DNA of 44,533 nucleotides from Bdellovibrio sp. (GCA_013360185.1 JABWCO010000010.1:1-44533); one strand, 5' to 3'. Counted from the stretch's first letter, positions 1 to 44,533 are shown. Numbers and translations are program-made. The notes: generated by a model not told the origin, from the letters alone.

Positions 1-1648
1 TTTCTGGCCCGCGAGGGGCTGCCCAGATAACAATCTTTGGCTTTAATCCCTTGGCAGACTCACTGCCTGGGCGCGGTTCCCCAGTACGAGAAGAAAAGTA
101 ACTTGCGTGTGGCAAAGCCTTTTGCAACATCTCTAGTGTTCCACCTCCGCCCCACACAAAAATTTCTTTTTGCAGAGGTGCGATCATACCAACCCCATCG
201 ATGAGTTCTAAGAAGCCTTGTTCGTCCGTAGAGGTGCCTAGCCATTTTTTATAGGCTTGATTCCAAAACAAAGTATTCACAGCTTTGAGCTCTTGGTGTG
301 CACACAAACGAGCCGCATTTTCTTTATGTGGCGCCGTCACCGCGGCGTAAGTAAGACCCAGCTTTTGCAGCACCGGAAGTGCTTGGTCCCATTCTTCTCG
401 GCTGATTTCTAGGGACCACACAGGAATCTTTCGCTTATGAAAAAAGTCAGAGTGTTCGAGCGGGGTAAAGCTGTGCGCCACGGGTGAGCCGAGGACCGCA
501 GCAAATTTCTGAGCTTGGACCGGAGCCATCAGCCAGTACCACAACGACGGTTGATCAGTGGCACTGCCGTTGTCTTCTTTCCAAAAATTAATCAACTGCT
601 GATTTTTTTGCAAAAGACGATACCACGCCCAGCGACCCGAGGCCGAGCGCGGCAGAAAACTGCGCTGGTGAGGACTTTGTCTTTGCCATTGATGGAAAAA
701 TTCTAAGTCAGAAAAATTTAAAATTTCTGGAGAGAACTTCAGGTGCCCAACATGGGGTTCACACGTGCTCCATGCACTAAAATCACTTCCCTGGTGCAGG
801 GATAAAATTATTTTTTCTTTAGGCACGTCTTGCACAACACGATCTGGGGCACCTAATTCCCAGGCCCAATCAACCCACGTCAATTGATCTAAGATTTTTT
901 GAAAGTCTGGATCTTGCGCATAGGTAAAATCACCGGACTGAATTTTTCTGAATGAATAAATAAATTTTTCTTCGGGCATTTCTTGAAGAGCTTGAAGAAT
1001 TTGTTCGTGTGACAACAGATCGTCACGCAACTCAAACAAGCTAATGCCGCGTCCTTGATATCTTGCCTTAAATAAATTCCAACGCTTCTGTGACGTGAAA
1101 ACGTCTGGCAAAATAGTTAAACACCCAGCCACACCGACCATACTGTGGGTTAAAATCATTTTTTCAACGGCCATGGCTTGATGATGATTGGCAAAAGAGC
1201 CCTCTGGCATCAGATACACTTCATCCGCACAAGAGCGATAATTTTGTTCACGGGTGAATGCTCGCTTGCGAAACTCCTCCAGGGGACTGACATCCGGGTT
1301 TAAGCGGGGGCGATTTAAAAAAATCCGCCCGTCTAAATCCGTGGTTCGCTTCACCCAAAGTACTCGCACTTCTTCGGGAATGACCTTCACATCAAAACCC
1401 GCACCTAGAACTATGTAAACTTCGTCATCGGGTCTTTGCAGAAGCTCTAAGAACATTTGTCGTTCCAGATCGCGGAAATAACTTTCACCGCGCTCCAAAA
1501 AAAGTTCGGGGATGGTTTTCCCGATCTTCTTTTCGATTTCGGTATCAAGATCAAATAATGTCACCGCATGATCGCGTAAATAGATATGCAAGCGACTCAT
1601 CAATTCTGTTTTGCCGGTGCCGCGATGACCGATGACTGCTGTGATCAT
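1..1648 (-). CDS. Trifunctional shikimate kinase / type I 3-dehydroquinate dehydratase / shikimate dehydrogenase fusion (partial, C-terminus beyond the window)
   Basis: One uninterrupted frame of about 549 codons runs from ATG at 1648 off the left edge. Residues 1 to about 165 are shikimate kinase: P-loop GHRGTGKTE, DLDTEIEKKIG, FRDLE, and NRPRL plus REQNY near the lid; the usual GGG motif reads GAG. About residues 175-390 are class I dehydroquinase, with ELRDD (catalytic Glu), SFRKIQSGD, ILSLHQG (catalytic His), HLKFSPEI (Schiff-base Lys), SASGR and a TDQP segment. From about 395 it is shikimate dehydrogenase: VLGSPVAHSFTP, TAPHKENA (catalytic Lys), AVNTL, STDEQGF (catalytic Asp) and the nucleotide-binding WGGGGT. 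It overlaps the end of aroA by four bases (ATGA), so translation is probably coupled. The three domains follow the order of the C-terminal three fifths of fungal AROM. The domain calls are direct readings; activity is inferred. Confidence 0.88.
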   Translation of the reverse strand, partial: MITAVIGHRGTGKTELMSRLHIYLRDHAVTLFDLDTEIEKKIGKTIPELFLERGESYFRDLERQMFLELLQRPDDEVYIVLGAGFDVKVIPEEVRVLWVKRTTDLDGRIFLNRPRLNPDVSPLEEFRKRAFTREQNYRSCADEVYLMPEGSFANHHQAMAVEKMILTHSMVGVAGCLTILPDVFTSQKRWNLFKARYQGRGISLFELRDDLLSHEQILQALQEMPEEKFIYSFRKIQSGDFTYAQDPDFQKILDQLTWVDWAWELGAPDRVVQDVPKEKIILSLHQGSDFSAWSTCEPHVGHLKFSPEILNFSDLEFFHQWQRQSPHQRSFLPRSASGRWAWYRLLQKNQQLINFWKEDNGSATDQPSLWYWLMAPVQAQKFAAVLGSPVAHSFTPLEHSDFFHKRKIPVWSLEISREEWDQALPVLQKLGLTYAAVTAPHKENAARLCAHQELKAVNTLFWNQAYKKWLGTSTDEQGFLELIDGVGMIAPLQKEIFVWGGGGTLEMLQKALPHASYFSSRTGEPRPGSESAKGLKPKIVIWAAPRGPE

Positions 1649-2820
1649 GGACGGACTCCGATCATGTCCCAAAATTCTGGAAAACTTTTATTAATCACAG
1701 CTGGCTCTTCGATTTTAATATCGTGTCCTTTTAGTTTCATTAACGCCGCAGCCATCACCATGCGATGGTCTTTGTCCGGGTTGAACGCAACACCCTTGAC
1801 CAATGCCTGCTGCGGATTTCCATGCACAATCATACCATCAGCAAGAACCTGGTGCTGAATACCCACTAATTTTAAAAGCTCTGCCGTCTTGGCAATACGA
1901 TTGGATTCTTTGCTGACCAAGTGAGGAGCCCCATATAATCTTGAAATGCCTTGCGCCCAACTGCATAACACAGCAAGCACCGGAAACAAATCAGGCGACT
2001 GAAATAAATCAACATCCACCGCTTGCAACGGCAAACGATTTGTTGCGGTGAAAGTTGGACCCTCCACAGAGAAATCCACATGCATCCGCGCAAAGATGTC
2101 TTTGAAGACGAAATCAGGCTGAGTACTGCTGAAAGGAAAATTTGTCAGACGTGCTTCACCGGCCAGAGCCCCAGCAGCTGCCATGGTGAAAGCAGAACTC
2201 ATGTCGGGTTCCACTGTCCAATTTTGTGATGAAGTCTTTTGGCCTGCTGGAATTTTAAATCCTGTGTCGGTTTTTAGAATCTGCATGCCCAAAGTTTTTA
2301 ACATCTCTAAAGTGAGTAAAAAGTAGGACTCGGACACTTTTTCACCGACCAGAATAAATTCTAAATCAAAATCTAAAAGCCAAGCATTTAGAACTAAGGC
2401 TGAAGCGTATTGACTGGATTCGGTGGTATTTACTTGCAAAGGTGCCTTGGGTTGCTGCCAACCAGAGCTGCGTAAGTGCAATGCCCGGTTCTTAATTTCC
2501 GCTTGCACGCCTAGCTGGTGCATTAAATCCAGAAGACCTTTTTGCGGACGTTCTAAGAGGCGAGAACTCGCATCCAAAATATGCTCGCCCGCTTGGCGCG
2601 AAACTCGCAAAGCTAGAAAACGAAAGGTTGTGCCCCCCTCGCCACAATCAATGTGACTGCGGGTGGAAATTTTAGAAATACCATCGGTCATAAACCGCAC
2701 ATCGTCACAGGCCGAATGACCATTAAGAACCAAGGATGGAAAATAGCTTTTCACAATCAGGGCGCGATTGAAAACAGACTTCGAACCTGGAATGTCACCC
2801 TGAAAGCGAAAGTCAGCCAT
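1645..2820 (-). CDS. aroA: 3-phosphoshikimate 1-carboxyvinyltransferase (EPSP synthase)
   Basis: Transfers the enolpyruvyl group from phosphoenolpyruvate to shikimate 3-phosphate, the sixth step of the shikimate pathway, in the cytoplasm. The 391-residue protein has PGSKSVFNRAL near residue 11, GGTTFRFLA, SSQYASALVLNA, EPDMSSAFTMAAAGA, DLFQSPDLFPVLAVL, KESNRI and DHRMVMAAAL, covering the substrate-contacting motifs of the family. It is shorter than the usual 420-450 residues and diverged around the first domain, but no key motif is missing. The ATG at 2820 lies eight bases inside the end of aroB, and its own stop overlaps the start of the shikimate kinase fusion by four bases. The tight overlaps indicate a translationally coupled aroB-aroA-fusion operon. 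Confidence 0.93.
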   Translation of the reverse strand: MADFRFQGDIPGSKSVFNRALIVKSYFPSLVLNGHSACDDVRFMTDGISKISTRSHIDCGEGGTTFRFLALRVSRQAGEHILDASSRLLERPQKGLLDLMHQLGVQAEIKNRALHLRSSGWQQPKAPLQVNTTESSQYASALVLNAWLLDFDLEFILVGEKVSESYFLLTLEMLKTLGMQILKTDTGFKIPAGQKTSSQNWTVEPDMSSAFTMAAAGALAGEARLTNFPFSSTQPDFVFKDIFARMHVDFSVEGPTFTATNRLPLQAVDVDLFQSPDLFPVLAVLCSWAQGISRLYGAPHLVSKESNRIAKTAELLKLVGIQHQVLADGMIVHGNPQQALVKGVAFNPDKDHRMVMAAALMKLKGHDIKIEEPAVINKSFPEFWDMIGVRP

Positions 2821-3865
2821 TAAGTTCTTCTTCTTTCTGGCGACACACCTCGATTAAAACTTCGTCCACGGTCACCTCACGCACAAGGCAATGACCAGGT
2901 TTCTTTAAGAAAATAAAGCGCAAGGTTTCTGACGCCGTTTTCTTTTTGTCACTAAGAAGTAATTGTCTGAAGTCCTTAAGCACCGCCGAGCGCGTCCCCA
3001 TCAACTCATCTCGTAAAGGTGACAAGAGGTAACCCGCGAGCGGCAAGCGATGAAACTTTTGGTACTCTGCTTGGGTCATAATTCTTTTATGCAAGCTCCA
3101 GCGCAAAGCAAAGTCCAAACCATAATTGATCGCAATGCCATGAGGCAGTTGATAATAGACTTCTAGCACATGACCCATCGTATGGCCCAAGTTCAGAATG
3201 TGTCGGTGCCCTGACTTTTCTTCGGGATCTTTGCTGACAACTCTATTTTTAGCATCAATCGCTTTTGCTAAGTGCTTCCATAAAATAGAGGCATTCACTT
3301 CAAATTCTTTCGCCAAAGAACTCCATAGGGGGCCACCTGAAATCAACGCGATTTTTAAAAGCTCCCCGAACCCTTCAAAGGCCCGTGCTTCAGGCTGCGC
3401 CATCAGCAATGCTCGAGACAAAACAATTTTACTGGCTGGATAAAATGTCCCGATTTGATTTTTAGCCGAACCCACGTTTAAGGCGGTCTTCCCACCGTGG
3501 GCTGAATCAATGGCGGCAAGCCAGGTGCTAGGCATCTGCACCAGATTTACACCGCGCTTAAGGACACTAGCAACGAAGCCACCGAAATCCCCGACACTGC
3601 CACCACCAGCGACAACCACGGTCAAGTGACGACTGGAAGTTTGTTCGCAAAGTTTTACCAAGCGAGCTATGTGGCCAGGAAATTTATCAACGGATTTAAG
3701 CTGTTCGCCGGCCTTCACGGGATAGTGCAGGTCAAACTGCTGCATCCACTTTTTAAACGCCGCAGATTTTTTTGGCAAAACCTCGTCGTAAATAAGTAAA
3801 AGCTCTTCTCCTAGCTCAGAGACGCGTGGCAAATCAGAAACATACAGCAGTGCGCTTTTTTTCAT
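2813..3865 (-). CDS. aroB: 3-dehydroquinate synthase
   Basis: Converts DAHP to 3-dehydroquinate, the second step of the shikimate pathway, using NAD and a divalent metal. The 350-residue product shows the NAD-binding stretch VAGGGSVGDFGGFVAS, the segments PSTWLAAIDSAHGGKTALN and KNQIGTFYPA, then metal-ligand regions GFGELLKIALISGG, LNLGHTMGHVLE and PHGIAINYG. Length is normal. The start ATG at 3865 shares one base with the stop of the upstream coiled-coil gene (TAATG), and the stop lies inside aroA. With aroA and the downstream fusion it gives the complete set of activities from DAHP to EPSP in one operon. The N-terminus is less conserved than the core. Confidence 0.93.
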   Translation of the reverse strand: MKKSALLYVSDLPRVSELGEELLLIYDEVLPKKSAAFKKWMQQFDLHYPVKAGEQLKSVDKFPGHIARLVKLCEQTSSRHLTVVVAGGGSVGDFGGFVASVLKRGVNLVQMPSTWLAAIDSAHGGKTALNVGSAKNQIGTFYPASKIVLSRALLMAQPEARAFEGFGELLKIALISGGPLWSSLAKEFEVNASILWKHLAKAIDAKNRVVSKDPEEKSGHRHILNLGHTMGHVLEVYYQLPHGIAINYGLDFALRWSLHKRIMTQAEYQKFHRLPLAGYLLSPLRDELMGTRSAVLKDFRQLLLSDKKKTASETLRFIFLKKPGHCLVREVTVDEVLIEVCRQKEEELNG

Positions 3866-4281
3866 TATTCTTTATCTTTGAATTCGGCTTTAGCTTTTTT
3901 ATAAGAATCTGAAAGCGAGTCCCAAGCCTTACTCATGCCCGTTTTCATTTCAGTCCAAGCTTTACCAGAACTCTTTTTCATTTTTGTAAGATCTTGTTTG
4001 ATGCTGTCTTGCTTTTTTTCTAAAGAAGCAATTTGCTCTTTCATCTCAGACTTCGCCGCCCCCGTTTTTTTAGCGGCAGCTTCTTTTAATTCAGCAATTT
4101 CTTTTTTGAGATCAGAAAGTTTGCCTTCCATGTCTTTTTGAAATTGTTCTTTTTGCTCTTTGCTGTAATCAGCTGCAGCTGCGGCGGCTTGCGCTGTTTT
4201 TTCCTGCACGTCTTCCTTCGTTGTTGCAAAAGAAACGGAGGATAAAGAGAGAATCAGAAAAGATACGACGAAAGAATTCAT
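3865..4281 (-). CDS. Secreted coiled-coil protein of unknown function
   Basis: A 138-residue protein with an N-terminal signal peptide (hydrophobic residues about 4-19, likely cleavage after SFA) followed by an almost entirely charged, Ala/Lys/Glu-rich helix with heptad character from about residue 25 to the end. It probably forms a periplasmic coiled coil. I do not recognise a family. It starts at ATG 4281; its ribosome binding site lies inside a perfect inverted repeat. Its stop overlaps the aroB start by one base, so it appears to be the leading cistron for the aromatic pathway genes even though nothing in it suggests a metabolic role. Composition is low complexity, so similarity to apolipoprotein-like or YtxH-like helical proteins would be uninformative. 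Confidence 0.75.
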   Translation of the reverse strand: MNSFVVSFLILSLSSVSFATTKEDVQEKTAQAAAAAADYSKEQKEQFQKDMEGKLSDLKKEIAELKEAAAKKTGAAKSEMKEQIASLEKKQDSIKQDLTKMKKSSGKAWTEMKTGMSKAWDSLSDSYKKAKAEFKDKE

Positions 4282-4282
4282 G

Positions 4283-4307
4283 CTGGTCTCCTGTGGATGG
4301 AGACCAG
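4283..4307 (-). promoter_or_regulatory. Hairpin enclosing the ribosome binding site of the coiled-coil gene
   Basis: On the minus strand CTGGTCTCC (4307-4299), a seven-base loop, and GGAGACCAG (4291-4283) form a perfect nine-base-pair stem directly before the ATG at 4281. The only Shine-Dalgarno candidate, AGGAG, is in the loop edge and 3' arm. No U-tract follows, so this is more likely a translational control hairpin than a terminator. Confidence 0.55.
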
Positions 4308-4321
4308 TTTACATTAGGGAC

Positions 4322-4639
4322 TTATTTTACTTCAAGAATATTGAGCTGAGTCGCCTCGGCTGTGACGCTTACAGGCTTTTTTTCTTTTAAGCTTGTTTCA
4401 AGTTTTTTACGAATGCCGTCAAACTCTGCCACATCCCGGCGTAAATAGTAGCTGCCTTTTTCTTTCATAAACAAAACCACTATTCCATCATCATCGTCGC
4501 GCAATTTTTTAACAGTGTCTGTGATTGTGGTCCTTTGCTCTTCAGCAGCGGCAGGCTTGCGTGGCTGGGAAGCGGCTTGTGACATTGTCGTCATCCCAAA
4601 GACCATCAGTGCTAGTGTTACTAGGAAAGTTTTTTTCAT
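4322..4639 (-). CDS. Small secreted protein of unknown function
   Basis: A 105-residue product with a clear signal peptide (MKKTFLVTLALMVFGMTTMSQA, cleavage probably after SQA near residue 22) and a mature part of about 80 residues that is rich in Lys, Glu and Asp, including a DDDDG run. No domain is recognised; the mature sequence looks like a small alpha/beta fold ending in a short strand. It lies 16 bases after msrQ and 40 bases before the coiled-coil gene, so it probably belongs to the same transcript. A periplasmic location is inferred from the signal peptide. Confidence 0.7.
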   Translation of the reverse strand: MKKTFLVTLALMVFGMTTMSQAASQPRKPAAAEEQRTTITDTVKKLRDDDDGIVVLFMKEKGSYYLRRDVAEFDGIRKKLETSLKEKKPVSVTAEATQLNILEVK

Positions 4640-4655
4640 ACGTCACCCCTTTTCC

Positions 4656-5294
4656 TTAAGATAAGCTCTTATCGGATTTTCGGGAAGCCCCACGAAAAGA
4701 CTCGACCTTGGTCTTAAGAAATCGCCCCAGGCGGAAGAGCTGAAAGGGCACTAGTGGCAAAGTCATCGCGGCAAACAGCAAGAGGTTCGCTTTTTCGATC
4801 AAAAAAACATGGCCTAAGATCGCCAAGCTGACCCCATGAATAAGTCGATGCAGAAGCTTCCACTTACGCCCGAAAAGTTTTTGACTGAAGTTATTCGAGG
4901 TTAAAGTCAGAATCCAAACAACGACCGCCGCGATAAATCCTAGAGTTAAATAGTTCTTGGTAAAGATCTGCGAAAAGGCCATGGGTAAAAAGCCTTCTTT
5001 GGCAAAATAGAAAAAGACATGGCCCAACAGATACAAACCCGAGGCCACACCTAGCCAGCGACGCTCCAGAAAAAACCAACGAGTCCAAGGGGGCCAATTT
5101 TTTTTCAAAGCCAGACAAATGCCAATCACAAGATTGATAAGAATCAAAACCAAAGTGACATAACCGGTTTCGGTATTTAACTTCGACACTGGCTCAGCAC
5201 CCAAGCCTCCAGTAAGGCCCAAGGCAATCCACCATAACAAAGGTCCGAACAAAAGCAGACGCAGGACCCAGCGCAAAAATTTTGTTTGTGTCAT
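4656..5294 (-). CDS. msrQ: Heme-binding membrane subunit of the methionine sulfoxide reductase MsrPQ
   Basis: About 212 residues, with six hydrophobic segments of the ferric reductase-like transmembrane family. MsrQ carries heme in the inner membrane and passes electrons to periplasmic MsrP for repair of oxidised methionines. Segments such as GLYLLGHVFFYF and KLLHRLIHGVSLAILGHVF contain the histidines expected to ligate heme. ATG at 5294 is preferred over the in-frame GTG at 5306, because AGGTGG sits eight bases before it. The gene is divergent from msrP, which begins 55 bases away; in E. coli the two form one operon. Downstream, the small secreted gene follows after 16 bases. Confidence 0.85.
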   Translation of the reverse strand: MTQTKFLRWVLRLLLFGPLLWWIALGLTGGLGAEPVSKLNTETGYVTLVLILINLVIGICLALKKNWPPWTRWFFLERRWLGVASGLYLLGHVFFYFAKEGFLPMAFSQIFTKNYLTLGFIAAVVVWILTLTSNNFSQKLFGRKWKLLHRLIHGVSLAILGHVFLIEKANLLLFAAMTLPLVPFQLFRLGRFLKTKVESFRGASRKSDKSLS

Positions 5295-5349
5295 TCGCAA
5301 TACCACCTGACACTAGATTCACACACTGCCCGTGCAAAAGGAAGACACA

Positions 5350-6333
5350 ATGCTCATTAAGATTCCACCATCCTGGAAAATCAAAGAAAGCGACGTCACC
5401 CCTGAAGATATCTATTTTAATCGCCGAACTCTTTTAAAGGCTGCGGCCTTGGGCGGATTAGGTCTTGTGGCAGCGCAAACTATTCCTGAAGCTTGGGCAA
5501 AAGCAGAGCTTAAAAAATTATCTTATAAAACGAATGCCCTTTACAAAGTTTCGGAACCCGATCGTCCTCTGACCAAAGAAGATTTGGCGACGAGCTATAA
5601 TAACTTTTACGAATTCAGCCTGGATAAAAGCGAAGTCGCTAAAAAAGTTGAGGCGTGGAAAGTGCAGACGCCGTGGAAGATTGAAGTGAAGGGCCTTAAG
5701 GGCCCGGATAAAACTTTAGACGTCGACGACCTTGCAAAACTTGTCGGCGGCTTGGAAGAGCGCATTTACCGATTCCGTTGTGTCGAAGCGTGGTCCATGG
5801 TCGTGCCCTGGACTGGCTTTCCCTTGGCAGAGCTGATAAAAAAACTTGAGCCTTCACCGAAAGCAAAATTTGTTAAATTTCAAACTTTCGCCGAACAAAA
5901 AATCGGTACGAATATGAAGAACCTGCCCTACTATCCTTGGCCTTACACCGAAGGACTGACGATGGAGGAAGCTCTTCACCCGTTAGCTTTTATTGCGACA
6001 GGGATGTACGGTCACGAATTGCCAAAACAAAATGGAGCACCAATTCGCTTGGTCGTACCTTGGAAGTACGGATTTAAAAGCATCAAGTCGATTGTCAAAA
6101 TTGAATTCACGGAACAACAGCCGATGGGGTTGTGGGAAAAGTTGGCCTCTAGCGAATACGGATTTTACGCTAACGTAAATCCTAAAGTTGAGCACCCGCG
6201 CTGGAGCCAAGCCACTGAGCGAGTTTTAGATGGCAAGTTTTTCCCCACAAAAATTCCGACGCTGATGTTTAATGGCTATGAAAAAGAAGTGGCTTCGTTA
6301 TACAAGGGCCTTGATCTGACAAAAAACTTTTAA
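5350..6333 (+). CDS. msrP: Periplasmic protein-methionine-sulfoxide reductase, molybdopterin subunit
   Basis: A YedY/MsrP-type molybdoenzyme that reduces methionine sulfoxide in periplasmic proteins with electrons from MsrQ. From ATG 5350 (AAGGA upstream) the 327-residue product starts with the family signature KESDVTPEDIYFNRR, which includes the twin-arginine pair (residues 25-26), then a hydrophobic stretch to about residue 48. The molybdenum-ligand Cys is about residue 144 in YRFRCVEAWSMVVPWTG. YGHELPKQNGAPIRLVVPWK and YGFKSIKSIVKIEF are typical of the sulfite oxidase fold. An in-frame GTG at 5332 is possible but would add six residues not seen in relatives. Tat export means it is folded with cofactor before secretion. 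Confidence 0.93.
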   Translation: MLIKIPPSWKIKESDVTPEDIYFNRRTLLKAAALGGLGLVAAQTIPEAWAKAELKKLSYKTNALYKVSEPDRPLTKEDLATSYNNFYEFSLDKSEVAKKVEAWKVQTPWKIEVKGLKGPDKTLDVDDLAKLVGGLEERIYRFRCVEAWSMVVPWTGFPLAELIKKLEPSPKAKFVKFQTFAEQKIGTNMKNLPYYPWPYTEGLTMEEALHPLAFIATGMYGHELPKQNGAPIRLVVPWKYGFKSIKSIVKIEFTEQQPMGLWEKLASSEYGFYANVNPKVEHPRWSQATERVLDGKFFPTKIPTLMFNGYEKEVASLYKGLDLTKNF

Positions 6334-6356
6334 TGTTTCTTGCTGTGACAGGAGCC

Positions 6357-7022
6357 CTAAAGGCTCCAGTCGATTTCAGCGATTCCCTTAGAACGCAAGT
6401 AAGCATTGGTCTTTGAAAAAGGCTTCGTCCCGAAAAAACCGCGATGTGCAGACAACGGCGACGGATGAACGCCTTCAATCACCAGATGCTTTTTGCGATC
6501 GACGAAGGCTGCTTTTTTTTGCGCGTAAGCTCCCCACAAAATAAAAACTAGGTTTTCTTTTTCATCATTTAGAGTATGGATCACTTTATCAGTGAACTCT
6601 TCCCAGCCTTTTTTCTGGTGAGCTGCGGCCTTGCCGTCTTCGACCGTCAATACGGCATTTAGCAACAATACACCTTGCTGTGCCCATTTTGTTAAGGAGC
6701 CACTTTTGGGCAGAGGCACCCCGACATCGTCGCGCAGTTCTTTAAAAATATTTTGCAAAGAAGGGGGAAAGCGCACGCCGTCCCGCACAGAAAAGCACAA
6801 GCCATGCGCTTGCCCCGGGCCATGATAGGGATCTTGCCCCACGATGACGACTTTGACATTTTCAAAGGGCGTAAAATTCAGCGCCGCAAAGTATTCATCC
6901 CCTTGAGGGTAAATCGTTTTGCCTGCTTTGTATTCTTGCGCCAAAAATGCCTTCAAATTCAGCATTCGCTCGCTTGCAAATTCGCTCTCTAAGCGCTTTT
7001 TCCAGGATGTTTCGAGTTTCAT
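6357..7022 (-). CDS. ung: Uracil-DNA glycosylase, family 1
   Basis: Removes uracil from DNA after cytosine deamination or dUTP misincorporation, starting base excision repair in the cytoplasm. The 221-residue protein has the water-activating motif GQDPYHGPGQAHGLCFS (catalytic Asp at about 64) and the leucine-loop motif HPSPLSAHRGFFG near residue 186, with LLLNAVLTVE and VFILWGAYAQ between. Length and motif spacing are normal. It converges on msrP, with a short GGAGCC/GGCTCC inverted repeat (6351-6367) over its stop codon that could help end transcription, though no U-tract follows it. Confidence 0.96.
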   Translation of the reverse strand: MKLETSWKKRLESEFASERMLNLKAFLAQEYKAGKTIYPQGDEYFAALNFTPFENVKVVIVGQDPYHGPGQAHGLCFSVRDGVRFPPSLQNIFKELRDDVGVPLPKSGSLTKWAQQGVLLLNAVLTVEDGKAAAHQKKGWEEFTDKVIHTLNDEKENLVFILWGAYAQKKAAFVDRKKHLVIEGVHPSPLSAHRGFFGTKPFSKTNAYLRSKGIAEIDWSL

Positions 7023-7190
7023 TTCTGTTTTGATTTTTCACATCTCATTCTGGTACGTGACGTAGGTCCAGGTTCGGGATTCTAATGCAAACCTATTGGT
7101 TTTCAAATTATTTTTTAATGCCAGCGGATCTTGACCAGACAAATAACGAACCCATTGTTATTATAAAGAAAGAGGAAAAGGAGGCCGCCC

Positions 7191-7592
7191 ATGACGACTC
7201 TTCTAAATCCCACCATAGAAGTTCTTGAGAAAAACCCGGAAGTTAAGTCTTTCATCTATCAGCAGATCGTCGATTTTGAGCCCTTTGTGACGCCGCAAAC
7301 CATCGTCGCAGTCATCGCTCGAGACCCGAAAAAGCTGGCGCTTCAATACGAAACGGAAGGCAAAGAGTTTTCCAAGGAAGACTTAAAAAAGTTGTATCGT
7401 ATTGCGATCTCCTTGAAAGAAGGAGATACGACAATTGAAGCCGAAGGTGTTCACCGAGATATCTTTCAGGCCATCAAAATGGCAAAAGACAATCTGATCA
7501 AAGAGCTGGTCGATATTCAAGACTCGGTCGTAAGCTCGCAGGATCGATTGATTGAAGTCAATCAATACTTGCAACCGCAAATACTGCACTAA
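7191..7592 (+). CDS. Putative HPF/RaiA-like ribosome-associated protein
   Basis: A 133-residue cytoplasmic protein with a strong Shine-Dalgarno (AAAGGAGG, 7178-7185). The segment YRIAISLKEGDTTIEAEG followed by the helix DIFQAIKMAKDNLIKEL matches the strand-strand-helix pattern of the sigma-54 modulation / hibernation promoting factor fold, and the preceding helix and strand also fit. Sequence identity looks low, so the assignment rests on pattern rather than signature residues. It is a stand-alone gene closed by an intrinsic terminator. A second, clearer member of the family is at 31733. If correct, it would bind the small subunit and stabilise idle ribosomes. Confidence 0.5.
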   Translation: MTTLLNPTIEVLEKNPEVKSFIYQQIVDFEPFVTPQTIVAVIARDPKKLALQYETEGKEFSKEDLKKLYRIAISLKEGDTTIEAEGVHRDIFQAIKMAKDNLIKELVDIQDSVVSSQDRLIEVNQYLQPQILH

Positions 7593-7609
7593 TTCGTTCG
7601 GTTCCGATG

Positions 7610-7637
7610 GGGCCTCTTGCAAAAGAGGCCCTTTTTT
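7610..7637 (+). terminator. Intrinsic terminator of the HPF-like gene
   Basis: GGGCCTCTT (7610-7618), a GCAA tetraloop (GNRA class) and AAGAGGCCC (7623-7631) form a perfect nine-base-pair stem, followed by six T residues (7632-7637). Confidence 0.93.
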
Positions 7638-7639
7638 AC

Positions 7640-7871
7640 TCCCAAAAATGAAGCTTTTTAAATATGGTGTTTCTCAACACTGGATCTGGCGCTGCGCTTT
7701 TTTGGGGTTTAGAGTGTAAGAGTAGTTAGGAATTGAAACGGTATCTCTAAAGAGATTCTGCCGGTGTGAGGAAGTGATAAGTCATGGATTCGCGTCGAAG
7801 AGTCCAAAGCCTTTGGGGAGTATCGTTCGAAACGGGATTTGGTCAAACTGATCGAGTCCCGTTTCCATTTT
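7640..7871 (+). ncRNA. Candidate structured small RNA in an intergenic region
   Basis: The space between the HPF-like terminator and the convergent M14 peptidase gene holds no credible gene. It contains the palindromes ATCTCTAAAGAGAT (near 7742-7756) and CCAAAGCCTTTGG (near 7804-7816), then a terminator hairpin (7829-7865) with a short T run pointing right. A terminator for which no upstream gene exists suggests an independent short transcript starting somewhere in 7640-7740. No convincing promoter was found, so the 5' end is unknown. Confidence 0.35.
7829..7871 (+). terminator. Intrinsic terminator-like hairpin
   Basis: GAAACGGGA (7829-7837) and TCCCGTTTC (7857-7865) form a perfect nine-base-pair stem with a 19-base loop, followed by CATTTTTAAAA. 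The T run favours the plus strand. On the minus strand it might still help end the M14 peptidase transcript. Confidence 0.55.
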
Positions 7872-7882
7872 TAAAAGGTCCG

Positions 7883-8761
7883 CTAGTGATCCAGTGCTAC
7901 CGGCAGAAAACTTGTCGGCTCAGCCGCCGTGTTTTCTTTTACTTTTCCCGCATCAATTTTTACCAAAGTCCCAATGATATCTTGGAGTTTTTCAAACGGT
8001 GCTAAGTTCGGCGGTAAGTTTTCTTTTAATTCCATCGTTAGAACCGGAGTTTGGCGCTCAAGCCACATATAGCGCCCCAAGCTGCCTGGGTAATTACCCA
8101 AAGACCTCCAAGGCAAATAATCAAACTTCGGCGGAGGAGAAACTTTCGGGCCATCGAAATCCAAAACTTTCAGTGGCGTATGCACAGAAACAACAAAGTC
8201 AGGCTGGAAATCTTCGATATGATGAACCGCACATTTTGTTTCTGGCTCACTGGCTGCTTCCGCCCCAGGGAAACGACGCGGATTTGATTTCGTTGTGCGC
8301 TTCCAATTTTCAACAGCGCCGACATCCCAATCTTTGGTTGGAAAATTCCGATTGATATCAATCTTATTGGCATTCGTGCGTGTCTTTAATTTCACCCCGT
8401 CCGGATTTAAAACAGGAACAACACGCCACGAGTTGCGCGGATCGATACTTTCCAAACGTTCCATCCAATAACGTCCCACGGTCCCCGCATGAGTTTCATC
8501 GCCATGAATTAAACTGAAGACTAACACTTTTTTTGCGCCACTCGTCGTGGCCATTTTTTCATAGTGATAGATGGCGCGCCCTTCGGCGCTGACACATCTC
8601 GCATCTACTTTGACCTTGTCACAGGCCTGTTTGAGCAACTTGTCATCTGTTACCCCTGGGAATTTTTTAAGATCGCTGATGCAGTCCTGGGCCGCGTTCG
8701 GAAAATCTGCTTTCGCAGTGAATACGGACAAGACTGACAGAATTATAATGAATGTTTTCAT
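7883..8761 (-). CDS. Secreted M14-family zinc carboxypeptidase, murein peptide amidase-like
   Basis: A zinc carboxypeptidase of about 292 residues. The signal peptide is MKTFIIILSVLSVFTAKA, so the ATG at 8761 is preferred over ATG 8770. Zinc ligands are the HGDE pair (HxxE) in VFSLIHGDETHAG and a later His in FVVSVHTPLKVLDF; RTNANKIDINRNFP carries the substrate-carboxylate arginines and TMELKE the general-base Glu. Layout resembles MpaA, which cleaves the gamma-D-glutamyl-diaminopimelate bond in wall peptides, but MpaA is cytoplasmic and this one is exported, so a periplasmic role on peptidoglycan of self or prey is plausible. It converges on the candidate RNA region. The exact bond cleaved cannot be read from the sequence. 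Confidence 0.82.
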   Translation of the reverse strand: MKTFIIILSVLSVFTAKADFPNAAQDCISDLKKFPGVTDDKLLKQACDKVKVDARCVSAEGRAIYHYEKMATTSGAKKVLVFSLIHGDETHAGTVGRYWMERLESIDPRNSWRVVPVLNPDGVKLKTRTNANKIDINRNFPTKDWDVGAVENWKRTTKSNPRRFPGAEAASEPETKCAVHHIEDFQPDFVVSVHTPLKVLDFDGPKVSPPPKFDYLPWRSLGNYPGSLGRYMWLERQTPVLTMELKENLPPNLAPFEKLQDIIGTLVKIDAGKVKENTAAEPTSFLPVALDH

Positions 8762-8928
8762 ACACCCCATCTTTGTAATCTATTATCCCAGGTCTTTTCT
8801 AACTCTCAAGATGAGAAAGTGGATTTTTTTGCTTCAAGCTGAGAATCCCTATTAATTGACTAAAGTCTTAAAGCCTTTCGTCCGTAATGTAAAGGGTGTG
8901 ACATATTTGGCTCAGTTGGAGGATGTAT

Positions 8929-9150
8929 ATGGTTAATAGAGGCGGCTTTAGTTTTGTAGCGATGCTAGTGATAAATCCCATTGTGATACTATTTTATCAG
9001 AACTGCTCCATGGCCCCGACTAGCTATGCAAACAATACTCCCCCAGCTATCAACAAGCGTGAAATCGCCTCAGAAACGAAAGCTCCAAAACTCGACCTAA
9101 GTAAGGTGGGTTGCGTGGAAAACAAAAAGGAATGCGCTCGCGCCGAATAG
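8929..9150 (+). CDS. Small putative lipoprotein
   Basis: A 73-residue protein starting at ATG 8929, six bases after GGAGG (8918-8922); ATG 8923 is too close to that site. Residues about 8-24 are hydrophobic and end in FYQNC, a non-classical lipobox of the type common in Bdellovibrio lipoproteins, so Cys at about residue 24 may be lipidated. The mature part is short, polar and contains two further Cys residues near the C-terminus. No family is recognised. It stands alone between two intergenic regions. Confidence 0.55.
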   Translation: MVNRGGFSFVAMLVINPIVILFYQNCSMAPTSYANNTPPAINKREIASETKAPKLDLSKVGCVENKKECARAE

Positions 9151-9258
9151 TTATTATTCGTTCTGCGAATATCTGAATTCTTATTATGCCTTTTACTAAT
9201 CTATAAGACCCTTGCTAGAACTGAGTACAAGAAGTCAGTTCGAAACAAGGAGTCTTCT

Positions 9259-9600
9259 ATGAAATCTCTTCTTCTCTCTCTCCTCTCGGTAATTACTTTA
9301 GCTGCCCCTTCGGCTTTTGCCTTTGTCTCTGCTGCAGAAGAAACTTTATTGCTACAAACTTTAAATCAAGCCAGCTCAGCACAAGTGCATTTCGAAAATA
9401 TTCGCTGTTCTGCCCGTAACAGCATGTGCATCTTTAAATTGCAGTTACAACCAGGCGAACGCAAAGCCGGCTGCATGATCGAAGGCTTAAATGCGGCGGC
9501 GGACCTTTACGTTGAAGAGAATATCAATGGAGTTGCGCGTATAAACCTGTCTGCCTATGCCACAGAAGCCTTGCAACAGTGCTTGCGCAGTTTGCGCTAA
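9259..9600 (+). CDS. Small secreted protein of unknown function
   Basis: A 113-residue protein with a good ribosome binding site (AAGGAG at 9247-9252) and a signal peptide (MKSLLLSLLSVITLAAPSAFA, cleavage near residue 21). The mature part of about 90 residues contains four Cys residues (in RCSARNSMC, AGCMIEG and QQCLRS), which could make two disulfides in the periplasm. I do not recognise the fold. It lies before the lexA promoter on the same strand, but the LexA operator in between makes separate control likely. Confidence 0.7.
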   Translation: MKSLLLSLLSVITLAAPSAFAFVSAAEETLLLQTLNQASSAQVHFENIRCSARNSMCIFKLQLQPGERKAGCMIEGLNAAADLYVEENINGVARINLSAYATEALQQCLRSLR

Positions 9601-9655
9601 GATTTGCATAACCCGGCGCACCCAGACCCCCAAAATATTTTAAAATAGTGTCTTG

Positions 9656-9693
9656 ACTTACATATAATTTACACTGTAAGTTCATATGTAAGT
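9656..9693 (+). promoter_or_regulatory. LexA operator over the lexA promoter
   Basis: A perfect TTAC-ACT-GTAA box (9669-9679) sits directly after a consensus -10 TATAAT (9663-9668). It is nested in a longer inverted repeat: ACTTACATAT (9656-9665) and ATATGTAAGT (9684-9693), centred within one base of the inner box. Four half-sites (TTAC at 9658 and 9669; GTAA at 9676 and 9688) are spaced about one helical turn apart on each side. The inner box fits the TTAC-N3-GTAA motif I recall for Bdellovibrio LexA. It implies autorepression of lexA. Confidence 0.85.
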
Positions 9694-9694
9694 T

Positions 9695-10417
9695 ATGACA
9701 AAGAAACAGCCCCTCCCACCCCTGACGCCTAAAGAAAAACGAGTTCTCGAGTTTATCGAGAGCCATATCTTAAGTTCAGGAGTTTCCCCGTCATATCAAG
9801 AAATTAAAGATCACTTTGGTTTGGCCTCGTTCAATTCTGTGCAGAACTATCTGAAGCAGCTGACGAACAAGGGATACATTGAAAATCCTGTGGGCCAAAA
9901 ACGTGCGATCCAGATTCTCCACTCGGCGTCAGCCGTTCAGGACAGTCTGCAATTGAAATCAGTCTCGACGAAGACAGGGTCTCCTCGCTCTCAGCTCCTC
10001 CAGGCTCGTGACGAGATCCTGTCGCTTCCCCTTCTGGGGAAAGTGGCAGCCGGACAACCCATTGAAGCACTTAAACATGACGAATTTGTCGATGTACCAC
10101 CTTCGCTGGTGAAAAACCCTGCGAAATCTTTTGCGCTGAAAGTGCAAGGCGACTCGATGATCGAAGATGGAATTTTCGACGAAGACATCATTCTTATTCA
10201 AAAACAGGAATCTGCCAGCAATGGCGACATCATCGTGGCCACCGTGGAAAACGAGGCCACTGTAAAACGCTTTTACGTGCGTTCCCGCCCAGAAAGCGGC
10301 TCAACTGAGCGCATGGTGGAACTGCGCCCTTCCAATTCAACTATGAAGTCCATGTGGTATTCCCCAGAAGAAGTCTCCATTCGCGGAATCGTTGTCGGTT
10401 TAATTCGCAAGTTCTAA
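9695..10417 (+). CDS. lexA: LexA SOS repressor
   Basis: Repressor of the SOS regulon that cleaves itself when RecA filaments form. The 240-residue product has an N-terminal winged helix (LTPKEKRVLEFIESHI to GYIENPVGQKRAI) and a C-terminal S24 peptidase domain. The Ala119-Gly120 cleavage pair lies in GKVAAGQP, the catalytic Ser154 in GDSMIEDG and the catalytic Lys191 in ENEATVKRF. The linker of about 35 residues between the domains is longer than in E. coli LexA (202 residues). The ATG at 9695 lies immediately after the operator; the leader is very short and no strong Shine-Dalgarno is visible. Control by its own operator is evident. Confidence 0.95.
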   Translation: MTKKQPLPPLTPKEKRVLEFIESHILSSGVSPSYQEIKDHFGLASFNSVQNYLKQLTNKGYIENPVGQKRAIQILHSASAVQDSLQLKSVSTKTGSPRSQLLQARDEILSLPLLGKVAAGQPIEALKHDEFVDVPPSLVKNPAKSFALKVQGDSMIEDGIFDEDIILIQKQESASNGDIIVATVENEATVKRFYVRSRPESGSTERMVELRPSNSTMKSMWYSPEEVSIRGIVVGLIRKF

Positions 10418-10510
10418 TTTTCACTAAATCATTTCTGCTACGGTCGCGTTTTAATTGCGTCCTTCGCTTGTAACTTGAGATTAAGATTTTTACAGCTATC
10501 CTAAGATTGC

Positions 10511-10984
10511 ATGAGCGATGATTTTAAAATTCAAGTAAAGAAAAATTCTGACATGTGCATGGTGTCCCTTTCTGGACGCCTTTCGACGAGCATTCAGTTT
10601 CCAGAAATTATTCACACCAGAAATATTGTCATGGATTGCAGCGCCCTAGAGTCGATTAATTCTTCAGGCGTCAAAGCGTGGATCCACTGGGTTTCAAGTT
10701 TGCGCCAATCCAAAGTGTTTTTAGAAAACTGCCCGCCGTTCATGGTCATTCAATTTGGTCAGGTTGGTGGATTTCTTACGGAAAATATGACCGTGGGTTC
10801 TTTCTTTGTTCCATATTTTTCTGAGGAAACAACAGAAACAAAAAACATTCTGTATCGCAAAGGCACCGAGTATACAGATAACGGCACTGTCAATGGACCC
10901 GAAGTCAAAGACAGTGCTGGCAATGTTATGGAAATCGATGCCATAGAAAGTCAGTACTTTTCTTTTTTAAAGAAGGCCCCATGA
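10511..10984 (+). CDS. STAS-domain protein, putative anti-sigma factor antagonist
   Basis: A 157-residue cytoplasmic protein. Residues about 5-105 follow the STAS pattern: strands MVSLSGRL and NIVMDCSAL, then INSSGVKAWIHWVSSL, where the Ser pair corresponds to the phosphorylatable serine of SpoIIAA/RsbV proteins. The C-terminal 50 residues are polar and not conserved in classical members. The last four bases (ATGA) overlap the start of the HATPase gene, so the two are translationally coupled, as expected for a partner-switch pair. Which sigma factor or other output it governs is not visible in the window. Confidence 0.65.
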   Translation: MSDDFKIQVKKNSDMCMVSLSGRLSTSIQFPEIIHTRNIVMDCSALESINSSGVKAWIHWVSSLRQSKVFLENCPPFMVIQFGQVGGFLTENMTVGSFFVPYFSEETTETKNILYRKGTEYTDNGTVNGPEVKDSAGNVMEIDAIESQYFSFLKKAP

Positions 10985-11865
10985 ATCTGACTGAAAAGTA
11001 TCCTGATATTTTTAAAGTCGAAGAGTTTCCCCGCATTTATGAGCTATTCGGCAGCATTCCCGTCCTTGAATACCCTGCGGAGACTCAACATAAGGATTCG
11101 CTTTCAGAAAATATCTTGGTCGTAAATGACGAGTCTTTGCCAGAGCTTGTTCAGCCAATCTTTTCGCAAAAAGCCTTTCATGTAGTGCGCAAGTCAGCCT
11201 CCCTTTTTCGCCTGGAACTGATTGTTGCTGGATTGATGATTTTAAAACACGAAACGTTTTACAATGATCCCGCCACACTGCTGCTTAAATTTTTTAAACT
11301 GCAACAATCCGGCGACAATATGCAGGTACAACGACACGAAATAAAAAGCACGACAGAAGCTCCTGCGGTACTCTCTGCCTTGCGCGGTGTCTTACCTGTC
11401 AACACAGGCGAAGCCCAAGCCGTTGAAATCGGAATCGTTCTGGATGAGCTGATCAGCAATGCCCTTTTTAACGCGCCCATCGATCGTCATAAAAAACATC
11501 TTTTCAAAGGGCGCAGTCGTGGCGAGGACTTCGCTTTGCCTTCAGGCCATAGTATAATAATACAAATGGCCTCTTCACCCACGCATTTAATGATTTTGGT
11601 GAAAGACAGCTTTGGATCTATTGATGCCGGAGGGCTTTTACGGCGTCTGCGCCAAATTTATTCCGACAATGAACCACCTACACCGCGCGTAGGACTGGGC
11701 GGCGCAGGCTTGGGACTTAAAATGGTTTTGGATCGCGTGGAAAGTTTGTACCTTATGAGTGTTCCTGAAAAATATACTTTCGCGGGCGCTTTAATTCCCC
11801 TGAATAAAGGAATGAAAAAGATGTTCGCCACTCCAAAAAATCTGCACTTGGGTTTATCAACGTAA
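10981..11865 (+). CDS. HATPase-domain protein, putative anti-sigma-factor-type serine kinase
   Basis: A 294-residue protein whose C-terminal half carries the GHKL ATPase motifs: N box in GIVLDELISNALFNAP, G1 in ILVKDSFGSIDAGGL, and G2 in GLGGAGLGLKMVLDRV. There is no dimerisation/phospho-acceptor His segment, so it resembles RsbW/SpoIIAB-like kinases rather than a two-component sensor. The first 120 residues have no recognised domain and may sense a signal or bind a partner. It follows the STAS gene with an ATGA overlap. I infer that it phosphorylates the STAS Ser and sequesters a partner. A long perfect hairpin starts at its stop codon. Confidence 0.68.
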   Translation: MNLTEKYPDIFKVEEFPRIYELFGSIPVLEYPAETQHKDSLSENILVVNDESLPELVQPIFSQKAFHVVRKSASLFRLELIVAGLMILKHETFYNDPATLLLKFFKLQQSGDNMQVQRHEIKSTTEAPAVLSALRGVLPVNTGEAQAVEIGIVLDELISNALFNAPIDRHKKHLFKGRSRGEDFALPSGHSIIIQMASSPTHLMILVKDSFGSIDAGGLLRRLRQIYSDNEPPTPRVGLGGAGLGLKMVLDRVESLYLMSVPEKYTFAGALIPLNKGMKKMFATPKNLHLGLST

Positions 11866-11895
11866 AGAAGCTTCAAAAAATGAAGCTTCTTTACG
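11861..11895. terminator. Long perfect hairpin between convergent genes
   Basis: CGTAAAGAAGCTTCA (11861-11875), loop AAAAA, and TGAAGCTTCTTTACG (11881-11895) give a perfect 15-base-pair stem that includes the stop codon of the HATPase gene. No U-tract follows on either strand, so a bidirectional terminator or 3'-end stabiliser is inferred from position. Confidence 0.6.
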
Positions 11896-11925
11896 TATTA
11901 GATCTTGCGTCGTTGCTGCGCTAAT

Positions 11926-14900
11926 TTAGTATTTACGCATGCATCTGACATAGCCGCCCACCAAGGTTTTGGTCGCCGTACTCTGCGTTGCATTGTCCAT
12001 CCAGATAGTCCACTGGTCCATCGCAGGAGTCCCATACTGCGTAGACTCTGTCGAAGTCCAATAAGGCGAGCCTTGCAAGCCAACAAAACTGGCACGGTTA
12101 GTTCCCAACAATGCCAACTCGTTTAACGCCGGCAAGAACCAATCCGAGTAGCCACCATAGGTCATATTTTCGCAATACTTAGCTGCGTAGGTGTCAGCAT
12201 AGGTTGTCGCCAAGTAACTTGAGTTGGCGCTTCCTGTGATCGCACTCGTGCGCCCTGTCGCTGTCCCATTGGTCCCAAAGCCTTTGGTGACAAAGTCCGC
12301 AGAGTTATTGCAAGTTGGTGTTGCCGAATCGGTACAACCCCCAGGCGTTGTCATGTACTTAGAGCCATTATACGAGCCAACAAAGAGAGCTCCCCCTGGA
12401 CATACCGTGCCTGCCGGTGGATTTCCGGTACAAGGGTTTGAATTCGCAGTCCAAGATGCAGATGCCCCAGATTCATTACCGATATTACCAGCAACGTCTC
12501 GAGCTCGCACTTTGAAGTAATATTGAACACCATCCGTCAATGTCATGCCACTGACTGCGTTGCCAGAACTTAGAGTCACCCAACCTGCCATCACGGCATT
12601 GTCCGATGTTCTAAATACACGAGCCTCATGATACTGAATTCCTGAGCCTCCAGCTCCATCACTGGCAGCTGTCCAACTTAAAACTGGAGAAGTCGTTGCA
12701 GACGCAGGAACCGCACCCACCGTTAAAGATGTCGCCAAACCCGGAGCCGTAGTATCCGCAACCCAGCCGTCACTGACCGCAGAGGCTGAAGTATTTCCGA
12801 CATTGTCTATGGCCACGACTTGGACTTTATAACTCGTATTCGTTAAAAGACTTAACCCTGAAAGAGTCGCACCTGAAGTAAAGTCCACCCAAGAAGAGAC
12901 CGCACTGCTATCAGAGGCTTTAATAACTCGAGCTTGATGTTTGTTCAGTCCACTGTTTGCGTCTGATCCAGAGGTAAACGTAATGACCGGGCTTGATGCC
13001 AAAGATGAAATGGCAACTTGGTCCACAACGCTTGCTGGAGCCACAGGAACAGTGTTGTCTAATTTTGCTGACACGTGAACAATACTGACATTGCCAGCAC
13101 CATCTTGTGCCTGCACATGCAGATAGTAAGTCCCTGAACCAGAGTTCTGCGAGGCCGTGGTAGTGCCTGCAAAAACCCCCGTCGGAGTTGTGTTCGAAAC
13201 AGTATCCACAACAAAACGGTAGCTACAAGTTTCACTGCATCCCCAGGTCCACGTTTTAGTTTTCAACCAAGTTGCATCATTGCTTAGGCCAGTAATCGTT
13301 GGTGCAACACTGTCGTAAGTACGAGTCAGATTCACAGCCGCAGTATTTAAATTTCCTGCAGAGTCAGAAGCCACGCCTGCCGCAACAGCCACAGTCACCA
13401 AGCCCTGTCCTGCGGGAGTCACTGTAAACGAATACGTAGTGCCCGAGCCACTCAAAGACGACGCGGTTCCGTTTGTGACGTTAATATCTGCTAATGCAAA
13501 ACCAGTTACAGATTCTGAAAAGGTTGCCGTTACAGAAATTGTTGCGGAATTAAATTCTGCTGCTGCGGCACTTGATAAAACAAGTGATGGCTGAACACTG
13601 TCATATGTACGCGTTAAATTTGTGGCTGCCGTGTTTCCGTTGGAAGCCACGTCGAAAGCCACACCACTGGCCACAGCGACCGTCACAAGTCCTTGCCCCG
13701 CAGGAGTTACGGTAAAGGTGTAGGTTGTACCAGAGCCCGCAAAACCAGACACACTTCCATTCGTCACACCAACGTCTGCCGCATCAAAACCGGTCACAGC
13801 TTCATCAAATGTCGCAGTTACTGAAATTGAAGCGGTGTTAAAGACACTCGGCGCGGCACTTGATAAAATCAAGGTCGGAGGACCAGAGTCATATATTCTG
13901 TCAAGATCCGTTGCCGCCGTATTAGAATTCCCCGCAGGATCTGTCACCACACCCGCACCCGCAGATACAATCACTTGACCTTGAGTAGAAGGAGTCACAA
14001 CAAAACTATAAGTAGCTCCAGAACCACTTAAGCTAGAAGCTGTGCCATTCACAATCGCAACATCGGCTAGGGAGAATCCAACAACCGGTTCACTGAATGT
14101 CGCGGTCACAACAATCGAAGAAGTTCCAAAATAGGCCGGCGCTGGCGTCGTCAAAACTAAGCTGGGCGCCGTCACATCATAGCTTAAATTCAAAGTGCTT
14201 GCTGCAGTGCTTTGATTACCCGCAGGATCCACCGCCGCAGCCGCATCCACGGCCACTGTGATGGGACCTTCCGCCGTCGGAGTCAGGGTAAAAGAATATG
14301 AAGCCCCCGTACCAACCAAACTTGAGGCCGTACCGTTGGTGACGACGATATCACTTAAAGCAAAGCCTGAGACACTTTCAGAAAAAGTTGCTGTCACTGT
14401 GACCGTAGAAGTATTAAAAGCAGAAGAGGCTGTTGATAACACCAACGAAGGCTGAAGAGAATCGTAAGTACGAGTTAAGTTCGTCGCAGCTGTGTTGTCG
14501 TTATTTGCGGCATCTTTAGCAACGGCCGCAGCCACCGCGACCGTGACCAAGCCTTGGCCTGAAGGTGTCACCGTAAAAGTATAACTGTCACCAGAGCCCG
14601 TCAAAGATGACGCTGTTCCATTAGTCACAACGATATCGCCTAAAGTAAACCCTGTTACAGCTTCGCTAAAGGCTGCATTGACGTTGAAGTTTGCCGTATT
14701 AAAGTTTAGTGGCGCCGTCGTGGATAAAACCAAAGAAGGTCCGTCACCATCGTAAACTCTGACCAAATCAACAGCCGCGGTATTGCCGTTACCAGCAGAG
14801 TCCGCTGCTGCACTTGCGCCTACAGCCAAGCGCACTGTTCCTGGAGATGCCGGAGCCACGTTAAAGGTGTAAGTAGTTCCCGATCCCGCTAACGCTGAAA

Positions 14901-16470
14901 CAACGGCGTTCGTAACGCCAATATCTGCAAGGGTAAAACCGGTGACCGGCTCACTAAACGTAGCAGTAACAGAAAATAATGAAGAGTTCGTGGGATCTGG
15001 AACACCCGTTGATAAAGCCAACGTTGGCTGAATGTTATCAAAAGTTCTGGCCAAAGTAGCGGCCCCGGTATTCCCATTGCCTGCAACATCAACGGCCACA
15101 GCACTCGCCACATCGACAGAGACCAACCCCTGTGCTGTCGGAGTCACGGTGAAGGTATAACTGCTTCCAGAGCCTGACAAGCCAGAAGCTGTTCCATTCG
15201 TCACCACAATATCACTTAAAGAAAAGCCTGTGACAGACTCACTAAAATTTGCATTGACTGAAAAAGTTGCTGAACGAAAAGGATCAGATGCCGCCGTGGT
15301 CAACGCTAAAGACGGAATCACGGTATCTATCGTGATGCTGGCACTTGCACAGTCGGTGACAGCACCGGTGCTGGTATTTCTGAACAGATAGTAAACCGTT
15401 TTTAAACCATCCCCGGCAGTTAAATTCCAAGCCATCGTACCACTTGGAGAAGTGACCGTCGGCGACGCGCACGCTGGAGAATTTGAGATTTCCATCTCAT
15501 CAAAGCCATTAATATTTGTGAGCTGCAAACTGACTGAGTTAGAATTATAGAAAGAAGCATTGCCCTCGATGGCTATATTCGGCAACGTTGATGACAACGT
15601 CACTTGCACGGATTTAATCACAGATTCGTTACCGGCCGCATCTTTCGCCTGAACATTGACATAAAACAATCCGTCACCGGATTTCAAAGCACTTTGCGTA
15701 AGACCGTAAACTCCCACCGGGGCCAACGTCACGGCCGAAGAAATCTGATATCTATATTCACAAGGAGCATTAGCATCCGAACAAGACCACGTCCAAGATT
15801 TCGAACCCCGGGTCACAAAATCATCGGCAAGCCCCAACACGACAGGAGGCGTCTGATCTAAAACGATTGTACCACCTAGGACACAAGGGGAAATGTTACC
15901 GGCCAAGTCCTGTGCCATAACATAGAAGCCTTTTAATCCATCGCCACTTGCTACAGGCACAACTCCCGAAGCTGGTTGCCAACTGCCCCCCGTAGCACAA
16001 GTGCTGTCTTCAGTGATATAGGCCTTCGCAACTTCGCTGCCAACAATCTGGTAAGCGATCTCTGATTTATTAGTTAAAGTTGCACCTGACTCCAAAATTA
16101 ATGAAGAGACTGCCGGAGGTACGGTGTCTTTCTTAACAATAAAAGAAATCGTAGAGTCATTCTTTGGATCTTTTTGGTCCGTTCGAATTTCAAGGGCTCC
16201 ATCGGGATTACTTGTAACATCTAAATAAGCGGTCCAACGGCCGTTAATACAATGAACCGTCTGTGCCGGTTCTGGCTGCAGAATTTCAAACGAATTGACA
16301 TTGGCAGCACAGATCCCAGAGATAACTAAGTTTGCCGAGGTAGAACTATTTGTAATGGGCGGCTTTTCGACAAGTTCAATAGGAGGCGGATTCAACAGAG
16401 TTGCTAAATCTGCTTTTAGGCTGCAGCCAAGCTCAAAAAAAACGATCAGAAGGAGCACTAAAGTTTTCAT
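11926..16470 (-). CDS. Giant surface lipoprotein with Ig-like repeats and a C-terminal DUF1566-like domain
   Basis: A 1514-residue protein. The signal peptide ends in the lipobox FELGC at about residue 16. It then has N-terminal Ig-like and Cys-containing segments (about 20-385), seven tandem repeats of about 96 residues resembling Big_12 bacterial Ig-like domains (about 385-1055; each with TATFSEPVTGF, VTNGTASSL, GSGTTYTFTVTP and AGNGNTAA variants), a Cys-containing segment, two fibronectin-III-like domains, and a C-terminal domain with YSDWFLPALNEL and YWTSTES typical of DUF1566 (Lcl C-terminal). The layout, a lipid anchor, a rigid stalk and a compact tip, suggests an adhesin. A GCCGATAG box (16478-16485) resembles a sigma-28 -10 element but would give an almost leaderless message. 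The downstream hairpin is shared with the convergent gene. Confidence 0.85.
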   Translation of the reverse strand: MKTLVLLLIVFFELGCSLKADLATLLNPPPIELVEKPPITNSSTSANLVISGICAANVNSFEILQPEPAQTVHCINGRWTAYLDVTSNPDGALEIRTDQKDPKNDSTISFIVKKDTVPPAVSSLILESGATLTNKSEIAYQIVGSEVAKAYITEDSTCATGGSWQPASGVVPVASGDGLKGFYVMAQDLAGNISPCVLGGTIVLDQTPPVVLGLADDFVTRGSKSWTWSCSDANAPCEYRYQISSAVTLAPVGVYGLTQSALKSGDGLFYVNVQAKDAAGNESVIKSVQVTLSSTLPNIAIEGNASFYNSNSVSLQLTNINGFDEMEISNSPACASPTVTSPSGTMAWNLTAGDGLKTVYYLFRNTSTGAVTDCASASITIDTVIPSLALTTAASDPFRSATFSVNANFSESVTGFSLSDIVVTNGTASGLSGSGSSYTFTVTPTAQGLVSVDVASAVAVDVAGNGNTGAATLARTFDNIQPTLALSTGVPDPTNSSLFSVTATFSEPVTGFTLADIGVTNAVVSALAGSGTTYTFNVAPASPGTVRLAVGASAAADSAGNGNTAAVDLVRVYDGDGPSLVLSTTAPLNFNTANFNVNAAFSEAVTGFTLGDIVVTNGTASSLTGSGDSYTFTVTPSGQGLVTVAVAAAVAKDAANNDNTAATNLTRTYDSLQPSLVLSTASSAFNTSTVTVTATFSESVSGFALSDIVVTNGTASSLVGTGASYSFTLTPTAEGPITVAVDAAAAVDPAGNQSTAASTLNLSYDVTAPSLVLTTPAPAYFGTSSIVVTATFSEPVVGFSLADVAIVNGTASSLSGSGATYSFVVTPSTQGQVIVSAGAGVVTDPAGNSNTAATDLDRIYDSGPPTLILSSAAPSVFNTASISVTATFDEAVTGFDAADVGVTNGSVSGFAGSGTTYTFTVTPAGQGLVTVAVASGVAFDVASNGNTAATNLTRTYDSVQPSLVLSSAAAAEFNSATISVTATFSESVTGFALADINVTNGTASSLSGSGTTYSFTVTPAGQGLVTVAVAAGVASDSAGNLNTAAVNLTRTYDSVAPTITGLSNDATWLKTKTWTWGCSETCSYRFVVDTVSNTTPTGVFAGTTTASQNSGSGTYYLHVQAQDGAGNVSIVHVSAKLDNTVPVAPASVVDQVAISSLASSPVITFTSGSDANSGLNKHQARVIKASDSSAVSSWVDFTSGATLSGLSLLTNTSYKVQVVAIDNVGNTSASAVSDGWVADTTAPGLATSLTVGAVPASATTSPVLSWTAASDGAGGSGIQYHEARVFRTSDNAVMAGWVTLSSGNAVSGMTLTDGVQYYFKVRARDVAGNIGNESGASASWTANSNPCTGNPPAGTVCPGGALFVGSYNGSKYMTTPGGCTDSATPTCNNSADFVTKGFGTNGTATGRTSAITGSANSSYLATTYADTYAAKYCENMTYGGYSDWFLPALNELALLGTNRASFVGLQGSPYWTSTESTQYGTPAMDQWTIWMDNATQSTATKTLVGGYVRCMRKY
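13306..15318 (-). repeat. Seven tandem Ig-like repeat units of about 288 bases
   Basis: Seven consecutive copies of about 96 codons inside the giant lipoprotein gene. Units 6 and 7, nearest the C-terminus, are most alike (TPAGQGLVTVAVA and NLTRTYDSVQPSLVLSS in both contexts), while units 2 and 5 are most diverged. In-frame unit loss or gain by recombination would change stalk length without breaking the frame. Confidence 0.85.
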
Positions 16471-16554
16471 GACTAACCTATCGGCACATCGTCTAGGTCA
16501 CTTGAGTCCCCGTCTCAAACCAAGACAGAAATAGAAGAGTCACTCGTTTAAAAT

Positions 16555-16591
16555 AAAAAAAGGGACATCGGCATCCGCCAACATCCCTTTT
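16555..16591 (-). terminator. Intrinsic terminator of the DksA-like gene
   Basis: On the minus strand AAAAGGGA (16591-16584) pairs with TCCCTTTT (16565-16558); an inner TTGGC/GCCGA stem is separated by a TG/TG mismatch. A run of seven U residues (16561-16555) follows. Confidence 0.8.
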
Positions 16592-16618
16592 ACCCCTCGA
16601 GATAATCTAATTCAAATT

Positions 16619-16987
16619 TTAGCGAGCGTAACGCTTGTTCATTGATTCGCGAATTTCCGCGCCCTCAATGCTTAAACGAGTCCAAGGAATCGCACGCAGT
16701 CTTTCTGGTTCGATTTCTTCGTCTGTTTCCTCGCAGTAACCAAAGGCGCCGCTTTCAATGCGAGCCAACGCGCTTTCGATTTCCATTAACTGTGAACGAA
16801 GTCTTTCGTGCATATTAAGGAATTCCTGCTCTGCCAACACGCGAACAGTTTGATCGCCTTCATCGCCGCCTTTTTCATCGTTCTGATCTAAATTCGTGCG
16901 CGCTTCTTTCACTCTATTGAGGATGTCTTGCTTCGAATTTAAAAGCCGTTTTCTGCATTCAGAAACCAATGCTTCAGAGATAGCCAT
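16619..16987 (-). CDS. DksA/TraR-family protein lacking most zinc-binding cysteines
   Basis: A 122-residue cytoplasmic protein with a long N-terminal coiled coil and the C-terminal TraR/DksA signature GAFGYCEETDEEIEPERLRAIPWTR. DksA proteins insert the coiled coil into the RNA polymerase secondary channel and, with ppGpp, adjust transcription of stable RNA and biosynthetic genes. The acidic tip appears as GDEGDQT, close to the DxxDxA of DksA. Only one of the four zinc-ligand Cys positions remains (GYCEET; the later CxxC is replaced by a stretch without Cys), as in zinc-independent variants. It is a single gene with its own terminator; the start ATG is at 16987. Confidence 0.85.
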   Translation of the reverse strand: MAISEALVSECRKRLLNSKQDILNRVKEARTNLDQNDEKGGDEGDQTVRVLAEQEFLNMHERLRSQLMEIESALARIESGAFGYCEETDEEIEPERLRAIPWTRLSIEGAEIRESMNKRYAR

Positions 16988-17194
16988 TTCTGCCCCCCTA
17001 CGTTCCTTCCAGCTTAAGTGCCAATTTGGAACTGACCTATTAAGTTCTACCTATGTAACTTTTGCAACAAAAAATTCTTACATCAACTTAAAATTAACCA
17101 AACCTGCGGAAATCTTAACGATTCTCTGAATAATTCCCGCGATGCAGCGGTCCGAAACCGCAGGATGCATAGCGTAATATTTTATGTTAAGTCA

Positions 17195-17233
17195 GAAAAA
17201 AACAAAAGCCCCGGCTTTTAAACCGAGGCTTTT
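17195..17233 (-). terminator. Intrinsic terminator
   Basis: On the minus strand AAAAGCCTCGG (17233-17223) pairs with CCGGGGCTTTT (17214-17204), with one G-U wobble and an eight-base loop; a U-rich tract (17202-17195) follows. It serves the small secreted gene that ends at 17298. Confidence 0.85.
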
Positions 17234-17297
17234 TATCATTTTGGAACGCTTTTTAGATAAAAAGCTCTAATAGACCCGCCCTGAGCTGAGCGCCATT

Positions 17298-17642
17298 TTA
17301 CTTAAGGCAGGCCGCCACACGGGCCAAAAGATCCTCCGTCGCGCTATTAAGCTTAACTGCGGTCTTTTTACCTTGAACCCCACGGTCGCGGAAAGCTTGA
17401 GCCGATTCATTCATTTTAACAGAGACAGTTTTGATGTCAGAACCTTGAGAAGCTTTCACCAAAGTCGAATACTCTTCTAACGAAGAAGCGAAGGTTTCGT
17501 GATTGCTCACCAAGCTGGCCATCACATGCTTCTGTGCCGCTTGCATTGCCTTTAATTCTTCTTTGAGCTGTGCACACGACGGTGACGCCCAAGAATTCGA
17601 CGTAAATAGAATGGCAAAAAGAAATGCAGAAACTGTTTTCAT
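17298..17642 (-). CDS. Small periplasmic protein of unknown function
   Basis: A 114-residue protein with a signal peptide (MKTVSAFLFAILFTSNSWA, cleavage near residue 19). The mature part is predicted to be mostly helical, with Cys residues near both ends (SCAQLKEEL and RVAACLK) that could form one disulfide and staple the ends of a helical hairpin. No family is recognised. It is transcribed alone, after the TetR gene on the same strand (gap of about 66 bases), and is followed by a strong terminator. Confidence 0.7.
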   Translation of the reverse strand: MKTVSAFLFAILFTSNSWASPSCAQLKEELKAMQAAQKHVMASLVSNHETFASSLEEYSTLVKASQGSDIKTVSVKMNESAQAFRDRGVQGKKTAVKLNSATEDLLARVAACLK

Positions 17643-17708
17643 AGATCAGAGCCCTTTTGTTGTGCTCTGACCTAAAGCAATGATCCTGCCAGCTGAGAAG
17701 GCCCTAAA

Positions 17709-18341
17709 TTAGGCCTCAGGTGCGGATTTTGGCTTTGTCTTAAGAAATTTTTCAAACTCGTTCTTTGTTTCGCCAGCAGTGTAAGGCAGAAGCAAGCGGG
17801 CCACATGGTGCTTACCGCGCTCAATACTGCGCTTCCCGGCAAGCTTTTCCGCCGATTCGAAGAACTGCAGAAAGGTCGTCGACATCGCCAACAAAGATTC
17901 AGCGATGTACTGCATTTCAGAGACCTCTTCGATCTTTGCCACTTTGCCGTCTTTGACCCACTGGCGATATAGAATGATCATCAGTTTGATCATTTTATGA
18001 ATGTGCGCACTCCACATCCGTGCCAGTTCCTTGTCCTTTCGACGAAGAGCGTACATTTCGCGATGAAAGAAGCGATAACGCCAATACAGATCAAAATTTT
18101 CGTTGATGAATTCCAAAGGTGTTACTTTTTTTGTGCGACGGGGACGCCAAACATTGTAGGTGTCTTTGGCCATGCGCTTAAATAGCTCCACCAAAATCTC
18201 TTCTTTGTTGTCATAGTGAAAATAAAGATTTCCGGGGCTGATTTCCATCGCTTTTGCGATGTGATTTGTCGTGATTGCCACGACGCCGCTGCGGTTGAAA
18301 AGATCGATGGAAGTAAGGAGGATACGTTCTTTGGTCTTCAT
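17709..18341 (-). CDS. TetR-family transcriptional regulator
   Basis: A 210-residue regulator. Residues 1-50 form the classic TetR helix-turn-helix: KERILLTSIDLFNRSGV, TTNHIAKAMEISPGNLYFHY and NKEEILVELF. The remaining 150 residues are helical and would form the ligand and dimer domain; the ligand cannot be deduced. It is divergent from the transpeptidase gene. The space between them holds a tandem repeat (AGTCTTTAGT twice near 18349-18370) and palindromes (18401-18414 and 18459-18473) that could be operators. Control of the transpeptidase gene and of itself is therefore possible but unproven. Confidence 0.88.
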   Translation of the reverse strand: MKTKERILLTSIDLFNRSGVVAITTNHIAKAMEISPGNLYFHYDNKEEILVELFKRMAKDTYNVWRPRRTKKVTPLEFINENFDLYWRYRFFHREMYALRRKDKELARMWSAHIHKMIKLMIILYRQWVKDGKVAKIEEVSEMQYIAESLLAMSTTFLQFFESAEKLAGKRSIERGKHHVARLLLPYTAGETKNEFEKFLKTKPKSAPEA

Positions 18342-18347
18342 GGGTGT

Positions 18348-18473
18348 TAGTCTTTAGTCCAAGTCTTTAGTTGTGTCACGAAAGAATAGCCCGAAAAGCG
18401 CACCAGATATGGTGTTTCTGGCGTCTTCTTTCGAGATTGCCCTTGAAAGCATTTCAAACATGGTGCTACCATG
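18348..18473. promoter_or_regulatory. Divergent control region with repeats and palindromes
   Basis: Between the TetR gene and the transpeptidase gene: a directly repeated AGTCTTTAGT near 18349-18370, CACCA-GATA-TGGTG (18401-18414), and CATGGT-GCT-ACCATG (18459-18473). These are candidate binding sites for the adjacent TetR protein. No promoter matches consensus well. Confidence 0.35.
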
Positions 18474-18478
18474 AAATA

Positions 18479-19762
18479 ATGCGATCAAAAAACAAATATA
18501 AGTTATTAAAACTATTCATATTTTCCGGAGCTTGCCTGTTCGGGCTTTATTCTCTCCTGGGCTTCACCACCTCCGAAAGCCAAGAGGTCCAAGCTCATAA
18601 GAAAATTCAAGCCCAACTAGATCAGCGTCTTCTGGTCGCCAAAGCCCTCGGTCCCCAAATGCGCTCAAATCAACTGCCCGAGAATGTCGGCATGACTTGG
18701 GAAGGCGAAGAAGAGTCCGTTCAGATTAGTTATACGATTGATGAAACTTTGCAAAAAGAAGCCGATAAACTTTTGAAGTCTTACAAACCTGACTATGGTG
18801 CGATCTTTATGATCGACGCAACAACCGGCGAAGTTTTAGCGATGTCGAGCTTTCAGCGCGACGACCCACAGGCCGCTAACCTCAATCTGCAAGCGACTTT
18901 CCCGGCCGCCTCAGTTTTTAAAGTTGTCACGGCCACTGCTGCCGTCGACAAGGCCGGCGTCACACCTGAACACAAAATTCGCTATAATGGCGGCGCTTAC
19001 ACTCTTTACAAGAAAAACGTTCTGTCAGACAAAGTAACCCGTTGGACGAATGTTATTACACTGAAAGACGCCTTCGCACGTTCCATCAATACGGCATTTG
19101 GTCGCTTAAGCATTGAAAACCTCCATCCGGAAGATTTGAACGAATACGCGACGCGCTTTATGTTCAATCAAGAAATCCCTGCAGACTTCCCCGTCGACAT
19201 GGGTGTCGCTTACATTCCACCGGGCAAAGGCTTTGAGTTGGCTGAAGCCGCCTCTGGCTACAACAGGAACAATCGCATGAGTCCAGTTCAAGGGGCTATG
19301 ATCGCCGCTTCCGTTGCCAACGACGGACAAATTGTCGTGCCTTACTTAGTCAGCTCAATTACCAACAGCAAAGGCGAGAAAATATACGAAGGCAGCACGC
19401 TGACCAATGGAAACATTATGACAAAAGAGTCTGCGGCCAAAGTGCGTGAACTGATGGAGCAAACTGTGACCTCAGGAACTTCACGTCGCTCTTTCCGTCC
19501 CATTGTTAGAGATCGCAAGTTTCGTGAAATTGAAATGGGTGGAAAAACTGGCCACTTAACCGGCGACAATCCCCGCGGTCGGGTCGATTGGTTCGTTGGT
19601 TATGCCTTGGACCAAGAACGAAAAATTGCTGTGGCCGCGATGACCGTCAATAAAAAGTTTTGGACTGTAAAGTCCGCACACCTTGGACAAAGTATGTTTA
19701 GAAAGTATTTTGGCCCCGTGGTATCAAATCAGAAAGCTCGCGTAATCTCTTCTGCTCAATAA
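18479..19762 (+). CDS. Single-pass penicillin-binding protein (D,D-transpeptidase domain)
   Basis: A 427-residue membrane-anchored transpeptidase that would cross-link peptidoglycan in the periplasm. It has one N-terminal membrane segment (residues about 11-29) and then the three penicillin-binding motifs: SVFK (Ser145-Lys148), SIN (202-204) and KTG (356-358). It lacks the large N-terminal dimerisation domain of class B PBPs such as FtsI and the glycosyltransferase of class A PBPs, so it is a short, catalytic-domain-only form. ATG 18479 is chosen because the membrane segment follows it; an upstream in-frame extension to 18371 has no protein-like character. The start codon overlaps the stop of a two-codon ATG AAA TAA unit, and no clear Shine-Dalgarno is seen. 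Confidence 0.85.
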   Translation: MRSKNKYKLLKLFIFSGACLFGLYSLLGFTTSESQEVQAHKKIQAQLDQRLLVAKALGPQMRSNQLPENVGMTWEGEEESVQISYTIDETLQKEADKLLKSYKPDYGAIFMIDATTGEVLAMSSFQRDDPQAANLNLQATFPAASVFKVVTATAAVDKAGVTPEHKIRYNGGAYTLYKKNVLSDKVTRWTNVITLKDAFARSINTAFGRLSIENLHPEDLNEYATRFMFNQEIPADFPVDMGVAYIPPGKGFELAEAASGYNRNNRMSPVQGAMIAASVANDGQIVVPYLVSSITNSKGEKIYEGSTLTNGNIMTKESAAKVRELMEQTVTSGTSRRSFRPIVRDRKFREIEMGGKTGHLTGDNPRGRVDWFVGYALDQERKIAVAAMTVNKKFWTVKSAHLGQSMFRKYFGPVVSNQKARVISSAQ

Positions 19763-19784
19763 TTTTTTATATTAGATCTTAGGC

Positions 19785-19806
19785 GCATCCCTCGCTTGAG
19801 GGATGC
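19785..19806 (+). terminator. Hairpin after the transpeptidase gene
   Basis: GCATCCCTC (19785-19793), loop GCTT, and GAGGGATGC (19798-19806) form a perfect nine-base-pair stem 20 bases after the stop. The following sequence is A/T-rich but not a clean U-tract, so termination is probable rather than certain. Confidence 0.5.
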
Positions 19807-19825
19807 AGACAAATAATTATTTTCT

Positions 19826-19854
19826 TTGACTTAAATTTGACAGTCGTCGAAAAT
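19826..19854 (+). promoter_or_regulatory. Candidate promoter of the response regulator/kinase operon
   Basis: TTGACT (19826-19831), a 17-base spacer, and GAAAAT (19849-19854, four of six matches to TATAAT), 20 bases before the response regulator start. Confidence 0.5.
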
Positions 19855-19874
19855 TTTCTCAAGTCAGGGAATTC

Positions 19875-20498
19875 ATGAATATTACAGAATCAAGCAAAAG
19901 AGTTCTTATTGTCGATGATCACGCCATCGTACGCGCGACGCTTGCAGTTGAAGTGCAAAAATTCTTTTCCCAGGCATGCGTGATTGAAGAGGCCGTAGAT
20001 GCGGAAACCACTCTTTTAAAGATCCGCGATTTTAAGCCTGACATAGTTTTTCTAGATCACACCTTAAGATCTTCCGACGGCATTTCGATTTTAGACTCGA
20101 CTCCGACTGAGCATCGCCCGGCATTTGTCGTTGTCACGCAAAACGAAGACCCTCATGTCATCAACATGTACATGAAGGGACCTGCCGCAGCCCTAGTCAG
20201 TAAAGCCTCGCAACTTGAGGACATCAAGCTGGCCTTGAAGCATATCAGCCAGGGCCTTAAGTTTATTTCTCCGAATTTTCAACAAATCACCGCGCAACAC
20301 AAAGGTGATTTGATGACTAAACGTGAAATAGAAGTCGTGCGCTTAATATCAGGGGGACGCTCAAACAAAGAAGTCGCTCTGGCATTAGGTTGCAGCGATC
20401 AAACGGTGAAAAGTCATAAATCCAATATCATGATGAAGCTAGGCATTTTCACATCGGTGGAAGTCGGCGTATGGGCCTCGAAGAACGGACTTACTTAA
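19875..20498 (+). CDS. NarL/FixJ-type response regulator
   Basis: A 207-residue two-component regulator. The receiver domain (about 8-125) has the acidic pair in LIVDDHA and the phospho-acceptor Asp61 in IVFLDHTL. The C-terminal LuxR-type helix-turn-helix (about 145-205) includes LMTKREIEVVRLISGGRSNKEVA and DQTVKSHKSNIM, the canonical DNA-recognition segment. It is followed after one base by the kinase gene, so the two form a cognate pair. The receiver Lys is in ALVSKASQL. Target genes are unknown; no other LuxR-type operator was identified. Confidence 0.92.
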   Translation: MNITESSKRVLIVDDHAIVRATLAVEVQKFFSQACVIEEAVDAETTLLKIRDFKPDIVFLDHTLRSSDGISILDSTPTEHRPAFVVVTQNEDPHVINMYMKGPAAALVSKASQLEDIKLALKHISQGLKFISPNFQQITAQHKGDLMTKREIEVVRLISGGRSNKEVALALGCSDQTVKSHKSNIMMKLGIFTSVEVGVWASKNGLT

Positions 20499-20499
20499 A

Positions 20500-22191
20500 A
20501 TGTCCGTGACACAGCTGCTGCTGATCTGGTTTATCACCGCAGTCGCCTGTTGTGCCTTTTTAGCCGGAGCCAGTTTCGAGTATCGCAAACAAAAGGCCGT
20601 ACAACTTTATCTTCTAATCATGTTTTTATATTTGGGCTGGGCGTTTTCGAACCTGTCGATTCTTCTTTCCAGTGATCTTGCCGCAAAAGCCTTCTTTGCC
20701 CGCACGCGTTTTTTATTCATTTCGCCGACGCTGCCACTATGGATCTATTTTGCTTATGAACTGTTCGCACGAAAAAGCCCCAAACCCCTTTCTAAATATT
20801 TTGCTCTGACTTTTTTGCCAACAGTTTTGGTGTATGTAGCCTGGGCCGTGCCAAGTTTACATTCTCTGATTTTACAAAATGTTGAGCCTTTCAATGCTTA
20901 TGGCGTGGAGGTGGTTCGCTGGCAATTAGGGCCTTTGGGCAAATTTCTTTTTACCTATTCTTATTCGTGCCTAGGTGTCGTCATATATTTTGTCGTGAAG
21001 GACTATCGCAAACAGCCGACCTATCATCGCTTCTATGGACTTTTGATGATGACGGCCATGATGTGTTATGTGATCCCGGAAGCAATAGGCATTGTCTTTA
21101 TTCCGGAGGTGCGCTTTTTAGGCATGCCACTATTGGTTCAGATCTTTGCGGCTATGAGCTTTTATTATGTCTTACATCGCCAACAAGTGGTGAAAAGTTT
21201 TTCGGCGACGAATAACGTGCTCTTTGAGTCTTTACCCACGCCCGTCGTGCTGATCAGTCGTCACAATAAAATTGCCTTATTTAACTCGAAGGCCAGTACG
21301 TTGTTTAATTTTAACTTTTCCAGTGTGGGCAAGAATATAGAAGCCCTGCTGCCCGAGAGCCTGCTTGATTGGTTAAAAGACGCACCTACAAAACACAAGG
21401 GTCATATTTTACAGATCGGCCACACTCACTGTGCCACCTATCACGAAGTGGTTTATGAGGAGCTCACCCACCCCGCCTTGGACGGCCAGGGATATCTTCT
21501 TGCCTTTAATGACGTGACTCAGATGAAAAAAACGACCCAGGGAAATCAGCAACTTTTGTCTCTTATTTCGCATGATCTTTTAGGAAATCTGACCAGCCTT
21601 TCCCAGCTGGCGGCAGGCAGAAATCACGAGCACTGGGATTTAATTTCGGATGCCGCCCGCTCTTCCGTGGACCTGGTAAAAAATATTCTTCTGTGGTCCT
21701 CGACTCAAGGAGGCATCTATGCTCTTTCCAAAGAACCTGTAAAAATCGCAGATATTGTGAACACCGCCAAAGAACATATTCGCCCCTTCTTAGTCGAAAA
21801 AAGTATCCAACTTCAGGGCACGGCTCTGAATGAAACCCTGCAAATTGCCGCAGATAAAAAAATGCTTTTGGCAATTCTTAGGAACTTGCTTAGTAACGCG
21901 ATTAAATATTCACCCAACAACTCGATCATCACGGTCGACTGCCAACGCAAGGATCAGAATCTGCATCTGAGCATCATCGATCAAGGCCCCGGAATGAGCG
22001 CACAGCAGGTAAAGGATCTGCTAACCCACTATGAACTCAGCACCACACCGCACGCTTCCAGCAACGATGGCTATGGCATTGGTCTATTCTTGGTTATTCA
22101 GTTTTTAAAAATGCACAATGGCTCTTTGCAAATCGAACACAAAGAAAATATCGGCTTTGAGGTGCGGGCCTCTTTGCCTATTTCGCTGTAA
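20500..22191 (+). CDS. Sensor histidine kinase with seven-transmembrane N-terminus and PAS domain
   Basis: A 563-residue membrane kinase. Residues 1-225 hold about seven hydrophobic segments, as in HisKA_7TM sensors. A PAS-like domain follows (about 235-340: VLFESLPTPVVLISR, NKIALFNSKASTLF). The phospho-acceptor His358 is in LISHDLLGNL, and the ATPase domain has ILRNLLSNAIKYSP (N box), DQGPGMS (G1) and GYGIGLFLV (G2). It begins one base after the response regulator stop, so it is the partner kinase. The ligand sensed by the membrane domain is unknown. Regulator-before-kinase order is the reverse of many systems but common. Confidence 0.92.
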   Translation: MSVTQLLLIWFITAVACCAFLAGASFEYRKQKAVQLYLLIMFLYLGWAFSNLSILLSSDLAAKAFFARTRFLFISPTLPLWIYFAYELFARKSPKPLSKYFALTFLPTVLVYVAWAVPSLHSLILQNVEPFNAYGVEVVRWQLGPLGKFLFTYSYSCLGVVIYFVVKDYRKQPTYHRFYGLLMMTAMMCYVIPEAIGIVFIPEVRFLGMPLLVQIFAAMSFYYVLHRQQVVKSFSATNNVLFESLPTPVVLISRHNKIALFNSKASTLFNFNFSSVGKNIEALLPESLLDWLKDAPTKHKGHILQIGHTHCATYHEVVYEELTHPALDGQGYLLAFNDVTQMKKTTQGNQQLLSLISHDLLGNLTSLSQLAAGRNHEHWDLISDAARSSVDLVKNILLWSSTQGGIYALSKEPVKIADIVNTAKEHIRPFLVEKSIQLQGTALNETLQIAADKKMLLAILRNLLSNAIKYSPNNSIITVDCQRKDQNLHLSIIDQGPGMSAQQVKDLLTHYELSTTPHASSNDGYGIGLFLVIQFLKMHNGSLQIEHKENIGFEVRASLPISL

Positions 22192-22200
22192 AGCTGAAAA

Positions 22201-22758
22201 TTAGTTTGTCTCGTCGCCGTCTTTTTTTTCGTGCGTGACCTTAAGCGGAGTCACATCAAGAACATTGGTTTCGCTAACTTCACGCTCGGAATCTGCACCT
22301 TCAAAGCCTGCTCCGCGATATTGATAATAGCGAAATCCTGCGCCGCCAGCGTTGCCAGCTCCAAATCCGAAAGGGCCGCCACCAAAACTAAAACCGCCAG
22401 AGCCCTTGGCAATTTTTTTGGCAATGAAAATTTTAAACCACGCCACGAAAATATGGCGAAGACCCGGCAAAAACAAAACAAGTGCAACAAGGCGCGCAAA
22501 GAACGAGGGAACCATAAACAGCAAACCCGAAAAAAAAATGGCTCCCGAGTGAAGCAAACGATTTCCCGGAAGTTGCCCTTTCATCACAGAACCTTGCAGA
22601 GTCATGATAGCCATGCGCCCGACTGTCGACACGATCAGAAAGCCTAAAACACACGGTAAAAAATAAAAACCTAGAGTATTTAAAAATCCCCATTGTTTGA
22701 CGGCAAAAAAGAAAATGAAAATTTCTGCCAATACGAGAGGAAACGGAATAAATAGCAC
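22201..22758 (-). CDS. fxsA: FxsA-family inner membrane protein
   Basis: A 185-residue membrane protein. The first 120 residues match FxsA: an N-terminal FPLVLAEIFIFFFAV segment, GFLNTLGFYFLPCVLGF, an amphipathic GRMAIMTLQGSVMKGQLPGNRLLHSG segment and further membrane helices ending LFLPGLRHIF. FxsA was named for suppressing F-factor exclusion of phage T7 in E. coli. The C-terminal 65 residues are cytoplasmic or periplasmic, with a Gly/Phe-rich stretch (GSGGFSFGGGPFGFGAG) and a charged tail, an extension common in this family. It ends seven bases after the convergent kinase gene and lies about 25 bases downstream of the exonuclease III gene, probably in one transcript. Confidence 0.85.
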   Translation of the reverse strand: MLFIPFPLVLAEIFIFFFAVKQWGFLNTLGFYFLPCVLGFLIVSTVGRMAIMTLQGSVMKGQLPGNRLLHSGAIFFSGLLFMVPSFFARLVALVLFLPGLRHIFVAWFKIFIAKKIAKGSGGFSFGGGPFGFGAGNAGGAGFRYYQYRGAGFEGADSEREVSETNVLDVTPLKVTHEKKDGDETN

Positions 22759-22782
22759 ACCAAGCCCCTTTTAAAAGACTAT

Positions 22783-23553
22783 TTACAGATCCAGAGTTGC
22801 CACCACTGGGCAGTGATCCGAACCCTCAACTTGGTCGAGAATATCTGCGGAAGCTAGATATTTCTCAAGACCTTTCGAGATACAAACGTAATCAATGCGC
22901 CAACCCCGATTAGATATACGTCCATACGTGCGCATATCCCACCACGAATAACGCTTTGCTTCGGTTGGCTTAAAATAACGGAAGGTGTCGATAAAGCCTA
23001 AGTCCAAAAAAGAATCGAACCACGCACGCTCCTCGGGCAAAAATCCGCTTTCTTTGGATAAACGGATCGGATCATGCACGTCGATCCCTTCGTGCGCGAC
23101 ATTATAGTCACCAACCACCACCACCTGGCGCCCCGTGGCCAGTTTGACTTTTAGATGGGCGTTTAGATCCTTTAGAAACTGTTGTTTAAAGTTGTGACGC
23201 TCAATGCCCGAACCACCGTTCGGAAAGTAGATATTATATAAATCAAAGGCCCCGTGATCCGACATCACGATCCGACCTTCAGATTCGTATTCAGGAACGT
23301 CGTTGAAATGAAATTGCACACTTGCAGGCTCAGAGTGGGTAAAGGTGGCGACACCGGAATAACCTTTGCGCTTTGCCGAAGACCAATAAGAATGTTCCCA
23401 AGTCATCTTGCGAACCTCATCTTCGACCTGATCAATGTGAGCTTTTGTTTCCTGCAGACACAAAATATCGGGCTGTTCGGAGCGCACAAAATCCATCAAA
23501 TTTTTTTTATAACACGCGCGAATTCCGTTTACATTCCAAGAAATGATTTTCAC
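22783..23553 (-). CDS. xthA: Exodeoxyribonuclease III
   Basis: The main AP endonuclease and 3' repair diesterase of base excision repair, which would act after uracil removal by the Ung encoded at 6357. The 256-residue protein has WNVNGIRA, CLQETKAH (metal-binding Glu), VVGDYNVAHEGIDVHDP (catalytic Asp/Asn), RIDYVCIS and the C-terminal GSDHCPV (catalytic Asp-His). Length is normal for the ExoIII/APE1 family. It starts at ATG 23553, divergent from the peroxiredoxin gene, and is followed closely by fxsA. Confidence 0.95.
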   Translation of the reverse strand: MKIISWNVNGIRACYKKNLMDFVRSEQPDILCLQETKAHIDQVEDEVRKMTWEHSYWSSAKRKGYSGVATFTHSEPASVQFHFNDVPEYESEGRIVMSDHGAFDLYNIYFPNGGSGIERHNFKQQFLKDLNAHLKVKLATGRQVVVVGDYNVAHEGIDVHDPIRLSKESGFLPEERAWFDSFLDLGFIDTFRYFKPTEAKRYSWWDMRTYGRISNRGWRIDYVCISKGLEKYLASADILDQVEGSDHCPVVATLDL

Positions 23554-23631
23554 AGTTTCTCCTCACTTTTCCACTTGAGTTTCAGCTCCATAAAAGGCAT
23601 CTATAAATAGCAATCTAAGGAGATACTGTCT

Positions 23632-24159
23632 ATGCCAATGATCAATCAGCTCGCCCCGCAATTCGCCGCCCAAGCCGTTTTTGATGCCGGAGAAGTTCGG
23701 GATATTTCTTTAGCGGATTACAAAGGCAAATGGGTGGTCTTATTTTTCTATCCACTGGACTTCACCTTCGTGTGTCCTACGGAGCTGACGCAATTCCGTG
23801 AACACCTTAAAGACTTCGACGCTGCCGGCGCCGTTGTGATTGGTTGCAGCGTAGATTCAGTACACTCGCACAAACGTTGGCTGCGCGATGATCTGGGAAA
23901 TCTGGGTTATCCTTTGATGTCTGACCTAACAAAACGGATTGCCCGTGACTATGGAGTTCTTTTCGAGGACCGCGGCATTGCCACCCGAGGAACTTTTATC
24001 ATCGATCCTGAGCAAAAAGTGCAATACATGGGTATCCACAATACCGCTGTGGGCCGCGACGCCAAAGAAATTTTCCGCGTCTTGGTTGGCTGCCAATCTG
24101 GCGAACTTTGCCAAGCCGGCTGGAAAAAAGGCGATTCACATATCGCTCCTTTAAAATAG
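23632..24159 (+). CDS. Typical 2-Cys peroxiredoxin (AhpC/Prx1 type)
   Basis: Reduces hydrogen peroxide and organic hydroperoxides using a cysteine that is recycled by a thiol partner. The 175-residue product has the peroxidatic Cys48 in FYPLDFTFVCPTEL and a resolving Cys near 160 in GELCQAGWKKG, plus a third Cys in VGCQSGE. Arg and Thr of the active site are in place. The ribosome binding site is AAGGAG. It is divergent from xthA, and only two bases separate its stop from the next gene, implying joint transcription with the ATP-grasp-like protein. Confidence 0.93.
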   Translation: MPMINQLAPQFAAQAVFDAGEVRDISLADYKGKWVVLFFYPLDFTFVCPTELTQFREHLKDFDAAGAVVIGCSVDSVHSHKRWLRDDLGNLGYPLMSDLTKRIARDYGVLFEDRGIATRGTFIIDPEQKVQYMGIHNTAVGRDAKEIFRVLVGCQSGELCQAGWKKGDSHIAPLK

Positions 24160-24161
24160 CC

Positions 24162-25331
24162 ATGCAAAATTTAAAATCAGCATTTATTCAGCGTTTAAAA
24201 AAAACTTTCCCAGGGCTAATGCAATACCCGCTGGAAAGTCTTGTGGCTGAAAATCTGATTTCGCCTTTTACGGTCGAACTGGATAGATCGATTTTAGCAC
24301 AAGCGCAAAAGGCGGTGTCTTTAATTTTTTCCATGCGCGAAAAAGCGTCTTATCTCGAACATTATAAAAACGTAGTTGCCGAAAAAGATCTGCGCGATCC
24401 CGGCAATAAGTCGATCATGATGAGTTACGACTTTCATGTCGACACGAACAACAACCTAAAGCTAATCGAAATCAATACCAATGCCGCGTTCTTAGCTTTA
24501 GGACACCAGATGTACGAAATGAAGGGCGATGCTTTACCAGTCGCTGACTTTAATTTAGAAGACATTAAAAAGTGCATTGTGACTGAAATGCAGCTGCAAG
24601 GTAAAACTATTGATTCTTCTTTTAAAATTTCCATCACTGATGACGCGCCAGCAGAACAAAGACTGTTCATTGAGTTCTTAGTTTATAACGAACTGTTCAG
24701 TTCTTGGGGCTGGAATTCTCAGATCGAAGACTATCGCGATCTGTTTAAGAATTTTCAGCCGGACTTTATCTATAATCGCTATACAGATTTCTTTCTGACG
24801 GACTCCAGCAGTCAAAGTCTTAGGGCAAAGTTTTTAAATCGTGACATCTGCTTATCTCCAAACCCTTTTGAGTATTTATTATTGGCGGACAAACAGCGCC
24901 TGATCGACTGGGTTCAACCTGCCTTCTTAGAACAGCACGGCTTTGCGGGTGACGATTTAGCTTTACTAAAAGAAGTCTTGCCGATGTCTTTTGATTTGCA
25001 ACCTGAAAACGCCGAACAGATCTGGGCGCAAAGAAAGGGTCTGTTTTTTAAGCCTAAGAATGCCTTCGGATCCAAGCAATCCTATAAAGGTGGCTCGATC
25101 AGTCGCAAGACATACGATGATATTCTTAAAGCCGACATGATTGCCCAACAGTTCGTCCCACCATCTGAGAAAACATTTACAACGCCAGAGGGGCCGCAAA
25201 GTTTTAAGTTCGATTTGCGATGTTATGCTTATCAAGGTCGACTGCAAATGATTGTCGCAAGAATCTATCAAGGCCAAGTGACGAACCTAAGAACGCCTTA
25301 CGGCGGATTCGCCACTGTGTTATTCAAATAA
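24162..25331 (+). CDS. ATP-grasp-like protein of unknown substrate
   Basis: A 389-residue cytoplasmic protein. Features recalling ATP-grasp ligases are KLIEINTNAAFL (a metal-site ExN), a Lys-containing loop GLFFKPKNAFGSKQSYKGG, DMIAQQFVPPSE, and DLRCYAYQG with ARIYQGQVTNLRTPYGGFA near the end, like the DLR and metal-binding parts of ATP-grasp enzymes. The order of these elements is not the standard one, so a divergent member such as a glutathionylspermidine-synthase-like or peptide ligase is possible. ATG 24162 lies two bases after the peroxiredoxin stop, so a role in thiol or redox-protein modification is conceivable. The substrate is unknown. Confidence 0.55.
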   Translation: MQNLKSAFIQRLKKTFPGLMQYPLESLVAENLISPFTVELDRSILAQAQKAVSLIFSMREKASYLEHYKNVVAEKDLRDPGNKSIMMSYDFHVDTNNNLKLIEINTNAAFLALGHQMYEMKGDALPVADFNLEDIKKCIVTEMQLQGKTIDSSFKISITDDAPAEQRLFIEFLVYNELFSSWGWNSQIEDYRDLFKNFQPDFIYNRYTDFFLTDSSSQSLRAKFLNRDICLSPNPFEYLLLADKQRLIDWVQPAFLEQHGFAGDDLALLKEVLPMSFDLQPENAEQIWAQRKGLFFKPKNAFGSKQSYKGGSISRKTYDDILKADMIAQQFVPPSEKTFTTPEGPQSFKFDLRCYAYQGRLQMIVARIYQGQVTNLRTPYGGFATVLFK

Positions 25332-25332
25332 T

Positions 25333-25959
25333 TTAGTTATAACTTAGATTCGGTACCGAATCGTAGCGTATCGACAGATACTGAGTCAGATCTTTATCTT
25401 TCTTCACCAACAACAATTCGAATTCACTATGCGAAATCTGGTAAATTTTGTACTGAGCGCCCCGCTGCTTCAGCCATTTTTCCATTTCATCCATATTTTG
25501 GGTCGAGGGACTTTTCAGATTCCAGAAGGAATATTTTTCTCCCTCGGTCATCATTTGAAATTGCCACAGACTTTGGCCTACTTTTGGATTCTTGTGGGTA
25601 TCAATAAGGGTCGGCGCGAACAGTGAAAAACGTTCCTTTAGATGCTGCGAGCCCGTGCCACACAGTACTTGCGAAGGCGACGTCTTCAGAAAAGACTGAT
25701 AGCCATGCAGCTTCAGCGCTTCACCAGCGTGTTTTCCTTCGACATAGTATTGGGCATCTCGCGCCACCAAAACCGTCTCTGGCAAGCGTCCTAGGGTGGC
25801 GACAAAGTCGCTGCGCATTTCAGTCAAAAACTCAGGACGACTTGTGCAGGCGGGTGCCGTTGAAAACTGTGGCTGCAGTATACGACCGAAGCTGTCTTGG
25901 TTCACAGCGAAAGAACTTGTGGATAGCAACACTAGAAGTAAGATGCCGGATGTCTTCAT
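25333..25959 (-). CDS. Secreted protein of unknown function
   Basis: A 208-residue protein with an N-terminal signal peptide (MKTSGILLLVLLSTSSFAV, cleavage near residue 18). The mature region has a mixed alpha/beta appearance, with Cys in APACTSRP and VLCGTGS that could form a disulfide. No catalytic motif or recognised domain is visible. It converges on the ATP-grasp-like gene with one base between the stop codons, and is divergent from the SelO-like gene. Periplasmic or extracellular location is inferred. Confidence 0.75.
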   Translation of the reverse strand: MKTSGILLLVLLSTSSFAVNQDSFGRILQPQFSTAPACTSRPEFLTEMRSDFVATLGRLPETVLVARDAQYYVEGKHAGEALKLHGYQSFLKTSPSQVLCGTGSQHLKERFSLFAPTLIDTHKNPKVGQSLWQFQMMTEGEKYSFWNLKSPSTQNMDEMEKWLKQRGAQYKIYQISHSEFELLLVKKDKDLTQYLSIRYDSVPNLSYN

Positions 25960-26083
25960 TGGACCTCTCTTTTGTCTAGTCTAGTATTCGGCAGAACTTT
26001 TTTAGGGCTTAATATTAAAGTGCAGCTTTAGTCTGCCGATATGCAATGTGTCTCATTATTCTACAAGGAGAAGTGGAAGCATC

Positions 26084-27940
26084 ATGACGATGAAACATAG
26101 CGGCGCTCGAAAGCTCAAAGAACTGTCTAACTTTTATTCTTCCTTTGAACAGCTAAATGGCGTGCATCCTTGGATGGACGCTGTCGCCGACGGATACGTC
26201 GCCTATCAAGTGCGCGAATTGCGCCAGGGCAAAGTCGCTTACTTCAATTTTATCTTAGCTAAAGAAATGGGTTTGATCCCGGCTGATCATCCGCAGCAGA
26301 TGACCGAAGATTTAGAAAAAAAACTTATCGAAACTTTTTCTGTGCAAATTATCAATGAATACGACGAACTGACTAAGCGCCGTATTGATTCGGACACAAT
26401 TCGTCCGCATCGCCACATGGCCACTCGCTATCTGCAATTGCAACATGCAAACAAACAGGGAAAGACTTCTGGTGACGGACGTGGCATCTGGAATGGAACA
26501 GTTTATCATCGGGGCACGACTTGGGATGTGTCCAGTCGTGGCACTGGTGTGACCTGCTTGTCACCTGGTTCCGTAGAAGCGCAAAAGCCTTTAAAAACAG
26601 GCGGAACTGAGTTCGGATATGGTTGCGGTCTTGCAGAAATTGATGAACTGTTAGCTGCCTCTATCTTAGCAGAAGTCATGCACCTCCAGGGACTGCGCAC
26701 GGAGCGCGTTCTGTGTGTGATCGATTTAGGTAAAGGTTACGGAATTGGCGTTCGCGCGGCGCAAAATCTGATTCGCCCGGCCCACTTGTTTTTATATTTG
26801 AAACAAGAAAAGTATTCGTCCTTAAAGGAAGCCACGGATTACCTAATAAATCGCCAAGTGGATAACAAAGCCTGGAACATCACAGCCAAGGGTAATACTC
26901 GCTATGACGAGCTTTTAGCTCACGTGGCCCAATCCTTCGGAGAATTCACCGCGCAGTTAGATATTGATTATATTTTTGCGTGGTTGGACTGGGATGGTGA
27001 CAACGTGTTGGCCGATGCTGGCATTATCGATTACGGCAGCGTTCGCCAATTTGGCATTCGTCACGACAAGTACCGCTATGACGATGTCGAAAGATTTTCG
27101 ACAAATCTGAATGAGCAAAAAAACAAAGCCCGACTGATTGTCCAAGTTTTTGCGCAAATGGTGGATTACCTTAAGACAAAGAAGAAAAAACCTTTACGCG
27201 AATTTGCGCAGCACCCTCAAGTGCTACGTTTTAATGAGGTCTTTGAACAAAAGCGCGCAGATCGCATCCTGTATCGCATGGGTTTTAACGCGACACAAAG
27301 ACAGAATATTTTCGCACAAAAAGATCTTTTTGCTAAATTTGATAAAGAATTTTCATTTTTTGAACGAGCTAAAATCAGTGGCACCACTGAAAAGGTCGCA
27401 GACGGAGTCAATCACCCGGCTCTTTACAACATGCGCTCTATCCTTAAGGACTATCCTAAGTTCTTGCTGGAAAGCCCGTTGCCTTTTGAAAAACGCTGGA
27501 TGACTGAAAACGTCTTTTTCAAAACAATCCTTTCAGGATTTGCCAAAGCCCGCGATGCTCGTATGGGCGAAAAACAACGTCGTCATATTGAATCTTTCCA
27601 GAAAATCTATCGTGAGATGGTCCAAGTTGCTGCAGGAAAACAAAAGCCTGAAGTCATCTTAAAAGGACTTTACGAAAGAGCTGCAAAATTGAACTCAGAC
27701 AAACGCATCACCGGCAATGCTTTGATCGAAATGGTCGAAGAAATTCTGACTGAAAAGAAAAAGGGTCTGCCGATGGATCAAATCCAAAAGATCATTGATC
27801 GTTTGGTCTTTGAAAACAATGGAGTCCCCGAAGTAAACGTCAGCCGTTTCTATCGTGAATTGCAAGCGACACCTGCAGTGAAAATGGATCTTTATACGAA
27901 GCTTTTAAGCTTGGTAGAAGAAAACAGCGAATCCATCTAA
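26084..27940 (+). CDS. Divergent SelO/YdiU-like protein (putative protein adenylyltransferase)
   Basis: A 618-residue protein (from ATG 26084, with AAGGAG about 13 bases upstream; a GTG at 26048 is less likely). SelO is a pseudokinase-fold enzyme that transfers AMP to protein Ser/Thr/Tyr. Recognisable pieces are SGDGRGIWNGTV (130-141; compare GDGRAI-LGE), WDVSSRGTGVT (compare WELQLKGAGPT), EIDELLAASILAEVMHLQGL (compare the REFLxSEAMHALGI helix), and DNVLADAGIIDYG with RYDDVERFSTNL (compare TDN-...-IDYGPFGFLD and RYxFxNQP). The Lys of the LKGAG motif is replaced by Arg (residue 152). The last 250 residues are helical and unlike SelO. Assignment is by motif order; activity is uncertain. Confidence 0.58.
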   Translation: MTMKHSGARKLKELSNFYSSFEQLNGVHPWMDAVADGYVAYQVRELRQGKVAYFNFILAKEMGLIPADHPQQMTEDLEKKLIETFSVQIINEYDELTKRRIDSDTIRPHRHMATRYLQLQHANKQGKTSGDGRGIWNGTVYHRGTTWDVSSRGTGVTCLSPGSVEAQKPLKTGGTEFGYGCGLAEIDELLAASILAEVMHLQGLRTERVLCVIDLGKGYGIGVRAAQNLIRPAHLFLYLKQEKYSSLKEATDYLINRQVDNKAWNITAKGNTRYDELLAHVAQSFGEFTAQLDIDYIFAWLDWDGDNVLADAGIIDYGSVRQFGIRHDKYRYDDVERFSTNLNEQKNKARLIVQVFAQMVDYLKTKKKKPLREFAQHPQVLRFNEVFEQKRADRILYRMGFNATQRQNIFAQKDLFAKFDKEFSFFERAKISGTTEKVADGVNHPALYNMRSILKDYPKFLLESPLPFEKRWMTENVFFKTILSGFAKARDARMGEKQRRHIESFQKIYREMVQVAAGKQKPEVILKGLYERAAKLNSDKRITGNALIEMVEEILTEKKKGLPMDQIQKIIDRLVFENNGVPEVNVSRFYRELQATPAVKMDLYTKLLSLVEENSESI

Positions 27941-27998
27941 ATTAGGATGCGAGTACTGCCTAGCTGCGGAGTTCCGCTGATTATAGTTAAGACTGGCA

Positions 27999-28030
27999 GT
28001 GGCAAAGAACTTGTTCTCGGTCTTTGCCAC
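27999..28030. terminator. Hairpin between convergent genes
   Basis: GTGGCAAAGA (27999-28008) and TCTTTGCCAC (28021-28030) form a perfect ten-base-pair stem with a 12-base loop, midway between the SelO-like and TerC genes. No U-tract follows, so terminator function is inferred from position only. Confidence 0.4.
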
Positions 28031-28038
28031 CAGCAAAT

Positions 28039-29049
28039 TTAAATCGCTGTTGTCTTTTGGCGATCAATAGCAATAGAGATTAAAACCGATCCGCCTATCA
28101 AGAGTGCAATAATCCCTAAAGACCAACTGATCGGGAATTTGCCTGCGAAAGCCTCGTTCAACCATACCATCTTTAATCCTACGAAGACTAAGACCGACGC
28201 CAAGCCATACTTGATAAAGTAAAATTTCTCCATGACTCCTGCCAACATGAAATACATTGAACGTAAGCCCAAGATCGCAAAGATGTTGGAGGTAAATACA
28301 ATCAAGGGCTCTTTGGTAAGTGCAAAGATCGCGGGGACTGAATCCACCGCAAAAATAATGTCACTGAGTTCAAGGAAGATCAGCGCAAGAAACAGAGGTG
28401 TGACATAAGTCAGACCGTCTTTCTTAAAGAAGAACTGCTGCCCTTCGATTTTTGGATGAACTCGGAAAATCTTTTTTAACTGTTTAACAATAAAGTTATT
28501 TTCCAGGTTCTGCGGTTTAGTTCCAGCGAAGAACATCTTTATTCCCGTGAGTATTAACAGAGCTCCAAAGAAAATCACAATCCAGTGATATTGCATCAGG
28601 ACTGACCCCATCGCGATAAAAAGAGCCCGAAACGCTAATGCCCCTAAGATTCCCCAAAACAGCACACGATGCTGATATATTTTGGGGATACCAAAATAGG
28701 CAAAGACCACGGCAAAGACGAAGATATTATCAACGGCCAAAGACTTTTCGACGACGAAGCCCGTAAGAAACTCTAAGGCAGAAGTTTTAGCTTGCGCTTC
28801 TGGGTCAAAATTCGCAAGGGAGGTAAAACGGTCTGCGGTGGAAAACTCGTGGCGTGCATATAGATAAAACAAATAATTAAAAATCAGAGCCAAACTGATC
28901 CACACCGTCGTCCAGATCGACGCCTCTTTGAAACTGACCTCGTGTGCTTTTTTGTGGAAGATACCCAAATCAAGTGCAATTACTACCAGCACAAATGCGG
29001 TAAAACCTAGATAAAGCCACCAATACTCAGAAAATGGAAATAGGATCAT
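28039..29049 (-). CDS. TerC/Alx-family integral membrane protein, probable metal-ion exporter
   Basis: A protein of 336 residues with about nine membrane segments. Family motifs include VVIALDLGIFHKKAHEVSFKEA, FLTGFVVEKSLAVDNIFVFAV and LIFLELSDIIFAVDSVPAIFA; the acidic residues inside membrane helices are those proposed to move Mn(II) in Alx/MntP-associated TerC proteins. ATG 29049 is preferred over ATG 29067, because AAGGAG sits nine bases before it. It is divergent from an NhaR-like regulator across 116 bases. No yybP-ykoY manganese riboswitch-like structure was recognised in this leader. Confidence 0.9.
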   Translation of the reverse strand: MILFPFSEYWWLYLGFTAFVLVVIALDLGIFHKKAHEVSFKEASIWTTVWISLALIFNYLFYLYARHEFSTADRFTSLANFDPEAQAKTSALEFLTGFVVEKSLAVDNIFVFAVVFAYFGIPKIYQHRVLFWGILGALAFRALFIAMGSVLMQYHWIVIFFGALLILTGIKMFFAGTKPQNLENNFIVKQLKKIFRVHPKIEGQQFFFKKDGLTYVTPLFLALIFLELSDIIFAVDSVPAIFALTKEPLIVFTSNIFAILGLRSMYFMLAGVMEKFYFIKYGLASVLVFVGLKMVWLNEAFAGKFPISWSLGIIALLIGGSVLISIAIDRQKTTAI

Positions 29050-29165
29050 TTGCAAAGTCTCCTTCATTGCGGATTAATATCGTCACATCAGCGGAATCAT
29101 TCAAATCGATAATAAAGTTGATTTGTATTGCAAATAACAATACAAAAGAATCCAGGAGCACTGTC

Positions 29166-30050
29166 ATGAACCAATGGATTAACTATCACCATCTTTTCTA
29201 TTTTAAAACGATTGCCGAGGAAGGAACTGTTTCTAAAGCCGCAGAAAAGTTAAGAATAGGCCAGCCGACACTGTCCGCACAGCTAAAGCAATTCGAAGAC
29301 AATCTTGGTGTCCAGCTCTTCGACCGTCACCACAAAAAATTGATTTTGACGGAACAAGGAAAGGTCGCACTGGATTATTCGAAGAATATTTTTAGAATGG
29401 GTTCAGAAATGTATGAGGTGCTGCACGACAGACTTAAACCCTTAAAGCCCTCGCTGAACCTTGGAGCTCTGGATAGCGTACCCAAGCAAATTGTGCATCA
29501 ACTAGTCAAACATGCTTTTAGAATATCACCATGTCAAATCACTCTTTCTGAAGGCAAATCAGATGAACTTTTGCGGGAACTGGTTTCACACCGAATGGAT
29601 ATTATGGTCACCAATTTTTTACCAACAGGTGTCGATGGCAAGGGCTTATACGCAAAATCCATTACGAAAAAAAATGTCGCTTTCTATGGAGCTCCTAAAT
29701 TCAAATCTTTAAGAAAGGGCTTTCCGAAATCCATTTCCGGGGAACCAATGATTTTGCCGACCTATGACAGTCGCCTGCGCCAAGACCTGGACCACTGGGC
29801 CAAGCTCAATAAGATCGAACTGAACATCGTTATTGAAAGTCAGGACATCTCCGTAAAAAAACTCATTGCCGCAAACGAGATGGGACTTATTCCCACAGCA
29901 ACTCACACAGTGACAGAGCAAGTTCAGCGGGGCGAGTTGATCGAAATTGGCCAGTTGCAAGGGGTTTACGAGGAGCTGTTCCTGGTGACTGCGCAAAGAA
30001 AAATTGAAAATCAAATTGCAGCTAAGCTGATGGATCTCTTCTCTGTATAG
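29166..30050 (+). CDS. NhaR-like LysR-family transcriptional activator
   Basis: A 294-residue LysR-type regulator. The N-terminal helix-turn-helix starts MNQWINYHHLFYFKTIAEEG and continues TVSKAAEKLRIGQPTLSAQLKQ, FEDNLGVQLFDR; the YHHL-YF opening is characteristic of NhaR, the sodium/pH-responsive activator of the NhaA antiporter in E. coli. The effector-binding domain follows (about 90-290). ATG 29166 (AGGAG upstream) is preferred; an upstream in-frame extension has no LysR homology. The divergent TerC/Alx gene is the natural target. E. coli Alx is also alkali-responsive, so an ion/pH circuit is inferred. Confidence 0.85.
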   Translation: MNQWINYHHLFYFKTIAEEGTVSKAAEKLRIGQPTLSAQLKQFEDNLGVQLFDRHHKKLILTEQGKVALDYSKNIFRMGSEMYEVLHDRLKPLKPSLNLGALDSVPKQIVHQLVKHAFRISPCQITLSEGKSDELLRELVSHRMDIMVTNFLPTGVDGKGLYAKSITKKNVAFYGAPKFKSLRKGFPKSISGEPMILPTYDSRLRQDLDHWAKLNKIELNIVIESQDISVKKLIAANEMGLIPTATHTVTEQVQRGELIEIGQLQGVYEELFLVTAQRKIENQIAAKLMDLFSV

Positions 30051-30168
30051 TTTTTAGCGATATTTTGAAGAGTTTTTATCTATTTTAACAATTCAGTATT
30101 GCTGCGTAAAATAAGGACTCAGTGAAAGCAAGATGGCTTCACTTAACTTATTTAACGGAGGATACTTT

Positions 30169-31308
30169 ATGATCATTTCAAAGCAAACAAATCTAAAGCC
30201 CCTTCTTGAATCAAAGAACGGTATTCACCTGACGGCATACCTAGTTAATCGCGGCGACCTTTCAGACTTAAAATCTCAACTCAGCACCGTCATCAGCGAA
30301 GCCTATGAGTGGTTGCACAATGCTTTGCCATTAGAAGAGCAAAAAAAATTCATCGAGCCCTTAGAGACGCTCCTAAGTGACTCCAGAATCTTTACGCAAA
30401 TGAAAGGAAACATCGGACTTTTTAGAAATGAAAATCTTTTCCGCGTCCTTAACATTCCTATTGAGGTCGTCCCGGGTTGCCAGGTCGCAAGCAGCTTTCA
30501 CGTAAAGCCCTTGTTGCGCTGGCTGAAAGGCGACCAAGATTTTCTTTTGCTGGGGCTAGATAAAGAAAAGGCCCATCTGTATTTTGGCAACCAGGATTCG
30601 TTCAAACTGATAGACTCAACACCCTTCCCCGAGTTCTTCAAAGATTTAGAGTGGTTGCGCAAATATGTCCGGTCTAAATACTTTGAAAGGAACCAGGATA
30701 AAAGCATTGAGGCCTTCGCTTGGCTGAACGATTGGCTTTTAGAACTTACTAAAAAATCTAAGCCAAAACTTTTCTTGGCCGGCGAACGTTTTCCGGTACA
30801 AGCAGTCTTTGGAAATCTGAAATACAAAAACACTTTAAAGACTTCACTTACCAACTCGTTCGCCCCCGAGATGGCCTTTGCCTTGTGTCAAGAAATTCGA
30901 AGAATCCTAAAGGATGACTCACGCAAAGCGATCGAAAAAGCTCTGCTAGAATTCCGCTTCGCCGAAGAAGGCAGTCGAGTCAGAAAAAATATCTTCCATA
31001 TTTCAAAAGCAGTCGTGCAAGGCAAGGTTCGTAAGCTTATTGTCACAGACGAGCTGAGCATCTTTGGCAAAATCGATTCAAAATCCGGCGATTTGTCCAT
31101 TCACCCCTTTGATCTGGATCACGAAGACGACTGCGTTTTAGATGACTTAGCCCAATTGGTGCTAAGCCAGGGCGGCGAGGTTATTATCGCCAGCCGAAAT
31201 GAAATACCCAAAGGTCGTCCGATCCTTGCGATTCTTGATCCCGATGAACAGGTTTTAGAAAAAACAGAAGAACTTAATTACAGAGATCTGCAGGAGAACT
31301 TGCGATGA
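30169..31308 (+). CDS. Bacterial archaeo-eukaryotic release factor-like protein (baeRF family)
   Basis: A 379-residue cytoplasmic protein of the eRF1-like baeRF group. Diagnostic segments are LKPLLESKNGIHLTAYLV, GNIGLFRNENLFRVLNIPIE, SSFHVKPLLRWLKGDQDFLLLGLD with AHLYFG (N-terminal domain), KPKLFLAGERFPVQAVFGNL with YKNTL (middle, RNase E/Rne-like or eRF1 domain 2 position), and VVQGKVRKLIVTDELSIFGKID (third domain). It starts at ATG 30169 with GGAGG six bases upstream. Its stop overlaps the next gene by four bases. No GGQ peptidyl-hydrolysis motif is seen, so release of a nascent chain by the eRF1 mechanism is not implied; a ribosome-binding or rescue role is inferred from the family and from the HPF neighbour. 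Confidence 0.82.
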   Translation: MIISKQTNLKPLLESKNGIHLTAYLVNRGDLSDLKSQLSTVISEAYEWLHNALPLEEQKKFIEPLETLLSDSRIFTQMKGNIGLFRNENLFRVLNIPIEVVPGCQVASSFHVKPLLRWLKGDQDFLLLGLDKEKAHLYFGNQDSFKLIDSTPFPEFFKDLEWLRKYVRSKYFERNQDKSIEAFAWLNDWLLELTKKSKPKLFLAGERFPVQAVFGNLKYKNTLKTSLTNSFAPEMAFALCQEIRRILKDDSRKAIEKALLEFRFAEEGSRVRKNIFHISKAVVQGKVRKLIVTDELSIFGKIDSKSGDLSIHPFDLDHEDDCVLDDLAQLVLSQGGEVIIASRNEIPKGRPILAILDPDEQVLEKTEELNYRDLQENLR

Positions 31309-31736
31309 AAAAAATGATTCTTTTAACTATTTTAAATGAAATAAGGTCAAAGCCTGCCCTTAAGAAAAAAATTAAAATCTTTGCCGTCGTAGGCCTTATA
31401 AGCTTCACATTTTTGGGTGGGCTAACACTCTGGGCAGGTTACTCTGCCCTAACGTATGCGGCAAAAACAACCACTCAATTTTTGCAGACCTCAGGCACAG
31501 AACCTCAAGTTCTGGCAACTCTCGATCAAATTCAGCGAGCGAAGTTGCAGCCCCTGAGCTGTTGGAATCAAGCTCAATGTCTTCTAGAGCTTAGACCTTG
31601 GCTTGAAAATCCCTTGTCGGCAAATTTACAAACTTTGAAAACTGCTTGCTTAGAATTCAAACCCGCTTTCTGTGAAGGACCTCACTGCTCACAGATTCAA
31701 CAACTTATCAACACGTCTGAAGGGAGAAGCACATGA
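31305..31736 (+). CDS. Small single-pass membrane protein, baeRF-HPF linker gene
   Basis: A 143-residue protein: a basic N-terminus, one membrane segment (about 25-52), then a Cys-containing C-terminal domain (CWNQAQCLLELRPW, TACLEFKPAFCEGPHC), probably periplasmic, with up to five Cys residues able to form disulfides. No family is recognised. It overlaps both its neighbours by four bases (ATGA on each side), so its synthesis is coupled to the baeRF and HPF-like proteins. It might tether the pair to the membrane, but this is only a guess from position. Confidence 0.75.
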   Translation: MKKMILLTILNEIRSKPALKKKIKIFAVVGLISFTFLGGLTLWAGYSALTYAAKTTTQFLQTSGTEPQVLATLDQIQRAKLQPLSCWNQAQCLLELRPWLENPLSANLQTLKTACLEFKPAFCEGPHCSQIQQLINTSEGRST

Positions 31737-32119
31737 TTCACGTAAAGTTTAAGAATCTAGACAAATCCGCAATGGCCAAAGAAGCCGTTGAAGAACGCGT
31801 CCACGCTTTGGTGCAAAAGTTCAGTGACCTTAGAGAAAGCAAAATTCAAGTGACCCTTGAGATGCAAAACTCGCCCGCGCAAGCCGGTCCTGACCTCTTC
31901 AAAGTGAAATTCCATATTTCAAGAGGAAGGTATGACGGTGTCACAGTCGAAAAGTCAGATGCAAATTTATACATTGCCCTGGCTGACGTCGCAGACCACA
32001 TGCTTGAAGCTTTGAATCGTGCCGGAGATCGAGCGCGAGTGAAGGAAAGAAGAAAGGCCCGTGAACTTACAAAAAAAGTCGAAAGCCTTTTACACTTAGA
32101 AGACAAAAAGGTCAGTTAA
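31733..32119 (+). CDS. HPF/RaiA-family ribosome hibernation factor
   Basis: A 128-residue protein with the sigma-54 modulation / S30EA fold: MIHVKFKNLDKSAMAKEAVEERV, a basic helix, then ESKIQVTLEMQNS, FKVKFHISRGRYDGVTVEKSDANLY and the helix IALADVADHMLEALNRAGDRARVKERRK, which carries many Arg/Lys for rRNA contact. It lacks the C-terminal dimerisation domain of long HPF and is the short form. In E. coli such proteins occupy the mRNA and tRNA channel and protect idle ribosomes. The ATG overlaps the stop of the preceding membrane-protein gene by four bases; the operon with baeRF is discussed in the findings. Confidence 0.82.
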   Translation: MIHVKFKNLDKSAMAKEAVEERVHALVQKFSDLRESKIQVTLEMQNSPAQAGPDLFKVKFHISRGRYDGVTVEKSDANLYIALADVADHMLEALNRAGDRARVKERRKARELTKKVESLLHLEDKKVS

Positions 32120-32163
32120 CCCGTCTAGCGAATTCCAGGCTGGGGTGGGCAGCGTAGTACCCG

Positions 32164-32451
32164 CTAGCCCGCTTTTCTAACAGCGATCTCGCCGTATTTT
32201 ACATCGACACCCATGATATGGGCAGTCAGCCATGTTTTTAAAAATTGAAAGAAGGCTGGAGCTAAAACGCCGGTCTTTTCGAACTCCTCTTGATGCCCTT
32301 TGAATCTTTCCAAAAGATCTTTGTGAATTTTCTTATGCACAGAGGCGTGGGAATAGTCCAAGGTATCAAAGAACTTTTCCTCGTGAGCGAAGTGTGTCAC
32401 GGTCCAGGAGCCCAGCTCATTGACAAGACCATTGAGCCGCTCTGAGACTTT
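32164..32451 (-). pseudogene. Truncated bacteriohemerythrin remnant
   Basis: The C-terminal two thirds of a bacteriohemerythrin: HFAHEEKFFD, HASVHKKIHKDLLERF and FLKTWLTAHIMGVDVKYG supply four of the usual iron ligands, including HxxxE and the HxxxD near the end. Frame reading extends back from GTG 32400 through VSERLNGLVNELGSWT, which is also hemerythrin-like, but runs into the stop of the esterase gene without a start codon. The first helix with its His ligand is absent. It looks like a deletion that fused the end of a hemerythrin gene to the 3' end of the esterase. Translation from GTG 32400 is possible; function as an oxygen carrier is not. Confidence 0.7.
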
Positions 32452-33088
32452 ATTTTAAGTGAGTCAACTGCTCGCGCACCCAGCGTCTTATAATGGGATA
32501 TTCTTCTTCTTTAAGAGAATGATCTTTTTCCATTTCAACCCACTGCACCCGCAGGCCGGCATCTTTAAGTTTTTCCACCCCGTACTTGGTCTCTTCCAAG
32601 GGCAGAACGTCGTCCTGATGACCGTGCGTAAAGAACCAAGGGGTCTGCAAAGCCTCACGCGAAAGGTTGGTGCGCCAACGCGGATAGAAGTTAAAATAGC
32701 CACTGATGCCAACGACACCGCCCAATTTCTTGGGATAGTTCATGCCGATATCAGCACTGATCAGACAGCCTTGGGAAAAACCAAATAAGAACACATTTTC
32801 GCTTTTCCAGCCCTGGATTTCCAAATCGTTTAAAAGATCAAAAATCTTTTCGCGGATTTTTAAGACACCTTTGGCCTGAAAGGGCGGCTCTCCATACCAC
32901 GTGTAACCGTCCAAAAAACGGCGAGGCGCATTCAACAAAAGATAATTCATTTCGGGAATATTCAGCTCTTCATTGAAAGAAGAAAAGGGACGAATACTGT
33001 CGCCGCGACCGTGCAGGACGATCATCAACTTATCAGACTTCTTTTTTGCCGGGATAAATTTGCTTTTAAATAAATTTGTCGAAATCAC
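32450..33088 (-). CDS. Phospholipase/carboxylesterase-family alpha/beta hydrolase
   Basis: A 212-residue esterase. The oxyanion turn is LHGRGD, the nucleophile motif is GFSQGC, and the acid and histidine are HGHQDD and MEKDHSL, giving an intact Ser-Asp-His triad. PFF-type substrates are small acyl esters; the natural one is unknown. GTG 33088 is chosen because it overlaps the S41 peptidase stop as GTGA and has AAGGGCGGGG just upstream; a TTG at 33118 would lengthen it by ten residues. No signal peptide is seen, so it is cytoplasmic. The downstream region holds the hemerythrin remnant. Confidence 0.85.
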   Translation of the reverse strand: MISTNLFKSKFIPAKKKSDKLMIVLHGRGDSIRPFSSFNEELNIPEMNYLLLNAPRRFLDGYTWYGEPPFQAKGVLKIREKIFDLLNDLEIQGWKSENVFLFGFSQGCLISADIGMNYPKKLGGVVGISGYFNFYPRWRTNLSREALQTPWFFTHGHQDDVLPLEETKYGVEKLKDAGLRVQWVEMEKDHSLKEEEYPIIRRWVREQLTHLK

Positions 33089-34638
33089 AACCCCGCCCTT
33101 GCTGTCGCGTTTGCACAAAATAACACCTGACGTGCTTTACTAAGTTGTGCATCTTCTGTGCCATTGCCATCTTCAACCTCGAGGCATTCACTGACTGAAA
33201 ATGCGACAGTGGCCTGACGCACTTGCCGTTCCGGGGCTCTAAGGGGGTTGGTGAACTGATCGGCTTCTCGACCCACCCAGATATTATCAAAGCCCACCGC
33301 GATATCCGGTTCTAAACCCTTCATTTGCGGCGACCGCCCCGACGGTAAATAGTAAAAACCTTTGGTTTCAAAAAGGGCAATTTTTTTGTTCTGGGACCAG
33401 TACTCGCCCTCTTGGAAAGAGCCTTTTCCGAAAGTCCTTTCGCCGACCAAAACAGCGCGATTTAAGTCACGCAAAGCCCCTGCGACGATTTCTGCAGCAC
33501 TGGCCGATGAGGCATTCATTAACACCGCCAACGGCAAGGAGGTCAGCTTTTCTTCGCCACCATAATAGACTTCCGATTTCTTTGTCGGATCAAGATAGCG
33601 GATTTCAAAAATCTTTTTCTCGGCCCCGACAAACAAGCTTGTAATGCAAGCGGCTTCTTCCATCTGCCCGCCGGGATTGTCACGCAAGTCTAAAAGCAGC
33701 CCGCGCACATGGGCTTTTTGCACCATCGCCAAGGACTCTTTGACCTTATCGCAAGCCCCTTTTGCGAACTTGTTAATGCCTATAACTGCAATCGGTTTAA
33801 TACCCTCGATAACTTGGGTAGAAACTGTCGCCACAGTGATTTCTGCACGACGTAATTTGAACTTATGTTTTTCGCCGTCGCGATTTACCACGACCGTACT
33901 GACTTCGCCCACTTCGCCTTTTAACATTTCAGAGACTCGCGGCAACATCAGACCTTGAGTTTTCTGGCCATTCACAGAAACTAAGATGTCGCCTTTTTTG
34001 ACTCCAGAAGCTTTTGCTGGGCTGCCTTCCGTCACCTTACGTACGACGTATTGGCCGTGCATTTGACCTAGGATAATACCTAACGAGGTGGAACGACTGT
34101 CCGCTTTAGAAATCACTTCTTGGAATTGTGAAACCGGCATTAAATAGGTGTGAGGATCGCGGAAAACAGAAATAAATCCGTTCAAACCTAAGCCCACCAT
34201 CCATGCTTTTTGATCGGCAGAAATATGTTTTTCTTCTAGCTCTTTCCAAATTTTAAAAAAAGAAAACTTCACCGCTTTGTGGGTTTCGTCCGAGAAAAAT
34301 TGTTTCCAGACCTCGAGTTGTTTCTTTTCTGAAGAGGTGTCGGTCGACACCGTTGAAGACACCGGAAGAAGGGTCTCATCTAAACTGACAGTCAGATTGA
34401 AACGATTGGCAATGGTCAACACCGCATTCGCACAAGCCAAAAAGTACCGCTCGGAACTGCCACAGGTTTGATCTTGTAACAGGTCTTCCAAAGCTACTGG
34501 GCCGAGGCCCGTCTCGGCCCAGTAGTCCTCAACGGACTTAACTTTGGAAGTGTCACTCACTGAACGTGACAAGGAAAGACTGACCCCCACGGCCAATACA
34601 AACAATGAAATGATAAACATGCGCGGTGAACTTATCAC
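33085..34638 (-). CDS. S41-family C-terminal processing peptidase with PDZ domain
   Basis: A 517-residue secreted or membrane-anchored serine protease (N-terminal hydrophobic segment about 7-24). The PDZ domain is at about 185-268 (LGIILGQMHGQYVVRKV, SPAKASGVKKGDILVSVNG). The catalytic Ser is in NASSASAAEIVAGAL (about 378-380) and the Lys in RTFGKGSFQEG (about 405), the Ser-Lys dyad of CtpA/Tsp proteins. LLLDLRDNPGGQ is the peptidase signature. The start is GTG 34638 with GGGAGG six bases before. It would trim periplasmic protein C-termini. The esterase overlaps its stop by four bases. Confidence 0.92.
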   Translation of the reverse strand: MISSPRMFIISLFVLAVGVSLSLSRSVSDTSKVKSVEDYWAETGLGPVALEDLLQDQTCGSSERYFLACANAVLTIANRFNLTVSLDETLLPVSSTVSTDTSSEKKQLEVWKQFFSDETHKAVKFSFFKIWKELEEKHISADQKAWMVGLGLNGFISVFRDPHTYLMPVSQFQEVISKADSRSTSLGIILGQMHGQYVVRKVTEGSPAKASGVKKGDILVSVNGQKTQGLMLPRVSEMLKGEVGEVSTVVVNRDGEKHKFKLRRAEITVATVSTQVIEGIKPIAVIGINKFAKGACDKVKESLAMVQKAHVRGLLLDLRDNPGGQMEEAACITSLFVGAEKKIFEIRYLDPTKKSEVYYGGEEKLTSLPLAVLMNASSASAAEIVAGALRDLNRAVLVGERTFGKGSFQEGEYWSQNKKIALFETKGFYYLPSGRSPQMKGLEPDIAVGFDNIWVGREADQFTNPLRAPERQVRQATVAFSVSECLEVEDGNGTEDAQLSKARQVLFCANATARAGL

Positions 34639-34861
34639 TCATCGCCTCCCGACTGATGCCCTGATGAGCAACGGTTGTGCCTGCCCAAATCCAACTGGTT
34701 CCCTTTTACGGCCGCTTGGCGGTATTTTTTTCTGGGTTGCACAGGGGCCTAACAGGGACCGATTTTGCTGCCCCTTTCCTTGTGCAAACTGCAATCCTGT
34801 AATAGGTTCAAAAGTATTCATTTCATTGGTTTTTTTGAAAATTTAGAAACTGGGTTTGACG

Positions 34862-35830
34862 ATGATTATTGTAACTGGAGCAAATGGTTTTATTGGTAGT
34901 GTGATGGTGTGGGAACTGAACCAAAAAGGTATCACCGATATCGTCGCCGTAGATTCTGTCGGCTTGTCGGAAAGAAATCTTTTGCACAAACAAAAAATCA
35001 GCCAGTTTTTACTTAAAGACGAGCTTTGGAATTTCTTAGAAACAGAAAAAGCCAAAAAAGATGTCACCTGGATCATCCACATGGGCGCGTGTTCGTCGAC
35101 GACAGAAACCAACAAAGAATTTCTTTGGGAAAACAACACCTACTACACCCAACGTATTTTTGAGTGGTGTACAAAACATCAAAAATCTATGATCTATGCC
35201 TCTAGTGCTGCCACTTATGGTGCCGGCGAATGGGGTTTTGATGATACGACCGATCCTGAAAAGCTGCGTCCGTTGAATTTGTATGGTGAATCAAAAGTTT
35301 TATTTGATCGCTGGGCCGTGAAACAAACACAAACGCCGCCGCACTGGTATGGCTTGAAGTTCTTTAATGTCTTCGGTCCCAATGAATATCACAAAGAAGC
35401 CATGTCCAGCGTCGCATTTAAGGCTTACAATCAAATCAAAGCCAGCGGCACCTTGGGGCTTTTCAAATCTGCGAATCCTGATTTTAAAGATGGCGAATTC
35501 ATGCGCGACTTCGTGTACGTAAAAGACGTGACCGGTTGGATGGCAGAACTTATGACCAAAAAACCGACAAATGGCGTTTACAACATGGGCTTTGGCAAAC
35601 CGCGCACTTGGTTGGATTTGGCTAACGCCGTCTTTAGCGCAATGAAAAAAGAGATGAAAATAAACTGGCTAGAAATGCCAGAAAATATTCGAGGCCAGTA
35701 TCAGTACTTTACCGAAGCGAAAACTGATAAATGGGCCAAGGCTGGCATGAGTCCAGCAAAATGGCCTTTGGAAAAAGCCGTTGCCGATTACGTGCAAAAT
35801 TATTTATCCAAAGACGATCCTTCTCTTTAA
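34862..35830 (+). CDS. hldD: ADP-L-glycero-D-manno-heptose 6-epimerase
   Basis: Inverts C6 of ADP-D-glycero-D-manno-heptose, the last step in making the heptose for the lipopolysaccharide inner core. The 322-residue NAD(P)-dependent epimerase of the SDR family has TGANGFIGS at the N-terminus, HMGACSSTTET, SSAATYGAG and the active-site YGESK (YxxxK), then KFFNVFGPNEYHK, FMRDFVYVKDV and YNMGFGKPRTW. ATG 34862 is preferred over an in-frame TTG at 34856. The aromatic amino acid hydroxylase gene starts eight bases after its stop, suggesting one transcript. The 220 bases before it contain no gene. Confidence 0.93.
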   Translation: MIIVTGANGFIGSVMVWELNQKGITDIVAVDSVGLSERNLLHKQKISQFLLKDELWNFLETEKAKKDVTWIIHMGACSSTTETNKEFLWENNTYYTQRIFEWCTKHQKSMIYASSAATYGAGEWGFDDTTDPEKLRPLNLYGESKVLFDRWAVKQTQTPPHWYGLKFFNVFGPNEYHKEAMSSVAFKAYNQIKASGTLGLFKSANPDFKDGEFMRDFVYVKDVTGWMAELMTKKPTNGVYNMGFGKPRTWLDLANAVFSAMKKEMKINWLEMPENIRGQYQYFTEAKTDKWAKAGMSPAKWPLEKAVADYVQNYLSKDDPSL

Positions 35831-35838
35831 GGGACAAA

Positions 35839-37575
35839 ATGGAATTTTTGCCACCGCACTTAAGAAAATATGTCGTTGAACAACACTACGAAAAGTACAC
35901 TCCGGTGGACCAAGCAGTGTGGCGCTATATTTTACGTCAGCTGAAAGCCTTCTTATCTAAACATGCGCACGAATGTTACGTCGAAGGCTTGGAAAAAACC
36001 GGCATCGACGTCGAACGCATCCCAAAAATTTCTGAAATCAGCGCGAAAATTGAAAAATTCGGTTGGCGGGCTTTACCCGTCAGTGGATTTATTCCCCCGG
36101 CAGCGTTTATGGAGCTGCAAGCATTGGGCGTCTTACCAGTGGCTTCTGATATGCGCACGCTAGATCATTTGCTGTACACACCCGCGCCAGACATTGTGCA
36201 CGAAGCCGCAGGACATGCACCCATTTTAATTCATCCCGAATTTTCCGAGTATCTGCGAAAATACGCGCAAGTTGCCAAGAAAGCTATTATCAGCAAAGAA
36301 GATTTAGATATGTACGAAGCCATTCGTGAATTATCTGATATCAAAGAAAATCCCAACTCGACGGCTGCAGAAATTGCTGCTGCTGAAAAAAACTTAGATA
36401 CTGTCGGTAAAAATGTATCGCATATTTCTGAGGCGGCGGAACTTGGGCGCATGAACTGGTGGACGGCAGAGTACGGCTTGATTGGTCCACTGAATAATCC
36501 AAAAATTTTCGGTGCGGGTCTGCTTTCAAGCGTCGGTGAATCGAAGTGGTGCTTAAGTGAAAAAGTTAAAAAAATTCCGCTGACAGTTGATTGCATTAAA
36601 GTAGGTTACGATATCACCGAACCACAGCCGCAATTGTTTGTCGCGCCGGATTTTAAGACTTTAAGTAAAGTTTTAGATGATATGGCCAACCAAATGGCGT
36701 TCCGCCTAGGCGGACTGGCCAGCTTAGAAAAAGTGATTCAAGCCCAATCCGTGAACACCGCCGAATTAAATTCTGGCATTCAAATGTCAGGACAAGTGAT
36801 TGAGGCGATCACAGATAACAATAAACAAGTGGCTTACATCCGCCTGCAGGGCCCTAGTCAATTAAGCTTTCAAGATAAGGAACTTTCGGGGCATAACAAA
36901 AAATATCATGCCCAGGGTTTTGGAACTCCTGTGGGTTTCTTAAAATCTTTCCCGACAAAATGCCCTTCGACTTTGACCGACAGCGAATGGGCTTCTTTGC
37001 AGGTTTCCACAGGCCAAACGACACGTTTAGAATACACTTCCGGCGTGGCCGTGACAGGGAATGTGCAAAATCGTCTGGTAAAAAATGGCACAACGGTGCT
37101 GCTCACGTTGACCAATGCAAGGGCCGAATTTAATGGCCGTGTGTTGTTTGAGCCTTCTTGGGGCACCTTTGATATTGCGATAGGCTCGACCGTAGTTTCA
37201 GCGTTTGGCGGCCCCGCCGACCGTGAAGCTTATGGTGAAACGACGGACTTTGTCGCGAAACGCGTCCCAACGCCAAAGTACTCTGCGACAGATTTAACCA
37301 AACATGCTCATTATGGAGCCGTCCGTAAGTTGCGTGAAGAACAGGTTTCTGGCGACAAACTGACCCAAGAGCTGCAAAAAATTCTTTCTGCACACAGAGA
37401 CGTCTTTCCGGAAGACTGGCTCTTGATTTTAGAGGCGATAGAGCTTATCAAGGCTCGGGCGGTAAATACACCGTACCTGAATGATCTGGAACAAGCCTTG
37501 GCGGATTTAGCGAAAAAAGATGCTAAGATCCAAGGTTTGATCACGGATGGCTTGATACTTTCTGGAGCTTTATAA
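35839..37575 (+). CDS. Aromatic amino acid hydroxylase with a long C-terminal extension
   Basis: A 578-residue protein. Residues about 1-290 are the iron- and pterin-dependent hydroxylase domain: iron ligands His121 and His126 in PDIVHEAAGHAPIL and Glu211 in NWWTAEYGL, with SGFIPPAAFMELQA, DHLLYTPAPD and FGAGLLSSVGE as in phenylalanine hydroxylases. The next 290 residues are not part of bacterial PhhA (about 260-290 residues in total) and contain no recognised domain, though similarly long proteins occur in Bacteroidetes as I recall. It probably makes tyrosine from phenylalanine. The Shine-Dalgarno is AAGGGA, and the start codon is at 35839. The RNA methyltransferase starts directly after its stop. 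Confidence 0.85.
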   Translation: MEFLPPHLRKYVVEQHYEKYTPVDQAVWRYILRQLKAFLSKHAHECYVEGLEKTGIDVERIPKISEISAKIEKFGWRALPVSGFIPPAAFMELQALGVLPVASDMRTLDHLLYTPAPDIVHEAAGHAPILIHPEFSEYLRKYAQVAKKAIISKEDLDMYEAIRELSDIKENPNSTAAEIAAAEKNLDTVGKNVSHISEAAELGRMNWWTAEYGLIGPLNNPKIFGAGLLSSVGESKWCLSEKVKKIPLTVDCIKVGYDITEPQPQLFVAPDFKTLSKVLDDMANQMAFRLGGLASLEKVIQAQSVNTAELNSGIQMSGQVIEAITDNNKQVAYIRLQGPSQLSFQDKELSGHNKKYHAQGFGTPVGFLKSFPTKCPSTLTDSEWASLQVSTGQTTRLEYTSGVAVTGNVQNRLVKNGTTVLLTLTNARAEFNGRVLFEPSWGTFDIAIGSTVVSAFGGPADREAYGETTDFVAKRVPTPKYSATDLTKHAHYGAVRKLREEQVSGDKLTQELQKILSAHRDVFPEDWLLILEAIELIKARAVNTPYLNDLEQALADLAKKDAKIQGLITDGLILSGAL

Positions 37576-38361
37576 ATGAAACGTCCTTTTGAGGTGCGCA
37601 TTGTTTTAGTGCGCTCCATTTATGAAAGAAATATTGGCGCCACCTCGCGCGCGATGAGCAACATGGGTTTTGAAAAACTCATTCTGGTTGCGCCCGCTTG
37701 TGAGCTGACTTATGAGGCACAACAGACTGCAGCCACCGGCCAGACAGGTTTGCAAAATCGCACCACCTACGAGTCTTGGGAACAGTTCATGGCCCAGGAA
37801 CCAGAAAGCATTAAAATTTGTTTTACGGCGCGTGATGGGAAAGGCCGTCAGGTGCGCGACATTGATGACGTGCTGACAGACATCGCTGATCATGCTCCGC
37901 AATTTCAAACCACGAGTGATATCCCCGTAGTTATCCACTTGGTATTCGGGCCTGAGGATTGGGGTTTAGCGGCCGCAGACCTGGAATATGCAAATTTCTG
38001 CGCCAGCATTCCGACCTTCGGTGAAAATTGGAGTCTGAACTTAGCCCAGGCAACACTGCTTGGTATGTTTTCCTTGCGCAAGGCTTGGGGTGGAGAGCGT
38101 ACGACCTTAGACGGTGGTAAAAAACGTCGCGCGCCCCAAGGCATCCAAGGGATTGATCCCGAAGCAAGTTTGAAAACATGGTTGGAAGAGATGGGTTTTG
38201 ATTTAACTCGTCAGCGCAAAATCAACGTCTTCACAGTTTTGCGACGAATGCTTTTACAGAATACACCGACGAAAAAAGAATTGGTCATCCTAGAAACAGT
38301 CTTGCAACAGAGCATTCGCAAACTGCGTGAATGGAAAGAATTTAAAAACCGCGAGCGATAG
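37576..38361 (+). CDS. TrmJ/TrmH-family (SPOUT) RNA 2'-O-methyltransferase
   Basis: A 261-residue knotted methyltransferase. The motifs are YERNIGATSRAMSNMGF (motif 1), VFGPEDWGLAAADLEYANF (motif 2) and ENWSLNLAQATLLGMFSLR (motif 3, the trefoil-knot SAM site). IPVVIHLVFGPE precedes motif 2. Closest to TrmJ, which methylates tRNA position 32, but LasT-like or other SpoU targets cannot be excluded. The start codon immediately follows the hydroxylase stop. The 3' end contains the terminator of the convergent glycine-rich gene. Cytoplasmic. Confidence 0.88.
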   Translation: MKRPFEVRIVLVRSIYERNIGATSRAMSNMGFEKLILVAPACELTYEAQQTAATGQTGLQNRTTYESWEQFMAQEPESIKICFTARDGKGRQVRDIDDVLTDIADHAPQFQTTSDIPVVIHLVFGPEDWGLAAADLEYANFCASIPTFGENWSLNLAQATLLGMFSLRKAWGGERTTLDGGKKRRAPQGIQGIDPEASLKTWLEEMGFDLTRQRKINVFTVLRRMLLQNTPTKKELVILETVLQQSIRKLREWKEFKNRER

Positions 38362-38373
38362 ATTTTCGCTCGC
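38351..38373 (-). terminator. Intrinsic terminator of the glycine-rich gene operon
   Basis: GCGAGCGA (38351-38358) and TCGCTCGC (38366-38373) form an eight-base-pair stem with a seven-base loop. On the minus strand it is followed by GGTTTTT, so it works best leftward, and lies inside the end of the TrmJ-like gene. Confidence 0.75.
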
Positions 38374-38378
38374 AGGAA

Positions 38379-39284
38379 TTACCACTCGATGTAGACAGCA
38401 CCAGGACCGCCACCCGTTGCCAAAGTCATATATGTATTGGCTTTCGATCCCCCTTGCCCAGGTTCCGAATTAAAAAAAACGGGTACCTGGGTCGCTGAGC
38501 CGGAATTCATTCCACCAATAATTTTCATTGTTGAGTTAGCGAAAGCTCCCTCGCCAGCGTAACTGATGGGACTATATCCAGCACCACCGACACCCCCAGA
38601 GCCGCCGCCTCCGCCACCGCCATAGGGATGCGCTACTGCTCCACCAGCAGTGTTGCTGCCGCCTAGTACTGATCCCGCACCGGAACCACCCGTAGATGAC
38701 GTGGCATTGCCGCCAGCTGTGCTTGCCACAGCACCGCCGCCTCCGCCTAAGTTTGGACCACTCGTTCCACCGGCTGCCGTTGCGGAGCCACCAGTGCCCC
38801 CAGTGCCGCATGGACCATAGCCTCCACCACCAGCCCAACCTGAGCCATAAGCCGTGCCACCACCACCGCCTCCACCCACAAAAATATTGAGGGTCTCGCC
38901 AGCAGTAACATTTAACGACTCAGAAACCTTCGATCCGGAGGTGCCATCGGAAACTGGATTCCCCGAGCCTCCGTTTCCTCCATTCGCAGACACCAAAACC
39001 GTTGTGGATCTTTTTATGCAGCTGCCACCACCGCCACCGCCACCACTTGGATTGGCTCCGCCACCGCCACCGCCGCCGATGACCATGACTCGTATTTTGG
39101 TTACTCCGACAGGAACTGTCCAAGTCGTGTCTTTGTTAAAATCCATATAGCCGCCCTGCAAACCACTACTAGAAGAATTTGAAATTATTTTTTTCCATTT
39201 AGGCCCGGCATAAGACAACGAAGGGAAGGTGCTAGCTATTGCTGTGCTCAAGATAAGAAAAAAAACTCGCAGAGATCGTTCCAT
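38379..39284 (-). CDS. Secreted glycine-rich protein (paralogue A, long form)
   Basis: About 301 residues from ATG 39284 (GGAG seven bases before); the signal peptide ends at SYAG. Shared family parts are GPKWKKIISNSSSSGLQGG, DTTWTVPVGVTKIRVMVIGGG, a poly-Gly tract, GGSCIKRSTTVLVSANGG, SLNVTAGETLNIFVGGGG, YGPCGTGG, and a C-terminus of GGGPGAVYIEW. About a third of the residues are Gly, in runs of up to nine, with Ser, Thr and Ala between. Two Cys residues (SCIK and YGPCG) are conserved in three paralogues and may form a disulfide. Third gene of the fibre operon; a terminator follows. Function is not known; an adhesin tip is proposed in the findings. Confidence 0.75.
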   Translation of the reverse strand: MERSLRVFFLILSTAIASTFPSLSYAGPKWKKIISNSSSSGLQGGYMDFNKDTTWTVPVGVTKIRVMVIGGGGGGGANPSGGGGGGGSCIKRSTTVLVSANGGNGGSGNPVSDGTSGSKVSESLNVTAGETLNIFVGGGGGGGTAYGSGWAGGGGYGPCGTGGTGGSATAAGGTSGPNLGGGGGAVASTAGGNATSSTGGSGAGSVLGGSNTAGGAVAHPYGGGGGGGSGGVGGAGYSPISYAGEGAFANSTMKIIGGMNSGSATQVPVFFNSEPGQGGSKANTYMTLATGGGPGAVYIEW

Positions 39285-39316
39285 ATATTTCTCCATGATA
39301 ACCAATAAATCCTTTT

Positions 39317-39997
39317 TTAAACATTACCACCAGATATAGACAACGCCACCACCACCGCCGCCGGCAATATAGTAAGTAGTTGTGCCATCGGGAGTATATA
39401 GGGGTTCGCAACAGAGCCTCCCTCGCCTGGCTCCATTTTAAAAACGATACCTCCATAGCAACCCAAAGTGTTCGAGCCCGTGACGCCAAATACTGAAGTA
39501 CTGGAAAAACATCCTCCGATGCCTCCTGCGAAAGGGGTTACTACGCCGCCAGTACCACCAATTCCACAAGCTCCATAGCCACCCGCACCACCAAATACGG
39601 CAGTCGAAAAGGAGACGGCACCACCGCCACCGCCGCCGACAAAAATATTAAGAACACTGCCAGGAGTAACGGTTAAACTTGTTTGCGTCTTTGTGCCGCG
39701 TTTGCCATCTTTACCGCTATCTCCTCCAGCACCACCATCGGCAGAAACGAGAACCGTGGATCCTGCATCTTTAATACAGGATCCGCCGCCGCCGCCAATG
39801 ACTGTAACAAATAATTTACTAACACCAGTAGGCACCGTAAAAACTCCGTCCTGATTGAACTCTACGAAGCCACCTTGCAAGCCGGAGCTAACGGAGTTGG
39901 AGATTACTTTTTTCCATTTGGGAGCGGCTTGAGCAAATGAAATTGTCGCGCAAACCACGACCAGTGCCCTTCCGAATTTTTTTAAAATGCTTTTCAT
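39317..39997 (-). CDS. Secreted glycine-rich protein (paralogue B, frameshifted)
   Basis: About 226 residues from ATG 39997 (GGGAGC before). The signal peptide ends SFAQA, then APKWKKVISNSVSSGLQGG and the family core with GGGGSCIKDAGSTVLVSADGG and YGACGIGGTGG. After EPGEGGSVANPY the reading frame diverges from the family: the final 26 residues (beginning ILPMAQLL) are not Gly-rich. Reading the sequence two bases out of phase from the same point gives YTPDGTTTYYIAGGGG and a terminal GGGGVVYIWW followed by TAA at 39324-39326, exactly the paralogues' ending. The shift coincides with TATATA (39395-39400), so a two-base gain there is the simplest cause. Either a real mutation, a phase-variable switch or a sequencing error. 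Confidence 0.75.
   Translation of the reverse strand: MKSILKKFGRALVVVCATISFAQAAPKWKKVISNSVSSGLQGGFVEFNQDGVFTVPTGVSKLFVTVIGGGGGSCIKDAGSTVLVSADGGAGGDSGKDGKRGTKTQTSLTVTPGSVLNIFVGGGGGGAVSFSTAVFGGAGGYGACGIGGTGGVVTPFAGGIGGCFSSTSVFGVTGSNTLGCYGGIVFKMEPGEGGSVANPYILPMAQLLTILPAAVVVALSISGGNV
39395..39400. repeat. TATATA tract at the frameshift point
   Basis: A (TA)3 tract lies where the coding frame of paralogue B leaves the family consensus. (TA)2 at this spot would restore the conserved C-terminus. Confidence 0.6.
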
Positions 39998-40042
39998 AAA
40001 CGCTCCCAATCCATCGTGCGTTTGCTGCTGCCAACTAAAAAA

Positions 40043-42574
40043 TTACGGCTGACAAGACAGAATATTTCCGTTGCTGTCCACGGCGATGGCGCCTACACCA
40101 ATCGATGTACAATCGTCTTCTTCAGTGACAACTTTTAACTTCGGATATCCGTTAGCATCGATCACAGTGGTTCCGGAAATTGCAACGGCTCCAGCGACAT
40201 CCAGCTTAGCTCCTGGGTTTGTCAGTCCTATACCGACATTGCCCGTGGAAGAAATCCGCATTCTCTCTCCCATGCCTCCGGCAGCAGCGTTAGTTGAAAA
40301 TGCCATATATCCAGCAGTGTCGACATCAGTCACATTCTCTTTTGCTCCGAAGATACCCGAAAAAGTTTGTCGACCTGTGGATCCCGAAAAATACCGACCA
40401 GCAAAAGAGATAGAGCCACCTTTATCCTTAGCCGCGGCTTCATTACTTTGAATTGTAAAATTCGCAGTACTACTTGAAGCTGGATTACGAGTTGGTCCGG
40501 TAATTGACATTTCGTAAACATTGTCACCCGCTGTATTGGTAGTTCCGTTAAGAATATCAAGAATCGCCATAGGGTTCGCATTGGCGATTCCGACATTCCC
40601 CAAAGAATAATTAATTCCGCCCGTTGCAGAACTCCAGTATGAAGCTGTTGCAGGTAAGTCCGCGGCAGTTAAGGCTCGGAAGCTTGGTGCGGCACTGCCG
40701 CCACTGCTAGGCCCTGCAAAAATAAGATTTGGCCCTACTGAATTAGTCCCTGTGCCGCCGTTTGCAATTGGAAGAACTCCGCTTACATCAGCCGCTAAAT
40801 CAACGCTAGATTTTGCTGCCAAAGAGCCAATAGTACCTAAATCCGATATCTGCGCTTTTGTAATCGAGATATTTTCACAGGCTAAGCTGTCCGTTGCTGA
40901 ATTGAAGGTCAAAGTTTTATTCGCACCACACGATGCAGACAATGCTTGCGCGCCCGTCACGTTAGAGCGCAGATCTAACATCGATACAAAGCTGGGAACC
41001 AGGTTACCCGAAGCAAAGCGCAAGACCTGTCCTGTAAATGACGGAGTCACGCTCACCGGAACGCCTTTAATTTTACTTATCTCGACGTCCACTGTGCCAG
41101 AGGCAAAGTTGCTCGAAGCCACATCGCCTTGCAAAGTTGTGATGTAATTGCCTGCGGGTTGTTTTGCATTGAAAATTGCAAAATCCGCGTTATCTAAGTA
41201 TCCATCCACTGCGGCAGTTGCCTTCGGCAATGAAACTTTCGGCGCAGCCGGCGTGCTCGAATCAACAGTCAATGGCGCATCGGCCGTCACTGAAGTCACA
41301 CCGCTGGCTGAAAGCGTTTTCCACTCTAACTGACCACTGGTGGCACTCATTCCTAAAATTTGCCCGCTACTGCCTTGAGTATTCGGCAAAATCCACGTGT
41401 AATCGGTAAAGCTTGCCGGCGCCTGCACTGTCACACGATTCGGAGTCACATTTTCAATATATAAATTGCGCGTATTCATTTGTGGACTGGTGATTGAACC
41501 AGAAGTATTAATACTTGCCGAGCTGCTAAATGCAGACGCCACGACGTTCGTTAATTTAGATCCATCAACGGCAGGTAATTTCGCATCACCGCCCATTTGT
41601 ACGATATTATTTGCTCCTGTACCAACATCAACTGCTAACGTTCCTGTTGCAGTGATTGGATTTCCAGGGCTTGAAGAGTTCAATAATCCAGTGCCGGCAG
41701 TCACACTTGTCACTGTTCCCGAACCACCACCGGCGGCAGTCACGCACACTAAGGCGCCAGATCCATCATTTTGTAGGAACTGGTTGGCTGTACAAGTTGG
41801 TAAGTTAGATTTAGCGAAAGCACGCACCGTCGGATCTGATTCCGAAGTAATCGCAGAAACTGGAGCCCATGTGCCCCCCGTCCAACCAAGCACTTGCCCG
41901 TTAGAAAGTGCTGGAACACTGGCGCCATTAATTTGGCCCGCCTTCGCATACTGGGTCGTGGTCCCATTAAGTAATTTTGTTAATTCCGTAAAGTCCGCAG
42001 GTGATAAGGTTGAAGCCGCACCACCACTTACCCGAACAACAGATGTCGCAGGAGTTCCACCAATATTTTGTGCATCATAGGCATTCACTGCTAAAGGCAC
42101 AAAGCCCACGTCGGTCAATGGCAGAATTTGTTCGCCCGCCGCCGTCTGATCATCAAAACTTACCTGTAACTGACGTTGATCCAACATTTGTGGAGTGTAA
42201 GAGTGACCACCACTGTTACACGTGAACAGCGGATAAGTACCACGACTTAAAGTCAAAGACGTGTTGTTTGAAAAAACCGTCTCCATAGAAATTCCTGGAT
42301 CTGCGGCTGTTCTTGTGCCGGCGCCATCCCCGATCGGAATAACGAAAATACCATTACTGTTGACCATGGAAACTTCGCGAGTTTCTTCATACATCAAACA
42401 TTTGCCTGGATTTGGACTGTAAATTCGAATTTTAAAAACCACGCGAGTCGCTTCAAGAGGCTTATCATCCGCATCTAAAATGCGCCCGTGATAAGTGAAA
42501 ACTGCGCCACCGAAAGCCAGTGACGGCATTACCAACGCAACCAATGCTGTCAGAAAAACGTTCCAAGTTTTCAC
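40043..42574 (-). CDS. Secreted trimeric fibre-like protein (Bdellovibrio MAT-type)
   Basis: An 843-residue protein with a signal peptide (cleavage near SLAFG) and an N-terminal beta-sandwich-like region starting FTYHGRILDADDKPLEATRVVFKI. Then follow low-complexity Gly/Ser/Thr/Ala stretches that look like a phage-fibre shaft (AKAGQINGASVPALSNGQVLGW, GTVTSVTAGTGLLN and VLPIANGGTGTNSVG), and a C-terminus with NVGIGLTNPGAKLDVAGA, typical of phage tail-fibre and collagen-like structures, ending GNILSCQP. This organisation matches the mosaic adhesive trimer fibres of Bdellovibrio, recalled as prey-recognising surface fibres. The start is GTG 42574 with AAGGAG six bases upstream. It heads an apparent operon with two glycine-rich genes. 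Confidence 0.82.
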   Translation of the reverse strand: MKTWNVFLTALVALVMPSLAFGGAVFTYHGRILDADDKPLEATRVVFKIRIYSPNPGKCLMYEETREVSMVNSNGIFVIPIGDGAGTRTAADPGISMETVFSNNTSLTLSRGTYPLFTCNSGGHSYTPQMLDQRQLQVSFDDQTAAGEQILPLTDVGFVPLAVNAYDAQNIGGTPATSVVRVSGGAASTLSPADFTELTKLLNGTTTQYAKAGQINGASVPALSNGQVLGWTGGTWAPVSAITSESDPTVRAFAKSNLPTCTANQFLQNDGSGALVCVTAAGGGSGTVTSVTAGTGLLNSSSPGNPITATGTLAVDVGTGANNIVQMGGDAKLPAVDGSKLTNVVASAFSSSASINTSGSITSPQMNTRNLYIENVTPNRVTVQAPASFTDYTWILPNTQGSSGQILGMSATSGQLEWKTLSASGVTSVTADAPLTVDSSTPAAPKVSLPKATAAVDGYLDNADFAIFNAKQPAGNYITTLQGDVASSNFASGTVDVEISKIKGVPVSVTPSFTGQVLRFASGNLVPSFVSMLDLRSNVTGAQALSASCGANKTLTFNSATDSLACENISITKAQISDLGTIGSLAAKSSVDLAADVSGVLPIANGGTGTNSVGPNLIFAGPSSGGSAAPSFRALTAADLPATASYWSSATGGINYSLGNVGIANANPMAILDILNGTTNTAGDNVYEMSITGPTRNPASSSTANFTIQSNEAAAKDKGGSISFAGRYFSGSTGRQTFSGIFGAKENVTDVDTAGYMAFSTNAAAGGMGERMRISSTGNVGIGLTNPGAKLDVAGAVAISGTTVIDANGYPKLKVVTEEDDCTSIGVGAIAVDSNGNILSCQP

Positions 42575-42672
42575 GTTGAACTCCTTGTGAAAATTCTATG
42601 GAATATTTTTGGGCGTACGTAAAAACATGAGTAAGTTTATACAGATACGACCAAAAACGACCACTCTTGTTA

Positions 42673-42688
42673 CGTATCGGTCAAAGTG
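42673..42688 (-). promoter_or_regulatory. Sigma-28-like promoter element of the fibre operon
   Basis: The minus strand reads CACTTTGACCGATACG about 100 bases before the fibre start. The ACCGATA part resembles the sigma-28 (FliA) -10 GCCGATAA. The same box with two changes (CACTTTGTCCGATAAG) precedes the other glycine-rich operon. The -35 region is a poor match. Confidence 0.5.
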
Positions 42689-42787
42689 GGAGCACCTAAA
42701 GGGGGATGTCTCGTAAAGAAGCGAACAAATGGGAATTTCTTGATAAAGCGATGGATCTTTGAATTGGCGACCGTCTTGAATCAAGAC

Positions 42788-42813
42788 TTTGGTGGTGAAC
42801 ACTCACCACCAAA
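42788..42813. terminator. Hairpin at the stop codon of glycine-rich paralogue C
   Basis: TTTGGTGGTGA (42788-42798), loop ACAC, and TCACCACCAAA (42803-42813) form a perfect 11-base-pair stem that includes the stop codon. On the minus strand GTCTTGATTCAAGAC follows, a second small palindrome. No U-tract follows. Confidence 0.45.
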
Positions 42814-43387
42814 TATACACCACACCGGGGCCGCCACCCGTAGGCATCATATTTCTTCCTGGCTCGCCAGGCTCTGAGGTGTAGTAACTTCCGTGCGAAC
42901 TATCATACGCTTGACGACTGGACCATGCCCCTTCTGAGTTACTCCCGGTACCGCCCGTGCGAGCGACGCCCCCGACCCCACCAGACGCTCCACCGCCACC
43001 ACCAGCAATCCCGCCTCCTAAACCACCGCCCACGGTGCTTGTACCACCTAGGCCTCCATTATTTCCGCCTGGGGCCCCGGAAGAAGTCGTGGCGCTTCCC
43101 CCGGCGACAGCCTCGCCGCCGCCTCCACCGCCACCATTATTGGTAGAAAATCGTCCACCTCCGCCGGCGCCGATGACCATGACTTGCACTCGAGTCACCC
43201 CCGCCGGAACAATCCAAGTCGAATCTTTGATGAACTCAACGAACCCTCCTTGAAGCGAAGAACCGGCTCCAGAAATAATTTTTTTCCATTTGGGTGCTGC
43301 AATGACTGCAGGAGATAAAGTCGAAACAAATAAAAATGATACAGGCAACAACCAAGGAAATGCGTCCCTTTGAGTTTTAGTAATCAC
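42803..43387 (-). CDS. Secreted glycine-rich protein (paralogue C, short form)
   Basis: About 194 residues from GTG 43387 (GAGGAG seven bases before; an upstream in-frame ATG at 43414 is less likely). The signal peptide ends at VIAA, then APKWKKIISGAGSSLQGG and STWIVPAGVTRVQVMVIGAGG. It lacks both conserved Cys residues and the poly-Gly cores are shorter, with GGGGGGEAV and GGLGGTSTVGGGLGGG. The C-terminus EPGRNMMPTGGGPGVVYIWW follows the family. It is second in the operon after paralogue D (40-base gap). A long hairpin spans its stop codon. The ligand is unknown. Confidence 0.75.
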   Translation of the reverse strand: MITKTQRDAFPWLLPVSFLFVSTLSPAVIAAPKWKKIISGAGSSLQGGFVEFIKDSTWIVPAGVTRVQVMVIGAGGGGRFSTNNGGGGGGGEAVAGGSATTSSGAPGGNNGGLGGTSTVGGGLGGGIAGGGGGASGGVGGVARTGGTGSNSEGAWSSRQAYDSSHGSYYTSEPGEPGRNMMPTGGGPGVVYIWW

Positions 43388-43426
43388 GAACAAACTCCTC
43401 GCAAACAAGATCAAAAAAATAAGCGC

Positions 43427-44341
43427 TTACCACCAAATATACACGACACCGGGGCCGCCGCCTGAGCATGCTAAAGTGCAGGAACCTGCTTCACCTGGGT
43501 CTAAGCGCAACGTTATATATCCACCGGAGCTGTCTTTTGCGTAGGTGGTATTTTTCCCGACTTCTCCAGCATACCCGTAAAAGCCTCCAGCATTGTTTGC
43601 AGCACAAAAACCACCAACACCGCCAGAACCGCCGCCACCACCACCGTTAGTATTTGATGTGCCACCTGACGATGCCGAGCCTCCTGAAGTTCCTGAATTA
43701 TTAGCTCCGATGCCACCCGTGGAGGTCATCGCATTTCCCCCAGCCACAGCCGCTGCAGCTCCGCCACCACCACCAAGGTTGGCACCACTCGTCCCTCCGG
43801 CCGAGGATCCTGAGATCCCTCCTGCTCCGCCAATTCCGCAAGGGCCATAACCACCCCCACCACCAACGACTGTGCCGCCCCAATATCCCCCGCCGCCGCC
43901 GCCACCACCGACGAGAATATTTAACGTTTCACCAGGTGTTACAGTCAGTGATTGAGAAACTTTGTCGCCGGGATTCGGTGGAGTCAAAACGCTTGAACCA
44001 TTCATGCCACCACCGCTACCACCATTCGCTGAGGCCAAAACCGTGGACGAGCGCTTAAGACAACTGCCTCCGCCGCCACCACCGCCACCGTATCCAGTGC
44101 CTTTTCCGCCGGCCCCGCCGCCGCCACCAATGACAAGAACCTTCAGCTTGGTCACGCCTGTAGGCACAACCCAGGTGCCATCGCGATTGAACTCTAAAAA
44201 GCCGCTATCAACAGAACTTGCCGAAGGATTTGAAATGATTTTTTTCCATTTGGGGGCTGCCAATACCAGGCTCGGGAAAAACAGCGCCGTCGAACACGCC
44301 ACGGCGAAACTTGAAAGTATTCTTTGCTTTTTAATTCGCAT
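43427..44341 (-). CDS. Secreted glycine-rich protein (paralogue D, long form)
   Basis: About 304 residues from ATG 44341; the GGGGGG upstream is a weak ribosome binding site. The signal peptide ends at LVLA, followed by APKWKKIISNPSASSVDSG, DGTWVVPTGVTKLKVLVIGGG, GGGGSCLKRSSTVLASANGG, SLTVTPGETLNILVGGGGGG, YGPCGIGGAGG and a C-terminus of GGGPGVVYIWW. It is closest to paralogue A, with the same long Gly/Ala middle (NLGGGGGAAAAVAGGNAMTSTGG). It heads the first glycine-rich operon and has a FliA-like box 50 bases upstream. The codon usage is GGT/GGC rich because of Gly runs; it gives rise to proline-rich antisense open frames, which I do not consider genes. Confidence 0.78.
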   Translation of the reverse strand: MRIKKQRILSSFAVACSTALFFPSLVLAAPKWKKIISNPSASSVDSGFLEFNRDGTWVVPTGVTKLKVLVIGGGGGAGGKGTGYGGGGGGGGSCLKRSSTVLASANGGSGGGMNGSSVLTPPNPGDKVSQSLTVTPGETLNILVGGGGGGGGYWGGTVVGGGGGYGPCGIGGAGGISGSSAGGTSGANLGGGGGAAAAVAGGNAMTSTGGIGANNSGTSGGSASSGGTSNTNGGGGGGSGGVGGFCAANNAGGFYGYAGEVGKNTTYAKDSSGGYITLRLDPGEAGSCTLACSGGGPGVVYIWW

Positions 44342-44390
44342 AAAAAAGCCCCCCTGTCCTAAAAGACGGCTCCACAAAATGTGAAACCTT

Positions 44391-44406
44391 CTTATCGGAC
44401 AAAGTG
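44391..44406 (-). promoter_or_regulatory. Sigma-28-like promoter element of the glycine-rich operon
   Basis: The minus strand reads CACTTTGTCCGATAAG, 50-65 bases before the ATG at 44341. The TCCGATAA part is a seven-of-eight match to the FliA -10 (GCCGATAA). TTTTAGATC lies upstream at about the -35 distance but matches poorly. Confidence 0.5.
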
Positions 44407-44431
44407 ACTCAGATCTAAAATAGATAATTTT

Positions 44432-44515
44432 ATGCGAATTGCCCGGAAAAAAGTGTTACCGAAAGCGCCTCAAAACGAGATCCAGATTTTCGGTCCCAAG
44501 CTCATTGCCCGTTAA
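44432..44515 (+). other. Short open frame at the right edge
   Basis: A 27-codon frame starting ATG 44432 and ending TAA 44513-44515, without a convincing ribosome binding site. The peptide is basic. AGTGTTACCGA occurs inside it (44452-44462) and again just after it (44518-44528). Reported because nothing else explains this stretch; it may belong to a gene beyond the edge. Confidence 0.2.
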
Positions 44516-44533
44516 ATAGTGTTACCGAGCAAG

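Follow-up and report, generated by a model that had tools for sequence, protein, structure and literature searches.

Glycine-rich proteins encoded beside a MAT-type fibre of Bdellovibrio as candidate separate fibre tips

Why would a predatory bacterium encode a fibre among several secreted glycine-rich proteins, and could these proteins be the tips of that fibre? The question arises from a 44,533-nt stretch of Bdellovibrio sp. DNA (GCA_013360185.1 JABWCO010000010.1:1-44533; hereafter, the window), one of 227 contigs (C194) in a 3.54-Mb draft genome, G000, that is 96% complete. A first-pass annotation had likened the cluster to the gp37 fibre and gp38 adhesin of T-even-like phages. The explanation that we favour, with a probability of roughly 0.6, is that separate genes supply the fibre with tips; these would dock via an N-terminal tag and a C-terminal cap and act in a gp37/gp38-like way with a different fold and a different docking element.

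The gene cluster and its N-terminal tag

All genes of the cluster are on the minus strand, with the transcription order P1, P2, fibre, P3, P4. The features are as follows:

43427-44377, minus strand: P1, 316 aa; proposed secreted, free-standing glycine-rich tip protein with mature start APKWKKIISN and 5 Cys
42803-43414, minus strand: P2, 203 aa; proposed short secreted glycine-rich tip protein, mature part without Cys
42575-42802, no strand: P2-fibre intergenic stretch; an 11-bp terminator-like hairpin (42813-42788) overlaps the P2 stop
40043-42574, minus strand: fibre of 843 aa from the MAT (mosaic adhesive trimer) family, in which Bdello_MAT_N spans residues 21-183
40046-40129, minus strand: fibre C-terminal cap, VTEEDDCTSIGVGAIAVDSNGNILSCQP, with Cys822 and Cys841; proposed docking site
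39317-40009, minus strand: P3, 230 aa; proposed glycine-rich tip protein encoded immediately after the fibre, with its final portion out of frame
39390-39403, minus strand: P3 frame-loss site, CCCTATATACTCCC; the shared ending is in another frame from here
38379-39305, minus strand: P4, 308 aa; proposed glycine-rich tip protein whose mature form starts with GPKWKKIISN and whose model is a TNF-like sandwich with a Gly-rich insert
39063-39206, minus strand: P4 tag and first strands, representative of the N-terminal tag common to all free-standing copies

The gaps between genes (P1-P2 12 nt, P2-fibre 228 nt, fibre-P3 33 nt, P3-P4 11 nt) are consistent with two transcription units, in line with the two operons proposed earlier, but the cluster has no excess of promoter- and terminator-like sites over shuffled sequences. 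P1 is the first gene of the P1-P2 unit, and the contig ends 156 nt upstream of it.

The core of the earlier description, a MAT-type fibre with four secreted glycine-rich paralogues, stands with small corrections. The identities of P2, P3, and P4 to P1 (49%, 51%, and 59%) directly support, and on sequence grounds confirm, the homology of the four flanking genes, whose products are predicted to be secreted (signal peptides were judged by eye). The fibre likewise has direct support as a MAT: as is typical of that family, it has a Bdello_MAT_N domain after its signal peptide (NCBIfam NF053851, E 9e-38, 129.6 bits versus a cut-off of 60). Glycine makes up 24-33% of the mature P1-P4 proteins, and the longest run is 8, not the nine reported. 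An APKWKK start was said to be common to all; it is present in P1-P3, but P4 reads GPKWKK. Two cysteines had been noted in three of the four, and a conserved pair (SC[IL]K and [PA]CG) does occur in P1, P3, and P4, although the totals are 5 in P1 and 4 in P3. The GGG-G-VYI-W terminus attributed to all four is found in the other copies but not in P3, in which the conserved ending, after TATATA, runs in another frame; P3 is therefore either a disrupted gene or an assembly error. Four is the right count for the window, but the APKWKK-type tag is on five copies in the genome, the fifth of which (G000:C185) has no adjoining fibre.

Profile A7, which represents the N-terminal tag region, was run against 369 genomes of the phylum. 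Full- or near-full-length tagged copies were found only in G000 (7), G021 (2), G020 (1, cut by a contig end), G073 (1), and G072 (5). The system is thus rare (tag in 5/369 genomes, of which most are fragmented). All 16 free-standing copies have the tag ([AG]PxW[KRQ][KR]), its Trp is invariant, and it is conserved across families. A conserved tag with a diverged body is directly supported: among the five APKWKK-type copies of G000, identity at non-Gly positions is 64% in the tag region and 30% in the body, and signal peptide identity is 24% over all positions. Comparing the DNA of the window copies with that of a reference copy gives identities of 83-93% over the tag (29 nt) and 68-92% over the 3' end (37 nt). 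One might guess that bodies could recombine between these conserved DNA ends.

The loss of frame near the end of P3, the absence of about one-third of the body in P2, and the draft state of the genome would suit a set of duplicated fibre tips that is decaying and retains little function. In P1, P2, P4, and the C185 copy, however, signal peptide, tag, and terminal strand are intact, and the conservation of the tag spans families, so we rate decay as very improbable.

Capped fibres, their neighbours, and fused forms

Every fibre next to a tagged gene terminates in a short motif between two cysteines (CxxIGxGAxAxDxxGNxxxC-like), here termed the cap. The window fibre has 66 aa after its last shaft motif, but length past this motif does not cleanly separate capped from tipped MATs, and we therefore do not take length by itself as a sign that capped MATs have no tip. 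We searched for the cap in 141 genomes from the order; MATs occur in 102 of these, and 687 were counted. This recovered seven partnered fibres and one new fibre, G072:C13, at E 1.2e-6; all remaining matches were weak (E ≥0.005). The strong matches in the 141 genomes are thus the eight fibres that have a glycine-rich gene next to them. Seven of the eight pairs served to find or define the cap. The G072:C13 fibre was found by the cap profile alone, and the gene after it encodes a tagged glycine-rich protein, so that this pair is a true out-of-sample prediction from the cap. This fibre is collagen-like; the contig ends before its N-terminus is reached, and it is therefore counted as a capped fibre rather than as a MAT.

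The linkage of such paralogues to fibre genes, first seen in the window, recurs in relatives. Overall, there are eight pairs of a capped fibre followed by a glycine-rich gene, in five genomes of two families (G000:C194, which is the window, G000:C204, G000:C208, G020, G021, G073, G072:C18, and G072:C13). In G021, two tips follow the capped fibre in tandem, and in G072:C18 one small lipoprotein-like gene lies between the fibre and the glycine-rich gene. The window genome has 12 MATs, the four at C192, C173, C197, and C201 being cut by contig ends, and three tagged genes beyond the window: the C204 copy comes right after a MAT, the C208 copy overlaps the end of another MAT by ~35 nt, and the C185 copy (3826-4704) sits alone among housekeeping genes. 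As controls, neither a cap nor a glycine-rich neighbour was found in 21 MATs of complete or near-complete Bdellovibrio-genus genomes or in the five complete uncapped MATs of G000. A glycine-rich neighbour in 8/8 capped versus 0/26 uncapped fibres has a chance p of ~5e-8, a value that is descriptive only, given that six of the eight fibres were used to define the cap and that the loci are related by descent. Weak matches to profile A3 in prophage-tail, pilin-like, and lipoprotein contexts, which are generic glycine-rich domains with no tag, were not counted.

Tagged genes adjoin a fibre in 12 of 16 cases, and the four orphans (G000:C185 and three in G072) are all in genomes with a capped fibre. 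It was directly observed both that the pairing is repeated and that caps and tags co-occur: capped fibres and tagged genes are found in the same 5/141 genomes. Co-variation of cap and tag is weak and marginal (Mantel r 0.35, exact p 0.047, 7 pairs). The orphans, this marginal co-variation, the draft genomes, and the four G000 MATs at contig ends limit these counts. One of the G000 MATs cut by a contig end (C173) has a shaft very similar to that of the window fibre, and a second such cluster may therefore be missing from the assembly.

In some MATs, a related glycine-rich domain (PF21722) occurs within the fibre chain itself. We observed at least seven such fusions, usually with the domain as the C-terminal tip. 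Bdello_MAT_N and PF21722 are both above their curated cut-offs in one chain in G008, G077, G088, and G063, and in another order in G344. By locus, L068, L061, L065, and L077 pass both cut-offs with the glycine-rich domain at the very C-terminus, as does L167 with another order. Profile A3 adds fusions in G047 and G013 (by locus, L057 and two L063 ORFs), and in one L063 chain another domain comes after the glycine-rich domain. The strongest argument for the separate form being a tip is that the domain which tips some MATs in cis is encoded, after capped MATs, by a gene of its own. The fused tips and several free-standing relatives score above the cut-off for PF21722 (Gly_rich_2). The window paralogues fall below it (16.1 and 13.5 bits at best versus a gathering cut-off of 24.3); because they do so while their homologues L053 and L054 pass, they are relatives rather than formal members of this family.

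The main competing explanation is that the glycine-rich proteins act on their own, as secreted adhesins or as part of a surface coat, and are co-regulated with the fibre but never join it. The four orphan copies without a neighbouring fibre are in keeping with this, as is the presence of a signal peptide on each copy, and free lectins commonly have TNF-like folds, the type predicted here (see below). But free adhesins would not lead us to expect capped fibres and tagged genes in the same 5/141 genomes, a related domain fused to MATs, or a conserved N-terminal tag that is absent from the fused forms (all six fused chains examined). Independent action is thus unlikely in our judgment, although it is the alternative to which we give the most weight.

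Predicted fold and comparison with known systems

Models of P4 and of a G021 tip were generated using AlphaFold2 with a six-sequence alignment. The P4 model (mean pLDDT 57) has a confident beta-sandwich (approximately residues 20-110 plus the last strand), with low confidence for the tag (1-16) and the glycine-rich insert; the G021 tip model has the same strand order at lower confidence (47). The two models agree on a predicted TNF-like beta-sandwich with a provisional glycine-rich insert. The insert itself is modelled at pLDDT <50, and polyglycine-II packing within it would be expected from homologues.

A Foldseek search of the PDB with P4 gave no significant match (best E 0.05), and many phage “glycine-rich domain” proteins matched P4 in Foldseek at E 1e-6 to 1e-3. 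Candidates from Foldseek were re-aligned for structural ranking. The best match to the P4 model is the Pam3 fibre protein gp24 (Z 6.7, rmsd 3.9 A, 120 residues; a Z of <8 is not decisive alone). For the G021 tip model, the top 15 include ALK/LTK, Pam3, and the Bxb1 tail tip, ranked above unrelated rows (Z up to 7.3). Pam3 gp24, the Bxb1 tail tip, and the ALK/LTK glycine-rich domains are among the best matches of both models (Z 4.7-7.3). The glycine-rich (TG) domain of ALK/LTK is a TNF-like sandwich with a glycine-rich insert in an animal receptor. It gives the best matches of the G021 tip model, but has no link to a fibre.

The head of Pam3 gp24 (PDB 7YPX/7YFW), which binds the host, is TNF-like plus glycine-rich (PMC9608196), an architecture also predicted for P4. 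However, in gp24 a single chain provides both the head and the helical shaft of the trimeric fibre, whereas the Bdellovibrio head has no shaft of its own. This comparison bears on the possibility that the glycine-rich proteins are assembly chaperones of the fibre end, remaining outside the mature fibre like T4 gp38 or Pam3 gp25/Tfa. The predicted fold fits the host-binding head gp24 and not the chaperone gp25, other MATs have this kind of domain as a cis tip, and a chaperone would not be expected to come in up to four copies per fibre whose bodies have diverged. These points outweigh, in our view, a gene position just after the fibre gene, which is also where phage chaperones are encoded, and weak PHROG “tail fiber assembly” matches that are located in the poly-Gly stretch, making a chaperone role improbable.

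How far, then, does the proposed gp38 equivalence hold? In S16, gp38 docks on gp37 via conserved tryptophans of its N-terminal domain (PMC6851490), and T2 gp37 accepted PP01 gp38 only with the T2 gp38 N-terminus on it (PMC12892980). The T2/S16 gp37/gp38 systems (PDB 6F45) and the Bdellovibrio cluster share a glycine-rich adhesin gene beside the fibre gene, a conserved N-terminus, and variable loops, and the invariant Trp of the tag fits the picture of docking by N-terminal tryptophans. A separate glycine-rich gene beside a fibre gene is found at all eight capped-fibre loci, but the phage and PDB sequence searches described below show no homology to gp38. The architectures differ as well: gp38 has a helical attachment domain and a beta-helix core, compared with a short tag and a predicted TNF-like sandwich in the Bdellovibrio tips, and the Bdellovibrio cluster has several tips per fibre, each secreted with a signal peptide. 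S16 gp38 (6F45) is absent from the Foldseek and VIA-align 2 listings, which does not exclude likeness. The equivalence thus survives as an analogy of function (glycine-rich, conserved N-terminus, variable body, encoded beside the fibre), with a modelled fold that differs from that of S16 gp38 and is closest to Pam3 gp24 and ALK/LTK.

We found no match to P4 by tblastn in 50,697 phage records, and the tag pattern gave 25 pattern matches in IMG/VR, none of them a relative. Recent transfer from a sequenced phage is therefore not supported. Profile A2 matched no phage adhesin among PDB sequences; sequence searches of the PDB yielded only an antibody linker and a ribosomal protein, both rejected as chance poly-Gly matches.

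MATs of B. bacteriovorus are known to vary in their C-terminal tips, some of which have TNF-like folds (Caulton et al. 2024; PMC10769870). The MATs described there either carry the tip within the fibre chain or terminate in an S74 domain (PMC10769870). The window fibre likewise has Bdello_MAT_N but, unlike the described MATs, its tip is apparently a separate gene. Glycine is nowhere mentioned in the text of the MAT paper (PMC10769870), and a full-text literature search for Bdellovibrio glycine-rich proteins and a fibre, with coverage that excludes most subscription journals, returned no paper.

A proposed fibre with separately encoded tips

Under the explanation that we favour, the MAT protein would form a trimeric shaft that ends in the short Cys-bracketed cap in place of a globular cis tip. 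Each glycine-rich protein would be exported by its own signal peptide and fold as a TNF-like sandwich, the glycine-rich insert displaying variable loops to prey, and would dock on the fibre end through the conserved N-terminal tag. Because several different bodies have one tag in common, one shaft could carry alternative tips, which may bind different prey surface molecules. The physical docking, its stoichiometry, and the recognition of prey are steps that we infer. A bolder version, which we hold only tentatively and consider somewhat doubtful, is that tips with a common tag, including those encoded far away, are interchangeable on one shaft with one cap, so that prey range is combinatorial, and that tag and cap types insulate the fibres of one cell from one another.

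The MAT, the PF21722-like domain, and the TNF-like/glycine-rich fold are each known; their split into a capped shaft and tagged secreted tips appears to be new. The two-part layout of fibre and tip is known from phage tail fibres and, as far as we have found, is undescribed for the fibres of predatory bacteria.

By which molecules Bdellovibrio recognises so many prey is a long-open question, and the tips of known MATs are built into the chain. Separate tips, if real, would explain how one fibre could serve several prey receptors, and the tag and cap are a concrete docking pair that is testable in vitro. If this is true, a phage solution, i.e., a fibre with a detachable glycine-rich tip, arose in, or was taken up by, a cellular predator.

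Possible fibre companions of other kinds and a repeat in the same genome

Two other mosaic adhesive trimer (MAT) fibres of the draft genome G000, from which the window comes, are followed by secreted or putatively exported proteins of other kinds.

Features at two further MAT loci of G000
L096 (G000:C209), 5557-8448: MAT preceding the DUF1554/endostatin-like paralogues
L096 (G000:C209), 4245-5572, minus strand: a tandem pair of secreted paralogues carrying DUF1554/endostatin-like domains, after the MAT
L098 (G000:C199), 1078-2124, minus strand: DUF7483-domain protein after a MAT

The DUF1554/endostatin-like pair may represent a second class of fibre companion encoded by genes of its own. The DUF7483 protein has an apparent Tat signal. 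In the window itself, two imperfect copies of GGTAACACT(A/T)TTT..CGGGCAAT lie at 44430-44533, near the contig end and upstream of P1, one of the four secreted glycine-rich paralogues around the fibre.

Glycine-rich genes in other genomes

At L069 (G073:C37, 7264-12135), a frame change splits a MAT into 86 aa and then a 1324-aa ORF; a secreted glycine-rich ORF lacking the WKK tag (the [AG]PxWKK-like mature N-terminus) follows at the contig end. Three APTWKK-tagged glycine-rich orphans with no fibre nearby (L160, L161, L162) occur in G072, a genome that also has a capped fibre whose neighbour carries the same type of tag. Elsewhere, three glycine-rich genes in tandem (L164, G246:C139, 8129-9872) share an N-terminus and have no signal peptide, in surroundings that look like a prophage tail region.

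A similar layout with a different tag

L163 (G259:C57, 1-3522) belongs to a different order of the phylum. Here two secreted PF21722 (Gly_rich_2) proteins come after a fibre-like ORF and have a common N-terminal tag, ASNLxQFFPSS, that differs from the WKK tag. The layout resembles that of the window, as if it had arisen there with another putative docking sequence.
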